The notes under the pieces: model-generated
Seen by the model: the letters and a program-made list of their open reading frames with translations, nothing else
Told to the model about the DNA's origin: nothing
Database searches by the model: none
Shown: piece by piece, positions 1-64,000 of the stretch
How positions within the stretch are numbered: position 1 is the first letter of the stretch
Layout of the letters: each line of letters starts with the position of its first letter
Made by a program: the position numbers and the translations under genes
Assembly: GCA_022539475.1 (NCBI GenBank)
Contig: VCMS01000260.1
Coordinates: forward strand, 23,238-87,237
Origin: Gracilaria domingensis
Lineage: Eukaryota; Rhodophyta; Florideophyceae; Gracilariales; Gracilariaceae
Length of the DNA stretch: 64,000 bases
Direction of reading: 5' to 3'

Positions 1-1255
1 CGCGAACAATCGGAGTTCGCCAAGGTCCTGAGCTTCAAGACCTACCGCTTGATGAACCGTTCCGGAAAGTACAATGCTAAAGTGGCCCGGACAGTCGCGA
101 AGATCCCGCTAAACGGATAGCATTGCAGATTCCCGAGAAGTTCAGTGGGAACGATCCGATCACGGTCCTCAAGTTTCTCAGTGCGTTTAAAACCGCATGC
201 AACCAGAACGGCATTCATGAAGGAGCTGCAGTCTGGCTCTTTCAGTTTTTCACATCCAGCTCGGCTTTAGAGCTCGTCAAGAACCGTATCTCGGGCGAGT
301 CAGGAGCCGTGGATTCGGATGAGGACGATGAGCTTCTACGATCCTATCCGGAGGTCGTGAACCATCTCCTGGAGACGTACGCTACTGACGAAGTCATCGC
401 GGAAGCGTATCACGATATAACAACTTATCGGCAGAGTTCGGAATTACGGAAAGTGAATTCTCGGACCGCTTGTGGAAGAAGAATCTCCGCTGCGGTAACA
501 TATTCACTGATTCGCGTTTGAAGGCTTTATTCGTGGAAGGTTTACTACCAGCGATCCGCGCTTCGGTCCGCAATCATTCTGCAACACACCCGAAGATCGG
601 ATTCAGGCAGTTGGTACTATTTGCAGAAGGTCTAGGAGATACTCACCGTGGCGGAAAGAAGGTTCATTCCACGATCGAGAAAGCCCGTGACGCACGCAAG
701 TCGCGTACGCGAGCTCTCCTTACCGAAACGGATACTAGTACGGAGTCCGGAGTAGTAGAAGACCAGGCTGGAGAGGCCCTAGCAGTGTTGCCCTCGCCGA
801 GCGTCTCCTTCCCGTCGATACCAGCGACAAGTACCGCTTCACCTTCCCAGATGGGTCAGAGCACGATGCCTTCAACACCGTACTCGGCATACCAAACCCC
901 TCGACAATCCTTTGACCCGAACCGGAACCCAGCATGTCGTTTATGCTTGTCAACTACCCGCCCTTGCTGCGAGTGGATGCCTGCCGAAGTCCGGAACAAG
1001 TTGCTCCAGCAACGTGAGCAAAATTACACCCATCGGGTTGATGAAGGTTATTTCCGCCGTCGGATGCCATTTACTGGAGGCCAGGCACGTCGACCCGGTA
1101 ATGTCGGTAGCCAGGGAAGTCGCGCCGACAATAGCGCTCCGATCCCCGGAAGTTCTCAACCAGCCAATAGAAGTCCCCGCCGTTCGGCCTTTATCCTGGA
1201 GGAGGAAGAACCACATCATCCTGAAGAGGAGGAAAACGCTCAGCAGGACGCGTAG
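1..1255 (+). pseudogene. gypsy-1 gag, frameshifted
   Basis: This is the capsid/nucleocapsid region of gypsy-1. Bases 1-122 read in the gag frame (a YRLMNRSGKY segment) up to a stop near 118; 123-521 continues with FKTACNQNG...AVWLFQFF, and a shift near 470-520 moves the frame to 470-1255. The same capsid motifs (YRIYRL..R...Y and FKTSCDQNG...MWLFQF) occur in gypsy-2 gag, which supports homology. The C-terminal part is Pro/Ser-rich with CRLC at the place where gypsy-2 has a clean CCHC knuckle; here the remaining ligands are lost. The product ends with a Glu-rich tail at 1255. A role in particle assembly and RNA packaging is inferred from family and position. Confidence 0.75.
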
Positions 1256-1344
1256 AGGCGCCGCGCCCTGTCAAGGATGACAGCCTCAATGGAGGTCCAG
1301 CCGTTGAACGGAAAGCCGTTGCGGAAGAAGGACTCCATCATGAA

Positions 1345-2330
1345 GTGTTGAACTGTGAGATTGACACTTCCGAACCGGTTTACTTGTTTAGGAGTCAGAA
1401 CTACAAAGTCCTGACAGCCCTCTATCACAAGCCCCGCCTAACACGGATGATCACAAGTGTTCTGGACACAGGAGCATCCCCAAACCTGGTACACACCCGC
1501 GCTTTACCGCCCGGATGGGAGTCTCAGTTATTACCGATCAAGGCTCCCCGTGTATCGGATGCGTCCAACCGTTCGATGAATATTCTCGGCGTAATACCCC
1601 TGGATATCCGACTCGGTAACTTGAAGGTACGGATCCGGTTCTTGTATCTTCCAACCTGGCAGTGGACTGTATCCTGGGCACATCCTTTATAGATCGATAC
1701 ATCAAAGCGATCTACCCCGGGGAACGGAAAATTTCGTTCTACAACTCACCACCCGTGGCCCTTCTTGACGCACACAAAGGTTCTCGAGATGGGAAGCCCA
1801 TCCCCGCTCGCATCCCGAGACACACGGCATCACAGAAGCTTCGTGTCGCTCGCTCCATCATGCTCCCTCCTATGTCTGAGACGGCTGTCTTGGTTCAAAC
1901 CGATACAAGTGGAATGGTTTACTTACAGAACAAGATTCAAACCGTTCGCCGGAACCTGCAACTACTGGCAAATGGAGTGATGGAAGTTCTTCCGAACCGG
2001 CCATTCCATGTATTGGTGGCCAACATGAGCGAACGACCCACAACTCTATCGAAAAACACCGTAGTCGGCGAAGCTCAACCAGCCCCCGCTGCTCTTTTCT
2101 CCATCACCAACCCCACTATCACACAAGTCGACGAGGACGTCGACAGCCCTAAGAAGGGGGGTACAAAAGACGAGATTGAGTCACCGGAAGCGGACTGGAC
2201 ATCGACAGTGCACATCGGTGAAGAGTACGAGCCGCAGCGGAATAAGATCATTCAGCTGCTTTCCGAGTACGCTGATATGTGGACGGACACTTGGGAACAA
2301 TCTCGGCCGCAAAACATCGGATTGAACTAG
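1345..2330 (+). pseudogene. gypsy-1 aspartic protease region
   Basis: The retropepsin that would process the gag-pol polyprotein. The active-site triad DTG is seen in VLDTGASPNLVHTR near 1467-1510, and the flap/C-terminal region continues as DCILGTSFIDRYI in an overlapping frame from 1662, so a frameshift lies near 1662-1692. The stretch 1760-2330 is the linker to reverse transcriptase. It contains the peptide SPKKGGTKDEIES, encoded by a polypurine tract. gypsy-2 has the equivalent DTG and an equivalent PKEGG linker. There is no evidence of a functional product in this copy. Confidence 0.8.
2147..2162 (+). other. Internal polypurine tract in gypsy-1 pol linker
   Basis: CCTAAGAAGGGGGGT lies between protease and RT. 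It is the same 14-base core (CTAAGAAGGGGGGT) as the tract before the 3' LTR. It resembles the central PPT of lentiviruses and Ty1. gypsy-2 has CTAAGGAGGGGGG at the matching place. Function is inferred. Confidence 0.5.
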
Positions 2331-3407
2331 ATCCTGATGCACGTCCAGTGCACCAAGCCCCCTACCGATCCGGTCAGAAGGCCCGAGAATGGGAGAAGGA
2401 GCAAATCACAAAGATGTTGAGGGAAGGAGTAATTGAACCGTCTTCGGCAGAGTGGGCTAGCCCCGTCGTCATCGCCTTGAAGAAGGATGGCTCCTGGCGC
2501 TTCTGCATCGATTACAGAAAGCTCAACGCCGTCACAGTTCGTGACTCTTACCCGATACCACGGATGGATGAATGCATTGATTCACTGGGAGACGCAAGAG
2601 TGTTCTCTACCCTTGACGCCAACTCGGGGTATTGGCAAGTGGAAATAGACAAGCCCGATAGGGCCAAAACTACTTTCACCTCCCACGTGGGTCTCTACCG
2701 CTTTATTCGGATGCCATTTGGTTTGAAGAACGCCCCTGCGACGTTTCAAAGAGCTATAGATGTCATCCTGAATAAGGTTCGTTGGCAATTTGCTATCGTG
2801 TATCTCGACGATGTCATAATCTACTCGAGCTCCGTCACGGATCATTACCGACACCTAGCTAAGGTACTTGACCTACTCCGAGAAGCCGGAATAACACTGA
2901 AGTGAAGAAGTGCTTCTTCTTCCAGTCAGCAGTTGATTACCTGGGACATGTGATCCGACCCGGGAAGCTTCAAGTGGCGTCGAAGACTTGTGACGCTGTG
3001 ACAAAAGCTAAACCACCACGGACACAGACCGAGCTCCGGGCGTTCCTAGGTCCCTCCAATGTCTACAGACGCTTCGTGCCGAACTTTGCAAGGATCTCCC
3101 ATCCGCTGAACCGGAAGCTTGAGAAGGACCAACCTGTCGACCTCGAACCGTTTTCGGAAGAAGATATGGAGGCGTTCGAAGAACTGAAGAAGAGGCTCAC
3201 CTCCCCTCCAATTCTATCTTTACCGAAACCCGGAAAGCCCTACATCTTGGAGACGGACGCCTGTGACGTCAAGTCGGATGTACTCTGCTACAGCAGCAAG
3301 AAGATGAGAAAGACTACCGCCCAATCGGATACTGGAGCCGTTCGTTAACCGCGCCGGAAAGGAACTACAGCACCTCTGAGCGAGAGTGCCTGGCCATCGT
3401 ATGGAGC
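2279..3407 (+). pseudogene. gypsy-1 reverse transcriptase and start of RNase H
   Basis: Reverse transcriptase fingers and palm are read from 2279: the entry segment with REGVIEPSSAEWASPVV, FCIDYRKLNAVTV, then FSTLDANSGYWQ, RMPFGLKNAPATFQ and the catalytic YLDD in AIVYLDDVIIYS. A stop or shift after TLK (2903-2905) moves to another frame (2902-3348) with YLGHVI, FLGPSNVYRRFV and the beginning of RNase H (LETDACD, first catalytic Asp). Bases 3349-3407 bridge to the next open frame. All key RT residues are present, but the frame is broken at least twice. Confidence 0.88.
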
Positions 3408-5681
3408 ATGCTACTTCTAAGGCCATACCTGGAAGGACAACGTTTTGTAGTTCGAACGGATCACAACGCTTTGCGCTGGCTCCTCAATATAACCGACGCT
3501 ACGGGAAGACTCGCGAGGTGGCGTCTACGCCTCGCAGAGTTTGACTTTGAGGTGCACTACCGACCCGGCATAAAACATCTTCCTGCCGACGCAGTGTCAC
3601 GGATGCCGACCGACGGAAATGATGAGACGCCTTTGGAGGATGAAATCCCATGCCTGTTCATAGAAGAGATAGAGACCGACACGGACTATGTTGTGGCAGA
3701 TGTCCTCGTTAACGGAGAAGTCATCAAGGACGCGCTGATCAACTGGCCAACAATCACCGATGACGGTGAGCCCTTGCATGTATTCACAACCGTCCCGGAG
3801 CAACCTGACGTCACTCCGATAACGGTTGAAGAGTTCATTGCCGCCCAGGCGAGGGACCCTTTCTGCAAAGCTAAGGCCGAATCCGTCGGAGATCCTAAGT
3901 CCCAGTTTGACTACAACCGTTCCGGGATACTGTGCAGAATATCACCGATCGACGGAGCAGTACAGAGAGTCGTACCGGAGTCCCTACGGGAAAGAGTTCT
4001 TGAACTCGCTCATTTCCAACGCTTGGCTGGACACCCCGGTGCAATCAAGATGTACTACACCCTACGTCGGGATTTCTACTGGCCACTCATGTCGCAGCAT
4101 GTATTTGAGACCTTCTCTCGGTGTGAACCGTGTCGAGCCGTTCGCGGAACTCATTTCAGGAACCAAAAATACTTGAAGTTGTTCCCGGCAACGGGTCCCT
4201 TCGAGTTTGTGGCCATGGACATACTCGGACCATTGCCGAAAACCGGACGCGGAAAGAGATACATATTGGTGATAACGGACCGCTTTACTAAGCTCACTCG
4301 AGCCATACCGCTGTCGGACACGAAGGCCGCTGATATCGCTATCGCGTTCCTCGAGAATTGGGTCTACCCTTACGGGATTCCTACTTACCTCCTCACCGAC
4401 AATGGCCCGCAGTTCGTCGCCAAGTACTTCGAGTCGCTCTCTGCTGATCTCGGTATTACGCACGCTCTCACGACGGCATATCATCCGCAGACGAACGGGC
4501 AGGCCGAAAGGTTCAATAAGGTTTTGGTGAACCGCTTGCGGAATTACGTAGCAAAGCACCAGAAGGACTGGGATAAGTTGGTCCAGCCGTTGGTGTACGG
4601 GTACAACCTGCAGGTTCACCGCTCAACCGGATTCACTCCCTTCGACCTCTCTCTTACGCGGCACCCTCCCGGGATCGTGCTCGACGAGCCTACGTCAGCT
4701 CTCCCGCAAACGGCATCTCTCCACCCGACAACGGCTGAGACCCGTCGCGTAACACGGGCCCGAATATCGGAACTAATCAAGCTAGCCTACACCAAATTAG
4801 GCAAAGCGCAGGAGCGCTACAAAGCGTCCTTTGATTCCCGGATACGGTACACTCCAACCTTTAAGGAAGGGGATATGGTTTACTTGGACGCTCCGCCTCG
4901 GAAGAAGAATTCAACTGAGTACGAGGATATCGTCAAGAAACTGCTGCCGGCTTCGGAAGGTCCGTATAAGGTCGTTCGTGTTACCGACACTACTGTCACA
5001 CTGGATATTGACGGGTTACACGATATTGTTAGTATTGACCGAGTGACGGCGGCGCCCGCTCCTGTTTCCGAGGAGAGCGCAACCCCCGCCCCCGTCACCG
5101 ATTCTAGTTCCGAATCGGCCACCCCTCCTATTTCCGAAGAGAGGGAAAATATGGCTGATAAAACCAATAATGGAAGAGCCGCTACGGAACCGAACGCTCG
5201 CCCAGAAGCGCCGCACTCGGAGGCCACGCCTGCACAGCCGCTGGAAGAACCCGCTCCGGTTGAAGACAGTACCTCCGATACGCCGCTCGCTGCACACGCG
5301 ACTCCGCCTACATCTCAGCCGACCACGGCTTCTACTCACCCAGAGACGGAAAAAGAATGGGTCGTGGAGAAGGTCACCGGCCACGGTACAGCCGAAGACG
5401 GTGAGGAGCTCGTACGAGTGAAGTGGTACGGTTTCAAGAAGTCTACGTGGGAACCGAGCCGCAACATTCCACACAACTTTGTAGAACGGTACTTCCGACG
5501 AACGGCTCGCGAGGACGCATCGCAACCTAAGAAGGGGGGTACGAAACGCCAAACACGGAAGCAAAGAATCCTGAAACGGCAGTCCGCCTCCAACATTCTA
5601 GAAGCGTTTCTCCGAATCCCGGCATTGGAAAGCGACAACAGCTGGCGCGGGTTACTATTGTGCTCACCATCACATTCATGA
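3408..5681 (+). CDS. gypsy-1 RNase H end, integrase and chromodomain
   Basis: The longest intact pol piece (757 codons). It opens with the end of RNase H (VRTDHNALRWLLN, ADAVSRMP). The integrase zinc-binding region follows (LAHFQRLAGHPG...CEPC, His/His/Cys/Cys), then the DDE core: VAMDILGPL, LTDNGPQFV and HPQTNGQAERFNK hold the two Asp and the Glu. After a Pro/Thr/Glu-rich spacer comes a C-terminal chromodomain at roughly residues 640-705: EWVVEKVTGHG, RVKWYGFKKSTWEP, FVERYFRR. Chromodomains of this kind steer integration toward marked chromatin. The tail past it includes a second PKKGGTK peptide. It would need fusion to upstream frames to be expressed. Confidence 0.92.
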   Translation: MLLLRPYLEGQRFVVRTDHNALRWLLNITDATGRLARWRLRLAEFDFEVHYRPGIKHLPADAVSRMPTDGNDETPLEDEIPCLFIEEIETDTDYVVADVLVNGEVIKDALINWPTITDDGEPLHVFTTVPEQPDVTPITVEEFIAAQARDPFCKAKAESVGDPKSQFDYNRSGILCRISPIDGAVQRVVPESLRERVLELAHFQRLAGHPGAIKMYYTLRRDFYWPLMSQHVFETFSRCEPCRAVRGTHFRNQKYLKLFPATGPFEFVAMDILGPLPKTGRGKRYILVITDRFTKLTRAIPLSDTKAADIAIAFLENWVYPYGIPTYLLTDNGPQFVAKYFESLSADLGITHALTTAYHPQTNGQAERFNKVLVNRLRNYVAKHQKDWDKLVQPLVYGYNLQVHRSTGFTPFDLSLTRHPPGIVLDEPTSALPQTASLHPTTAETRRVTRARISELIKLAYTKLGKAQERYKASFDSRIRYTPTFKEGDMVYLDAPPRKKNSTEYEDIVKKLLPASEGPYKVVRVTDTTVTLDIDGLHDIVSIDRVTAAPAPVSEESATPAPVTDSSSESATPPISEERENMADKTNNGRAATEPNARPEAPHSEATPAQPLEEPAPVEDSTSDTPLAAHATPPTSQPTTASTHPETEKEWVVEKVTGHGTAEDGEELVRVKWYGFKKSTWEPSRNIPHNFVERYFRRTAREDASQPKKGGTKRQTRKQRILKRQSASNILEAFLRIPALESDNSWRGLLLCSPSHS
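5526..5540 (+). other. Second internal polypurine tract, after the chromodomain
   Basis: CCTAAGAAGGGGGGT again, 3' of the chromodomain and in frame (PKKGGTK), so the first two of the three gypsy-1 copies encode the same peptide. It may be a duplicated PPT or a conserved peptide. Confidence 0.45.
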
Positions 5682-5770
5682 AGCACAGAATGTAACAACA
5701 ACATTGAGAAACAACCCGTATATCGGAACAGATTGAGAAAAAAGCAACCCGGACAGCTTTACAGCAATGT

Positions 5771-5890
5771 GCTCAACGCGCGGCACACACGGGGGCGCCC
5801 AGCATGGACGCGGCACACGCGGTGGCGCAAAGCAAGGACGCGATGCACGCGGCGGCTCCCGGCAAGGACGCGCCACGCCACGGAGAGCGA
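5771..5890. repeat. 30-bp tandem repeat, about 4 units
   Basis: The string GCAAGGACGCG or GCATGGACGCG recurs at 5802, 5832 and 5862, a period of exactly 30, with a weaker unit from 5771. It lies between pol and the reverse-strand ORF of gypsy-1. Confidence 0.7.
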
Positions 5891-6305
5891 CAGTACCATG
5901 CGCGCATGCTCTCTAGGCCCGTATACAGCAGGGAGCGCCTGGAAGCGCCAGAGGCTACTTGCAAGGATAATCAAAATATTTGTTGGGGAAATTACCCCTC
6001 CGCAAACGGTCAAAAACGGCGATTACTTGTTTGCCCGATATCTCGGAAACGAAGCCGTTTCAGAGGCTGAAAACACGCGATTTGCGCTCCTGGCGCGCTC
6101 AAAATACTTAGGATTTTTTGAGTGCCAGCGCGCGCGCCCTACGCGTATTACTGGCAACCGATTCGGCTACTAAGCGCACAATGGATGCATCTCAGTACGG
6201 CATTCTTCGAAAAATCAATCGTTTATTTCGTGTACATCGCTGTGCATTGCTTTGCGCAATGCAACCAAACTTGATCACGCAGTCGAGCTTGAGGTCCAGA
6301 AACAG

Positions 6306-8278
6306 CTACGATTGCGGAACGTCCTTCGCTTCCGGTATTGGAGACTGCGGTGGAGTGACCGTTGGGTACAAAGCAAGTTCTGGTTTGAGTGCTTCGCCCG
6401 TCCATGGCTCCAATCGAAACGTATCTGTCACATCCTCAATGAGGCTTGCTTGCGCCCCTTGGAGGATACCATCCATCGCGTTGCACATGTCGTTGTGGAC
6501 ATCTATCGCACGCCTTGCAAACCGGTCACGGAACTCGCTGAACTGGCTCGCGTACTCTCGCAATCGAGATGCGCTCCCAGCCCATTCTTTGGCCCGTTGG
6601 AGAGCCTGTACCGCACTATTGGATCGCGGCAAACCGAGCCTCTCGCACTCATCATTCAGCGACTGCAGCGCAGTGGCAACAGCCGCATCGGTCTCATCTT
6701 CATCCGCTGTCTCGGGCTTGTTTGTGTGAGGAAGCTGTAGACTCGAAGGCTGCCCATTCTTGTCGGCTCCTGCTGCGACTTGCGTCCTTTGAACTTCATT
6801 TTCTGGAGCTTCGATGTTCGGACTTGAAACTGGAACTGCAGTTTGAACGTCCTCCGTATTGCTTTCCAAAACGGATTCTTTCGGGAAGACCTGCGCAGCC
6901 GCAGTTATGACCGGATCAGAATCAAGCAGCACTGAGCGAAGAACAGGACCGAGGTGCCCACCAGGTAGTGACTCCTTTACGAACCCTGCCGCCCTCGGAA
7001 AGTATAGTTGAACGCTCTTCCTAGGAGCATCCATCCATTCCGCCTCGGGAAGGTACGGAGGGTTGTACAAGTACTCTTTCCCATCATCTCGCATCACAGG
7101 ATGTCGAGGGATGTCCGGAAAACTGTCGGAGTCGTAATCATACCAAAGAAAGCCCGGTCTTGGAGTCCTGTCCCAATCGATCTGACAGACGTAGTCAAGG
7201 AGAGAATCCGCTTCGGAAGCCTTAAACTCCGTTCCTCGAACAATGTTTTGAACCCCGACGTCACGGATTAAACGCACTAACTCAGGTGGGAGGCGAAAGA
7301 GACGCCCTGCGGGGCAATTCAAATCACGATCGTGACCAAGTCTCCAGTCGCTAAACTTGAGCTGCATGCGCATACCGTATCGGGCGGCAAAAAGAAAGCT
7401 CAGGAATGCCAAGACGATCCACTCCGCGTTCAGTACCTGCCACGCAAGGGTGGCAAGGCGGTTCTCGGTCAGTAACAACGCGGAAAAGTAGGAGATGATT
7501 GGTGGCGTCGGCACGCAGAGATACCGACTCACCGCGAAGACACCCGATTCCGGAATTGTGACATAACGACCTTGGCGCAAAGGGCGAAGCAGATCATGGA
7601 ATTCTTGGTTGTGCCAAGAGAAGAAGAAGCCATGGCCGTCCCGGATGCGAGCTTCGGTGCTAACGTTATCGCCCCAGTGGTCTCGATTCGAGAAGAAGTA
7701 TATCTCATCGAACGGCGGTGTCCACGCTACCAAGCCGAGGATGTTATGACCAGGAGGAGGGAAGTGTCCTGCGGCAACCGAAACGGAGGGATCTCCAAAC
7801 TGAGCGCGAAGCAGGAGTAGTATCGCAACCAGGCGGCTTTGGTATTCTCGCTCCGGCAGACAACGGACCCATGGCATATCCGTTGGAAGACCAGGATCCA
7901 GGCGGACACCGATGTCGGAATGAAGAGGATTAACTCGCATGTGGGCCCACACCGCGCTTTCCAGGCACCATCACGGAGGCGTTTGTTGCTGGAGAAGTAC
8001 CCCCTTTCGGGATTCGATGGTATTGCTGCAAACCGCTGAGCGTCGAAGAATTCCCCGCCAAGGGATACATAATGATTAACCGAGTACGGTAGTGCCACTG
8101 AGCGCGCGCCAACTCGGTTGCGGTTGCCTAAGCGTCGATGCTCAAACTCCGTATCCGGACTTACCCATTGGTTACCACTCTGAGGCATAGCTGTGAGGAA
8201 CCGTTGCGGAGGAGGAGACAGGATTTGTTTAGAAAAGCAAGAGCTGGCGGCACCGGAAGTCGGAAGTTTTATGAGCAA
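6306..8278 (-). pseudogene. gypsy-1 reverse-strand accessory ORF (tail-to-tail with pol)
   Basis: I recognise no known family. The product reads from about 8278 in one frame, shifts near 7930-7950, and runs as a 548-codon frame to 6306. It lies on the strand opposite pol, between integrase/chromodomain and the 3' LTR. It aligns in order with the ORF at 54415-56635 of gypsy-2. Shared blocks are P(T/S)D(M/L)P near the start of the long frame, WGDN..(E)ARIRD, HNQEF, CVPTPP followed by a hydrophobic stretch ending AARYG, GRLFRLP..(V)..LIR, then an acidic Asp/Tyr/Pro patch. The C-terminal 250 residues are variable and low-complexity, ending in predicted helix. No signal peptide is evident, and no nuclease, envelope or zinc motif. 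A transcript would have to come from the 3' LTR side. Confidence 0.75.
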
Positions 8279-8374
8279 AAAACAAGGCGAACTGGGTGGG
8301 GCACTGTATGATGTAGAGCCCGAAATCGGATTTAGCGTTTTTGAGGGAATCGTTGTCCGAGGACGGACAACAAG

Positions 8375-8388
8375 CTAAGAAGGGGGGT
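8375..8388 (+). other. gypsy-1 3' polypurine tract
   Basis: CTAAGAAGGGGGGT lies 11 bases before a TG that opens the probable 3' LTR. It would prime plus-strand DNA synthesis. Confidence 0.6.
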
Positions 8389-8399
8389 CCGTAAGATAC

Positions 8400-8983
8400 T
8401 GTGCCGTGACGGTTGCAGTGGTGGCACTGTAAGGAAACCCGCTCGTCGGATGACATTGTTGTAGTAGATATAGTAGTAGTAGTAGTCCACGTGTATGCCG
8501 GTGGCAGCTAGTGCCCCGTGATCGGTAAGTCGTACACGTGTGTGGCGACGCCGGACGAGGTATTTATTTTCGCCAGCTCGGCTGTAGCCACCATGACAGT
8601 AAACCAAGGTGCTTCCTACTAGGTTCTTCGTCTTGTTTCCCGTGGCACGGATCCTAAGTCGTAGTAGGAACCCAGCTTGTCTAAGACCTGCACAGGCTGT
8701 TCTGCGGCGATATCACTACCGTTGCACCGGCTCTCTGGCTAGGCGCGTGGTACCTTTCTGGACTGCGCGTGTCTCCGTACTCGGTTTCACCACAGAGTGC
8801 CGTGGACTACTCCGCACCTTCAACGACCGTCTTTTCCGACTCGGCAGCTCACACGGCCTTACACCCCGTGTGCCGCGCATCCACACCACCGTTCCCGGAC
8901 ATTCTCTTGAGTAGTCGCTCGCGCGCACTATCTCACACTATGCATCTCTTGTGTAGAGTTGCATATACATAATCACAATAACA
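8400..8983 (+). repeat. Probable 3' LTR of gypsy-1
   Basis: Boundaries are inferred from TGTGCCGTGACG just after the PPT and an ending in AATAACA at 8983. The length of 584 bp compares with about 562 for the gypsy-2 LTR. The 5' LTR is outside the window, so this cannot be confirmed here. Confidence 0.4.
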
Positions 8984-9334
8984 TAAAGAGCCGAAGAGCA
9001 AGGCCCATAGATGGCTAACCATAAAGCTCATCTTTTCCCGAAGAGCGTCTTTCAGAACTTGCAGGCGCGGTGCAAACTTCAATATCTAAGTCAATCAACG
9101 CAGTCACCTGGCTACCAAACACCTCACACCAGTAAACTCCTAAAACCTAAGCAACACACCAAAAACCCGGTGGGAAAAAAGGATATGCTACCTTTTAGGA
9201 AAATGGAGAAGGATTGTGAGACACAACTAACATAAACATTAAACAAATTCACCTATGAGATAACACGCAATAAGAGCAGAAGACAAAACAAATTTAAGCA
9301 GACTTAGAGTGGTTAGTAGTCCCAATAATTCTTT
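8984..9334. other. Spacer between gypsy-1 and the copia pol end
   Basis: About 350 bases without a supported gene. This should include the 3' end of the copia element, but no matching LTR was found on the far side near 17.6 kb. Confidence 0.4.
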
Positions 9335-10590
9335 TCAGAACGAGTCAAGATGCATCAAGCTGACCATCCTCCTTATATCAGCGAGGGACGCGCACTTTGT
9401 CAGTATGTCAGCGCTCTGTAGACTCCTTGGGATATGCAGCAACTTGATAATGTTTTCGGCAAACATATCTCTCACATGATGCATCTTCAAGTTAATGTGC
9501 TTGTTGCGACTAGAGATCTGAGGGTTTGTAGTGAGCGAAAGTGCAGCCGAGCTGTCCAGTAGAGTCTCCGTAGCCTCATACCAGAACTTCTTGCTCCAAG
9601 GCTGTTGGTGTGCGAATTCCCAAAACATCTTTCGGACCCATGTGATGTCCTTTGCGCATGTAGAAAGAGCTACGTATTCCGCCTCTGCTGACGAAAGATC
9701 AATGACGGTTTGACGCTTCGATTTCCACATGATTGGTGCGTCGTTGACGACGATTACGTACCCAGTAGTAGACTTGCGAGTCTCTATACATCCCCCTCCA
9801 TCGGCGTCAGCGTACGCACGAAGTGAGGCGGGAGTAATTGGAATATTCGATCGGTAGTGGAGTCCGTAGTCCAATGTACCAGCCACATACCTCAAGAGAC
9901 GCTTGAGCAAGGAAAAGTGGCGCTCGCAAGGATTGTGCAGATGCTTCGAAGGAGCCGAAACCGGGAAAGAGAGATCCGGCCTCGTAGATACAGCCATGTA
10001 GAGGAGTCCACCGATTACAGCCCTATAATTAGCGTGATCCATTGCAGAGAGAGCCTGCTCGTTCTCACTTGTAGGAAGTAAGTTCGCTACGGCTAGGAAA
10101 GGAGATTGCACCGTGTTGCATCGTTTCATCACAAACTTCCAGAGCAGTTGTATCGCGTAGCCATATTGCGTGACCTTTATGCAAAGCACAGAACGTTGGA
10201 TACTCCAGCCAGTAAATGACTTAAGTTCACCATACAGCTTCACGTCAAAGGTGGGCGATAGTCGTTCCTTGAAGTATGTCAGGAGGTTTACGCTGTTGGC
10301 GGCGAAGAGGCAGTCGTCAACGATTACTACCACTATAATGAACTGGTCTTCTTCACGGTACATGAAGACTAGTGAGTCGAGAGCCTATGTCACGAATCCC
10401 CATGACAATAGAGTTTCCGAGAAGAGGGAGCCCCAGATAATCCCAGCTTGCAAAGCTCCGTAAAGGAAGTTGAGTAACCGGCAGACGTGACCCGGTTTTG
10501 CAGGAATACCCGAGCAGTCGGTTGGTTGCTTCATGAGTATTGGGACGTCAAGTTTGCCGTAGAGATACGCGTTCGATATGTCAGCTCCTT
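9335..10590 (-). pseudogene. Copia RT (C-terminal part) and RNase H
   Basis: The end of a Ty1/copia pol. From 10590 downward the frame gives the RT motifs ADISNAYLYGKLD and LYGALQAG. An amber codon near 10388 interrupts it, then 10363-9335 is open for 342 codons. Visible are the catalytic Asp pair in VVIVDDCLFA (the YVDD equivalent), the post-RT signature YRAVIGGLLYMAVSTRPDLSF, and RNase H with AYADADGGG, STTGY, WKSKRQ, LSSAEAEYVAL, and the late segment NKHINLKMHHVRD...ADILTK. These are diagnostic of copia elements. A second shift near 10591 separates it from the RT N-terminus. Inactive. Confidence 0.93.
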
Positions 10591-11340
10591 CTAGTATAAG
10601 GTTCTTCGCAGCTGATACAGCAAGTAGAATACGAAGAGCTTTGTGGCAGGCAACAGGAGCGTAGGTGTTATTCGGATCGAAGTCAATGAAGGGCTTTTGC
10701 TTCTCCCCCGAAGACAGCAGCCTGCCTTCTTCAAGAACTTCTTTCCAATACCATCAAGCATTTTCTCCTGGAAGACCCAAGTGTACTGCACGGGCTTCAT
10801 CGAAGTTTCGCGAGGGATGAGTTCCCATGTCTTTGGCAGGAGCAAGGCATTCATTTCGCGGTCAATAGCTTCACACCATCCTGGGTCTCTGCACGCTTCC
10901 TTGAAGGAATAAGGTAGAGATGGGTCATCGAGTGTCTTCTTTGACACCCAAACCCGCCGGAAGTTGTGGGTAATGGTCGTGAAAGCTTTCACAAGATGCT
11001 CCTCCAAGTCCGTTCTCTCTGCATAGGGCTGTTCAGTGAGCTGGACCTCCATTTCATCGCCCTCTCCTTGTCTCGTGATACCTTCAAGGAGGCTTGATAC
11101 GTTGGGGAGTGGAGAGGAGTTGACCGGCTTGAAGTCTAGCTTCCGGCAGGTGACAACAGAGTTATTTTCGGGTACGAAGACGGGGAAGAGGATATTGTCA
11201 CTCTGCATGCCCACGAAGTGTGAGAACACTGACCGTGGTAAGAACTTATTATTTGGAACCGGTTTCGAGCGGTAGACGAACGCATAGCCAGTCTGTCCGA
11301 AGTTCGGAACGTGAGGGAAGTCGATCTTCGTCGCTACTTA
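10591..11340 (-). pseudogene. Copia integrase C-terminus and RT N-terminus
   Basis: The frame runs from PHVPNFGQTGYAFVYRSK, continues with FSHFVGMQSDN...FVPENNSVVTCRKLDF (the GKGYL-like end of copia integrase), an acidic linker, and DPSLPYSFKEACRDPGWCEAIDREMNALL, which is the classic start of copia RT, then WVFQEK. The sequence upstream of 11340 is not copia, so the integrase core is missing at this junction. Together with 15795-17565 it makes one interrupted element or two pieces of related ones. Confidence 0.85.
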
Positions 11341-11344
11341 GTGC

Positions 11345-11705
11345 GGAAGATACGGCAAGGAACGAGAAAGTATCCTCCGATAGAATTATTGTAGAAAACT
11401 GGTTTCGTCGTTTTTGCAATATCTGGGCACTGTTTGCTACGAAGTATGGCTAGTGGGAAGAAAATTACGAAGACTTTTTTCACTTTGCAATGGCTCTAAC
11501 CAATTTGCATATCAAACGGAATTCTTTGCGGGCCGACGATGGAGACTATTTTCAGCGCGTGAAAACTCTTTTGGGTCATATTGAGGAGTCTATGTGTGAA
11601 AAACGGCGAAAATTGCAGCAGAAATATCGTCAAAACAAAAGACGCCGTTTAAATCAGACGTTTAATCGTTTTGATGAAAGCGAAGAACAAACGCCCCCAC
11701 CGTGA
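11345..11705 (+). pseudogene. DDE_Tnp_4-type transposase, C-terminal fragment
   Basis: In one frame across 11345-11705 the translation reads IIVENWFRRFCNIWALF.TKYG, an in-frame TAG at 11451-11453, then WEENYEDFFHFAMALTNLHI and a basic tail rich in Lys/Arg. This is the end of the DDE_Tnp_4 catalytic domain (the VEN.F.R segment carries the last acidic residue, and ALTN.HI is characteristic), as in Harbinger-like transposases. The upstream transposase is absent; copia sequence begins immediately to the left. AATAAA follows at about 11722. The assignment is from pattern memory. Confidence 0.6.
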
Positions 11706-12818
11706 AATAATATAGTATATTGAAATAAACTGAGCTATTCAAGAGAGTACTGCACTCTCAATTATATTTCTGAAATTTTCATTAGCTCAATATCTATCAA
11801 AGCAAAATCAGAGATATTTCCTAGCTGCAGAACTAGTCTGCAAATGCGTATTTGTTGTATAATATCGTTAGTGACAATAATTTCGTAACTACAAAGTAAC
11901 AACTTTGACTCTCTAGTCTCTTCAATCTGCAGCTCGCTGGCACTATAGTCGGAAAGATTCTGAAATACCTTGAAGTTGAGTTGAATTCGCAAAGACTGCT
12001 TCAGGTGATGGGTAACTTGTAGACTCTGTTGACTATTACAACTGTTTTGAAAGTAGAAGGCAAGCGCATTCATAACCCTAGAGTGTCGTGATTGCTTGAT
12101 GGCTTGCGCAAGCAACTAGAGCACCTGAGAATATCAGTTGGTACAAACAGATCGGAGAAAAAAATGCAACGCGACAGCAACCATGTCATTGACATTGTGA
12201 AGCTACTTTATGGCGCGTTTGTGTTGGGCAATCTACACCCGTAGAAAGTAATGAGAGTGGACGGCATTAGGACGGAGGCAAGAAAGCAATTGCAAAATAC
12301 AGAGAAGAAGCAGGCTGACGAGAGCTGTCAACCGTTACGCCATTACATTCCCTAATGTTCACATTATTTCTTGACAGTTTCGTTTGCAACAATACAGCTA
12401 ACACGAGAATCATATCTAGAAATTCAGCTCCTAAAAGTGATATTTTTGTTGCAGAGGCCTTGTCCTTAGAATATAAGGAGAAGAGCTGTGCAACAAGTAC
12501 TGTAATCAACTTTGAATTCTCAATTTAGGTTTTTGGTGAGTGTTTAAGGCGATGTATATGTATTCTTTTGTAAGCATTCACAGAAATGTTTGCCACATAC
12601 GTCACGACAACAAATTGTCACGTATCTTTCCCTAGTCATTTTAATTTTTAATGATTTCTCAAATCCCGTTTTCAATTCTTGTCAATTCAAGAACTGAACA
12701 AAACTCTGAAACATACGATACACTTTGACCACAGCGCCCACTGACATCGTTAGCGCTTTTTCGCAAGCGTGGTCTCAAATCTGAAGCTCCTAGGTTGGTA
12801 AAGTTCAACTCTGCAAAC
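11706..12818. other. AT-rich stretch without a supported gene
   Basis: Short open frames on the minus strand (12115-11762 and 12509-12267) have AT-driven composition and no recognisable motif. I see nothing firm here. Confidence 0.4.
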
Positions 12819-12828
12819 ATCTATAAAT
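12819..12828 (+). promoter_or_regulatory. TATA box upstream of the 12.9-kb ORF
   Basis: TCTATAAATA lies about 140 bases before the ATG pair at 12965, a spacing seen for other genes here. Confidence 0.45.
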
Positions 12829-12964
12829 ACTTCTTATCAGGAACCAGAATGAAGAAGATTTGGAAAGGACTCATCGCGTTCTGCCAACATCTCCGGTCTT
12901 TACAAGATCACCTTTCTTTCTTCCTCTCGCCGTGCGCAACTACTTTCTATTTCAATCTTTTACG

Positions 12965-13420
12965 ATGATGGATTTTGTTTCCGATACTAACGATGAGGAT
13001 GAAGATGTACCAGTGTACGACAACCCATCTATACCTCGTTGCGAGCATGGCCCTATGAACAGCGTCACTGTGAAAGATAAACACGGCGTTTATCGAGAAG
13101 GTAATCTTGTATGTTCAGCCCCAGAACTTCATGATCATGACGACGAAGAAGAGATCGTTGCTCGCCGCACAAAATTTCGACGAGCACTTGCAGAACGTGG
13201 CAGCAAAGATGATGCTCTACACGATACTGTTTATATTCGCAGCGAATCATCTCGAAAGGACATGAGGAAAGACGCGGGTTCCTCTTCTGATCCCTTCGAA
13301 GCAATTCTGGCCTTTCAGCGTGAAAAGATGTCAGTAGCGCTGGTGCAGAAGCCTGTCGAAATTTTTCGTGGTCGGAAAACTAGGATTGCCCCTAAGAAAT
13401 CGCAACGGACTCAAACATAA
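12965..13420 (+). CDS. Acidic/basic hypothetical protein preceding the tyrosine recombinase
   Basis: An open frame of up to 186 codons from 12860. I prefer the MMDFVSDTND start at 12965, which gives about 151 residues and fits the TATA box at 12819. The N-terminal half is very acidic (TNDEDEDV, DHDDEEE) and the C-terminal half basic (RGRKTRIAPKKSQR). No family recognised. It sits about 20 bases upstream of the recombinase frame on the same strand, so it may be the first ORF of the same mobile element, perhaps DNA-binding; that is inference only. Confidence 0.4.
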   Translation: MMDFVSDTNDEDEDVPVYDNPSIPRCEHGPMNSVTVKDKHGVYREGNLVCSAPELHDHDDEEEIVARRTKFRRALAERGSKDDALHDTVYIRSESSRKDMRKDAGSSSDPFEAILAFQREKMSVALVQKPVEIFRGRKTRIAPKKSQRTQT

Positions 13421-13443
13421 GCACAGAGGAAAGGTGGAATATA

Positions 13444-14699
13444 ATGGTAGAGGAATTCATCACCGAGGACCCCGTGTTCTTTACCACCTCCATCGCGTGG
13501 CTCAAGGATACGTCACGCAAACAGAGAGGGGTTACTACGTTCGTTGGTTTACGACCTACGGAAGAGAACTGTCAAGATATTGAAACGGTCTACAATGTGC
13601 GCTTCAGAAGCAAAGCGATGACGTCTAAGGAAGTTCTTTCCAGCTTTATAAACCTGAAACATGTTGCTGGGCAATTTCTGCGGTAGGCCGTCACTTGTAA
13701 CTTGGTTGAAAAGTATTCTGGACGGAAGAAGAACGCTGTGTTCCAATTTTTTGTGTCGATGAAAGCGGTGGAATGTTTTGTCAATCATTTCTTCTTGACC
13801 TCGTCGTTCAACACCGTGGCAAACAAATAAAACTTGCTATTAGTTCTTGCAAAGATCGCATCTGGCAATCTGAGCTCGAGTCAAGTTTCGAATTTGAACG
13901 AGGTTATGACGTACTTGAATGCATGTGCATCTGCGGAAAAAGACGGTGCAAGGAACGAAGCGCGGCGCAAATGACTTCTGGAGATTGAATTTGAGAACGA
14001 ATGCCTGTCGGGTGAAATTTTTTGAAGGGAACCCGGCTGGCGATACAAAAGGTGGCTGACATTCTTGGAACTGTAACGCAAGATGCGCGAGGTCGCCGGG
14101 GGTCCTTTCTGGATCGTTTGAAAAGCGATGATGCACTGCTTCGTAAGTGGTGTATGAATCTTACGGCTTTGTTGGTATTGACGGGCGGTGGTCAGCGCCC
14201 TCAAGCATATGACACTTTGCAAGTTCCTTCCGGGAGGGAGCGGCAGAAAGATATCGAAACTGACTTTGGCGTTTTCTTCTCGATGCGAACTAACCTGAAC
14301 GAGAAAAATAACCGCAATTTGTCGTTTCCAGTTGTCCTGTTTCCCAACGATTTTCTGAAGTTCGTCGACTTTCATGTGGATCACATCCTGCCGTATCTTC
14401 GTGCGACGTTTGAGCTTTGCCAGGAAGTGGAAGACAATAGGCTACTTTATCATACGGAAGATGGTGGTGGTCTTTCAGCGAGTTCTATAACGCGAACAGT
14501 TAGGGCATTTTTGAAGAACATGGAACCTAAGCTAGGGCATTTGAATACTACGTATCTTCGATCTTACTACGCAACATCTATGATTCATGCTTTTCGTAAT
14601 CGTAAAATGGGAGATAACAATAGCAAACAACGTTTCCTAGAACTCTCGGCAAATCGAATGAACACTTCCGCGGAGCAGTTGAGAGGAGCCTATACTTAA
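13444..14699 (+). pseudogene. Crypton-like tyrosine recombinase, several stops and one frameshift
   Basis: One frame from 13444 is coding-like but carries stops near 13684, 13828 and 13978. It then shifts near 14025 to the open 14022-14699 frame. The first part is helical and would be the core-binding domain. The catalytic part has LLVLTGGGQRPQAY (first catalytic Arg), a LSASSITRTVRAFLK segment, YLRSYYATSMI (second Arg box, in the place of HxLR), and ends in MNTSAEQLRGAY, where the Tyr would be the nucleophile. Size (about 415 residues) and layout fit Crypton/YR transposons. It would cut and rejoin DNA through a phosphotyrosine. Crypton is my best guess; a DIRS origin is not excluded, but no RT is seen. 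Confidence 0.6.
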
Positions 14700-15179
14700 A
14701 TTTGCCGATCAGACTTTGAGGAAGCTGCGAAGTACGCGATTAAGCACTTCACTGTTGTGATGAAAGAGGATATATAGCGTTATATGCTCGTAGACTGATT
14801 GTGGTAAAGTAAAGATTGTTCTGTGTCAAACGGTATTACAACGCACTCCCATAAGTGCGAACGGCGGGATAGTGAGAGATCGACCGTCTCGACATTTCAT
14901 GTCGATACTACCAGAATGCATCTCTAAAGGAAGAAGTTGGAGAGTTTGCTTGTTTTCTATTGCACTGATCGTATCGACGCCGAGTCTGTTCAGCCAAAAG
15001 TTGCTGCGTTAGGCTCAAGACGCCCCCATGAAGCGACGATCAGTTTCAATCTTCAACAGGTTCTGTCGTCATTGAGAAAGAACGACAGGAATCATGCCCC
15101 TGGACTGAACCGTGATGCACCGAGTGCTCGTAATCCAAGTCAACCAAACGCTATTCCAGACTTTGACGATGGAGCTGTG

Positions 15180-15800
15180 TTAAGCTCTCGAGGAATGCAG
15201 AAGGCAAACAACAAGACCGGTTTCATGTTTTTCCAAATCATCGAGCCTACGATTCGTCCGTGGATTGCCGCTCTTCCGGACTCGGGAAGACAATTGCTGA
15301 TTTAGGCGCATGTTACGGTGTACACACCATCCACAAAATGAACCACGGGCCCGAAGTAATTGCCGTTGACGCCGATCCGCATCAAATTGACACACTTTGC
15401 GAACGCGATTCTCGGGTTGAGGCTTCCGGGCGGCTACTCGGTGCGATTAAAGCAACGCTGCCTCACAGGGACATGTTCGAAGAAGCTTGTCTTGCCGGTG
15501 TGCTGCTGTCTGACGTTCCTCCGTTTCTCCGTTAAGCGACGCCAAACAGCTGTTTTCAGACGTTTAAAAGTGGCTTTTTGCAGAAGGAGTCTTGGTGGCA
15601 ACATGTATGTCACCGTTTGTTTTGGACGCTGGACCAGGACGAGACTTGACGTACAACGGTGGCATTACGAATGCACGGGCTCTTGAGTTGTTCAGGAATG
15701 CGGCTAATAATAATGTTCAACTTGCGCCGGGACTCGCGGAACTGTCGCCAGAATTTAAGAGTTTGGAAAGGTTTCCGGACAAGCTGTACATTAGAAAAAA
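15180..15800 (+). pseudogene. SAM-dependent methyltransferase-like pseudogene
   Basis: Class I methyltransferase features are spread over three frames. FFQIIEPTIRPWIAALPDSG (15230-15290) precedes, after a shift, TIADLGACYGVHTIHK (motif I, glycine-rich SAM loop) and PEVIAVDADPHQIDTL (motif II, acidic residue for the ribose). It continues to LSDVPPFLR and a stop at 15533-15535. Further frames give VATCMSPFVLDAGP and a C-terminal FPDKLYIRK, where copia integrase on the other strand begins (about 15795). At least two frameshifts; inactive. Substrate unknown. It looks like a cellular gene carried into the nest, or cargo of the recombinase element. Confidence 0.4.
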
Positions 15801-16815
15801 TTTCGCGGCAAAATATGTCCAACTCGTTGCTCTTGTGTCCACCTGCCCCGTCCAAACGAACATTCTTGAGTCGAAACGAGTGATTGTGCTCGAGTTCCGA
15901 GCGGCGCTTATGCCATTCAATGTTCTTTAGGACAGATGCACCTGTCTTGTCCATGAGAAAGAACACGTCCGACTTCGAGGTGTAGTCTTCCAGAACGGCC
16001 ATAGCGTAGATAGCGCCAGAGAAAGAAGGCAAGATCTTGCCAGAAGGGTCCATATGTATGAGCCCCAGAAGGCTTGAGGTGGAGACGGACCGCTGTTTTG
16101 CCACGAGTGGGTTGCGTTTCACCTTGGCAGTGAGACAAGGTACGTACGTCAGAGATTCGAGAATGGGGCGTTGGAAATAAGGAACAGAATCCATAAGTTT
16201 TGCCAGGTCCTGGTACCTGCTTGGATGCGGATGACCAGTGCGCCCGTGCTAATCGAGAGCTAACTCCTGTTTAGTACTGCTTGCGTTCAGGACCGTGACT
16301 TGCTTGTTGTCCTCGGTCAAGTCCATAATGAATAGGCTCTGCTTGATCTCCGTTTCCCAAATGACCTCGGAGTTTCGCTTAGGGTCCATTATGAAGCAAC
16401 CATTGAATGGGCGCAGTGTCGATGTGAACGTCACTACGAATTCCACGCTCAGAACACCTACTGAGAGAATGTTGGATTCAAAAGCCGGAGCATGGTACGC
16501 TTCCACGACTGTGCCATGATTGAGTGGGATCCAGACATGGCCTTTACCGACTAGACGAGCGGTGCCAGACGCAGCCTTCACAAGCTCGATGTCGATGCGG
16601 TCGTAGCGAATGAACGACTTGCGCGAGTGGAAAAAATGGTGAGTAGCACCTGAGTCGATGTACGCAGGGTCCACCTTCTCCTGCGAGAGTAGCGCGATAT
16701 TGCTCCGATACCTAGCCATGTTGCAGTTGAAACCAGGTGATGGAGGTGGATCATCACGCCTTTGCACCACATACGATCGAGGGTCAGAGGGACAATTACC
16801 ATCTCCATCCCCCAT
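15795..16815 (-). pseudogene. Copia protease and integrase N-terminal part
   Basis: The protease frame 16815-16249 has the copia active site in AYIDSGATHHFF and the later SVGVLSVEFVVTF region. After a stop, the integrase zinc domain and core start at 16194: YVPCLTAKVKRNP, HMDPSGKILP (first catalytic Asp), AVLEDYTSKSDVFF, and VRLDGAGGHKSNELDIFC, the second catalytic Asp region, where DNAG has become DGAG. Homology stops near 15795 against the methyltransferase-like sequence. The remaining integrase core is not in the window. Confidence 0.88.
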
Positions 16816-16977
16816 TCGTGCGAAGCGTTTCCAGTTGGACTGCTGCCCTCCTTAATGGCTGTGAGAGGAGCGGTTGTAACCACCATTGTACACATTGCTG
16901 GAGCGGGTGCGTTGTTGTTGTTGGATGGAAGGCTGGTTCCGCGAGTTGTTGTTACCAGATTCCTCTCGTTTCCGTTT

Positions 16978-17565
16978 TTAGCAGTCCCGGGCGTAGTGAC
17001 CGCGACGACCGCAGTAGTAGCAGTTATTGTCGTCGCGATCCTTTGGGATGGAGGATTTGTAACGCCGGTTGCGTCGCTTTATTTCCGTTGCGCCGAGCTG
17101 TGTTGGCCTGCGGCTTCGAGGATGTGGACGGTGCGGAAGGAGCAGTAGTGCTTTGAGGATTATTCGGGTTATTCCAGCGTGCCACTTCAGCTTCGACGGC
17201 GTTGATGATGGAGTCGAAGCCGGTGTCTGTGAGGCTGGACATCATGGCCAGAGGTGCAAAAGAGTTCGGGAAACTTCGTATTAACTTAGACACCTTTTCC
17301 TACTCCGAAAGTTCTTCGTCAAAGGTGACCAGTTGACCGACAATGGCCAAGAATTTAGACAAGTGCAATGTGTATTGAGACCACGCGGCGGACCTCTATA
17401 CAGAGTCGATACAATATCTGAACACCGGAGCAGCAGACACCTGCAAGTAAATGTGCGAACACAGTCCGAAGACCAATGGAGTGTTAGATCAGGGTACCTG
17501 AGTGATCCCTTGAGGATGAAATAAGCGAAGCCGTACGCGATGACCCTCCTCGCGGGGTTGTGCAC
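16978..17565 (-). pseudogene. Copia gag with zinc knuckle
   Basis: The frame gives LHLSKFLAIVGQLVTFDEEL, a stop near 17300, then KLIRSFPNSFAPLAMMSSLTD, typical of copia capsid helices. A second frame after a shift gives a clean CCHC knuckle, CYYCGRRGHYARDC, ending at a stop near 16980. Separate protease follows at 16815. Degenerate, but clearly the gag of the copia element whose pol end is at 9335-11340. Confidence 0.8.
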
Positions 17566-18206
17566 TACGCGCAGGCGCTCAAGTCAGAGCCTCGGACAAG
17601 GTTGTGTTTACTTTGTGGAGGTGAGGGCGAGGTCGCCATCACCTAAGTAGGTTTCCACAAATTAAACTAAATAATTAAACTAAGTAGTGCCAAATACGGC
17701 AGAGCCACACACGTGTCACTTGTGCAGACCCACCTTGGCGGCCACTAATTCTAAAAACCAATCCAATGTTCTCTGTAACAGAGCCAATCCACACACGCGT
17801 ACACGCGATCCACTGCCACAACCAGTTACCAATCCATCAAACCCATCGGGTGCCACCATGCCATATGGTGTGAGAATGCCACCTAAATTCATAACCTTGC
17901 TGTAGAGGAAACTCGGAAAGCCGAGGTGTTATGAGACGGAACACCTCACAAACGCGAAATCGCGGTTGCTCTACACTCTTCCGCCCTGATGTCACGGGAT
18001 AAGAACTGAGCCATTTGAGAGTGTTCTATTGAGCCCTGTGGAGAGCAGATAGAGTCCTTCTTCTGCCCGTAACTATGTACCACAAGGCCGCGTTGTCAGG
18101 ATTGCGGGTCGAGTTAAAATCAGTTCTCGCAATGCACTAGGCTGACCGCTTACAACCAGAAACCGTACTCAACCACCAACTCGCCCCGAAAAGCCTTCGA
18201 ACTGTC
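17566..18206. other. Region right of copia gag, expected 5' LTR position
   Basis: A copia 5' LTR and primer site would be expected here. I could not find a repeat shared with 8984-9334. AT-rich patches around 17650-17690 are the only visible structure. Confidence 0.35.
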
Positions 18207-18833
18207 TCACAATCTTGCCCTTCCCCTCGAAAAAGGTTGGCCAGCAGTCCTTTGAGGAAGAAATAAATCCAAAAGTGCGTCAGATGACGACGAATGTACT
18301 GCATTTGACACAATTGAAAGTGGCAAAGAAATGTCTCTTGAAAGCTCTCTGTAACAGGATGATAAAACAGCAAACCTTGCGCGAAGAACATCCAAGTAGC
18401 TTAGGATAGCCCTCACGGATGCTTTTGCTCTCGCAATAGCCTCCAAAACGCTCTGCTCCGAACGAGATATATCTGCTTAAGTTAACACACCAAGTCTCGA
18501 TGCAAGCTTTGAGAAATCTAGCACGCCATGCTCATCTTCAGCAAGGTCATCTTTTTCATCAGATTGAAACTTCTTCGCAAACTGAGCTTCTGACTTCTCC
18601 ATTAATCTGGCGAATACATTCTGCGAACTCTGAATACTGAACGGATTTGCGGAGAAACTGATCCCATTCATTGCAATGTCCTCACTTGCAGGTGCACTTT
18701 GGCGATCAGAAGTTAGTGTAGATAAGGATGGAAGCGGGGCAACAAGGCCACGCCCTGCCACGTACGAACTTTTGGAAGCATTTCCCAAAAGCACGCTCCG
18801 AACAAACTCATGAAGTTCTTCCAGAGAGGACAC
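18207..18833 (-). pseudogene. Unrecognised helical protein, one in-frame stop
   Basis: One reading frame covers the whole interval, with a single TAA at 18477-18479. The first part (MSSLEELHEFVRSVLLGN, then Ser-rich, then DEKDDLAEDEHGVLDFSKLASRLG) and the second (LEAIARAKASVRAILSYLDVLRARFAVL) both look like coding sequence with amphipathic helices. No family recognised and no membrane segment. It may be a decayed host gene or part of a mobile element. Confidence 0.35.
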
Positions 18834-21800
18834 AAGTTGCCATGCCCGGCCTCCTGTTAGTAGTTAAGCAATCAGACTCTTCGCAGAATTGTAACTTGCG
18901 GCATTTGGAGGTGAGCCAAAAGCTGCGGGAGGGGGCGTAGCCCACAGAAAACAAGAATAAAAGGGGCGCCCCAATTGTAGAGCAAAACGTGCTCGCCTGA
19001 TACGCGGGGATTGTACTCATAGCCTCATTGGTAGGAGCGATTCCGGGTACTCGAAATATATGAATAATGGCCCATGGATGGGATGTTTTCGCAGTATTGA
19101 GATATCGAACCCGCACAGGGTCGGCCATGACGGGGCAAGGAGTGTTACTGGACGCGTGTACGCGTGTGCATGAATGGTGTGCTCACACATGGTATAGAAT
19201 ATTTGTCGGATAGCTTACTGGCGGCTGCCGCGGGTCGTCGTGTACACCACATGTATGGACCTGCTTAGTTGTACATTAGATTACTTAATTTAGTTTCACT
19301 AATTTATCGGTTACGATATAAGAGGTGACCTCCCGGTCACCTTCGCATTCAGTAAAGGGTAACCGAGTTCGGCTCTGAACTACGTTCGCCTGCGCGAAGC
19401 GCGCAACTCCTTCAGGAAGGTCACTTCGTACGGTACGGACCAGCTTCATCCCTCGGGATCATTCAGGCGATTCTGATCATTTGTGGCCATTGCCCTCGGG
19501 CTTACTCCGTCTTCGGACCCCTTTTACCCTGCAGATACCTGCTTAATCACTAGTTGTACAACTACCAACTCTGTATAGAGATCTTTCCTGCGTGGGCTTA
19601 ATACACAATATCGTCCCCCGCCGCCGGATCTGTTGCCGCTTGTCGCATGCCCCGCCAGGGATATCCTACTTGTTCTTATCTATTTATCTTTTTGATCTAA
19701 GTTGTTTACTGTCCACTGGTGCCCCCCACCACTGGCCCACCACTGTGGTTTCCGTTTCCGGATCTTAACCAAGCCCGTTCTTCATCAACCTCCAAGGTAT
19801 ATCCCGAGGCATGGAAGGTCTTACAGACGCCATTTTCCGTGCAATTAGGGCTCATCCGCTGAGTCTATTTCTTACAGGGAGCAAGACTAGAATTCCTTGA
19901 GTGTGTCTTCTGTTCCCGGGTTTGGCACTATGCCAATGAGGAAAAACAGTTCACACGCAGGCAGCAGGCTCAAAGTTGAAGAAACACCACGGAAAAAAAA
20001 GACGCAATACTTCGGTGAACATCTGTCATGCAATCAAGGAATGATAAGTAATAATAGATGGAAATACCACACGGTATAAGCAGATTACTTGGGCTTCATA
20101 AAGAAAGTACGGGTATCTAGAGCTACGGAAGGGACCCTCCGAGCAAGGTCCTACTCTGGCAAGGACAGAAACACCTACAAATTAAACTCGTAATGAGTAC
20201 GAAATGTTGTTACTTTCGAGTGGTAGTTTTGGAAGGCGAATGTGGGTTAATATATTAGTGAGGTTTTTCTTTTGCAGGTCTTGGATATATAAGTACGCCA
20301 GCTGCAGAGTCAGATGACTGAGAGCAGTTGTGCACACCCCTACGAGTTTTACACGTACGACGCCCCACTACTAGGATCCCAAGATAAACAATAGCTAAGT
20401 CATTGCCGCAATTTCTCATAAGGGTGCACAAAAGCATATAAGCTCATTTGTCTAGACCATGTGGGTAGCCAGGACCCATGCAAGTCCGATGTAGGTATAC
20501 AAATAGTAATCAATTAAAATACGCACGGAAACTTCGGAAACTTTCATGTATGAATGAGTCATATTATAAGACGCGACTGCCATGTGCATCGGTGCATTGC
20601 TCACTTACGAAGAGCATCTTCGTCAAAACAACTCTAGAAGTTGCTCTACATCGTGCACAATTGCTAACGTTTTGCACAAGAAAAGCAGTGGGACGGTTCT
20701 TTCTCTTAGTTCTCTTGGCTTCGATTGTACTTGGTTTTAGATGAGAGCGAAAGTTATTTAGCACCGGCTTTAACAGGTACAAAGATTCTTATCTGAATGC
20801 GATGGGAACAATTCTCCGCATTTCGTAAAATCTATACTCTATGAAACTCTCCAGTTTAATGCATTACATTATCGACCTTCCAAATATCATACCGGTACTT
20901 GTGTGCACCAATCACAGATATTCAAATTGAATGTAGATTTTAGTGTGTTGAATATCTAGATTGGGGATTTCTTATATGTTTTACAGAACGAAGTTTGTTT
21001 GGTTTTCATTTGAAACCTTTGTTATTATAAGCATCGTCTTGTATAGAGATTGGAAGCTCTGATTTTGTTTTTGAGGCTGTTTTGAGCGACGATATTGTAT
21101 CAAGAATTCGCTTCAAAATGATAGATATTTGCTGTTTTGAGGTGGAGCAGAAACGAGTGGGATGAGAAGTAATGAAAGATTTAAAATCTGAGCAACTTGG
21201 CGCAGACGTTTTAATCGACGCTTGTGCTGTTGCCGTCTTTTTTCGCCCATTTTGTCTTATAATCTTGCTCTGATTTGTTCCGAAGACGGACGTGGTGCTT
21301 TGGTTAATAGCTGTCACAGATGGGCAGTACTTTTTGTCGAGATTAACCATAATTTGGTCCAATGAAATTAGTATTAGACAATATAGTCTAGCAGTAGATA
21401 TGTAATAGTTCTGCTTTCCGATGGACCTAGATTACTTTTATAGATGTAACTGTCGATTTTGGCTTTCGGTAAAGCTGTATCCGACTAAAACTGTCGATTC
21501 TCTGGACGTCATTTTGGTGGCAAACGACAAGGGTGTTTACAGACCCTTACACTTGCCTCTCGTAGCAAAAAGAGAGTTAGGGTAGAACAACCAGCCACTC
21601 TAAAAGACCAACGTGGGCCCAGAATCCACCAAAGAAATAAACGTAGTATGTCCAGGGGAAGATCCCAGGGCAAAGAAGGAAAAAGAACAAACTAGTGGTT
21701 GCACAACCCCCAGTCAAAAGAAAACGAACAACGGACAACAACAAACTGCACGCAAATTCTGCAGCCAAACGTATCTCTGCGCGTCCAGAGACAAGCGTAC

Positions 21801-22566
21801 AGACTTCCTACGAGACGTCCCAAGGAGAGCTACTAACTGAATACAAGCCTTCACTCTATGCCCAAGCTATTCTCTCGCAGAAGACGTTACGTGGCACTCA
21901 AAGAAAACCTAACGGACAGCTCCCCGTCACGCGCCAAAGTCCGTGTAGCACCAGGTCTCTCGACCGATACCGTTATCCGAGCCGAAGCTCTGCTGTGGCT
22001 CATTGAGGACAAAAGCGTCTTTGGTACACACCACTCGATTCCCGTCAACGCTTTAGACGCTTCGACCGGTACTGAGTTATCTGTTGAGTAGAGCAGTGCT
22101 AGTATAAAACGCGCAAACACAAAAGATGTTAAAAAGGCACAGAGGTCTAGACGCAGTAAAAAGTTACTTAGCTGCACTGCCCAGGAGATTGGGTAAGGTT
22201 GATAGAATAATAAAGTTGATAGACGCAATGTTGTCTTGGGTCGAGACACCTTCTGGCGTCTTGATGACTCTTTATATAGAGTTCTGAACCCTTCAAATAG
22301 GTTCAGAAATAAAATAACGCACTATAGTTACTATATTAACGCAATGCTACTTCTACCTGTAGAATAGTAGGCACCGCCTGGGTGCAGAGATCGCTTATAG
22401 ACTGATTTAGCACACGTGTGGTTGTGTCGAAGAGAGGCAAACGCCTCATATTTCGGCCACGTTGTGGCATAAGAATTATGAAATTTGTGGTGGGTCACCA
22501 CGACAAAAAGGGGTATTTGAAGAATTGGTGGCGGTTTACGGGCTACAAAAATTAGTTTGATTAAAA
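18834..22566. other. Long degenerate stretch without a convincing gene
   Basis: Scattered weak frames: minus 21362-21006 (118 codons, Lys/Ser-rich) and plus 21695-22091 (two overlapping frames, basic, possibly one frameshifted ORF ending LDASTGTELSVE). GATATAAGAG at about 19315, followed by short inverted repeats, resembles an LTR promoter, but no partner repeat was found. Nothing else is supported. Confidence 0.4.
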
Positions 22567-22774
22567 TGTTGGCTACAGCTAGTCTAAAGGTACATTACGT
22601 TCTCTATAAGAGGGCGTGGGGAGTCGCGAGATCCTTCGTCTCGCTTCTCTCTCCCCACGCCCTGACTACCTAGAGTCGTGAGTACCTAGCTAAGCCAGTA
22701 GAGGGTAGTCAAGTCAAATAAACTTTTTGTTTATTTTTGCCAAAAGTAAGTCTAATTCTAATCTGTTTGCTGCA
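22567..22774 (+). repeat. Candidate 5' LTR (or its 3' part) upstream of gypsy-3
   Basis: It begins TGTTGG, has TATA-like CTATAAG at 22604, a strong stem-loop directly downstream, and ends TGCA at 22774, two bases before TGGTACCATCG, a possible primer binding site (TGG start). It does not match the sequence after the gypsy-3 pol end, so its assignment is uncertain. Confidence 0.35.
22611..22663 (+). promoter_or_regulatory. Stem-loop just after a TATA box
   Basis: Perfect 13-base arms AGGGCGTGGGGAG and CTCCCCACGCCCT with a 27-base loop. If transcription starts from the TATA at 22604 this would lie in the 5' leader of the transcript. Confidence 0.6.
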
Positions 22775-22808
22775 ATTGGTACCATCGTTCTTACAGTAAC
22801 TGACCAAT

Positions 22809-24039
22809 TTGTTTACAGTGTCAACTCCGAACACGACTGCGGCGCCAGCGTCCGGATCTCCCAAGGAGGCACCGGTTAGATCACCGTCACGTGACGATCA
22901 CGTGCGATCTAATTCTTCTGATCTAAGTGATCAGGAACGATCTGGTCACGTGCCATCTGGATCGGAAAAAGTGATCAATAGTGATCAAAACCGATCAGCT
23001 GGACCCGCAACCCCCAAAGTGGCGTCGGCCAATCAGAAGGCGCCAACCACTACTCAAGATCTGCCAAGTAGAACCCAGAAAGCTGTTCAAAAGGCGCTTT
23101 TTAGGACACTTTTTGGACCGAATCCCGATTTGACAAGTGTCATTCTTTCGGACAATCAGAGTGTGCCAATTGAAACTCAAATTTCTCCGAATCTGGGCAA
23201 AACTGGAACTACTTTTGAAAGTTCTTCATCGGTTCAGATTGTGCCACTTGGCCAACTTCTGAAGCCGTCCTTGGTAACCCCTCTGGGTCGGGTTACTAAG
23301 CCTAAGAAGGTTAACCGCGTGAGGAGCAGGCTACCGAACCGATTCGTCAGCCGACGTCACTGACCGTAAGTGAAGGTGAAGGTGACCTGGAGCGCTTTCG
23401 CCCGCTGACGACGTGTCATCTGGGTGACGTCAGTGACCTGTCACGACGTGTCACAGTGTCCGACGGGGACATTGCTGTACTCGGGCGTGATTATCGTCCA
23501 GGTACAAAGGAACATCTTTTGGTGGGACATCGTGGGCCCGTACGCAATCGTACCGAACGGGTCCTAACCGAGGTCCTGAGGGCCAGGTCCAAGGGAGAAG
23601 CTGCACATCGCCGTGCGTTGCCGATTTCTGGTCCTCGGACTAATATCGGTCCCCAATCGAGGCATTGGTGCCACATCTGTGAGGCTCCCAAGAAGCCTAC
23701 TATTCCGTGGGTGGACCATAATTGTTCCGAGAATTATCTCATTAAGCTGGAATCAAAATCAGCTGGATTTGGGGAATTTCGTGGAAAAGTTTTATTGGAG
23801 TACGCGGACAAGCTGCAAGTACATTGTGCAGTCAGCAACTTGTAATGCAAGGACGTTCTAGCGTACGCACATCATTTTTCCACTCAGGAGCATTTGGACC
23901 GCTATCACGCTTTCAAGGAATACGCTCAAGCGGCTTCAAAGATAGACGGTACTCCTATATATTCAGTTAATAGGATTCCTAGGGAATCAGCTATTTCTAT
24001 TAGCAAAGTAGTCAAGAAGCTTAAGACCAAAAGAAACTA
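22809..24039 (+). pseudogene. ORF upstream of gypsy-3 gag with CxxC...HxC motif
   Basis: Two overlapping open frames plus one readable stop make a product of about 400 residues ending 98 bases before gag. 22809-23363 is Ser/Thr/Pro-rich and polar; near 23330-23360 it passes to another frame that is open through 23845, has one TAA there, and stays coding to 24039. The C-terminal part has WCHICEAPKK...VDHNC, a possible zinc site, then a helical KEYAQAASKI segment and a very basic end (KKLKTKRN). Not a family I know. It could be an additional retroelement ORF or the gag of another, older element. The DNA at 22870-23000 is unusually rich in GATC and CACGTG. Confidence 0.45.
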
Positions 24040-24137
24040 AGTATTTTTTGAAAGACCATTAAGTAAAATTGTTTGAATTGTTGGGTATTATTTAAAATTG
24101 TTCCCTTGCCTTTGAAACCTCCAAAACCTCTGAAATA

Positions 24138-24995
24138 ATGGATCAACAACAAAATCCGGAGAACAATGTCGCAATTCAGCAATTACAACAACAAGTCGCA
24201 AATTTGCAACAACAACTTCAAAATGCCAATCAAGCATTTGTTAACTTAAACACACAACGCGACAATAGTATTTTAAAAGTTGGAAAGCCAGAGAAATTCT
24301 ACGGTAAAAATGTACGTAGTTGGCTCAAAGGACTTGAAAATATTTTTTCAAGTAAATTACCTCCACCTTCTGAAGAGCAAAAAATTAAATTTGCAATAAG
24401 TTATATGGCCGGAGATGCCCTGCAATGGATTGAACTGGTTTCTTTGAATGATACAAATTTTGAAAACTTTGAAGAATTCAAAACTAAATTAAGGGAGTAT
24501 TTTGAACCCGTTAATCGAGAATTAACCGCTAGAAAAAACTTAAGTGAATTAAAACAAATTGGACGGTTTAATACTGTACGACCGTATAACCAGGAGTTTA
24601 CCAAGTGGTTATTACAAGTACCAACAATGACCGAAGCAGAACAAATATTTCATTATAGTCAAGGGTTGAAAAGCAAGACTAGAATTGAAGTAGAACGTTC
24701 AGAACCAGGGTCAATACAAGAAGCAATGAAAGTTGCGGACAGATTCGATAATATCTTCAGAAATGAAAGCAGTTGGAACAACTCCTCTAATCGCTCTGGT
24801 AATGGTAACAGACAAGGACCAGTTCCAATGCAAATTTGCAACGTTAATACAAAACGCGTTACTCATGTCTCAGGAGAAGAGAAGAAACGCTGTCTACAGG
24901 AAAGACTATATTTTGTATGTAAAAAGCAAGGTTGAATGGCAAGGAATCACTACACCAACAAGGGTGGTGAGAACAACCATGACAAAAAAAACTAA
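24138..24995 (+). pseudogene. gypsy-3 gag
   Basis: Starts MDQQQNPENN with a Gln-rich coiled coil (residues 1-50), then capsid homology: KPEKFYGKN..SWLKGLENIF, GDALQWIE, FEEFKTKLREYFEP, QEFTKWLLQVP, a typical Ty3/gypsy Retrotrans_gag domain. An in-frame TGA at 24933-24935 falls where the His of the CCHC knuckle should be (YFVCKKQG, stop, MARNH). Beyond it the gag frame continues to a TAA at 24993-24995, exactly at the frameshift site. The AT-rich composition differs from gypsy-1 and gypsy-2. Confidence 0.85.
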
Positions 24996-25016
24996 GAGTA
25001 GCGCTAGAAAGCGCTA
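24986..25016 (+). promoter_or_regulatory. Canonical -1 programmed frameshift signal, gag to pol
   Basis: The slippery heptamer A AAA AAC at 24986-24992 is in register with the gag frame. The gag stop TAA follows at once (24993). A 6-base spacer precedes a stem TAGCGCT / AGCGCTA (24999-25005, 25010-25016) with loop AGAA. A -1 shift puts the ribosome exactly into the pol frame, which opens CTA AGA GTA GCG at 24992. Confidence 0.85.
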
Positions 25017-28000
25017 GCGCAGAAACCAGTTCTAATGTAGAACTTGTACATTACGAAAAAGTCAAAACCAAGAAAAAAAGTACAAAAGAGAAAAAAACAA
25101 AAAGAAAACAATGCGTAAGTAATGATATTGTTAAGTTATGCACTTTCTCTTCATACAAGAGAAGGAGAAAGTCTAGAAGACAAACCCTTTTAGTTTTCAA
25201 AGGGAAAGTTCAGAAGCAAGCCACTTATGATTGTAATGTTTTAGTTGACAGTGGTTGCGAAGAGATTGTAATCTCAAAGAAGTATGCAGAAGAGTTAAGT
25301 CTGCAAGTTCAAAGTACTGGATTACAAGCCGAGTTATGGGATGGAACTCTTGTTCCTATGAACATTAGTTCAAGTCCAGTTTCTCTTCAGATCGGGAGTA
25401 CGACCTTCAAAATCCGACCATATGTGGTAGATCTCATATCCTTTGACATAATCCTAGGCATGTCTTGGTTAATAGATGTCAATCCACTTATTGATTGGAA
25501 AAGTAATCGTATGCTGATCAGAGTAAAAAATGAGCTGGTCACTCTGGACGCAGAGGCTGGTTGGCATGGGACCACATCCCGTCGGACATATATGCTCACC
25601 AGTAAACAATTTTCAAGGCTTGCAAGGAAGAATAAGAGTACGGTATACCATATTGTTGTGAAGGCAAGTCCAAACCCGCCTAAGTCAGAGTCACAACCTG
25701 CGGAAGAAGACAAAGGCCTGGATATCCAATTAGAAAAGTTATTAAGTAAGTATGGGGATATTTTTCCAAAGGAATTACCTCGAAAGTTACCACCTCATAG
25801 AGAAGTCGAAATGAGGATTAACTTAGAAGAAGGCGCGAAGCCTAAGTTAGGACCAATGTATAAGTTGTCCCGAGCGGAGCTTGCGGAAATGAAGACGCAA
25901 ATAGAAGAGCTCTTAGCTCATGGATTCATTCGTCCAAGTATTAGTCCTTGGGGAAGTCCGGTACTCTTTACAAAGAAGAAAGATGGTGGTCTAAGAATGT
26001 GTGTCGATTATCGAGCATTAAACAAACAAACCATCAAGAACCAAGTACCACTCCCAAGAATTGATGAAGTATGGGATCAAGTAGGAGGAGCTAAAGTATT
26101 CTCCGTTATAGATTTGAGATCTGGATACAACCAGATACGAATACGAGAAGGCGACATCGAAAAGACTGCATTCCGAACAAGGTATGGACAGTTCGAGTAT
26201 CTAGTAACACCATTTGGTTTAACTGGAGCTCCCGGATGTTTCCAGACATATATGAATATGATATTTAGGAAACATTTAGATAGTTTCATACTTGTTTACC
26301 TAGATGACATTCTAATATATAGTGAAAATGAAGAAGAACATTTGAAACATCTAGAAGAAGCCTTCAAGATCCTAAGAGAAAATAAGTTATATGGTAAGCT
26401 GTCAAAGTGCGAGTTTAAGAAAGACTCCATTGAATATCTCGGACACATAATTACATCCGACGGTATTAAAGTTAACCCCAAGAAGACAGAGGCCATTCGC
26501 AACTGGGAAGTACCAAGTAATGTAACCCAGGTGCAAAGTTTCTTAGGTTTGTGTAATTAATACAGACGATTCGTCAAGGATTTCTCTCGAATCGCCGCAC
26601 CACTCACCGATCTTACGAAGAAAGATATTCCTTTTGAATGGACCGCAAAAGAGCAAGAGGCTTTCGAATACCTCAAAGAAGCTCTGAGTAATACACCAGT
26701 CCTACGCTGTGCTGACCCAAGTTTGCCATACGAACTTACAGCTGACGCGTCACAAACAGGAATAGGTGCTGTATTAACCCAAACAGACGAAAAAGGAAGT
26801 CGACCAGTCGCATACGCATCACGCAAATTATCAGCCACAGAACAGGGCTACTCTACACACGAACGAGAACTATTGGCTATAATTTACGCACTGGAGACAT
26901 GGAGAACATATCTCTATGGAGTAAAGTTCACCATATATACAGATCATAACCCACTGAAATATCTAGAAACACAGAAAAGCCTGTCAAGAAATCAAGCTAG
27001 ATGGGTTGAATTTATGCAAGAATTTGACTTTGAAATCAAGTACATCAAAGGAAAGCTTAATTACGTAGCTGATGCACTATCAAGGAAGCATGCTGAAGTG
27101 CATAAGGTATCTTCTGATGTCATCAGAAATCTCCTTCATGTAGCCACCGTGAAAATACAGGACGATACACTGAAGACACTTACAGAAGAGTACCATAAAG
27201 ACGAGTTCTTTAAAGATATATTGCATAATTTGAAAGAACCTTTTGATTGGAAGAACAGAAGACTGTATTTTGAGAACAGACTCTGTATTCCAGAAGGAAA
27301 AGTAAGAGGCAGTATAATGCATGACAACCACAAGTCTCTTCTTGGCGCTCACAGAGGATCTCAGAAGACGATATCACTCATCAAACGAGATTACTTCTGG
27401 CCAGGAATGAGCAAGGAAATCAAAGAATATGTAGAGAAATGTCATGACTGTCAGAGAGCAAAAAGTATGAATCAAAACCGAGAAGGAATAGTACGACCGT
27501 TCCCTCCACCAACGAAGAAATGGGAAGTCATATCAATGGATTTTATATTTGACTTACCGAAGACAAAGGAAAACATGTGTTCTATCCTTGTTGTCGTTGA
27601 CAAGCTATCAAAACGAACGCATTTTATTCCGATGAAATCGAATGTCAATGCCAAGGACGCAGCCGATGTGTTCTACCAAGAAGTTTACAAACATCATGGA
27701 CTACCACGTAAGATTATTTCAGACAGAGACTCAAGGTTTACAGGAAACTTTTGGAAAGAACTAATGAAGATTCTTAAGGTCAAGCTGAATCTTTCGACGG
27801 CCTTCCATCCGCAAACTGATGGTCGGTCGGAGAGAGCTTTCAGGACACTGGAAGAGATGTTACGTTGTTTCGTGAGCTATAATCAAAAAGACTGGGATAT
27901 ATTCCTCCCTGGTCTTGCCTTTGCTTACAACAACCATGTCAACTCGTCAACAAATAAAACGCCGTTTTATTTGGAGTACGGACAACATCCTGTTACGATA

Positions 28001-28542
28001 TCTGAATTTCTACATCATGACGAAGTAGAAATATCGACTGATGCAACGAAAAATTCATCGAAAATCTCAAGTACGCAACATAACTGGCTAAAATATCAAT
28101 TGAAGCCACGAATTTGAAAATGATGGATGACGATGAGAGAAATAGGAAAGAAAGGACTTTCAAGGTTAGAGATAAGGTTCTACTGTCAACAAAGAATCAC
28201 AATCTCAAACAAAGTCGTGTAAAGAAATTATCCTCGAAGTATATTGGACCGTACGAAGTGAAGAAAGTAATGGCTGAAGGAAGATCGTATAAGCTGAATC
28301 TCCCTGAAGAGTGGAAGAACATTCACCTCACATTCCATGTTTCTCTACTTAAGAAATATGAAAACAGGGAATTTGTGGCAAAAGTTAAAGAAGACAGGAA
28401 CCGCGAGGTCAGAAGAGAAGTAGAAAAGATAGTGAAAATAGTAGAAAGTAGAATCGAGAAGAATTTGGATCACCGTGTGAAGAACAGTCGTCTCGAGTAT
28501 TTTGTTTACTATAAGAACACCAACGAGACAGAGAACCGATAG
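24992..28542 (+). pseudogene. gypsy-3 pol: protease, RT, RNase H, integrase, truncated chromodomain
   Basis: Open from 24992 in the -1 frame, without an initiating ATG, as expected for a fusion. A Lys-rich linker leads to protease ([20 protein letters not shown]), RT ([40 protein letters not shown]), a single TAA at 26558-26560 in GLCN-stop-YRRF, RNase H (ADASQTGIG, TDHNPLKYL), integrase HHCC (GAHRGSQKT...CHDCQ) and DDE (SMDFIFDLP, SDRDSRFTG, HPQTDGRSER). A frameshift near 28085-28114 enters the last frame: GPYEVKK, HVSLLKKY, and a chromodomain (VEKIVKIVESR, LEYFVYYKN) cut by TAG at 28540-28542 where a Trp codon is expected. Nearly intact otherwise. Confidence 0.92.
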
Positions 28543-28623
28543 ATCGATAGTCAGACACTCATCACATTTGCTGAACCGCAAGTCATCGAATCATTCACAT
28601 CAAGAAGCCGTTCATAATGAGAG

Positions 28624-28912
28624 TGTAATGTCAAACGCTTGTACGGACAAGGCACTGCGTGGTTTTTTAAACGTTTTGTAGTAATTGCAGCTCAAGAGCT
28701 GCGCGGTTTCTTCCTGAGCTTTGCGAAGGAATTCTATTGTAGTTTTTTATTGATAGTTGATAATTATGATAAAATAATGGTATAAAAGCTAACTATTTGG
28801 TGTAAACGCTTCCGTTTTACACTATTTTTATACTTGTTTCTAGTTGCGTGTCATTCGCTGAAGATGAACACTTCATCTTGTTTTCAACTGTTTCCTGTCT
28901 TTGCGAGCACCA
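28624..28912 (+). repeat. Candidate 3' LTR of gypsy-3
   Basis: Starts TGTAATGTC just after a purine-rich AATGAGAG, contains TATAAAAG at 28781-28788, and may end near GAGCACCA (28912). No matching 5' copy is seen in the window, so the limits are estimates. Confidence 0.35.
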
Positions 28913-29277
28913 TACCTGGCATAGAAATACTTATGATATCTAACAAATAATTATATAGTTTCCTGCAATTGCCTGTCCTACATATGCGTTGCCCCGAAAT
29001 ATATTAGACATTTGATTGATATAGCTTCGACACCAATCCACACAAAATATATCGGGCAAACAGAATTATCTTTACGTTTTTCGGTAGAAATGGGATCGCA
29101 AAGCTCTAAAATTTTACAGAGCTTTGCCGTCCCTTTTTGAGAGAAACTATGCTTTTCTGGACCTCTGATTTTTCTAAATACTTTATATGACGTTACTATC
29201 CATTTTGTCCCACGAAGCTCCTGGATGGCTCTCCAACAAAGTAAGGACCAATCTTTTCATCTGACTTCGCTCTGAGC

Positions 29278-30753
29278 CTAAACTGATTCCTTTTTATTCT
29301 CGCCGAGTCCTTCACGTTTAACTTCGAGCCAGAATTTAGTAATCAAGCGTAGAGATTCAAACACAATGCCCACAAAACATAGTAAAATGACCACCATCAT
29401 CACGAGCAAACTGATCCACCTGCCACGAGTTGCACTCTCATGTCCAACAGTGCCCAGTAAGAGAGTAGCGATATACATACCTCCTGCAGCTGAACACTTT
29501 ACATACGGCTTGCATTGTGCCACATCTGCTGGCAAAGCAACTGCCAAGTCCATCCATGTAAAGAAAGAAATCCAGTTGAGAGCGTTGTTGTGTGTAGCGA
29601 ACGCAAAGAACAAGGCTGCAAGCTCGGCCGGCCCGACAAGAAAGGTCAACGCAAATAATCGGGCCCATATCGGAAGCCACTTGATCTTCCTTTTGTTCGA
29701 AGCAAGTTTGCTTTGGTCGTTTCCATGCCGATGCATATTTTTTCTCTGTTTTCTTATTATGTTTCTTATACTGTCCATGAGACGATATGCAGTGAAAACA
29801 CCAGCAAATGCAGCTCCAATAGCTAGAACTGCATCCGTGACGGAGATATCTTCCGGCCTGGGTGTCAGGAAGCTGCTTTCTTCCGTCGCTATGGACACAA
29901 GGTCCTGTTGGGCAGCGTTAAGAATTCCTTTTTGCACTGCGTAATAGTAGAGCTTACTGCATGTATCTTGATCATCATCCTTCACAAATGTCTTGTTTTC
30001 CATCTGTTGCTGATGGCTTGAATTAAAGAACATCGAGGTTTTTTCTTCTAAACCCTCGTATTCGTCCAAAATGCGTCCAAAAGAAACGCTTTCCAGCGTA
30101 TCGAAATACTCTTCTTCTATCTTCTCTTGTGCCCTAGATTCACGACTTCCAGCTCCTGTCCAATAGCCAGAAGCTCCAATAGGAACTTTGTCTGTTGGAG
30201 CTTCAATATTCGGATCAATCCTATCCCCATCTTTCAACCTGATCATTTCGGAATGGCAATCTATCCACTTGTCATTATACTTCGGATACAAACACACAAA
30301 GCCATCCTTTCCGTTCAGTTTTCTAATCCGTGTAACAATGGAGTGACCGCAGCTATGCTTGAGGCATCTGCACGACAATATCGACTGTGTTGCATGTCCT
30401 TTCATATTTCGAGCCGGATCTTCAAATCGATAATGCTTTTCGCCCACTAGCCCAGGACTATCAGCAGCAGCTCTGCATCTCTTTTCCATCGAGAGGCTAC
30501 ATTTTCCAGAGTTGCTAGCTGAAAGAGTGCTGTTGATGATGTTCTTGAAGGTGACTCCGACGTAGGCAGCTCCACCCTTGCTGATAACTGAATACGGGAT
30601 GTCTGGTCCATTTTGTGTTGTTCTGATGCTGGCCACTTGCCTCCACCTTTTGAAGGAGTCCATGAAGGGCAAATCCTCGTCAATAGCTGAAGCGTAATTC
30701 CATGAAGTGATGGCGAAGATCACGAAGATGGGCATCAACGTCTTGAAAGTCAT
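29278..30753 (-). CDS. Secretory-pathway multi-spanning membrane protein, unknown function
   Basis: 491 codons, intact, no intron. The first 23 residues (MTFKTLMPIFVIFAITSWNYASA) form a signal peptide. An ectodomain of about 280 residues follows with several Cys (RCLKHSCGHS) and NxS/T sites (NSTLS, NSSH, NKTF). The C-terminal 190 residues hold about five hydrophobic segments (AVLAIGAAFAGVFTAY; LFALTFLVGPAELAALFF; WISFFTWMDLAVALP; GGMYIATLLLGTV; LLVMMVVILLCFVGIVF) with a basic loop (RKQRKNMHRHGNDQ) after the first, and a Lys-rich tail. I recognise no family; the layout suggests a surface or organellar membrane protein. It is a host gene, given intact coding and its own TATA box. Confidence 0.75.
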   Translation of the reverse strand: MTFKTLMPIFVIFAITSWNYASAIDEDLPFMDSFKRWRQVASIRTTQNGPDIPYSVISKGGAAYVGVTFKNIINSTLSASNSGKCSLSMEKRCRAAADSPGLVGEKHYRFEDPARNMKGHATQSILSCRCLKHSCGHSIVTRIRKLNGKDGFVCLYPKYNDKWIDCHSEMIRLKDGDRIDPNIEAPTDKVPIGASGYWTGAGSRESRAQEKIEEEYFDTLESVSFGRILDEYEGLEEKTSMFFNSSHQQQMENKTFVKDDDQDTCSKLYYYAVQKGILNAAQQDLVSIATEESSFLTPRPEDISVTDAVLAIGAAFAGVFTAYRLMDSIRNIIRKQRKNMHRHGNDQSKLASNKRKIKWLPIWARLFALTFLVGPAELAALFFAFATHNNALNWISFFTWMDLAVALPADVAQCKPYVKCSAAGGMYIATLLLGTVGHESATRGRWISLLVMMVVILLCFVGIVFESLRLITKFWLEVKREGLGENKKESV

Positions 30754-30836
30754 GTTAATACCTTTACACTCGGGAGGAGGTGAGGGAGTGGGAGCTGGGA
30801 AGCGGTGAGAATAGAAGGTGGGAGTAGTTATGGCCT

Positions 30837-30843
30837 TTATAAA
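30837..30843 (-). promoter_or_regulatory. TATA box of the membrane protein gene
   Basis: CTTTATAAAG on the minus strand, about 85 bases before the ATG at 30753. Confidence 0.55.
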
Positions 30844-31598
30844 GTGTTCTAGCGCTTCTACATTTGAAAGAGAGAAGGCCCTAGAAAACTAGAAAAAGTT
30901 GTGAGACGCATGAAAGTGGGCAATGCGTTAAGGGGAAAATGTCAACTTCGACTTCATATGCCCCGAGTTTTGCAAATTGGATTCGAAAGGGATGCTAACA
31001 ACGCTTGAACGACGTGCAGTCACGACAGTTTTCGGGAGCACAACGGATCCAATCGTTTTTGACATCAATGCGTTTGTCGTGAATTCGCTACAGCCCCCGG
31101 TCCTGTGTACAACAACTAAATTCTATATTTGATGATTTGAAGTATTACGAATGCTTTCATGAAACGCAAAGAAATATGAACAAGAGACTTTAGATTTGGG
31201 CATCTCGATTTTCGTGCCTGCTAGACTACGATGATGTGGAGAGAAGCAGACAGGGACATTTGCAGTTTTCAAAAGCACTATGACACAAGCACTGCTTGTG
31301 ATAGCTCTGGCCTTATTCACAGAACGTTTGGATCCAAATCGGGCCAGAGATATTTTATAATGGACTTCTCCTCAGTTGCAAGTTGAGAAGCTGTGATAAG
31401 CCTTTAAGACGTTTGGCCGATATAGCTGTTGTATTGCTGTTGTAAACTACGTTGATAATCATAGCCTTCGCAAACTTATAATAACGTACAAAAGACGGTA
31501 AGATACAGGTCATAATGCATCAAAATATGACATAACACATGTCGTAGCCATGCGAATCAACGGATTGGACTGCTATTTAACATTTGCCGTCCCTCGAA
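30844..31598. other. Divergent intergenic region
   Basis: About 750 bases between the divergent membrane protein and glycosyltransferase genes. Weak frames only. It should carry both promoters. Confidence 0.5.
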
Positions 31599-32507
31599 AT
31601 GGAACATCTCTCCTCATCTCACCAGTTGGTGATGCGCACCACGATGCACTCAAAGCTGTCTAACATTTTCGGAGCTATCGGACAAAGAGTTGCTTTTGTG
31701 TCGGTTTGGATCGCACTCGTCGTCGTTATTAACTCTAGGTATCATGTTTCGGAAGCTGATGTCTGTAAGAAATGGGTCGAGAAGCGAAAGGAAGACACTC
31801 TCAAGGTTATCACGTTAATATATGGCCAGGCACGCGATCACGTAAACATTGCCCACAACTGTCGCCTCATCTCCTCAACACGACACAGTTTAACCGTTTA
31901 CACGGACGACATATCTCAACCGTACTGCACGCTTTGCAAGTGTGTTCCATTTGCACCTTTCCGATGTCCTTGTCCCGCTGGTGTAGATGGTTGCAAGAGA
32001 AAAAATCCATGTGAAAAGGTTGAATTTCTTATACGTAGAATTTACCAGCATGATTCATTCTTGTTTCTGGATAACGATCTGCTCATCATGAAATTGCAGT
32101 TTTTAGATCACATGCTTCATCGATCCAGGGCTCATGATTTTCTAGCATCGTACGGGCATTTGAATGTTAACACTGCGGTTTACAACAGATCTATGAATAG
32201 CGGACTCATGTTCATTCGGCGATTGAAACATGTGAACTACAACATATTGCGGGATATGTTGTACAAGAAAAAAGCAGTGCAAGACCAAGCAGTTGTGAGC
32301 GAGTTCTTCCAAACAACTTATAGTAACTGGGATTCGTTATCGTGGAAATGGCACTGTCGAGCATTGAAACGTTCCAATCAGGATATTCCACCGGAGAGCT
32401 GTTACACAATACATGACCGTCATGAAGTTAATGACCTACTCAAAAGCCTCAACAAAACAAGACTCAAAACTTTTGAAGATGAGCACGATACAAACGCAGC
32501 AAGTTGA
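31599..32507 (+). CDS. Type II membrane glycosyltransferase-like protein
   Basis: 302 residues from the first ATG at 31599; a start at 31632 is also possible. A short cytosolic tail is followed by one membrane anchor at about residues 31-46 (VAFVSVWIALVVVINS), the Golgi type II layout. The lumenal part begins with a nucleotide-sugar-binding strand (KVITLIYGQ). FLFLDNDLLIM at 154-164 has the DxD-type Asp158/Asp160 expected to hold the metal and nucleotide-sugar. NSGLMFIRR and DQAVVSEFF match conserved motifs of GT8/GT77-like transferases. Cys-rich loop at 110-138 (CTLCKC...CPC...C...C). Donor and acceptor cannot be told; in an alga, a role in cell-wall polysaccharide or glycoprotein synthesis is plausible. 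Single exon. Confidence 0.7.
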   Translation: MEHLSSSHQLVMRTTMHSKLSNIFGAIGQRVAFVSVWIALVVVINSRYHVSEADVCKKWVEKRKEDTLKVITLIYGQARDHVNIAHNCRLISSTRHSLTVYTDDISQPYCTLCKCVPFAPFRCPCPAGVDGCKRKNPCEKVEFLIRRIYQHDSFLFLDNDLLIMKLQFLDHMLHRSRAHDFLASYGHLNVNTAVYNRSMNSGLMFIRRLKHVNYNILRDMLYKKKAVQDQAVVSEFFQTTYSNWDSLSWKWHCRALKRSNQDIPPESCYTIHDRHEVNDLLKSLNKTRLKTFEDEHDTNAAS

Positions 32508-34099
32508 AATAGTTTTCGCAGTTAACACTTGTCGAAGAAACGCTGGGAGATGCCAGAAGAAGCGCTTTAAGCAAAATAGTGAATTATCGCAAGGCTTATT
32601 GGGAGATGAAGGTTGTAACCTGCTCATTAGATTAGATTAAAAATGTCACTTACAACGTCCCAAACTGCAAAACTTCCTATGCTCTCCATCTATCATTGCT
32701 TCGAGACACGGGCTTCTCAAAAAGGGAAGTCGCAAAGCTCCTTTGAAAACTGGTAAACAGAAAGAAATAGGATTTTGAGGCACGAAGAAGATGATTTATT
32801 TTGAACGGGAGTGAGTGGATTGGAGATCTAAAGAGCGCCGGCAGCGCTCGTGGTATACAACCAGCGTTTTTGGTGATCGTCATGGCCGGCGATCGCCATC
32901 GCCGTCGCTGCGCCGCAGAACCTGCGTTGTTCTCCTCTCGCGATGCACGGTTCTGCGGTGCCCTTTATGGATTTAGTTTTCCCTTCCCTCCCACGCGTAG
33001 AGCAGTGTCGTCCCCCTGGGACTCACTGAACGCGTCCGGTCCTGCCGGACGGTGTAGCAGAATCTTATGGGCAAGTGCCTGTTCTGTGTCTCCGAACTAC
33101 CCAAACATTAAAGATCTACAAGAGAGCGAAACGAGAGTGATCAATAAACGAGGTTTGGAATGAATGTTATAGCCGACTGTAATTCAGTGCTTACAAACAA
33201 AATTTTGAATGCACAGAGCACTATGTGTGTTCTGGGAGATGCGGGAAAAAGTTCATTATGAACAATCAGAGATAAGTGAACGTTGATGACCCACTTCAAA
33301 TAATATCTTAGGATTTTATGGTATAAAAAACACAAATAATGCGGAGAGAAGTACAAACTCGCATTTCTTAATTGAATATAGGGAGATATTTTTAATGTTT
33401 TAAAACTAGAATAGACACTAATATGGTTTGAGAACAGAAAGCTTGATATTGTAATAAGTAATAATTTCTTTAACATATTATCGTTTAAATACAGATATGT
33501 ATTGTAGTTATTCGAATAGGTAGGAAAAACATATGAATATCTTAAGCTTTGATTATTGGAACCGTTGATGTTGTTCAAGCATCAACATTTCTTTATATTA
33601 GAAGCATATTATTTCTAATTAAAACGTTTTTAATTTACGTACGTAATATTTCGTGAAATGCATTTCTATTTACAACGTGTTTCAATTTAAAACTCACTTC
33701 TTTTTATAAATTCAAGCATTTAGAGGCTTCTTCTCATACTTCAATAAACCTGCCGCAACCTGGGCTACTGCATGAAAACAAAAACCATGAAAGGATTTGT
33801 TGTGACGAAAGAGGCTTGGGTTGGGGTGATGTAATCCATGCGTGGCACTCCGTGCAAATAGGCACAACTTACGCACGCAGACCACTCCACCAGAGTGGCA
33901 GATTTGCTCAGATTGGGAGAATGGGAATTTGCAATTCCAAGACCGCTGTGCAAGATGAAGACGACAGTCAGGCCTTCCGACAAAGAATTCTGCGATAAAG
34001 ATTGTGACGCAAGACTTTCGATTATCGGTGGCCGAACGGACTCCCGCATTGAGACTGACAGCACACGTAGCAGGCACGTGCCTTTGTTTCAATGATCTA
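32508..34099. other. Intergenic, no convincing gene
   Basis: An open frame at 32801-33163 (+, 120 codons) includes a GC-rich patch at 32830-33010 but has no motif. 33141-33720 is AT-rich. I see no supported gene. Confidence 0.45.
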
Positions 34100-34296
34100 C
34101 AGTGGGGTCTACTATATAGTGCCGCCCCTTGCCATGGAAAAGGGGGTGGCACTATTTAGGATCGGGCAATATAGGATGTCAGCCCAGGTTAGGCTTCGCC
34201 CTGATTGGCGGGAGAAGTCGTGCCATGGCGATTGGGGTAGCACTATATTGGAGCCGGCACTATTAAACTCGGGCACTATATCGTGACCCCACCCTG
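34100..34296. mobile_element. MITE with about 25-bp TIRs and TA target duplication
   Basis: The left end CAGTGGGGTCTACTATATAG and the reverse complement of the right end CAGGGTGGGGTCACGATATA are inverted repeats, both continuing to AGTGCC. TA flanks the element on each side (34098-34099 and 34297-34298), as in Tc1/mariner/pogo transposons. The interior repeats the word GCACTAT. It has no coding capacity. The pogo-like transposase at 53-64 kb is a possible trans-acting relative. Confidence 0.75.
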
Positions 34297-34941
34297 TAAT
34301 TTAAATGAAACTGAACAATTTGAGTTGGCAACAAGTGGCTCCGTGGCAACAAGTGGCACACTGTGCAATGCTGTACCACATAAGCGACTCATCAACGCTG
34401 TCCACATTGTCGCAGTGTCATTCTTGTGATGGTGTAAAGGTAGAAGCTTCCTCCTTTTTTGTTCGCCAACCATTGGTTGTGCGATTCACAATCGCTGTCA
34501 AGAGCAACACGTGCTACATCATACCCCTGTACGGTAATCAATGATCAGATCACTGATCATCATGATCACCATGATGCTGAACTCTCCTGAAGAAACGCCG
34601 GCTATGGTCCTTCCTCAAAAGAGCACCAGCCACAGCGTGACCATTGGCGGCACGAGCTCACATCTTTTCTTCTTCCTCCGTCGAAAGTGGTGACCTTTTT
34701 CGCTCCGCCTTCTAGACGCCCGTCATTGCGGCCGCGTAGTCCGCGGCGGCCGTGTGCACTTCCGGTTGCAAGCGCGGTAGAAAAGCTGAGGCTGGTCGAG
34801 TGCCGGCCACTACAGGCCGTTACAAAAGGGCGGCCAGATGTGGGCGTCCCAACAATTTGGTCCTCTTCCGCCCCACTAAACTGTCCTCCGCTTGCTCACA
34901 TCCATTCAACCTTCCTTATCTACTAGAATCAACTTGACACG
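34297..34941. other. Upstream region of the peroxiredoxin-like gene
   Basis: No gene supported. A GATCA-rich palindromic patch lies at 34540-34572 (TGATCAGATCACTGATCATC). GC rises from 34700 toward the start codon. Confidence 0.45.
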
Positions 34942-35619
34942 ATGACTCCCACTACCGTAGAGCCCCTCGCGCCGCAGCTGCAGGCTGTCAAGGAGAAGTT
35001 CCTTAGCTCTTTGCCGAAGGAAGCGGTGGCAAAGGTAAATGAGACATCCGCCAAGCTCGAGCAGTCGAAGCCGATCAACCCGCTCCAAGTCGGCGATCAA
35101 GCGCCGGATTTCACGTTGCCCAACGCCAAGGGCGAGAAGGTGACTCTCTCCGAGCTGCTGAAGGATCAGTCGGCCGTGGTGATCACGTGGTATCGCGGCG
35201 GATGGTGCCCGTACTGCAACATGACACTCCGCGTGTTCACGCAGCACAACGACGAGATCGAGGGCTTGGGAGCCAAGCTGGTGGCGCTCACACCAGAGAC
35301 GGCTGATGAGAGCCTTTCGATGGCGGAGAAGAATGAGTTGAAGTTTGAGGTGCTTTCCGACGATGGCTTGTCGGTCGCCGACAAGTTTGGCGTTATGTTT
35401 ACTGTTCCGGACGACATCAAGAAAATGTACACCGGATTCGGGATTGATCTGGACAACATTAACGGAAATGAGGGCAAAAGGATGGCGCGTTTGCCGGCTC
35501 CTGCTACGTACGTGATCGACAAGAAGGGAGTTATTCAGTATGCGTTTGCCGACCTGGACTACACGAAGAGGGCCGAGCCGTCGGAGGTGATGAAGGTGCT
35601 TAAGAAGCTCGCTGCGTGA
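34942..35619 (+). CDS. Peroxiredoxin-like AhpC/TSA family protein
   Basis: 225 residues, intact, no intron, no targeting peptide evident. An N-terminal helical region (1-45) precedes a thioredoxin fold: GDQAPDFTLP (51-60), the active site TWYRGGWCPYC with Cys89 and Cys92 (82-92), VALTPETAD, and near the C-terminus APATYVIDKKGVIQYAF with the cis-Pro region. The CxxC is typical of the PRX-like branch of AhpC/TSA proteins, expected to reduce peroxides or act in thiol exchange. The ATG at 34942 is the first in frame after stops. It is convergent with the alkyl sulfatase gene, 688 bases apart. Confidence 0.88.
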   Translation: MTPTTVEPLAPQLQAVKEKFLSSLPKEAVAKVNETSAKLEQSKPINPLQVGDQAPDFTLPNAKGEKVTLSELLKDQSAVVITWYRGGWCPYCNMTLRVFTQHNDEIEGLGAKLVALTPETADESLSMAEKNELKFEVLSDDGLSVADKFGVMFTVPDDIKKMYTGFGIDLDNINGNEGKRMARLPAPATYVIDKKGVIQYAFADLDYTKRAEPSEVMKVLKKLAA

Positions 35620-36307
35620 GAGGACCGCGCGCTCGGAGACCAAATGTTAGTGGTTTGGCGTTGTACGAACGTAGATACAGGGTAAAGCATAGCGTAAACG
35701 TACCCTTGTACCGAGGGTGTGTCACAATTCGATGCCCCCGTGTAGTGTCACGGACATGCCCTTTTGACGACGCGCTTGCACGCGAGTGCACCGACTTCTT
35801 ACAGTACAGGCGACCCCGAAAACTGTCAGACATGCACGTTTTCCAAGCAGGGTGCGTGGACACCTGGCAACATTCTGGCGTACATGCTCGTCGCTCTTGT
35901 GTCATGCAGTTGTCTCGCGAAGGTACGAAGATAGCCCTCCAAGGGTTCGAGGGTTTGGGGCTATCCCTTGTACTTGTCCCGCCTTTACAGCCTAATAATG
36001 CTCAGCCTCGAGTCTGCTGTCGCAACCGATGCCCGTTCTACAAAACTGACTCATCTATGCGTTCCAGGTTCTTCTCATTGTGTCATGTCATGAGGACTTG
36101 TCCATGTGTCACTTTTCTCGCCTTGCGTCGCGTCGCTTCAATTCGACATCTGAGTTTTCAGAATTCGCACTTTTACGTCGCACAACAGTTCAGGTAGGTT
36201 TATTTGTGAACTCAACTGCGGATCAAAGCATAATATCATCAAAAACAAAGCATGAAATACGTTCAGTGCTGAACTAGACTCACGGCAATCTGAGAAGGTC
36301 AACGTTC
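35620..36307. other. Convergent intergenic region
   Basis: Between the 3' ends of the peroxiredoxin-like and alkyl sulfatase genes. Open frames here are long but motif-free. Likely 3' UTRs and spacer. Confidence 0.45.
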
Positions 36308-38383
36308 TCACGGAGTAACAATGTTAAACATCATCTCGTCTTGCGTGTCAAACAGCGTAAACATTTTCTCCACAACAGGCTTCTCATCGTCGGCAATCAT
36401 CACCCCTGGATCGTTAAGCCAGTCCGAGGTGTGCTTGGGTCCGCCCAAGTACAAATCATACAATTTATCCGTTGTCGTCGTGATCGTCGCATCTGGGTTT
36501 TCCGCCGCCTCAGGACTCGCTACCAAACAACCGTATTCCACGATCAGAGCATACCAATTAGGGCCCTTGAGCTCACTCGCAATGTCATCAATAATCGTGT
36601 CATCTTCACCGTTCGTGTCCAGATCCATATCCAAAAGATGGATGTTCACCGTCAAAGCGTTGTCGAAGTCAATTAGCGACGGGTCCATATGTACACCCCA
36701 GAAATTGAACAGCATTGTCGGCGTCATATTCCTCACCACATCTTCTGAAATGGTAGACAGACCTGACTGTGGCTTCCCGTTTCGGAGTTCATACGCGCCT
36801 TGCAGGTAACAACCTCGCCAAGCCCCAGATTCGGCTTGATATCCCAGCTGTTCATACGTATCCGCAAGCAAGCATTTCCCATTGTAGGAGTCAGGATTGT
36901 TGAACACCACGTGCCTCATTACTTCTGCAACCCATCGATAATCGCCTTTTAGGAAGTCCACGTACGCTTTACTGATCACTTCTTCCTCACTGCCAATATA
37001 CTCCACATACTTCTTGGCCACATCTGTCTGAGGGAGCTTATTTAAGTCAGACGGATTGCCGCTGTACCAACCCATGTAACGCTGATACACTGCGTGACTA
37101 TTGTGACTTAACGTTCCGTAATAACCACGAGTGCTCCACTCTGTTTCGAGGGTTCGGAACATTTTGATATTGCTGGCGATCTCAGTGCCAATCAACCCTT
37201 TGTTCATCATACGAACGGATTGGTCATGAGTATATTGGTAGACAGCTCGCTGCTTCTTCAGGTAATCCGTGATGGCATTCGGATGCTCCGCAGTTTTCCA
37301 AATCGGCCAATGGTGCGCCTGGAATTTCACTACTGCGTCCTGTCCATAACGGTTGATGGTGTTGGTTAGATACGAGGACCAGACCAGGGCGTCGCGCACT
37401 TGCGCTCCACGAAGAGTGAGCAAGTTATGCATAGTATTCGTCGTGTTCTCGGCCATCCACAGCGCGTTCCATTCAGGGAACCACGTGTTCATCTCAGTCG
37501 GAGCCTCTGTTCCTGGTGTGAATTGAAACTCCATTTCAATGCCATCAACCTTTTCAGTCTGGTAGTTCCGGGAGATTATCTTGGTCGGTTTCACAAGGCC
37601 AGTGCTTCCGATGGAAGTTGTCATACCAAGGCCGGCGCAAACCAGCCCTTGTTGGTCCCTCGGTAACAGTGAGCCATACATGTACACCGCGCGACGGCTC
37701 ATTGCGTTTCCGGCGATTACATTCTCAGAAACTGCGTCTTCGGTGAAACCCTTAGACGCCAGAATTTCCACATTCTGCTTCTCACTCTCACTGATAACTC
37801 CCATGATTCCGCCGTAGTGATCGATATGACTGTGGCTATAGATGATAGCGGTGACTGGAGGTGGAGCTTGCCCCTTCTTGGTGTACAGCTCATAATTGAC
37901 AAGTGAAAGGGCCATTTCGGAACATTCCTTCGAGATCAACGGATCCATCACAATCCATCCAGATTTGCCTTTCACGAAAGTGATGTTGCTAAGATCAAAT
38001 CCCCGCACCTGGTATATTTTGTCCTCCAACACCGTGAACAAGCCGTAATGCATGTTGAGCTGAGCCACGCGATACAGACTGGGGTTGATAGATTTGGGGA
38101 CTTTGTTCTCAGGAATTACATTCGGAGGAATAAAGGATTCGAACTGCTGCATGTCCCAGACAGGGTCACCTTTCTGGTTTGTGATCGTGAAGTTGCTGGG
38201 CTTTGCCAAGAACCCTTGCATCGCGTTTTCATAGTCAGTTTGATCCGCGAAATTGAGATTTTTCACAACCTCATCCCACTTTACCTTGGTATGTTCAGAA
38301 GCCTCTTTCCTCTCCAAGGTAAAGCGAGCTTTATCCGGCGAGGGAGAAGGGTCGACTTTAAAAGAACGCAAGATGTGAGACAT
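36308..38383 (-). CDS. Group III (metallo-beta-lactamase fold) alkyl sulfatase
   Basis: 691 residues, single exon. It hydrolyses primary alkyl sulfate esters to alcohol and sulfate with two zinc ions. The zinc motif IYSHSHIDHYGG gives His184, His186, Asp188, His189; Glu293 (GTEAPTEM), Glu312 (AENTTNTMHN) and His357 (FQAHHWPIW) follow with the spacing of the SdsA1/BDS1 family (19 and 45 residues). After the catalytic domain come the helical dimerisation domain (KYVEYIGSEEEV..., ADTYEQLGYQAESGAWR) and a C-terminal SCP2-like domain that shapes the substrate pocket. No signal peptide, so probably cytosolic, unlike secreted bacterial forms. The gene has a TATA box about 130 bp upstream. The family is mainly bacterial and fungal; ancient horizontal gain is possible. 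Confidence 0.95.
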   Translation of the reverse strand: MSHILRSFKVDPSPSPDKARFTLERKEASEHTKVKWDEVVKNLNFADQTDYENAMQGFLAKPSNFTITNQKGDPVWDMQQFESFIPPNVIPENKVPKSINPSLYRVAQLNMHYGLFTVLEDKIYQVRGFDLSNITFVKGKSGWIVMDPLISKECSEMALSLVNYELYTKKGQAPPPVTAIIYSHSHIDHYGGIMGVISESEKQNVEILASKGFTEDAVSENVIAGNAMSRRAVYMYGSLLPRDQQGLVCAGLGMTTSIGSTGLVKPTKIISRNYQTEKVDGIEMEFQFTPGTEAPTEMNTWFPEWNALWMAENTTNTMHNLLTLRGAQVRDALVWSSYLTNTINRYGQDAVVKFQAHHWPIWKTAEHPNAITDYLKKQRAVYQYTHDQSVRMMNKGLIGTEIASNIKMFRTLETEWSTRGYYGTLSHNSHAVYQRYMGWYSGNPSDLNKLPQTDVAKKYVEYIGSEEEVISKAYVDFLKGDYRWVAEVMRHVVFNNPDSYNGKCLLADTYEQLGYQAESGAWRGCYLQGAYELRNGKPQSGLSTISEDVVRNMTPTMLFNFWGVHMDPSLIDFDNALTVNIHLLDMDLDTNGEDDTIIDDIASELKGPNWYALIVEYGCLVASPEAAENPDATITTTTDKLYDLYLGGPKHTSDWLNDPGVMIADDEKPVVEKMFTLFDTQDEMMFNIVTP

Positions 38384-38508
38384 GTTTCAACACCGTCTGG
38401 AAGGACTGCAATCAGAGTACGAGGTTGAAAGATAGAGAATGATGGACAAACCACTGAACTGATTTGTTGGTGGCCAGGTTCCGACCATGGACTTCGAGTT
38501 CGCTCAGG

Positions 38509-38515
38509 TTTTTAT
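38509..38515 (-). promoter_or_regulatory. TATA box of the alkyl sulfatase gene
   Basis: TATAAAA on the minus strand, about 126-132 bases before the ATG at 38383. Confidence 0.55.
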
Positions 38516-39492
38516 AGAGCTCGTAGAGTTTCAAGTAGAATCGCAGATTCAGAATCACGATCACACGATGCCCTGCTTCCATTGTAGAAATGACTCATTC
38601 GACGGGGAGGTCTAACTTGAGACGCACTTGTCGACAGCACTAGGGCACAGTGATGGAGGAGATGATCGGTGCCGCCGGTCTTCAAAAGTCGGCACCGGCG
38701 GCACCATCTGCATGATGCTGTCCAAAAAATCCTTATCAGACGTGCGTCTAGTCGTACACGATTGGCGATTATTATTACATATCTCCCGAGGGATTGCAAT
38801 CTTGTGCGCCACCGTGACTTCGATATAGTGCCACCGGTGTTGCGGCTGCACCATTTTCGGTACGTCGTCGAGGCGTCGCGGGTGGTCATCGTCTGTAACT
38901 TACCCCTGGATACCTTTTGTACTTCAAGATTTCTCCTGTCGTCTGCTTGTTGCTATCTTATACATGCTTAAAAGTGTTCCATAAGAAAGTCCTTTGCGTC
39001 TGACGTGGGAATTACTATCGTTTTCTGATGTCAAAAGCTCGCCTTTATTCCTAGAAGCCGCTTCTGTTCCATAAGTTTTGTTCGGACTCCCATTTGCCAC
39101 ATGCCTTTCATTTGCACATGCATGTGACGACTGTCAACCATTTCGCCCATAGCTGAAAGTGCTTTACCTCTAAGCTCTTTTTTGGATGGCAACAGTCAGG
39201 GACTAATATTTTTACGTGCAGCTAGTTCTACACTCTGCAGGAGAAAATTTCTCGTTTGATGTCGAACTCACTAAAGGTAATAAGTTATCTACCAGAATCC
39301 CTATCGCCGCAGGGGACTCCCTTTGGAAACATCGGGCTCGATGCTTCCAAAGGAATATCCTAAAATTACACGTACACGTAGGTCATAGTGTGGTTTTACG
39401 GCACTTTCTTTAGAAATTTATAATATGCGAAGCGAATACATGTAACCGTAGATAATAATTGTAATCCATACACCATGACACACACAATGTTT
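38516..39492. other. Intergenic, no convincing gene
   Basis: Frames at 38512-38889 (-) and 38669-38971 (+) overlap each other and have no motif. CACCGGCGGCACC-type words at 38660-38850 recur in both orientations, an introduction to the hairpin cluster downstream. Confidence 0.4.
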
Positions 39493-39522
39493 GTGTGGCC
39501 ACGGGTATCCCCGTGGCCACAC
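39493..39522. repeat. Perfect inverted repeat, 13-base arms
   Basis: GTGTGGCCACGGG, then TATC, then CCCGTGGCCACAC. First of a run of hairpins between 39.4 and 40.5 kb. Confidence 0.85.
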
Positions 39523-39575
39523 ATGGATGTGTCCATCGGTGTCTGCCGGACGCAGTTGCTGAAATCGAGGGTATA

Positions 39576-39660
39576 ATGGTACCAACGGTGCCAACGGTAG
39601 GTGCCATCGGTAGGTGCCATCGGTATGACAGATGCCATCGATAAGTGCCAATGGTATATT
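39576..39660. repeat. Short tandem GGTGCCATCGGTA-type repeat
   Basis: The word GGTGCCATCGGTA or close variants occur several times in 85 bases, with drift to GATGCCATCGATA and AGTGCCAATGGTA. Confidence 0.65.
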
Positions 39661-39969
39661 GATGTCCGTTCTGTACCCTTTTCGGTGGGTACAGATCAGA
39701 GAGTCAATAGTGGGCAATTGCAATCTGAACCTTCTGAACCCACGATTTTAGGGGTGTTTGGAGGGGTTGGAATTTGTTTCATATTAGGGGTATAAGGTGG
39801 GTACAGATTCAAGGGAATGGTACCTACTTGAACAATGACAATTTCCGTGACCTTTGGATGCAAAACTAGCGAGATGCATCCGTCTCGATGCCATAACGTC
39901 CACGAAAGGGAGAACACATCCACGGGATATTGCGTTTTGCGTACGACCGACAGTCTCATGGTATAAAAC

Positions 39970-40048
39970 ACTTTGGATTGTGGAGAATTTGTTCTTGTGC
40001 TATAATCCGGGATTATAGCACAAAAACAAATTCTCCCCGATCCAAAGT
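39970..40048. repeat. Long near-perfect hairpin, 39-40-base arms, no loop
   Basis: The left arm starts ACTTTGGATTGTGGAGAATT and ends TGCTATAATCC; the right arm is its reverse complement with about four mismatches, meeting at CC/GG near 40008. Transcription of either strand would give a precursor-like stem. Confidence 0.85.
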
Positions 40049-40180
40049 CCTCGTCAGGTCAGGGCCCCTCATCAGACATGCCGAACTCGCTACAATTTTC
40101 GACCGTCCAAGCACGCATGCTTCACCATTGAAACGGACCAATAGTTCCACGAAGAACATCTTGCGCAGTGCCAACTGGGT

Positions 40181-40239
40181 ACTACCAACTTGGTAGTTCG
40201 ATCGGTGCCCTTGGTAGTACCAAGGGCACCGATCGAACT
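40181..40239. repeat. Two abutting palindromes
   Basis: ACTACCAA-C-TTGGTAGT at 40181-40197 overlaps a perfect 22-base-arm palindrome at 40195-40239 (AGTTCGATCGGTGCCCTTGG plus TA, one G, then its complement). Confidence 0.88.
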
Positions 40240-40497
40240 CCTGTTAAAGAAGCAAAACTTCTTCCGTGCACTAGTACCTTCGTAGCAACAACTGCTTCCG
40301 AACGTACAAGTCGTGATCAAGTCGTACTCGGTTGGGAAGCACCCTGTACTTCACGCGTGCAGCCAGATTTACGCGCTACTGTATGTGTATCTTATTCAGC
40401 CTCACATGCCACGTTTTCCTTTCTAGTGTTCTACTGGAGTCTGCGTACCTGCATTGTACGGTTGTTTGGACCGTCCAAATTGGACGCAGTAAGATAG

Positions 40498-40525
40498 ATA
40501 CCGGTACTGGCGCTAGTGCCGGTAC
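40498..40525. repeat. Near-perfect palindrome
   Basis: TACCGGTACTGGCGC followed by TAGTGCCGGTA; two mismatches across the dyad. Fifth structure of the cluster. Confidence 0.7.
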
Positions 40526-40746
40526 GAACCAAAAGGTTCTCCTGTCACAGGGTCACCCGTTGAAGATCACACATCACCGAATCTCATGACGAAGCATGTC
40601 AATACATCGCTCAGAAAGAGACTGCTGATACCAGAGCAATCTGAAAGTGTGACCGTCTCCACTCGATTTCTCTTTGCATGAGAATGGCACAGGGCAACCC
40701 GTATCTTCCACGCCCGTATTGGTTTAACCAAATGAGCATCGGTCGA

Positions 40747-40757
40747 ACCATATTTAA
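40747..40757 (+). promoter_or_regulatory. TATA-like box of the Kazal-like repeat gene
   Basis: CATATTTAAGC, about 135 bases before the ATG at 40887. Confidence 0.4.
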
Positions 40758-40886
40758 GCTCCCACAAAACCTTTTGCAGGGCAATATCAACTCTTTAAGC
40801 ACTAGCAAGTCGCATTGTTCCACAAGCGCCTCCGAGCGGCTCCTCGCAAGCCAGAACCCCCACGCGCTCTCAGTTGCCTCGCCACA

Positions 40887-41882
40887 ATGGACTCTCCTCC
40901 TGACTATCAAGCGATCCCTTCAGCTTGCACTCCAATACCGTCGAGCCGCACCGAGCAGCGTTCCTGGGTCGACACACTCCGAGCTCGTCTTCCACGTCGC
41001 TCCTCCCGCACGGCTTTCTTTCTTATCTCAGCCGCCGCCGTCGTCGTGGTGGTGTTGACTGTGACATCTACCGGCCAATCCTCAATGCAGTACCGCTCTG
41101 CCGCCAGGGCTCGCATCACGACGGACCCCGTCACTCACGTTCGCCACGCACAACTGACGGCGGGAACATCGCAATCGTCTGCCAGACGTTTCCCGCAATT
41201 GCTGCACGACAGGTGGCTACGTCGCGGCCGCTGCTACCTCAAATGCCGCAAGCAAGAAGCGCCCGAGGTGTGCTGCCTCAGAAACAACGTTTTCACGGAG
41301 AGAAGGAACGGCTGCATGTGCGACTGCCTCGGCGGCGAGGTGTACTCCGAGGGCATTTGCCTGACTGCAACGCCGGCAGAACCCAAGCCACAGCAGACGC
41401 CGACAGCCTGCGAGTGCGATCTCGACCTCAGGTCCGTGTGCTGCCGCGCGGATGACCGAACAAGCATCGAGCTGAACGCGTGCGTCTGCAAGTGCAAACC
41501 GGGCGGCGCGGTGGTGTCCACGGCCGTGTGCTACCCCAGTGCCAGCCCTGTGGCGCAGGCGCTCGGCGAGACGCCGAAGGAGACGCCGCAGCGTTGTGTG
41601 TGCGACCTCGATCTGAAATCTGTTTGCTGCAAGGCGGATGAGCGAACGAGCGTGGAGCTGAACGCGTGCGTGTGCGAGTGTAAAGCGGGCGGGACGGTGG
41701 TGGGCGATACGTACTGCGGGGCGCCGACCGCCACGCCCGAGCCGGCGAAAGATTGCGTGTGCCCGCTGGTGTTTGCGCCTGTGTGTTGTGCGACGGCGGG
41801 GGGCATGAAGATGGAGGTGAATGATTGCGTGTGCGGGTGCCAGGACGGTGGGGCAGTGGTTGGCCGGCAGTACTGTCCGTGA
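40887..41882 (+). CDS. Type II membrane protein with four Kazal-like Cys repeats
   Basis: 331 residues from the ATG at 40887 (CCACAATGG context); an in-frame ATG at 40815 lies upstream and is less likely. A cytosolic tail of 42 residues is followed by one membrane segment (43-60, AFFLISAAAVVVVVLTVT) and an extracellular part with four repeats of about 41 residues. The pattern in repeats 2-4 is CxC-x7-CC-x11-CxCxC-x9-C, for example DLDLRSVCCRADDRTSIELN. Repeat 4 reads CPLVFAPVCC...NDCVCGC, close to a Kazal inhibitor signature. Pro/Thr linkers separate repeats. Proposed role: surface-anchored protease-inhibitor-like or adhesion protein. Family assignment is inference; the repeats themselves are plain. 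Confidence 0.75.
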   Translation: MDSPPDYQAIPSACTPIPSSRTEQRSWVDTLRARLPRRSSRTAFFLISAAAVVVVVLTVTSTGQSSMQYRSAARARITTDPVTHVRHAQLTAGTSQSSARRFPQLLHDRWLRRGRCYLKCRKQEAPEVCCLRNNVFTERRNGCMCDCLGGEVYSEGICLTATPAEPKPQQTPTACECDLDLRSVCCRADDRTSIELNACVCKCKPGGAVVSTAVCYPSASPVAQALGETPKETPQRCVCDLDLKSVCCKADERTSVELNACVCECKAGGTVVGDTYCGAPTATPEPAKDCVCPLVFAPVCCATAGGMKMEVNDCVCGCQDGGAVVGRQYCP

Positions 41883-42538
41883 GTGTGTGTGTATGAACTT
41901 TTGCTTGCTCGCGGTGAGGTTGTGAAGGCAGGTGCGAGCATTGTGATAGTTGTTGTACGTTTACAGGCAATTGTGTGCCGAACGTTTAGGCTTTTTAGCG
42001 ATTCGGCAGTCGTTTTGCTTGAAAGGAGTCGGTCAGGTGCTTTTGGCTGCCGGATGTGACTGTGCAGGTGGCGGGCCTAGTCGCAGTTAATTTAACGGAG
42101 GAGAACGAGAGTGGGGCGATAAATGCGCTCGTACTGCACACAGCTCAAACTGGGTGTGTCATACACGCAGAAGAAATGTTCCCCAGTCGGTGCCTCGGTG
42201 TGTGACGAAGTGCTGCTCTTCGTCTCGCGCTGGCTCATTTTGTATATCAGTGCGGTGTTCATGCTCATCTGTTTGCATGGCCTCAAAGACGCATGCGGCG
42301 ACAATGAAAAGAATGAGAAGGGAAGCGAGATTGAGGCTGTCGAGAGGGCACATGGTGAGTGGCAGAATGATGCAAAGCAGGGGAGCAGTGCAGCTTTTTT
42401 CGTTTTATGCACGCCATGTTTGCGTATTGGAAGCGAAGAGACGGAGTGATGGTTTTGTTGGCGGTGGTTGCGCATTTGCGAGCAAGAGAAGTGTCATAAA
42501 GCGTGCTGCCACGTTGATGATGGATTGTATGATATGAG
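41883..42538. other. 3' flank of the Cys-repeat gene
   Basis: Several overlapping frames of 100-127 codons on both strands (42092-42537), none with a recognisable motif. Confidence 0.4.
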
Positions 42539-42559
42539 TTTTTTTTTTTTTTTTTTTTT
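42539..42559 (-). repeat. 21-base T run (A run on the minus strand)
   Basis: On the minus strand it reads AAATAAATTATTCAAATAAA into the A run, downstream of the minus-strand gene at 42784-43509. It could be a genomic poly(A) tail or a simple microsatellite. Confidence 0.8.
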
Positions 42560-42783
42560 ATTTGAATAATTTATTTACTGTAAATGCAAGAGTGGAATGC
42601 AATTCAATTTATAAAGAAGACAACTGCCGCAGGTCGCAAGAGCCGCCGGCGTGACAAGGGAGCAAGTTGGTTGAGACTCTCAACTTGAGAGCAAACGAGG
42701 AGGCACTAAAGAATATATGTGTATTACCCACTAGAGCAAAGGAGACACTAGCAGCGGCGCGGCGCGCTCATCTTCGCGGCGCC

Positions 42784-43114
42784 TCACAAGAACAGCGCGC
42801 GCGGCCCGCGCGCGTGCGGCGCCAACGGGCGCCGCGCCATGGCGCCCACGCCGTACGGCAGCGACAGCGTCCGCGGCACGCGCGCCGCGCCCAGCGCGTA
42901 GCCGCCGCCGCCGCCGCCGTACGCCGGCGCCAGCGGCCGCGCGTACGCGCGCGCGCGCAGCGCGGACGGCACCGAGCCGGAGCGCGGCAGCGCGCGCGCG
43001 CGCGCCGCCGCCGCGCCGTACTGCGCCGCCAGCGGCGCATGCGGCGGCGCGAACGGCGGCGCCAGCACGGAGCGCGCGCTGTCGAACGGCGCGCTGCCGT
43101 ACGACGCGCTGGAC

Positions 43115-43148
<34 letters not shown>

Positions 43149-43509
43149 GCGGCGGCGCGGCGCGCGGCGCGCGCTCGCGGCCGCGCGGCCGGTCGGCGGC
43201 GCGGCGGCGCGGCTTGTCGGCGCGCTTGGGCGGCGGCGACGCGGAGGAGGAGGAGGAGGGGCGCGGCGCGCGGTCGGCGTCGGACAGCGCCTTCTCCAGC
43301 TTGCGCAGCTTGCGCTCGCGCCGGTACAGCTGGCGCTCGCGCTTGGCGAGGCGGCGCGCCATGTCGGCCGACTGCGCCGCCATGTCGGCCGCGTGCCGCG
43401 ACGACGACGCCGCGCCGGCGCGCGCCGCCGCCGCGTCCAGCAGGCAGCTGCAGCGCTTGGAGCGCGCCGCGTGCTTGGCGCACGGCAGCGTGCACAGATC
43501 GTACGCCAT
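42784..43509 (-). CDS. Hypothetical coiled-coil, low-complexity protein in the GC island
   Basis: 241 codons starting MAYDLCTLPCAKHAARSKRC. Cys-containing N-terminus, then a charged helical segment (MARRLAKRERQLYRRERKLRKLEKAL) that would form a coiled coil, then basic and Gly/Ser/Pro-rich sequence including a run of ten Gly. No family recognised. GC is extreme, so long open frames arise by chance on both strands; I prefer this one because of its orderly heptads, its strand agreement with the two paralogous neighbours, and the AT-rich 3' flank (42600-42740) that all three share. Confidence 0.45.
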
Positions 43510-44215
43510 GGCGCGTCGGGTGCGCGCGCGCGTTTTGTTGACGCCCGAGCTGCACGCCGGCTGCGGGCGCCCGCCTCGCCGCGCGCCGCGCTTTTATCGC
43601 AGCCGCGCGCGCCGGCGCCGCGGCGAACGCTGCTGAGCGCGCGCGCGCGCGCAGCCGCGCCGGGCCGCTCAACGGACCGCACGCGCGCGCGCGCGCGCGC
43701 GCGCCGCCGCCGGCGTACGTGGCGAACACGTCTGCGCGCCGCGCCGCGGCTGACAGACGGGGGAGGGGGGGGGGGCGCGGGGCGCGGGGCGCGGTGGCGC
43801 GCGGGGCGCGGCGGCGGGGGGGGGGGGGGGGGGGCGGACGGCGCGGCGGCCGCACTGGCGCGCGTACGTGCGCGCGGCGGCGCGGCGCTGTGGCGCGCCG
43901 CGCGCGGACGCTTGGCGCGGCGCGCGCGCGCGGCGGCGTTGCGCAAACGCGCTGGTCGCAGCCGCAAGCGGCGGCAGCCGCCGCCGCCGGCGCAGTGCGC
44001 GCCTGAGTGCGCGCACGCGTGGCGCCGCCGCGCGCAGCGTGCGGCGCGCGCGCACAGAGCGCATTCCGCGCGGGTGCAGGCGCGGCGCGACGGCCTGCAG
44101 CAGATGGCGAGAGATTGGCGCGACGCGCGGCGGCTTTACACACAATCTAATAGATTGAATCTATAGATACGGCGCGGTCGAGCGTCGCGGCGACGGCTCA
44201 AAGAGCCTCTGGCAC
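43510..44215. other. GC-rich spacer with G runs
   Basis: Contains CpG-dense sequence, (GC)n runs and poly-G tracts near 43759-43776 and 43816-43834 (19 G). Frames here are open on both strands only because stops are rare. AT-rich patch at 44135-44170, just 3' of the next gene. Confidence 0.6.
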
Positions 44216-45094
44216 TCACAACGCGCCGGCGCGCGCGGCGTCGAGCAGCTCGCCGTCCGCGTCCGCCGTGGCGTCGGGCGCGTCCTCGCCGTCGGCGTCG
44301 GGCGACGCGCTGGGCTCCGCCGTCTCGAGCGGCGCCTCGGCCGACGCGTCCGGCTCGGCCGCCTCCTCCGCCCCCTGCTGCTGCTGCACCGGCGGCGGCG
44401 CGTACGCGCCGGCCGCGCCGGCCGCGACGGGCGTGGGCGCGGCGGAGGCGAGCGACGCCATGATGGTCTGGCGCGCGTCGAGCGCGGCGGCGCCGCCGTC
44501 GGCGGCGCCGTCGTCGTCGTCGCGGCGCGCCGGCGCGGCGGCGGCGGCGACGCGGTCGTGCGTCGCGGCGGCGGCGGCGCGCGGCGTGGGCCGCTGCGCG
44601 TCCACCTCAAAGCCGACGCAGTCGCGCAGCGGGCGGCCGTGCAGCCGCAGCTCGTGCAGCACGGCGCCGCGCATCGACACCAGCTGCACGGTGTGCAGCG
44701 GCAGCGCGACGCAGCGCCCGGCCAGAAAGGCGTAGTCCGCGCCGCGGTTGGGCTGGTAGCCGACGGCGGCCGCGCCCGACGCGGTGGGGAACGTGGCGAA
44801 GAAGTTGGGCGCGCAGCTGCCGTTGGCGGCCGGCGGCGCCGCGCGGCTGATCAGCGCGTAGTACGCGGCGCCGGAGCGCACGAACGCCTCGCCGGACGAC
44901 GTGACGTGCACGGGGCGGCCCTCCAGGCAGATGGGCGGCGTGGCCGGCGCCGACGGCGGCGCGCGCAGCGACAGCTTGGCGCGCGAGCACAGCTGGAAGT
45001 CGCACGTCGGCGCGCACGACTTGGACACGCGGTGCGCGCCCGCGGCGCGCAGCAGCAGCAGCGCCAGCAGCGCCAGCAGCGGCGGGACGGGCAT
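44216..45094 (-). CDS. Secreted protein, paralogue A of a pair
   Basis: 292 codons. Residues 1-20 (MPVPPLLALLALLLLRAAGA) are a signal peptide. The mature part has paired Cys (CAPTCDFQLC), PPICLEGRPVHV, FFATFPTASGAAAVGYQP, GRCVALPLHTVQL and LRDCVGFEV, then an Ala/Pro-rich acidic tail of about 120 residues. The cysteines and the FF.TF, AAVG.Q, GRCVALPL and LRDCV.F.V blocks are shared with the next gene upstream (45698-46321), so the two arose by tandem duplication. No family recognised. A secreted or cell-wall protein is the likely class. Confidence 0.7.
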   Translation of the reverse strand: MPVPPLLALLALLLLRAAGAHRVSKSCAPTCDFQLCSRAKLSLRAPPSAPATPPICLEGRPVHVTSSGEAFVRSGAAYYALISRAAPPAANGSCAPNFFATFPTASGAAAVGYQPNRGADYAFLAGRCVALPLHTVQLVSMRGAVLHELRLHGRPLRDCVGFEVDAQRPTPRAAAAATHDRVAAAAAPARRDDDDGAADGGAAALDARQTIMASLASAAPTPVAAGAAGAYAPPPVQQQQGAEEAAEPDASAEAPLETAEPSASPDADGEDAPDATADADGELLDAARAGAL

Positions 45095-45114
45095 GGCGGC
45101 GGAACGAGCCGGGA

Positions 45115-45145
<31 letters not shown>

Positions 45146-45697
45146 GGGGGGGGGGCGGCGGCGGGGGGGCGGCGGGTTGCGACGGCTGTCGCCGCCGCGC
45201 CGTGGCGCGCGCGGAGGGAGGCGTGCCGCGCCACCATGTGCGCGCGCGCGGCGCGGCGCGGCGCGGCGCGGCGCCGCGCGCGGCGTGGCCGCGGCGGCGT
45301 GGCCGCGGCGGCGCGCGGGCGCGCGCGGCTGTCAGCGGCGCGCGGCGGGCCGCGGCGCGGCGGGGCGCGCGCGGCGCGGCGGCGGCCGCCGCGCGTGAAT
45401 TGCGGCTGTTGTCAGCAGCGGCGCATCGCGCTGTCAGACGCGGCGCGGCGGGGGGGTGGCGGCGGGGGGGGGAGGGGCGACGGGTGACGGGTGCTGGTGC
45501 GGGCGCTGTGCGGCGCGGTGGCGGCGGCGGCGGCGGCGGCGCGTAACGGATTGCGGTGGTGGCGCGGGGCGCGAGGTGCAGAGCGGGGGGGTGGGGCAGA
45601 GAAGCGGGTGCGCGTGTTTACTGCCTCCTATCGTATCAATTACAACGACAAACAGTTGAAGAGTCAAAGAGCGCTACTACGTCTGCTACGTCTACTC

Positions 45698-46321
45698 CTA
45701 CTGCAGCAGCAGCAGCGGCTCCTCCGACGGCAGCGGCGGCTCCTCGCTCGCCGCGGGCTCCTCGCTGGCCGCCAGCACGGCCGACACGTCCGGCAGGTCC
45801 GGGAAGGCGCGCTCGTACGCGGCGCTGACGCCGGTGCGGCCCACGCCGCGCACGCGGAACGACACGCAGTCGCGCAGCGGCTCGCGCAGCACCACGTTCT
45901 GCACCACGCGGCCGCGGCGCAGCAGCTGCGCGGACGCCAGCGGCAGCGCCACGCAGCGCCCGCCCAGCGCCACGCGCTCGTCGAACTGCGGCGCCTGGTG
46001 GCCGACGGCGGCGCCGCCGCCGCGGCGCGCAAACGTCTTGAAGAAGTGGCGCGCGATGGCCGCGCGCCCGCCGTGCAGCGGGAACGCGCTGATGCGCACG
46101 AACTGGCCGCGCATTTCCACGCGCGCCTCGGCCGAGTTGGCCGCGCCGACGCGCAGCTCGCCGTGGCAGACGCGCGGCGTGAGCGGCGCGTCCAGCTGCG
46201 CCGAGCGGTTGGACAGCGCCATCGCGCCGTACGGCGCGCAGAAGCGGAAGCGGCAGCTGGCCAGGCAGTTTGCGGACGCGCACGCCAGCAGCGCGGCGAG
46301 CAGCGCGGCGAGACGGGGCAT
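45698..46321 (-). CDS. Secreted protein, paralogue B of a pair
   Basis: 207 residues from the ATG at 46321; the open frame extends further upstream but only this start gives a signal peptide (MPRLAALLAALLACASA). The mature region starts CLASCRFRFC, then TPRVCHGELRVG, HFFKTFARRGGGAAVGHQAP, GRCVALPLASAQLL, LREPLRDCVSFRVRG, and ends with a short Ser/Glu/Pro repeat tail (AASEEPAASEEP). It shares the core, Cys positions and gene orientation with paralogue A; the tails differ. Function unknown; an extracellular role is inferred from the signal peptide and Cys pairs. Confidence 0.72.
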   Translation of the reverse strand: MPRLAALLAALLACASANCLASCRFRFCAPYGAMALSNRSAQLDAPLTPRVCHGELRVGAANSAEARVEMRGQFVRISAFPLHGGRAAIARHFFKTFARRGGGAAVGHQAPQFDERVALGGRCVALPLASAQLLRRGRVVQNVVLREPLRDCVSFRVRGVGRTGVSAAYERAFPDLPDVSAVLAASEEPAASEEPPLPSEEPLLLLQ

Positions 46322-47378
46322 GGCGGCGGGGGGCGGCGGTGGCGGTGGCGGTGGCGGTGGCGGTGGCGGCGCGGTGGGGCGGCGTACTGCGCGGCGAGGC
46401 GGCGGCGTCGGCGTGGCGCGCCGGCGGCGAGGCGCCCGCCGCGTGGGAAGCCGCGCGCCTCTTGTAGCGCGCCGCGCCGCGTCGAATTCACGCCGCGCGC
46501 CGCGCCGAGCTCGCGCCGCGCGCCGCGCCGCCCGCCGCCGCGCCGCCGCGCCGCGCGGCCGCGCCGCGCCGCGCGCGCGGCGGGGCGGCGCCGGCGGTGG
46601 CGCGGCCGTTGCGCGGCGTCTGAGCCGCCGCGCGCCGCGCGCCTCACGCGCCGGCGCGGCGGCGGCTGTAAACGCCGCTGACACTGTAAAGCGCGCGCGC
46701 GAGCAGCGCGCGCGCGGCCGCTGTAATCCGCCGCGCCGCTTGGCCTTACAGCCTCGGAGGGAGAGGCACAGAGAGGGAGGTCGTACACATGAATTCCGGC
46801 GTGCAGAAAACGCGCCGGCGCAAATGTGCCATCGCGCCAACCGCTGGCGCCAATCCAAGCGCGCCGCGCCAACCATGTGCGCGCTCGCGCCGTCCCGAGC
46901 ACGTATATCTGTGCAAGTTCACACACCCGACATACTTGATGCAGTACCCACTCGCCTCCAGAGACGCTGCGGCTCAACGTGCCACAGCTAGTGGTGGTGG
47001 GGATGGTGCTGTTGATGGTGATACCTTTTCTGGTGGCGCTGGCTTTTTAAATCTCAGGACGCTTCGATATCGATATAGAAGAAGCGAAATAACAGAATCA
47101 TCGCCTCTTTTCTTTTTGACATTACGATATCTCTGACTGCCGCACATTTATGATAATAAAGGTTCCTCTCTAGCACCATCATAGCAAAATGCAGTTTCAG
47201 AGTGCTTCTCTTCAACTCGGTCAGCATCCTTGGCACCAAGGGTGCAATGGAGCGCCTAGAGCGCTCCCAGACGCTTCAGGATCTGATAAACAATGATTTG
47301 CTCTCTTGTACTAGACCTTTGTCGCCACGCATGTAGCCAATCTAACGCCCGTTAACTGAGGTCAGTTCTGACCCCTAG
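46322..47378. other. Right edge of the GC island and spacer
   Basis: GC-extreme sequence continues to about 46780, including a (GGTGGC)n run at 46339-46369, then falls sharply to normal composition. No gene is supported in 46780-47378. Confidence 0.5.
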
Positions 47379-48492
47379 TTACTTGCAACCATGCCTGACC
47401 ATAGCGCCAAGGATGTTGTCATAGTTTTTTGTCAAGTCGGTCCACGTCAACACAATCACATCCACCACACGGCCAAATCCTTGCGCAATAGCGATTTCTC
47501 CAATCCTTGCAATCAAATAGCTCGGCCACATGTATGGGCCTTCTACGTCGATACTCAGGCTCGTCAAGCTCACAGTATTTCCATCTTCGTCACACTCTTC
47601 TGCTTGAACCGCAGACCAGTTCACATTGTGGCTTATACGAGATACTGACGTGTACTTCACTTTGCACTCACGCTTTCGCTTGCATATTTCCTTGTATGTA
47701 ATTAAACTGCACTGAGCACTGGCACTGCATTCACGAAGCAAATGGCCATCTGTTCCACACGGTAGACCGTTCAGACACAGTGTCTTGGTCACTCCATATT
47801 CTCTCAGAATACCACTTGTGAATCCGTTCTGTTTCAACCACTCCGTTTCCACGCAAGGGGCGTCATCCGCTATAGTTCCAGGCTCCTCCGGTGCGTCGAC
47901 TTGGTCTGGTTTTTTGACAGGCGGGGCGACGTCCACCTCATTTCCTGGCTCCTGGGGTGTGTCGAGTTGTTCTGGTGCTTGAGAAGGAGTGGCATTCGAG
48001 CGGCACGCCACACCTGCTTTTCTATAGGCTTCAACGAGGCAAGCTTGCGCGCATTCTCCGGCCGACAATGTTGGACAATTAGCAGATTCTGCACAAGCAT
48101 TGAGTTCCGAATCCAAAACATCAAAGTGCGCGCAGAATGGAGCTTCCAAATCAGGGGCGCAGAAACATTTTTCATCAACGGGCATGCCTGCAGGCGTTCA
48201 GGAAATGTTTCCAGGAATTGGTATAAAGGTTAGCTTTCGTACTCTGACCTGCCTCACAACTGTCTTGAGAATTGTGGGAGTTCAACAAAGCATACTTACA
48301 GTCGCTATTACCGTCAACCAAGTCACCAGACCTAGGCGTGCATGGTCGCATGTTGTTGAAACCGAACCCCACCGCGCCTGTTTGAGAAAACTTTTCCAAA
48401 GCTGCCTGTTTCTCAACACCTGCAACGACTGGAAGAATCGTAGGGAATACCAATACAGTGGCCACGACCGCCACAAACTTGAATGTGGTCAT
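47379..48492 (-). CDS. Secreted Cys-rich protein with Kazal-like domain, one 61-bp intron
   Basis: Two exons: 48492-48249 and 48187-47379 (350 residues); an in-frame ATG at 48519 is also possible. Residues 1-25 (MTTFKFVAVVATVLVFPTIL...) form a signal peptide. Joining at the intron restores one frame through EAG-MPVDEKC. Directly after the junction CFCAPDLEAPFC...ELNACAESANC resembles the Kazal-like repeats of the gene at 40887. An imperfect Pro/Glu/Asp repeat (PEQLDTPQEPG, PDQVDAPEEPG) follows, then a Cys-containing domain of about 150 residues (CLNGLPC, CSASAQC, CKRKREC) with no family I know. Secreted inhibitor or matrix protein is a reasonable guess. Confidence 0.7.
48188..48248 (-). other. 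Spliceosomal intron, 61 bp
   Basis: Donor CAG/GTCAGAG, branch-point-like GCTAACC, acceptor CTGCAG/GC. Without splicing the upstream frame stops shortly after the donor; with it the two long frames join in phase. Confidence 0.75.
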
Positions 48493-48880
48493 TGCACTGA
48501 AAGTGGGCACAACCGACAATGTGCCAGATTGAGAACAGTTTGTCAGAGTTGGAAAGAAGCTCAGACTCGCAGTGTTCGAGAGTATTCAGCTCTTATGTAC
48601 TCATAAAACTAGAGAGACGTGCAAAGCTGAGAAACGCCTGTGCATCAGCTCGGAACGCAAATGAGTGATATTATGGAACGTATGAACGTTGCTTTGGACC
48701 GGGAAAGAGAAAAGTTTCGAGTGGAACACTTTGCGGCCGGAATAAAGCTTTTCTGTAGCAAAATTTCACGCTAATCGTAGCCGCTCATCGCGCGTCACCA
48801 TCCAGAAAGCATGACAAAACATCTAAGATGTTTACGTTCCTTGAAACCCATTTCTTTTGTTTCATTCTAAGGGGCAAATG

Positions 48881-49073
48881 TAGTGCGGTCAGCTGCAGAT
48901 GGCAGTCACAGAGGGTCGGATCACGATAACATCTCCGCAGTGCAAGCTTGAGGGCCACGCGAAGGTAGTTACCGACTGAGCTATGGCCGCTCCAGTGCGT
49001 GTGGCCCTCAAGCTTGCACTGCGGAGATGTTATCGTGACCCTCTGTGACTGCCATCTGCAGCTGACAGCACTA
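48881..49073. mobile_element. Foldback element: 76-81-base arms around a 36-base centre
   Basis: The left arm 48881-48961 and right arm 48998-49073 are near-perfect inverted repeats, differing mainly by a five-base CGGAT-type insertion. The centre, on the minus strand, holds CCATAGCTCAGTCGGTAA, a match to a Pol III A box in a tRNA 5' half. No open frame. Likely a MITE or foldback transposon; no clear target duplication was found. Confidence 0.75.
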
Positions 49074-50962
49074 CAGCAAAGAACAAAAGAGAGCCAGAAT
49101 TGAGATAAGCTAATCACCAACGATCTCTGAAGTTGTTCTTCTTTTACTCTTGACGCGGCTGTCAACCTCAATGAGTGCGCAATGCGAGCGTTTAAGAGTA
49201 ACCTGGGGCCAGGGAAATCAAAGAGTTTTCGGGAAAAACAATGTACCGGTGATCACCGTAAAAAGTGAAGTCCAAGCATCGATTCTTGAGCTCTTTACAG
49301 TAAATAGTTTGGGCCAAACTTAATCTGTACCTACACTAAAGAGTGTCAAATCCCAGAACCAAAACAGAACAGACTGTGCTGGTTGGGACAAAGGCAGTAG
49401 TGAGATGTTGTAAACAGTCAACCCAGCACATAGCACGCTCTAACAGCCCAAAGAATAGCTGAAGTAGAGATTGAAACGATAGCCCCATGCGTGCAGGTGA
49501 CATTTTTTGGTCACCCTGCGGGAGGGTGAAAACAGGCTGACTTGGTCTTTCACAATTGTCGAGTACATGGAAGAGATCTCCTCCATGTAACCGTTCTAAA
49601 TCAAATCTGTCAAAAATTGGGCGACGCCACGAAACACGGGTTTCGAGCCGCTCCCACAGCCGTCTTCTTTGAGCAATTATTACGCTCAGTAGCTCAAACA
49701 AAAGCTTATCGTCTGTGCTTTACAATCACAGAAAAAAAGCGCTGAAGAACGACGGCAGCAAATGCAGTAAGACGAACAAAGCACCGTCCAAGACGTATGT
49801 GTTCTGGCCTATTTACCAAATGTGTCGCACGTGCCATGCGCACTTTATATCATGAAAACACTACAACTACTACAATATCTCAGGTATCAAATGCACTGGA
49901 GCTTGCGGGAAACTACGTTCGTTGTCATACAACGGCCATGTTGGCAATAGAAATAATAAATTCAATGTTTGTAAGTTTGTAAGTTTTGATAGAGTGACGT
50001 GACACGAGTGCGCGCATGTGGCATTACCGCTGCAAATTGCAAACATCGTGTTCTATTTCACACAACATCTTGCAACTGTTGGCGAATATTTGCGAACATT
50101 TCGAATATTTTCGAACATCCGGAAATGCAAATATTCGTGTGGAGGCCATTTTTCGTAAGCAAACGGAACGAGGCGGGTGGTGACAAACCCAAGGAAAGCA
50201 ACACAAAAATGCCCGTAAGAAACAGCCTAAACGGCGAAAGATAATACGGTAGCTCAACACTAAACTCAAAAGCCGCACAGCAGAACTAAATCCACACGGC
50301 CTGTCTCAATATTTACGTCAAAAGCAGCAACAAACAACAGAGACACAGACCCAGTAGCTATGAGATGCAATCTACAATTCAAGTTCAGGGATAGAATAAA
50401 AGCGCTATTACGATGAGGATTTTTGCAGTGTGCACAAAAACGCAACGGAAGACCACACACGACAACTTTAAGAAGGAAAGCGAGAGATCGAGCACCCCGT
50501 AAGAAGAAAAAAATGAGGAACAGACGTAGTTGATGGCATGGAAGCACAAACCGTGCTAAAGAAAAGTGGGGATGCCAAAGGAGAGGGTCAATGACAGAGA
50601 GAGAGAGGGATAAGAGAGGGTTAGGTGGTCGTCGTGAATGGAGAAGTAGTCTGCCCGAACCGAGTTGCTTTTCGAGCGCTCGGTTTCGGGGGTTTATATC
50701 TACAATCTCAATGCTTTATGTATGTTAGGTTCCATGCTGAACATCGGCTTCCACCAAATACCCTAGGCTGCTCACCATATCCATAGTAGGTAGTGATGTC
50801 GACATACGGTTCTTCGTTATATAGGTCGGTGGTTGGCTATATTTCTTCCGGCTAATTAGGTTTTCAATTAGTTCTTTGGGTAATGTCTACTCTCCACGTT
50901 CTGCCATCATGTCATCATCGGGTTTGGCCGTGCGTGACCAGTTGTCATGCGGTTATGTTCCA
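49074..50962. other. Intergenic, no convincing gene
   Basis: Weak frames only, such as minus 49701-49336 (121 codons) and minus 50547-50266 (93 codons), with no motif. Poly-purine stretches at 50590-50640. Confidence 0.45.
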
Positions 50963-50973
50963 TATTATATATA
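50963..50973 (+). promoter_or_regulatory. TATA box of the small acidic ORF
   Basis: TATTATATATA, about 80 bases before the ATG at 51048. It argues for that start over the upstream in-frame one at 50883. Confidence 0.5.
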
Positions 50974-51047
50974 CCCTTGGGTGCCTTCCAGGTCTGTCAT
51001 GCTACCTCTGGCTTGCCGATGCCTTTCGGCTACCCCTCCTTGAGACC

Positions 51048-51452
51048 ATGTCGACTCTGAACGAAGTTATGGCTGCCATGACCGACGACAATACCAACCA
51101 GTCCGACGTTCCCACAGCGAAGTCCACCATCCTCATCGAGAGCGAAGCGAAAGAAGTGACGGTTGATCATATCCGCCAGGAGGAAGAAGAGGGGATGGAC
51201 GATGATGAAGAGGCACAGGAGGAACGGGAGCAAGTTCAGCTCATGGCTTGTGAGGATGCACTGTACGATTTTTTTTTCAAACGCGGTACTTCGTTAGAGG
51301 AACTTAGGGAGAACTTGAACGATCTTCCGGTGCATTTTGTACGTGGCATTGGCGTGGGCCTAGCGTTGGCCATGATGGTGCAACGCTCGCCCTCTCGTGC
51401 TCGCGCCCTCCACCTTGTGCACGATGCCATCCGTGCCCTTCTCTCCGCGTAG
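51048..51452 (+). CDS. Small acidic hypothetical protein
   Basis: 134 residues beginning MSTLNEVMAAMTDDN. The middle is strongly acidic (RQEEEEGMDDDEEAQEEREQ), followed by a helical C-terminal half (LEELRENLNDLPVHFVRGIG, ALAMMVQRSPSRARALHLV). No signal peptide, no membrane segment, no recognised family. Intact, with its own TATA box, so probably a host gene. Confidence 0.5.
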   Translation: MSTLNEVMAAMTDDNTNQSDVPTAKSTILIESEAKEVTVDHIRQEEEEGMDDDEEAQEEREQVQLMACEDALYDFFFKRGTSLEELRENLNDLPVHFVRGIGVGLALAMMVQRSPSRARALHLVHDAIRALLSA

Positions 51453-51644
51453 AGTTCACGATGCTCGTCCTTCTTTGCTATGCGTGCAGCCTAACAGCTG
51501 TTTCCTCGTGATGTATAGAGCTCTCATCGTCAATAGTACGTGCGTTCATGGCGTCTGAGTAAACGTTCTGCTTCTGCGTGATTGCGTAACCGTCCTTGAA
51601 GCGCTGCTTCGTTGCGCCGAGGCGGCGCAGTGGTCCAATTCGTC

Positions 51645-51845
51645 CGTGCGGCGTCGCGCCCCCGCGGCGCGACGCGTACTCCAAGTCTTCGGTGGCGTCG
51701 CGCCAGCGCGACGCGACGCGCACTCCACCTCTTCGGTGGCGTCGCGCCCGCGCGGGGCGACGCGCACTCCAAGTCGTTTCCGTCGCGTCGCGCCGGCGCG
51801 ACGCGACGCGCGCTTCAAATCTTCTCGTCGTTGCCGCGCTGGCGC
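51645..51845. repeat. 44-46-bp GC-rich minisatellite with palindromic core
   Basis: The word GCGTCGCGCC recurs at 51651, 51695, 51739 and 51785, with a weaker unit to 51845. Each unit holds GTCGCGCC-n-GGCGCGAC-type dyads separated by CACTCCAAGTCTTCGGT-like spacers. Confidence 0.85.
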
Positions 51846-52522
51846 GGCGTGGCGTGCGCTCCTGGGCGAGAGAGGAGACAAGAGGAAGCGCAGGTTCCAC
51901 GCTGTGCTTCCCTTATCTCCTCTCGGAGATATGAAAAAAATCGTCCAGGGATGCCCCCGGACACTTCCTGCAATCCGCCTCCACAATTCGGAAAGGAACA
52001 AAAAGAATGTGCCGAATATTGACGTATACGTTGGTTCATATCCTACGATCTCGCATTCCGTAAACATCCTCGTTCATGCCGTCTAAATCCTATAGAGAAC
52101 GCAGACGTACGTCACTTACTTTTGCTATATTTGCGTGCTAAACAGCCGAATATTCGCGAATATGGGCGAAAATTACGAAATGTAGAAAGCGAATACTCCG
52201 GCTACAGAGATGTTTGACGTAATTTAAGCTAGTAGTACATAAAACATTAGTTTATCTTTCACATAACACATTTCGTTAGTTGGCAGGAGGACTAGCGTCT
52301 TTATAAAGACGTAAAGAACTCGAATACTCGCGAACATATTGATGTTCGGTTGAAGGAGACAGTAAGTTTGACCTCGCCTTTGCCACGCATTGACATATAG
52401 CAAAATAATTTACAAATTTAGGAAATTGTGTCACGTAAGACAGTGTACAAGTTGTCAAATGGTCGCTTCTGACAGTCCGTAGTACACGAAGTTTTGTCGC
52501 TGGCATTGTTGTTCTTATTTGA
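51846..52522. other. Spacer, no convincing gene
   Basis: Several frames run through from the minisatellite but owe their length to its composition. AT-rich from 52100. Confidence 0.45.
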
Positions 52523-52972
52523 TTACAACGAAGCGATTATATACTTAAATACACGCATTACGGCAAGCTCCTGAGTGCAGTCAACCGTTTCCCGGTCGTT
52601 GGTCTCGCGCTTCTTAGCCAGATCCGCCGCCTCTTCACCAGCCACGAAGACCTCTCCAGCCACTGCTTCTGCAATATCACGTCTACGAGTAGCTCGCTGC
52701 GCTGCAACAAGACAACGCTGCACACGGGTAGCAGAAAGCTGCTCCATTAGCGCCGAACGACGAGGAGCCAGCTGGGCTAGCTGGCGAAGCTCAGCGGCGT
52801 TCTTATACATGCGAAAGCCGGAGCTGCGAAGCGCCAAAGCAGCTAGAACAGTATCGGCAGTGAGATTTGCTTCACAAGCCGTACAAATCTTCATTTTCTC
52901 GGCATAATCAACTTCAGACTCCGCAACAAGTAAACGAGAACTGTTCAGGAATTTATCAATTAAGCATTTCAT
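52523..52972 (-). CDS. Hypothetical helical protein
   Basis: 149 codons starting MKCLIDKFLNSSRLLVAESEV. Almost wholly helical and charged, with a CTAC motif near residue 32 and a C-terminal third reading AQRATRRRDIAEAVAGEVF, faintly like the end of a histone fold (NF-YC type: RRTLQ..DIA.AI). That resemblance is weak and I would not name it. No signal peptide. It lies just downstream of the pogo transposase fragment on the same strand and could be a separate host gene. Confidence 0.35.
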   Translation of the reverse strand: MKCLIDKFLNSSRLLVAESEVDYAEKMKICTACEANLTADTVLAALALRSSGFRMYKNAAELRQLAQLAPRRSALMEQLSATRVQRCLVAAQRATRRRDIAEAVAGEVFVAGEEAADLAKKRETNDRETVDCTQELAVMRVFKYIIASL

Positions 52973-53056
52973 GAAAAGCTCTGCGTTGCAACCACGGCTA
53001 ACTCAAGGATCCGCAAACGCAATAGAGTTGATATTACAACATCCTTTGATATGGTT

Positions 53057-53392
53057 CTAGAGCTCACTCTTCCGAAATCCGCTTCCCATATTGCGCCCCG
53101 TTAACGGCTCAGAGATTGCGTTTGCTATGGCCTTGCAAACTTCAAAGATATCCAAAACCAATTTCAACCTTGCCATGCAGTGGAGCTCGCGTTGAAAGTA
53201 TGATTTGAATGGACCGAACACGGTAAGGGCTGGAATCTGTAGTACATGGCTCAAATGAGATAGAAGCACCACAACATCAATGCGATTCTGTCGCAAAAAG
53301 TTGAGCGTACGAAACTGAACGTGATTAGCATAACCATTTAAGACAGGAAAAAGGTACTTTCCATCTGCACGAAGTTCTTCTGTCTCTTTCAC
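53057..53392 (-). pseudogene. Pogo-like DDE transposase, C-terminal piece
   Basis: The frame reads KETEELRADGKYLFPVLNGY, then NHVQF, LLSHLSHVLQIP and LTVFGPFKSYF, matching DDE_1 (pogo/Tigger/jerky) where LDGHxSH, PPHTTHLLQP and D.xVFGPLK occur. The catalytic Asp of LDG is Asn here, so it is dead. The left LTR of gypsy-2 starts exactly at its upstream end, and the N-terminal part continues beyond the right LTR at 63655. The two parts read on through a shared GTGA. Confidence 0.78.
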
Positions 53393-53393
53393 A

Positions 53394-53955
53394 TGTAGTA
53401 TAAAACTAGGTGGTGGCAGCAGTGGCTGCGGATTGGTACCAAATGGGTTCTAGGGAGCGCCTGGGGGTACTCAACCTAGGAGGAGAGGATGTGAGATCGG
53501 CCTGTAAGGTGTGGCAGCACCAGCCACTGGTGGGTGCAATACGGACGGCGCGCTTACTATAACCGCCTGGGTAGAGTGAGATGTATAGCGCTCACGGTCC
53601 GGTATCACCTGACGATACTATGCTAACCACTTGGTTGACTGTAGAAACCTTATGGTGAAGATCTAGCGTAGTAGGAGCTTAACTTTACCATTACGGTGGG
53701 AGGGGCTTCCACCTCGAGTATATGCTGTTGTGGGAGCCCCGACACGTCGTGGGAGAATAGCCACGTGTGCCACGGGAGGTGCGGCCGAAGTGCGGCGCCC
53801 TTTCCCCGTGCCCTGTCTAACTATTCTAAATTAAAGACTACAAATTAAAATTAAAATTACAAGTTAGTCCTCAATGGTGATTGCCACATGTCCTTCTTGT
53901 CCACCGTGCGGCTTGATCTTCGTTACCGACATTGGTCGCCTGGTACTATACGACA
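53394..53955 (-). repeat. gypsy-2 3' LTR
   Basis: 562 bp; on the minus strand it opens TGTCGTATAG and closes CTACA. It pairs with 63092-63654. The match continues one base further left (53393), so the duplication may be 4 or 5 bp. Confidence 0.93.
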
Positions 53956-53970
53956 GAATCCCCTCCTATT
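53956..53970 (-). other. gypsy-2 3' polypurine tract
   Basis: AATAGGAGGGGATTC on the minus strand directly abuts the 3' LTR, the expected plus-strand primer site. Confidence 0.8.
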
Positions 53971-54414
53971 GGCAGGCACGCCCCCGTGGCTGCAGCTTGA
54001 GGGAGGGACCGTCAATGGTCGCGGCTGCGGCATTGGTTATCACATTGACCAAAGTGGCATCGGGTGCAGTGCATCACAGGGCGGTTCGGATGCATCGCAC
54101 CCCGCCACGACCAGTTCGGTGTCAGTGAGCATGCCCATTGGCAGCGCGTCTATCGCATCGGGGTTTTCCTCGCCGTGTCCCTCTGTGGGTTAGTACCTTG
54201 ACGGTGTACGTCACCGCTTGGTGGGCCTCCCACGTCCCTTTCTTGCTGTCCTGGTTTTCGTCGTGTCGCTGACTATTCCGGGCGTGGCGCAATGGGACCT
54301 CCCGAGGATAAGCCCTTGGAGGTCGTGGGGCGCATCACAGCTCCCTCTCCGCCGGGAGGGAGCGCTCGTTCGCCTGACCATATGGTTAATCCTATTACTG
54401 GGTTGTGATTCGCC

Positions 54415-56635
54415 GTGGCCGTGCCCGTTCGCCTTCCTACGTCCTCTTCCGCGCTTGCCGTGGCGCCGCCGACCGATGGCCTGAGCGACTTCCCATCCGT
54501 CAGGGGCAATATCGACACACCGCACGGTTCTAATAGCTCCAATTCCCTCGCTGCTTCCTCTCCTCCGCCCTCCGGCATCCTATCAATCGCCATGTCTGGT
54601 CGGGGTTCTCGCGGGTCGCGCGGGTCGCGTGGTATCTCCAAATCAAATACCCGCTTTCGGTCTCGGGGTCGCGGTCGGGGATCGCTGACGGCCTCCGTTC
54701 GAGGTGCGTCCGCGAGCGCCTCTGCGTCCGCCCAGGCCATCGCTCAAGTCCTTCTCCCGGGTACCGGAGTGGCCTATGGCCCGTACATCACCACCCCAAT
54801 GCCCTCCGACCGGGCGAAGTTTGGACCGTTTGGTTTGACTCCAGACGTTTTCCGAACCGAACTGGAGAAGGTTACCTCCTGGTCTTTGAATGTTACCGAT
54901 GCGGTTGGACGTCCTTACGAACACCCCGACTTCGTTCGTTACACCTCCTGGCGGCGTTGGGATAGTCACCGAATGGCAGCCGTGGCTCACAATCCTCCGA
55001 AGCGGAATCGCGAGCCGCGTCACCGTCCTGGTCGACAGACGTGCTTCCACCAACGGTCTCACCATTCACCGTTTCGGTTCTATATTCCCGAATCGGTGCC
55101 TAGCGACTTGCCCTACTTACGGTTGGATGACGAACTGCTGTACTTTCGGAACCTCGTGGGTATCATGCATGAGCTAGGGCCTTTTTCCACTAAAAGAAGT
55201 TCGGTACCGATTGGGTTGGCCCACCGGGGCCATATGATCGCCTTCATTGGACAGACGGTCGAAGGTGGGGAGATGACGTCGCGCTAGAGTCTCGCATTCG
55301 CCATCGCGGTAGTCTCGTCGGTACCATGCATGGTTTTCACAACACGGAGTTTTTCTCTCAGAGTAACGATGACCGCCGCAAGTGGTATGTCCAGCAACCC
55401 GATTGGTGGTCGGCGTACGAAGTCCCAAAGTGGTTGTGTGTCCCTACCCCTCCTGTGTTTGCTCACTTCGGGAGCCTTACCAGTGAGGGTTCCCCTTGGT
55501 TTCACACCGTATGGTCCGTGGCCTTGTGCGAATGGGAAGTCCTCGTTGCCATCCTCGCGTTGGAAGCCGCCCGATATGGTATCACTTGGAATTGTCGCAG
55601 CCCCGAGAGCGCTCTCTACGCACACCGGTATACCCCAGTTGGTCGCTTATTCCGGTTACCGACTAGGGTCATAAGTCTCATTCGGAAGTTGGGGCTGACC
55701 CATTTGGTGGTCAACACCTCCCACTCGGAACAGCAGTTGGATGCTTATCTCACCGCCGCGGCGGACTACCAGTGGAGGAATGACCGTGTTGGGAGGTGTG
55801 GGATTATGAGAACCAGAGGGTATGTCCTCATGGTTCTCGGGGTCTTCCTGAAGATCCTCACGTGCCCGATGATGCCGAGTATGGTCATGTGGTGCAGACT
55901 CCGGACGCTGCGAAACCGAGTGTTGGTGCACTTCCTGGTTCCTCTGGTCAGGGCGCCCCTGATTCGGCTTCTCTTTCTCTTCCGGTTCCCTCCGCTGGTC
56001 CTTCCCAACCGTTTGCGGCTCCCAATATCCCGATGGGTAGGGGTGAGCCTCTCATTTCTTCCTCTATTGCCGGCGCCCTGATGCGTATGCAACAGTCGTT
56101 CGTGTCGACACTCAACCGTCCTGGTCCACAGTCCATTCAGGAAGCCTTGGCTCTGATAGAGGCTCTTATTCCCCGCGATGCTCGGCATGTCGCGGCGCTT
56201 AACAGCATTACCGCGTTCCGCTCTCAGTTTCAAGCCGACTTGTACCACGTGGTGACCGATCAGGTGGGTGCTTTGACCGGTCATTTGGATGCCGCTCCGA
56301 TCACTGGGGATCCTCTTCTTGGCACTTTGGTCGGCTCGTTGATTCTGAATAGTGGTGCGTATCCTGTTGGTAATGTGCTGCAGCCACCGTTGGGACCGAC
56401 GGGTACCGCGGGTGCCGGTAGTGCTCCATCGCCTCGGCCTGGTGCTCCACCTACTCCTTCTTTGTCCACTCCCATGGCTAGCAGTGCTAGTATGGTGCCT
56501 ACCCCTGCGGTTGGTGCCGGCGCCGGGCCTGTTCCTGCGTGGGCTCCAGGTGTTCCTTCTACTCCATCTGGTCCTCCTAGTGGTCCTGGGCCTAGCGGTG
56601 GTGCAGGGGGCAGTGCTGCGTCGTTTGGTCCATGA
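54415..56635 (+). pseudogene. gypsy-2 reverse-strand accessory ORF (tail-to-tail with pol)
   Basis: Runs opposite to pol and ends 111 bases from the pol end. Three frames: 54415 to about 55260, then to about 55795, then to 56635, total about 740 codons. Two single-base shifts are inferred from alignment with gypsy-1. N-terminal 110 residues are Ser/Arg/Gly-rich with RGRGRG and SRGSRGSRG, like RNA-binding RG boxes; gypsy-1 lacks this. The core shares V(P/S)..LPYLR-type, WGDDVALESRIRH, MHGFHNTEF, CVPTPPVFAHF...LEAARYG, GRLFRLP..VISLIRKLG and DYQW blocks with gypsy-1. The C-terminus is Pro/Gly/Ser-rich after a helical stretch. Family unknown. Conservation of core but not tails between diverged elements points to past selection. 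Confidence 0.8.
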
Positions 56636-56745
56636 AGGTGGCCACTTGCCCTTGGTCGTGTGCGTTTGTTACACCTTGAGGTCGCAATTAGTTATTGTAT
56701 GTGTTAAGATAAACCAATGTTGTTGTTTCTCCTTTGTTAGGTCCG

Positions 56746-59700
56746 TCATGTTCTGCGCTCGCGAGTTTCTCCCCCTCTCTCCTGAGTCCGAGGTACCACA
56801 TCGGGCAATGCCTCTGGTGGTGGGGTTTGCCCCCGTTTGCGCCAGTAACGGATAATAAAGTTACGTGGGATATGGTGGGGAGGTTTCATTATGTCTGCAC
56901 TAGGCGGCCATCCATACCAGCGCACGCGGTATTTAAGTCCTTCATTGGTTTGAGCGTGGCTGATTACCGTGTCGATTGCGCACTCGGTCGTGGATACCGC
57001 AGGGTGGGCATGGGGTGGCGTCGTTACATCGTCGTCTGTTACCCGCTCCCGTGGTGGTGCCGACGTAGGGTCTGCAGTTACCGCCTTGGTATGGGCTCCT
57101 GCTCCCGGTGTCGAGGGTGGGGCCGGTGGAGCCAGTACGTTAGTGTTTGGTTCTATCCTCAGGGGTGCATTCTCCTCGTTAGGTGACGATTCGCGGGTGT
57201 GTGGAGGCGCTTTGACAATACGATCGACCGAAACGGTGTTCTCCAATCCATCCATCTGGATGGTGATGGTGTGGGCGTCTGCTCGAATCACCTTGTAGGG
57301 TCCAGTTGACTTGGGTAAAAGCTTGGAGCGGATACCTTCGTCGATGATTATATCGTCCTTTTCTTCCGCTGGGGTTGGGCGAGCTCCATCTCGTGGTATG
57401 TCTAGGTAGACTTCGTCACCTTCTGCGACCTGCGTGACCTGACGAACCTTTCGGTCGTAGTCGGCATTGTTTTTCTGTTGGGCCAGTGTAAGCTTCCCGT
57501 TTGCGGCCTGAAAGGTAGTGCGAAGCCGGTTTAGGATGTCCTTCTAGACCTGCGCCGGCGCGGTAGGCCCTGGGGCGTGGATGACGGCGGGTCCTGCTTG
57601 AACTACGATTCCCTGGGGGCTACGGGATAGTACCAAGTCGAATAGAGTGGTCTGGGTGGTACGGTGCACCTGCATGTTATAGGCGTATGTAAAGGGTTGC
57701 ACATAATCGGCCCAGCCAGTTTGGTGTTCTTCGACGTAATGTCGGAGCCGTCCCACTAAGGTCTTGTTATAGCGCTCAACCTGTCCATTAGTCTGGGGGT
57801 GGTACGCTGTTGTGAAGTAGTGTTTCACGCCCAGCATGGTGCAGACTGCTTCGAAAACCTTCGATGCGAGTTTGGAACCATTGTCGGTCAACAGATAGAG
57901 CGGTGCTCCACATGGGTAAACCCAGTGGGTCAGAAAAGTTTCCGCCAGGGCTGGTGCTTTTGTGTCCTTCAAGTGTATCGCCCTTGTCAGTTTCGTGAAC
58001 CGATCGTTGATGAATACGACGAACCGGTACCCGTTGGAGGTTTTCAGTAGTGGGCCAAGGATGTCGATAGCGACAAACTCGAGGGGCTTTGCCGCTGGGA
58101 ACAATTTGAGGTACTTGTGATGCTTTCTTAGGCCTCCACGAGTTTTCATGCACGATGCACAGTTAGCCACGAAGGTGTATACGTCGTGAGCCATGTGAGG
58201 CCAGTATAATTGTCTCCGTAAGGTGTAGTATAGCCGGGTGGCGCCTGGGTAGCCTGAAAGGCGCGGACAATGCGCTAAGTACAACAAACTTTGTCTTAGG
58301 GAGACTGGCACGACCTTCTGTAGGGCTCCGTCTAGAGATGAGTGCCTGACCAAGTACCCCTCGTGGTCTACGTCAAATTGGGAGTGGGCTGTACCGATTT
58401 GGTCCGCCAACGTTTTGCAGTAGGCATCACTTGCTTGTTCGCGCACGAATTTCTCTTTTGTGATATGAGCGTCTTCCTCTGCATTCGTTTCTTGGGACGC
58501 TGCTATGACCAGTGGGTTGTCCCGTTTTTCTCCTCTGCGCGAACTCAGTGGATCATCCCATGTACCTTTGAGGGTTTCTGTTGCGTCTGGCCCTTGCCAC
58601 CTGATGGTGGAGCAGGGTAGGTCGTCTTCAACCGATTCGGTGTCCATTCCGTCGGTATTAAGTCTGGACAGTGCATCGGCTACCCGGTGCTTGATGCCCG
58701 GGCGGTACTGGACGTCGTATTCGAACTCCAATAGGCGCAACGGACACCGCGTTAGCCTTCAAGAGGCGTCTGCGAGTCCCAGGATCCAGCGGAGGGCGTC
58801 GTGGTCCGTCCTTAAGGTAAACCGTACGCCATATAGGTAAGGTCGCAGTAGTAGCATGCTCCAGACCACTGCGAGGCATTCTTTCTAGGTGACCGTGTAG
58901 TTCTGTTCCGCTTTGGTTAGGGCTCTGCTTCAGTATCCTATCGGTAGCTTGGTGCCATCTTCCTGTTCCTGCATGAGGCAGCAACCAAGCTGGGCCTCCG
59001 ATGCATCAGTGTCTAGGGTATACGGTAGGCCAGTTTTCGGTAGTGCCAATATCGGTGGTGACAATAGCGCTGCTTTCAGCGGCTGAAAAGCTTCGATCTG
59101 CGCATCTTCCAGGTATTTAAACCTCAGTGGTTGTCCCTTCTGCAATTTACGGTTCAATGGGGCCGCTATCGTTGCGAAACCCTTAATAAACCTGCGGTCA
59201 ACATTGCATAGACCTATAAAGGAACGGATGTTCGTTTGTGAAAGGGGAAGCTTCGCTTCCTAGACTGCTCGAATGCTTCGTTGGGATACTTTTAGCCGTT
59301 CCGTACTTATGGTGTGTCCAAGGTACTCCACTTTTTGGTCAAAGAATTTGCACTTGCGGAGCTTTAGCATGACTCCAGCGTTCCTTAGTAGGCTTAGCAC
59401 TGTTCCAACATGGTCAAAGTGTTCCTCAACTGAGCGGGAGTAAATTATTACATCGTCTAAGTACACCAAAGCGGTTGTCCATTTCACCTTTGAGAGGATT
59501 ATGTCCAAGACCCGTTGGAATGTAGCTGGGGCATTACACAACCCGAAGGGCATTCTCCTGAACCTATAGAGACCTGCCTGGCACGTGAACGTAGTCTGGT
59601 CCCTGTCCTCTTCGGGTATTTCTATCTGCCAGTAACCACAGTTGGCATCTAGCGTGGTAAATATTTTCGCATCCCCGAGGGAATCGATGCATTAATCAAT

Positions 59701-60915
59701 TCTGGGTATCGGGTAGGAGTCTTTGACCGTTATGGTGTTCAGTTTCCGGTAATCTATGCAGAACCGCATGCGAGATTCCCCTCGTTTCTGGACTAGGACC
59801 ACTGGGCTAGACCACTCCGCATTTGCGGGTTCGATAACCCCCTCTCGGAGCATCCTCTCCACCTCTTCTAGTTCGCCCTCCCTTTCCTTAGATCCTGCTC
59901 TATAGGGTTGTTGGTGGATCGGTCGTGAGCCTGGGAGAAGGTCGATTATGTGTTTGGTAACCTTTATAGCTCCCAGCCGTCCTGACCACATGGCGTTAAA
60001 GGGTTCCAGTAGGGAGAGGACACGGTTTCGGAGGTGTTCACCTTCTAGGCCGATGTTAACCTCCTCTTTCCAATCCGTGACTGGGTCCAGTTCCAATCTC
60101 CTACTCTTGGTCTCGTCATTTTCCTTGATCAATTGGTGTTCGTTTGCTTCTACATCACTTTCGGCTCCCCCCTCCTTAGGGTTCACGCCCTCCAGTGACC
60201 ACGATGGGGTAAGGGTGTAGATATCGGTCGGTGTGGGTAGGGCAAGAACGAGGATCGTGTTCTTGGTTAATCGGACCGCACGGTGTCCATAGTTGCTAAG
60301 GTAAACCTGGAATGTTCGGTTGGGTATATTGTCTACAATACCATTTGCCATGAGGGTCAGGTGTTTGTTGACAAACTTGGCACAGTTTTGCAAGGAGATG
60401 AGACCTGGTCGTAGGCATGTTGCGTTGACCCCTAGTTGGTGCATTGGGGGTATGACGATGGATTGTGCTAGGCGAACCTTATTGGATGTAGTAGCTGTTG
60501 CTACTTGGTTCACTTTGCTTCCCTTGGTTGGTTGTGAGAGACTACCGATGATGGCGATACGGGGTCCATCGTTAAGGAGGACCGTTCGCGACCGAGGGAT
60601 AATGGCCCGTACGTGTCGGTCGATAAACGTCGTGGCTAGGATGCAGTCCGTGGCGAGGTGGTTGATCACGATGACTTTTACTCGTACCTTGGGGTTCTCA
60701 ATGACGACCATAAGGGTGAGAGTTCCGAGCACCGCTAGCGGTTTGTTGCTAGCATCGACAAGTTGGTTTGGAAGTGTGCACGGTCGTAATGGGTGAAGTT
60801 GCCTCTTTGACAGTAGTCGGGCGTTGACCAGATTTCAAACCTCCCAAGTTGGTGCGGATCCCGTGTCAAAGACCGTTACACAGGGAACCAAAGGGTTTGT
60901 AGAAATTCCAAGGGT
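56746..60915 (-). pseudogene. gypsy-2 pol: protease to chromodomain, stop codons but no frameshift
   Basis: One frame from about 60915 to 56746. Protease: FDTGSAPTW then a TGA near 60841, and DCILATTFIDR. RT: FCIDYRKLNTITV, PIPRID then TAA at 59692, MPFGLCNAPATFQ, YLDDVIIYS. Further stops: TAG 59260, TGA 58930, TAG near 58887, TGA near 58759. RNase H: LDTDASEAQLG and RTDHDALRWIL. Integrase: CPRLSGYPG...CASC, AIDILGPLL, LTDNGSKLA, HPQTNGQVERYNK (DDE present). TAG at 57544, then the linker and a chromodomain (YRVRWYGWPPSADIMKPP..IPRNFIIRYW) at the C-terminus. Compared with gypsy-1, the stops replace Glu, Trp and Gly codons. Inactive as it stands unless stops are read through. Confidence 0.92.
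60163..60180 (-). other. Internal polypurine tract in gypsy-2 pol linker
   Basis: CCTAAGGAGGGGGGAGCC on the minus strand, encoding the PKEGG peptide between protease and RT, at the same place as the gypsy-1 tract at 2147. It resembles the 3' PPT (AGGAGGGG). Confidence 0.5.
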
Positions 60916-61259
60916 GATGTTTAGCTTGTAGTTGCTGTGTTTGACGAAACCAATTGGATGTGTGGGGCCCGTGATGTTCTTTTGTCCAGTAAGCATGGGA
61001 TAGTCGTTGAGAAGTGCACCAATCGGTGTTGGCGGGCCATCCGAGAGATTACGGTTGGGATTGGCCTTTATTCCAACCGTTCGGCGTTTTCCGCATGGTC
61101 CCTGGGCAGTTCTTGGTGCTCAGGGGTCAGGACCAGATTAACCTGTTGAGGTTGGCGCGACCGGTCGTTGTCCGCATTTAGTGATGGTGTTTTTCTGTTT
61201 GGACCGCCAAAGACGTCCTGTGGGTTTTGTCTGCGTGCCTGGAGGAGCGCTGCTCTGTT

Positions 61260-62957
61260 TTATGGGGCTACTGATGGGCATGCAGTCGCCAAGTGGTTCG
61301 GTGACAAACAAAACCAACAGAGGAGATTTCCCGTGTGGGGGTCCTTCGTCGTCATAGTCGGTCGCGGCCCTTCCCCTCGTGTCGGTACGGTTGGGATTGG
61401 ATGAGGTTGGAAAGTTGCGCTCTGGTATGAGGAGGAGGAAAGGACCCCTGGTGGGTTGGCTGTACCATTTCGGTAGGGACGAGGCGGGTCCGCGGCATGG
61501 GGGACAGTCACGACTTCGCTAGCTGACTCCGAAACTATCGAGCCAGGGACTGATGGTGGTCTCGAGGGTGGCTCTTTTGACATCCCCTAGCTCGACCAGT
61601 TGGAAGACTGTGGGGTGCGATATGCTACACTGTCGACCCCTACAAGGTGTATGGCGTCCCTTTGCGTTTCACAAACCCTAAAATCACCTTCTGAAGTCGT
61701 TGTGGTGTAGAATTGGAACAACCACATTGCAGCCCCTTCCGAAAAACCATTCTGGTCACATGAGGTCTTAAACCTCTACAGGAAGTCTATGTCCGCTATG
61801 GGACCATCCACGGAAAACTGGGTTTCCCCCAGTTGGAAACTGAGCTTCTTATGATGCTTAGTGATCTTCTGAGCGACCTCCTCGGTATACTCAGAATCCC
61901 TGTGGTCTAACCTATAGATTCGATAATCGACCGCTTTACTGAACAGGTCGTTCAGCGGCCGCAACACCTCTAGGTCTGTGTCGGATTCTGACTCCGACGA
62001 GTCATACCTGCTAGGCTTCCTCTTTCGGTGTGACTTCCCCTTCTTCTGTCGGGTGTCCTTCCTTCGTTTCCTTGCACTTTTGCGGTAATTGTCACTCGAA
62101 GAATCCGACTGGATGTCCGAGCTGGAAGGGTCGGGGCCTGGCCGACGGTTCTTACCCTTCCCTCTTTTGCTCCTCTTCTTCTTGTTACCAGACGGTTTCA
62201 GGCAACGCCCCTCTCCCGGGCTCGACGAATCTCCGTCTCCATTTGGGTCACCTGGCGCGGCACCCTCCATGGCTCTACCAGTTGGATTCGGTAGGTAATA
62301 ATACCCAGGGTCCGCCACTCCGAGGGGGTCTCCCCCTTTCCGAACTCGGTCAATTAGCTTCCCACCGACCTGGTTGACAGGAAGGTTATAAGGGAGGTCC
62401 CCAGGCGGTGCGGCTATGGGATTCGCTACCTCTATCGGTTGTATCGCGGCAGCTTGCGCTACCACTTCTGGTTTGAGTTCCGGCCCCTGACGCTGCAAAC
62501 ACAGCATCACCAATTGGTCTATGTGACCCCTGACATCCGATTCTAGGTAACGGAGCACCACTTTGGGCACCCTCGTATCCAACTCACTCAGGGCCTTTTC
62601 GACTGCCATTCGAATCACTCGGTCCACGAGCTCTGGGAGAGCTCGATCCACTACCAATCTGGTCATCGCATCCAATTCCAAACGAGGTCCTTGAGGGGTC
62701 TCGCCGCGGTTGACCTTTTCCGTCTGGTTGTGACTACCACTGCCGACCAGTTGAGCGTCAGTAGGGTTCACTAGTCTTTCGGTATCCCGCAAAGGTGCGG
62801 CAGAGCCTGCAGCCCCACGACTTCTCGAGAAGGATCGGGTCTTACGGAGTAACTCTTCAGGATTGTCTAGAATTGGTCTTGCGATGTTTCTAGTTGGGCG
62901 TATTTCGCCGGCTGGTGCGCTCGGCGCTCTTGTGGAGCGTTGCCTGGATCTCTCCAT
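61260..62957 (-). pseudogene. gypsy-2 gag
   Basis: Starts MERSRQRSTRAPSAPAG. 393 codons are open to a TAG at 61776, and the same frame continues after it through FKTSCDQNG...AAMWLFQFY, a second TAG near 61588, and a clean CCHC knuckle CWFCLSPNHLATAC before a TAA at 61260. N-terminal basic and Ser-rich region, a helical segment (ALPELVDRVIRMAVEKALSE), a Lys/Arg-rich middle (KKKRSKRGKGKNRRPG), then capsid-like YRIYRLDHRDSEYTEEVAQK, homologous to gypsy-1 gag. The unusually long N-terminal extension before the capsid is a feature of this lineage; gypsy-1's is outside the window. Confidence 0.85.
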
Positions 62958-63075
62958 GTAGGTTGATCGGTGGGTTGCTTATTACTTTCCCAGTGGTCCT
63001 CACCAAAAGGTTTTTACAGTCCTTGTTCCTCCCTTTCGGGTCTTCGTTCTCCAACTGGTATATCCACAATTTCTA

Positions 63076-63088
63076 GGTCGTGAGACCA
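63076..63088 (-). other. gypsy-2 primer binding site
   Basis: TGGTCTCACGACC on the minus strand starts four bases inside the 5' LTR end. TGG pairs with the CCA end of a tRNA. The tRNA species is not identified. Confidence 0.7.
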
Positions 63089-63091
63089 AAA

Positions 63092-63654
63092 TGTGGTATA
63101 AAACCAGACGGTGGCAGCAGTGGCTGCGGGTTGGTATCAAATGGGTTCTAGGGAGCACCTGGGGGTACTCAACCTAGGAGGGGAGCGTGTGAGATCGGTC
63201 TGTAAGGTGTGGCAGCACCAGCCACTGGTGGGTGCAATGCGGACGGCGCGCTTACTATAATCGCCTGGGTAGAGTGCGATGTATAACAATCACGGTCCGC
63301 TATCACCCTGAAGATACTACGCTAATCACTTGGTTGACTGTAAAAATCTTATGGTGAATATCTAGCGTAGTAGGAGCATAACTTTACCATTACGGTGGGA
63401 GGGGCTTCCACGTCGAGTATATGCTGTTGTGGGAGCCCCGGCACGTCGTGGGGGAATAGCCACGTGTGCCACAGAAGGTGCGGCCGAAGTGCGGCGCCAT
63501 TCCCCCGTGCCCTGCCTAACTATTCTAAATTAAAGACTACGAATTAAAATCAAAATTACAAGATAGTCCTCAATGGTGATTGCCACATGTCCTTCTTGTC
63601 CACCGTGCGGCTTGATCTCCGTTACCGACCTTGGTCGCCCGATTCTATACGACA
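63092..63654 (-). repeat. gypsy-2 5' LTR
   Basis: 563 bp, partner of 53394-53955. Carries the element's promoter; TATAAAA-like words occur at both ends. Confidence 0.93.
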
Positions 63655-64000
63655 TCACCCATGGCTGCGCCCAGTTTTAAAATATGGCAGAATCAACCCC
63701 GATTTCTCACGCTGGTACAAGTAGCATGAGGGGAGGAAGTCATCGCGCTGGTACAGGTAGCACGAGGGGAGGAAGTCATGGAGGTTCTGCGCTTTCCCAT
63801 GGACAAAGCGATAATGTTCGCGCTTTCCGCCAACGACAACAACGAGCTTCTATGCTCGACCATTGGCAGAAACAACGGGCATTATGGTTACGCGGTCTAC
63901 AGCACCCTTAGTTCTTGTTGCTTTCTGAATAAGAACTGAGCCCCTGCTAGCAATGCCCTTCCGTAAGCTGCGGCAGAGACATTTTGAAACCGAAACGCGA
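63655..64000 (-). pseudogene. Pogo-like DDE transposase, upstream piece
   Basis: Reading from 64000 down: VDRVTIMPVVSANGRA, a stop, KLVVVVGGK, HYRFVHGKAQNLHDFLPSCY, then WAQPW at the LTR junction in another frame. These match the central DDE_1 region of pogo/Tigger transposases (RVTV...SADG, KG, P..W). A 36-bp tandem duplication (starts 63711 and 63747) repeats LPSCYLYQR. It joins across gypsy-2 to 53392-53057; the rest lies beyond the window. Confidence 0.72.

Follow-up and report, generated by a model that had tools for sequence, protein, structure and literature searches.

A gene that runs antisense to pol in two gypsy elements of a red algal genome is very probably a conserved protein gene of the element. 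The pattern of substitutions between its copies indicates that the frame is under purifying selection as a protein gene. In place and strand its layout matches that of the antisense additional ORFs already known from the region between pol and the 3' LTR (aORF-3R), and both the protein family and the host appear, from the comparisons reported here, to be new for this kind of gene.

The antisense gene in gypsy-1 and gypsy-2

We analysed a window of 64,000 nucleotides (the whole stretch of DNA under study, C260:23238-87237) and searched the genome to which it belongs (77.9 Mb, 680 contigs). Two elements of the window, gypsy-1 and gypsy-2, carry the gene, and in both it lies antisense to pol, between pol and the 3' LTR (Table 1).

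Table 1. Features of the two elements and of their antisense genes, in window coordinates.
Feature	Position	Strand	Basis
gypsy-1 pol frames: reverse transcriptase, RNase H, integrase (4191-4487), chromodomain-like tail (5358-5501, below cut-off)	2276..5681	+	Pfam RVT_1, RT_RNaseH, Integrase_H2C2, rve, Chromo
gypsy-1 antisense gene, main part (most of core, linker, helical C-terminal part, stop at 6306)	6306..7955	-	open frame 6306-7970; L003 residues 140-688 at 99%
gypsy-1 antisense gene, N-terminal part from ATG, other frame	7952..8188	-	frame 7727-8374; L003 residues 1-141 at 100%
gypsy-1 3' LTR; 3' of pol, upstream of antisense gene on minus strand	8391..8937	+	genome-wide DNA matches
gypsy-2 3' LTR (element on minus strand)	53393..53907	-	direct repeat with 63091-63606; 92% and 94% identity, two blocks
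gypsy-2 antisense gene copy over three frames (54409-55287, 55194-56081, 55784-56635)	54409..56635	+	family members match 54856-55176, 55230-55775
gypsy-2 pol frames; integrase in 57544-58758; chromodomain-like match below cut-off	56746..60834	-	Pfam Integrase_H2C2, rve, Chromo
gypsy-2 5' LTR	63091..63606	-	direct repeat with 53393-53907

gypsy-1 shows the domain order of Ty3/gypsy elements, namely reverse transcriptase, RNase H, then integrase (Pfam), and its 3' LTR could be located: positions 92-638 of a query covering window 8300-8950 recur genome-wide as separate copies, and the match of sibling loci to the window ends at about 8937. No 5' LTR of this copy turned up among the listed LTR matches or in L155. 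A separate sense frame (81-1255) is gag-like by eye and has no Pfam match. The original prediction had taken both carriers for chromoviruses. Chromodomain-like tails are indeed seen, at the C-terminus of the integrase in gypsy-1, whereas the Pfam cut-off for Chromo (25.1 bits) was missed in both elements (22.6 bits in gypsy-1 and 17.1 bits in gypsy-2); the matches stand at the right place, and both carriers are likely chromoviruses. Two further observations concern the surroundings of the gene. Three imperfect 30-base tandem repeats (5779-5868) occupy part of the interval from the chromodomain-like tail to the antisense gene's end, and just past the gypsy-1 3' LTR, broken minus-strand frames (9335-11337) resemble, by eye, a Ty1/copia-type polyprotein.

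The gene of gypsy-1 had been described as a single frame of about 650 codons at 6306-8278. An antisense frame is present, and it occupies the predicted place between the pol/chromodomain region and the 3' LTR, on the strand opposite to pol; however, it is not one frame. An open stretch of 554 codons occupies 6306-7970 on the minus strand, and the gene runs from an ATG at about 8188 to the stop codon at 6306 with a frame change near 7955, its N-terminal part being found in the frame 7727-8374. Because the intact gypsy-1 sibling L003 aligns to the window as two pieces, 8374-7952 at 100% identity (residues 1-141) and 7955-6309 at 99% (residues 140-688), the window copy is broken near 7955. Within the L003 frame, the earliest ATG stands at residue 63. 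The predicted alignment with the gypsy-2 ORF was recovered, L003 matching 55230-55808 at 34% identity, and so were the predicted shared motifs: WGDD..EARIR, HNQEF, CVPTPP, GRLF.LP and LWYDY all fall within conserved blocks of a nine-member alignment.

A family across the genome

What had been proposed from two elements turned out instead to be a large family, with 179 merged ORF loci among the matches listed and at least four clades in the genome, and with both window copies broken. A DNA search of the genome gave 54 matches, and protein searches gave at least 80 rows with the gypsy-1 frame and at least 134 with the gypsy-2 frame as query. In 27 of these 134 rows the match lies, without an internal stop, in an open frame of at least 900 codons, one of them an odd frame of 4018 codons. 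The frame is thus kept elsewhere in the genome, contrary to one outcome that the original prediction had allowed for: L003, L004 and L005 have 688-codon open frames (in L003, 626 codons when counted from its first ATG), and nine genome copies measured from their first ATG range from 545 to 908 codons. The shortest, L034 (545 codons), may be cut by a stop; a further L034 piece with a TAG is listed. Relative to the gypsy-1 copy, the eight other members of the nine-member alignment are 26-52% identical. In a tree of 11 rows, rooted for drawing only, two database proteins, P0001 and P0002, form one group (support 90/97), and four further groups hold the genome copies. The database relatives and the grouping in the tree indicate that the family extends beyond this assembly and that several of its clades are old. 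The same genome contains 14 matches to phycobilisome linkers, four of them on contig C680; they mark the host as a phycobilisome-bearing alga, in all likelihood a red one.

Pol was found at 191 merged loci among the matches listed. A pol match lies within 10 kb of 129 of the 179 listed ORF loci. At 128 of these 129 the ORF lies 3' of pol and on the opposite strand, separated from it by a median distance of 1.7 kb. The sole same-strand ORF locus among the 129 (C205:56530-57424) has its pol match 7.6 kb away. With a hand-picked pol list, three same-strand exceptions had appeared (on C123, C205 and C206); they were rejected, the ORF being antisense once a nearer or other pol match was found. Seen from pol, an ORF match is present at 128 of the 191 loci and absent at 63, again among the matches listed; at the one such place examined, a pol locus on C38, the 2.4 kb inspected hold no frame longer than 109 codons. 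A 790-codon family, seen at C2 (L074), also has an integrase on the opposite strand. The LTRs of some carriers match the query at 99-100% (rounded values; for example C204:10155-10701 and 20212-20852), and since these matches reach 100%, the carriers moved recently.

Fifty of the 179 ORF loci have no pol match within 10 kb (among the matches listed), and one family match (C85:178344-178685) lies inside the 4018-codon open frame mentioned above. Both facts would suit a gene that came from the host or from another mobile element, or that still is one, riding as cargo and serving its own spread or the host. We consider such an origin decidedly unlikely, for the same place and strand are kept at 128 of the 129 listed pol-linked loci, and ten of the 50 pol-less loci do show an antisense integrase match when the other, hand-picked pol list is used. 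Moreover, the gypsy-1 gene has no flanking inverted repeats and gypsy-2 only two short, chance-like pairs. Neither did we find the match to a host gene that the original prediction had considered. The C85 match itself (minus strand, outside the window, 44% identity) may represent a fusion, a repeat or a host gene.

The coding status of the frame was assessed by several comparisons. From base composition alone, the probability of an open frame as long as that of L003 is about 2.5e-12. Among 14 pairs of copies, dN/dS was finite in six (0.097, 0.105, 0.107, 0.156, 0.232 and 0.285, of which 0.105 and 0.107 are rough, with dS above 2), saturated in seven, and one pair differed at a single site; the ratio near 1 against which the original prediction had warned was thus not observed, the finite values lying at 0.10-0.29. 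Third codon positions had changed more than the others in 13 of the 14 pairs; the fourteenth is the pair with the one-site difference. In a six-frame test of five pairs, the ORF frame combined a pN/pS of 0.06-0.20 with zero stops, and the other frames contained 12-43 stops. Opposite frame 4 also has a low pN/pS (0.14-0.23), as expected of a frame that mirrors third positions, yet it contains 23-40 stops. A chance open frame is ruled out by the frame length together with the six-frame stops, and the sense strand as the true coding strand by the 12-40 stops that the three opposite frames hold in the aligned codons. The 15 pairs within gypsy-1 show 0-12 differences, and those with L017 give ratios above 1 or no synonymous change; with so few differences, these pairs were taken as uninformative for selection.

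The same data bear on whether the antisense RNA itself is what matters, convergent transcription yielding double-stranded RNA that damps the element, with the open frame secondary. By its geometry the antisense gene would share sequence with the 3' portion of the genomic RNA, and a role of double-stranded or antisense RNA is discussed in a review (PMC7264820). Selection nevertheless acts on the protein, as seen in the low dN/dS and in frames kept open over diverged families, which makes a role of the RNA alone highly improbable.

The protein and its relatives

The encoded protein has a conserved core of about 350-400 residues followed by a variable C-terminal part, and an RG-rich or KRPR-type tail is found only in some families. 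Four of 11 proteins have RG-rich tails, with 7-10 RG among their final 120 residues, and KRPR-type clusters stand at the C-terminus of P0001 and P0002; gypsy-1, L025, L034 and others lack either tail. The core alignment has 42 invariant columns, which include nine Arg, two His, three Asp and three Glu. Across the 11 proteins, Kyte-Doolittle hydropathy maxima lie between 1.21 and 1.81, three of them above 1.6 (1.66, 1.73 and 1.81), so that a membrane helix is conceivable; the maxima are reached in a moderately hydrophobic stretch around a conserved EW motif.

Known domains were sought without success. In Pfam, the five window frames gave only sub-cut-off matches at E <= 10 (PhoR, 0.13; DUF7934, 0.51), as did nine family members at E <= 1 (PhoR, DHC_N1 and DUF883, at 0.17-0.27). 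Transposase_28 (PF04195) matched neither the nine members (E <= 1) nor the five window frames (E <= 10); in the nine members no bZIP match was found at E <= 1 and no SMC domain by Pfam, and the antisense protein had no Pfam match to env or gag. The PDB gave no match with one sequence, and with profiles the best E values were 0.28 and 1.1, which we took as chance. The sequence had been called undescribed, and the lack of a convincing match in Pfam or the PDB agrees with this. No relative appeared in two scans of viral contigs, each of which used a single short pattern. A predicted structure, computed from P0001, other database proteins and window pieces, was of low confidence (pLDDT 35.5, pTM 0.23).

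Relatives emerged from a database of 5.8 billion proteins, in which the best roughly 8000 candidates were scored per search. Within that number of candidates, a single-sequence search returned nothing at E <= 10, a profile search found P0001 (674 aa, E 2.0e-138), and a profile of the core found six related proteins, P0001-P0006. P0001 and P0002 are long and open, and where the two match, P0002 (652 aa) shares 60% identity with P0001; P0003, P0005 and P0006 are incomplete or damaged. In P0004, a P0001-like end (97%) follows the start of a DnaA protein, which of all records scanned comes nearest to Saprospiraceae. P0004 is probably a chimera, assembled from bacterial DNA and DNA of an algal element, and was left out of alignments A3 and A4; a search of the genome contigs with it listed 80 loci, all matching the DnaA part.

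The invariant two His, three Asp and three Glu, standing beside nine Arg in the core, might point to an enzyme, such as a nuclease or a modifying enzyme, or to a factor by which the element counters silencing. We find this doubtful, as no known enzyme motif or Pfam match accompanies these residues and they may be structural. Somewhat less probable still is a structural or membrane-related product, an envelope-like or capsid-like protein encoded on the opposite strand and used for particles or for movement from cell to cell. The hydropathy maxima around the EW motif, above 1.6 in three of the 11 proteins, would be compatible with it, and the RG-rich tails of some families resemble nucleocapsid-like tails. 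Against it, the protein matches no env or gag family in Pfam, the element already has the separate sense frame that looks gag-like by eye, and in the plant elements reviewed in PMC7264820 env-like ORFs are sense.

Known antisense ORFs and a proposed role

Genes with this layout are of a known kind. In one review, the aORF-3R is reported from Grande, RIRE2, Retand, PvRetro13 and the fungal element Boty, antisense accessory genes of LTR retrotransposons being described mainly in plants (PMC7264820). The original prediction had pointed to antisense ORFs in plant Tat-lineage elements; the kind is indeed known there, but its scope is not confined to plants, as Boty attests (PMC7264820). The same source reports that Grande gene 23 encodes a nuclear protein and has a promoter of its own (PMC7264820). 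For the Retand aORF-3R, a second paper reports presence in nearly all recent elements of the lineage and tandem repeats in the region, and a DNA-related regulatory role has been proposed (PMC11963269).

The algal gene shares with that of Retand the antisense position between pol and the 3' LTR and the tandem repeats in the region. It differs in that Transposase_28 (PF04195), which marks the Retand ORFs, is absent from the algal proteins, and in that Retand belongs to a non-chromovirus plant lineage, whereas the algal carriers have a chromodomain-like tail. With Grande gene 23 and the ORFs of RIRE2, PvRetro13 and Boty it has place and strand in common; no SMC or other Pfam domain was found in the algal protein. 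A retroviral counterpart is HBZ of HTLV-1, an antisense protein whose gene is read inward from the 3' LTR. Here only the layout is the same, and the algal protein, unlike HBZ, has no bZIP match. PMC7264820 also notes an antisense promoter within the 3' LTR of HTLV. For red algae or chromoviruses, we found no description of such a gene in searches of open full-text papers. That algal elements carry in this slot a protein family seemingly unrelated to the known ones suggests that the slot has been used repeatedly or for a very long time.

For the function of the gene, we favour a role of the protein on the nucleic acid of the element, a proposal that we put at slightly less than an even chance. 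An antisense mRNA would start in or just inside the 3' LTR and would be translated into a mostly soluble, probably nuclear protein; this protein would act on the nucleic acid of the element and regulate or assist its replication or integration. That it should be soluble, nuclear and directed at nucleic acid is suggested by the place and strand of the gene and by the composition of the protein, with its nine invariant Arg in the core and, in some families, RG-rich or KRPR-type tails. The lack of such tails in gypsy-1 and other members and the hydropathy maxima above 1.6 in three proteins weigh against it. A comparable role has been proposed for Grande gene 23 and for the TRP28 proteins of Retand. 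More speculatively, the family could represent a new class of retroelement accessory protein, with its own fold and possibly a catalytic site, encoded antisense from the 3' LTR side, which arose early in the evolution of algal Ty3/gypsy elements, was passed down together with pol in several element clades and also occurs in other organisms; we regard this as conceivable, and hold it with clear reserve.

Conservation over many diverged families makes the alignments usable for tests of structure and function. For annotators, it follows that such frames are not to be mistaken for host genes. Elsewhere in the window, two neighbouring minus-strand frames (44216-45331 and 45698-46918) have, by eye, signal-peptide-like starts and similar Cys-containing sequences, and they are perhaps tandem paralogues for secreted proteins.
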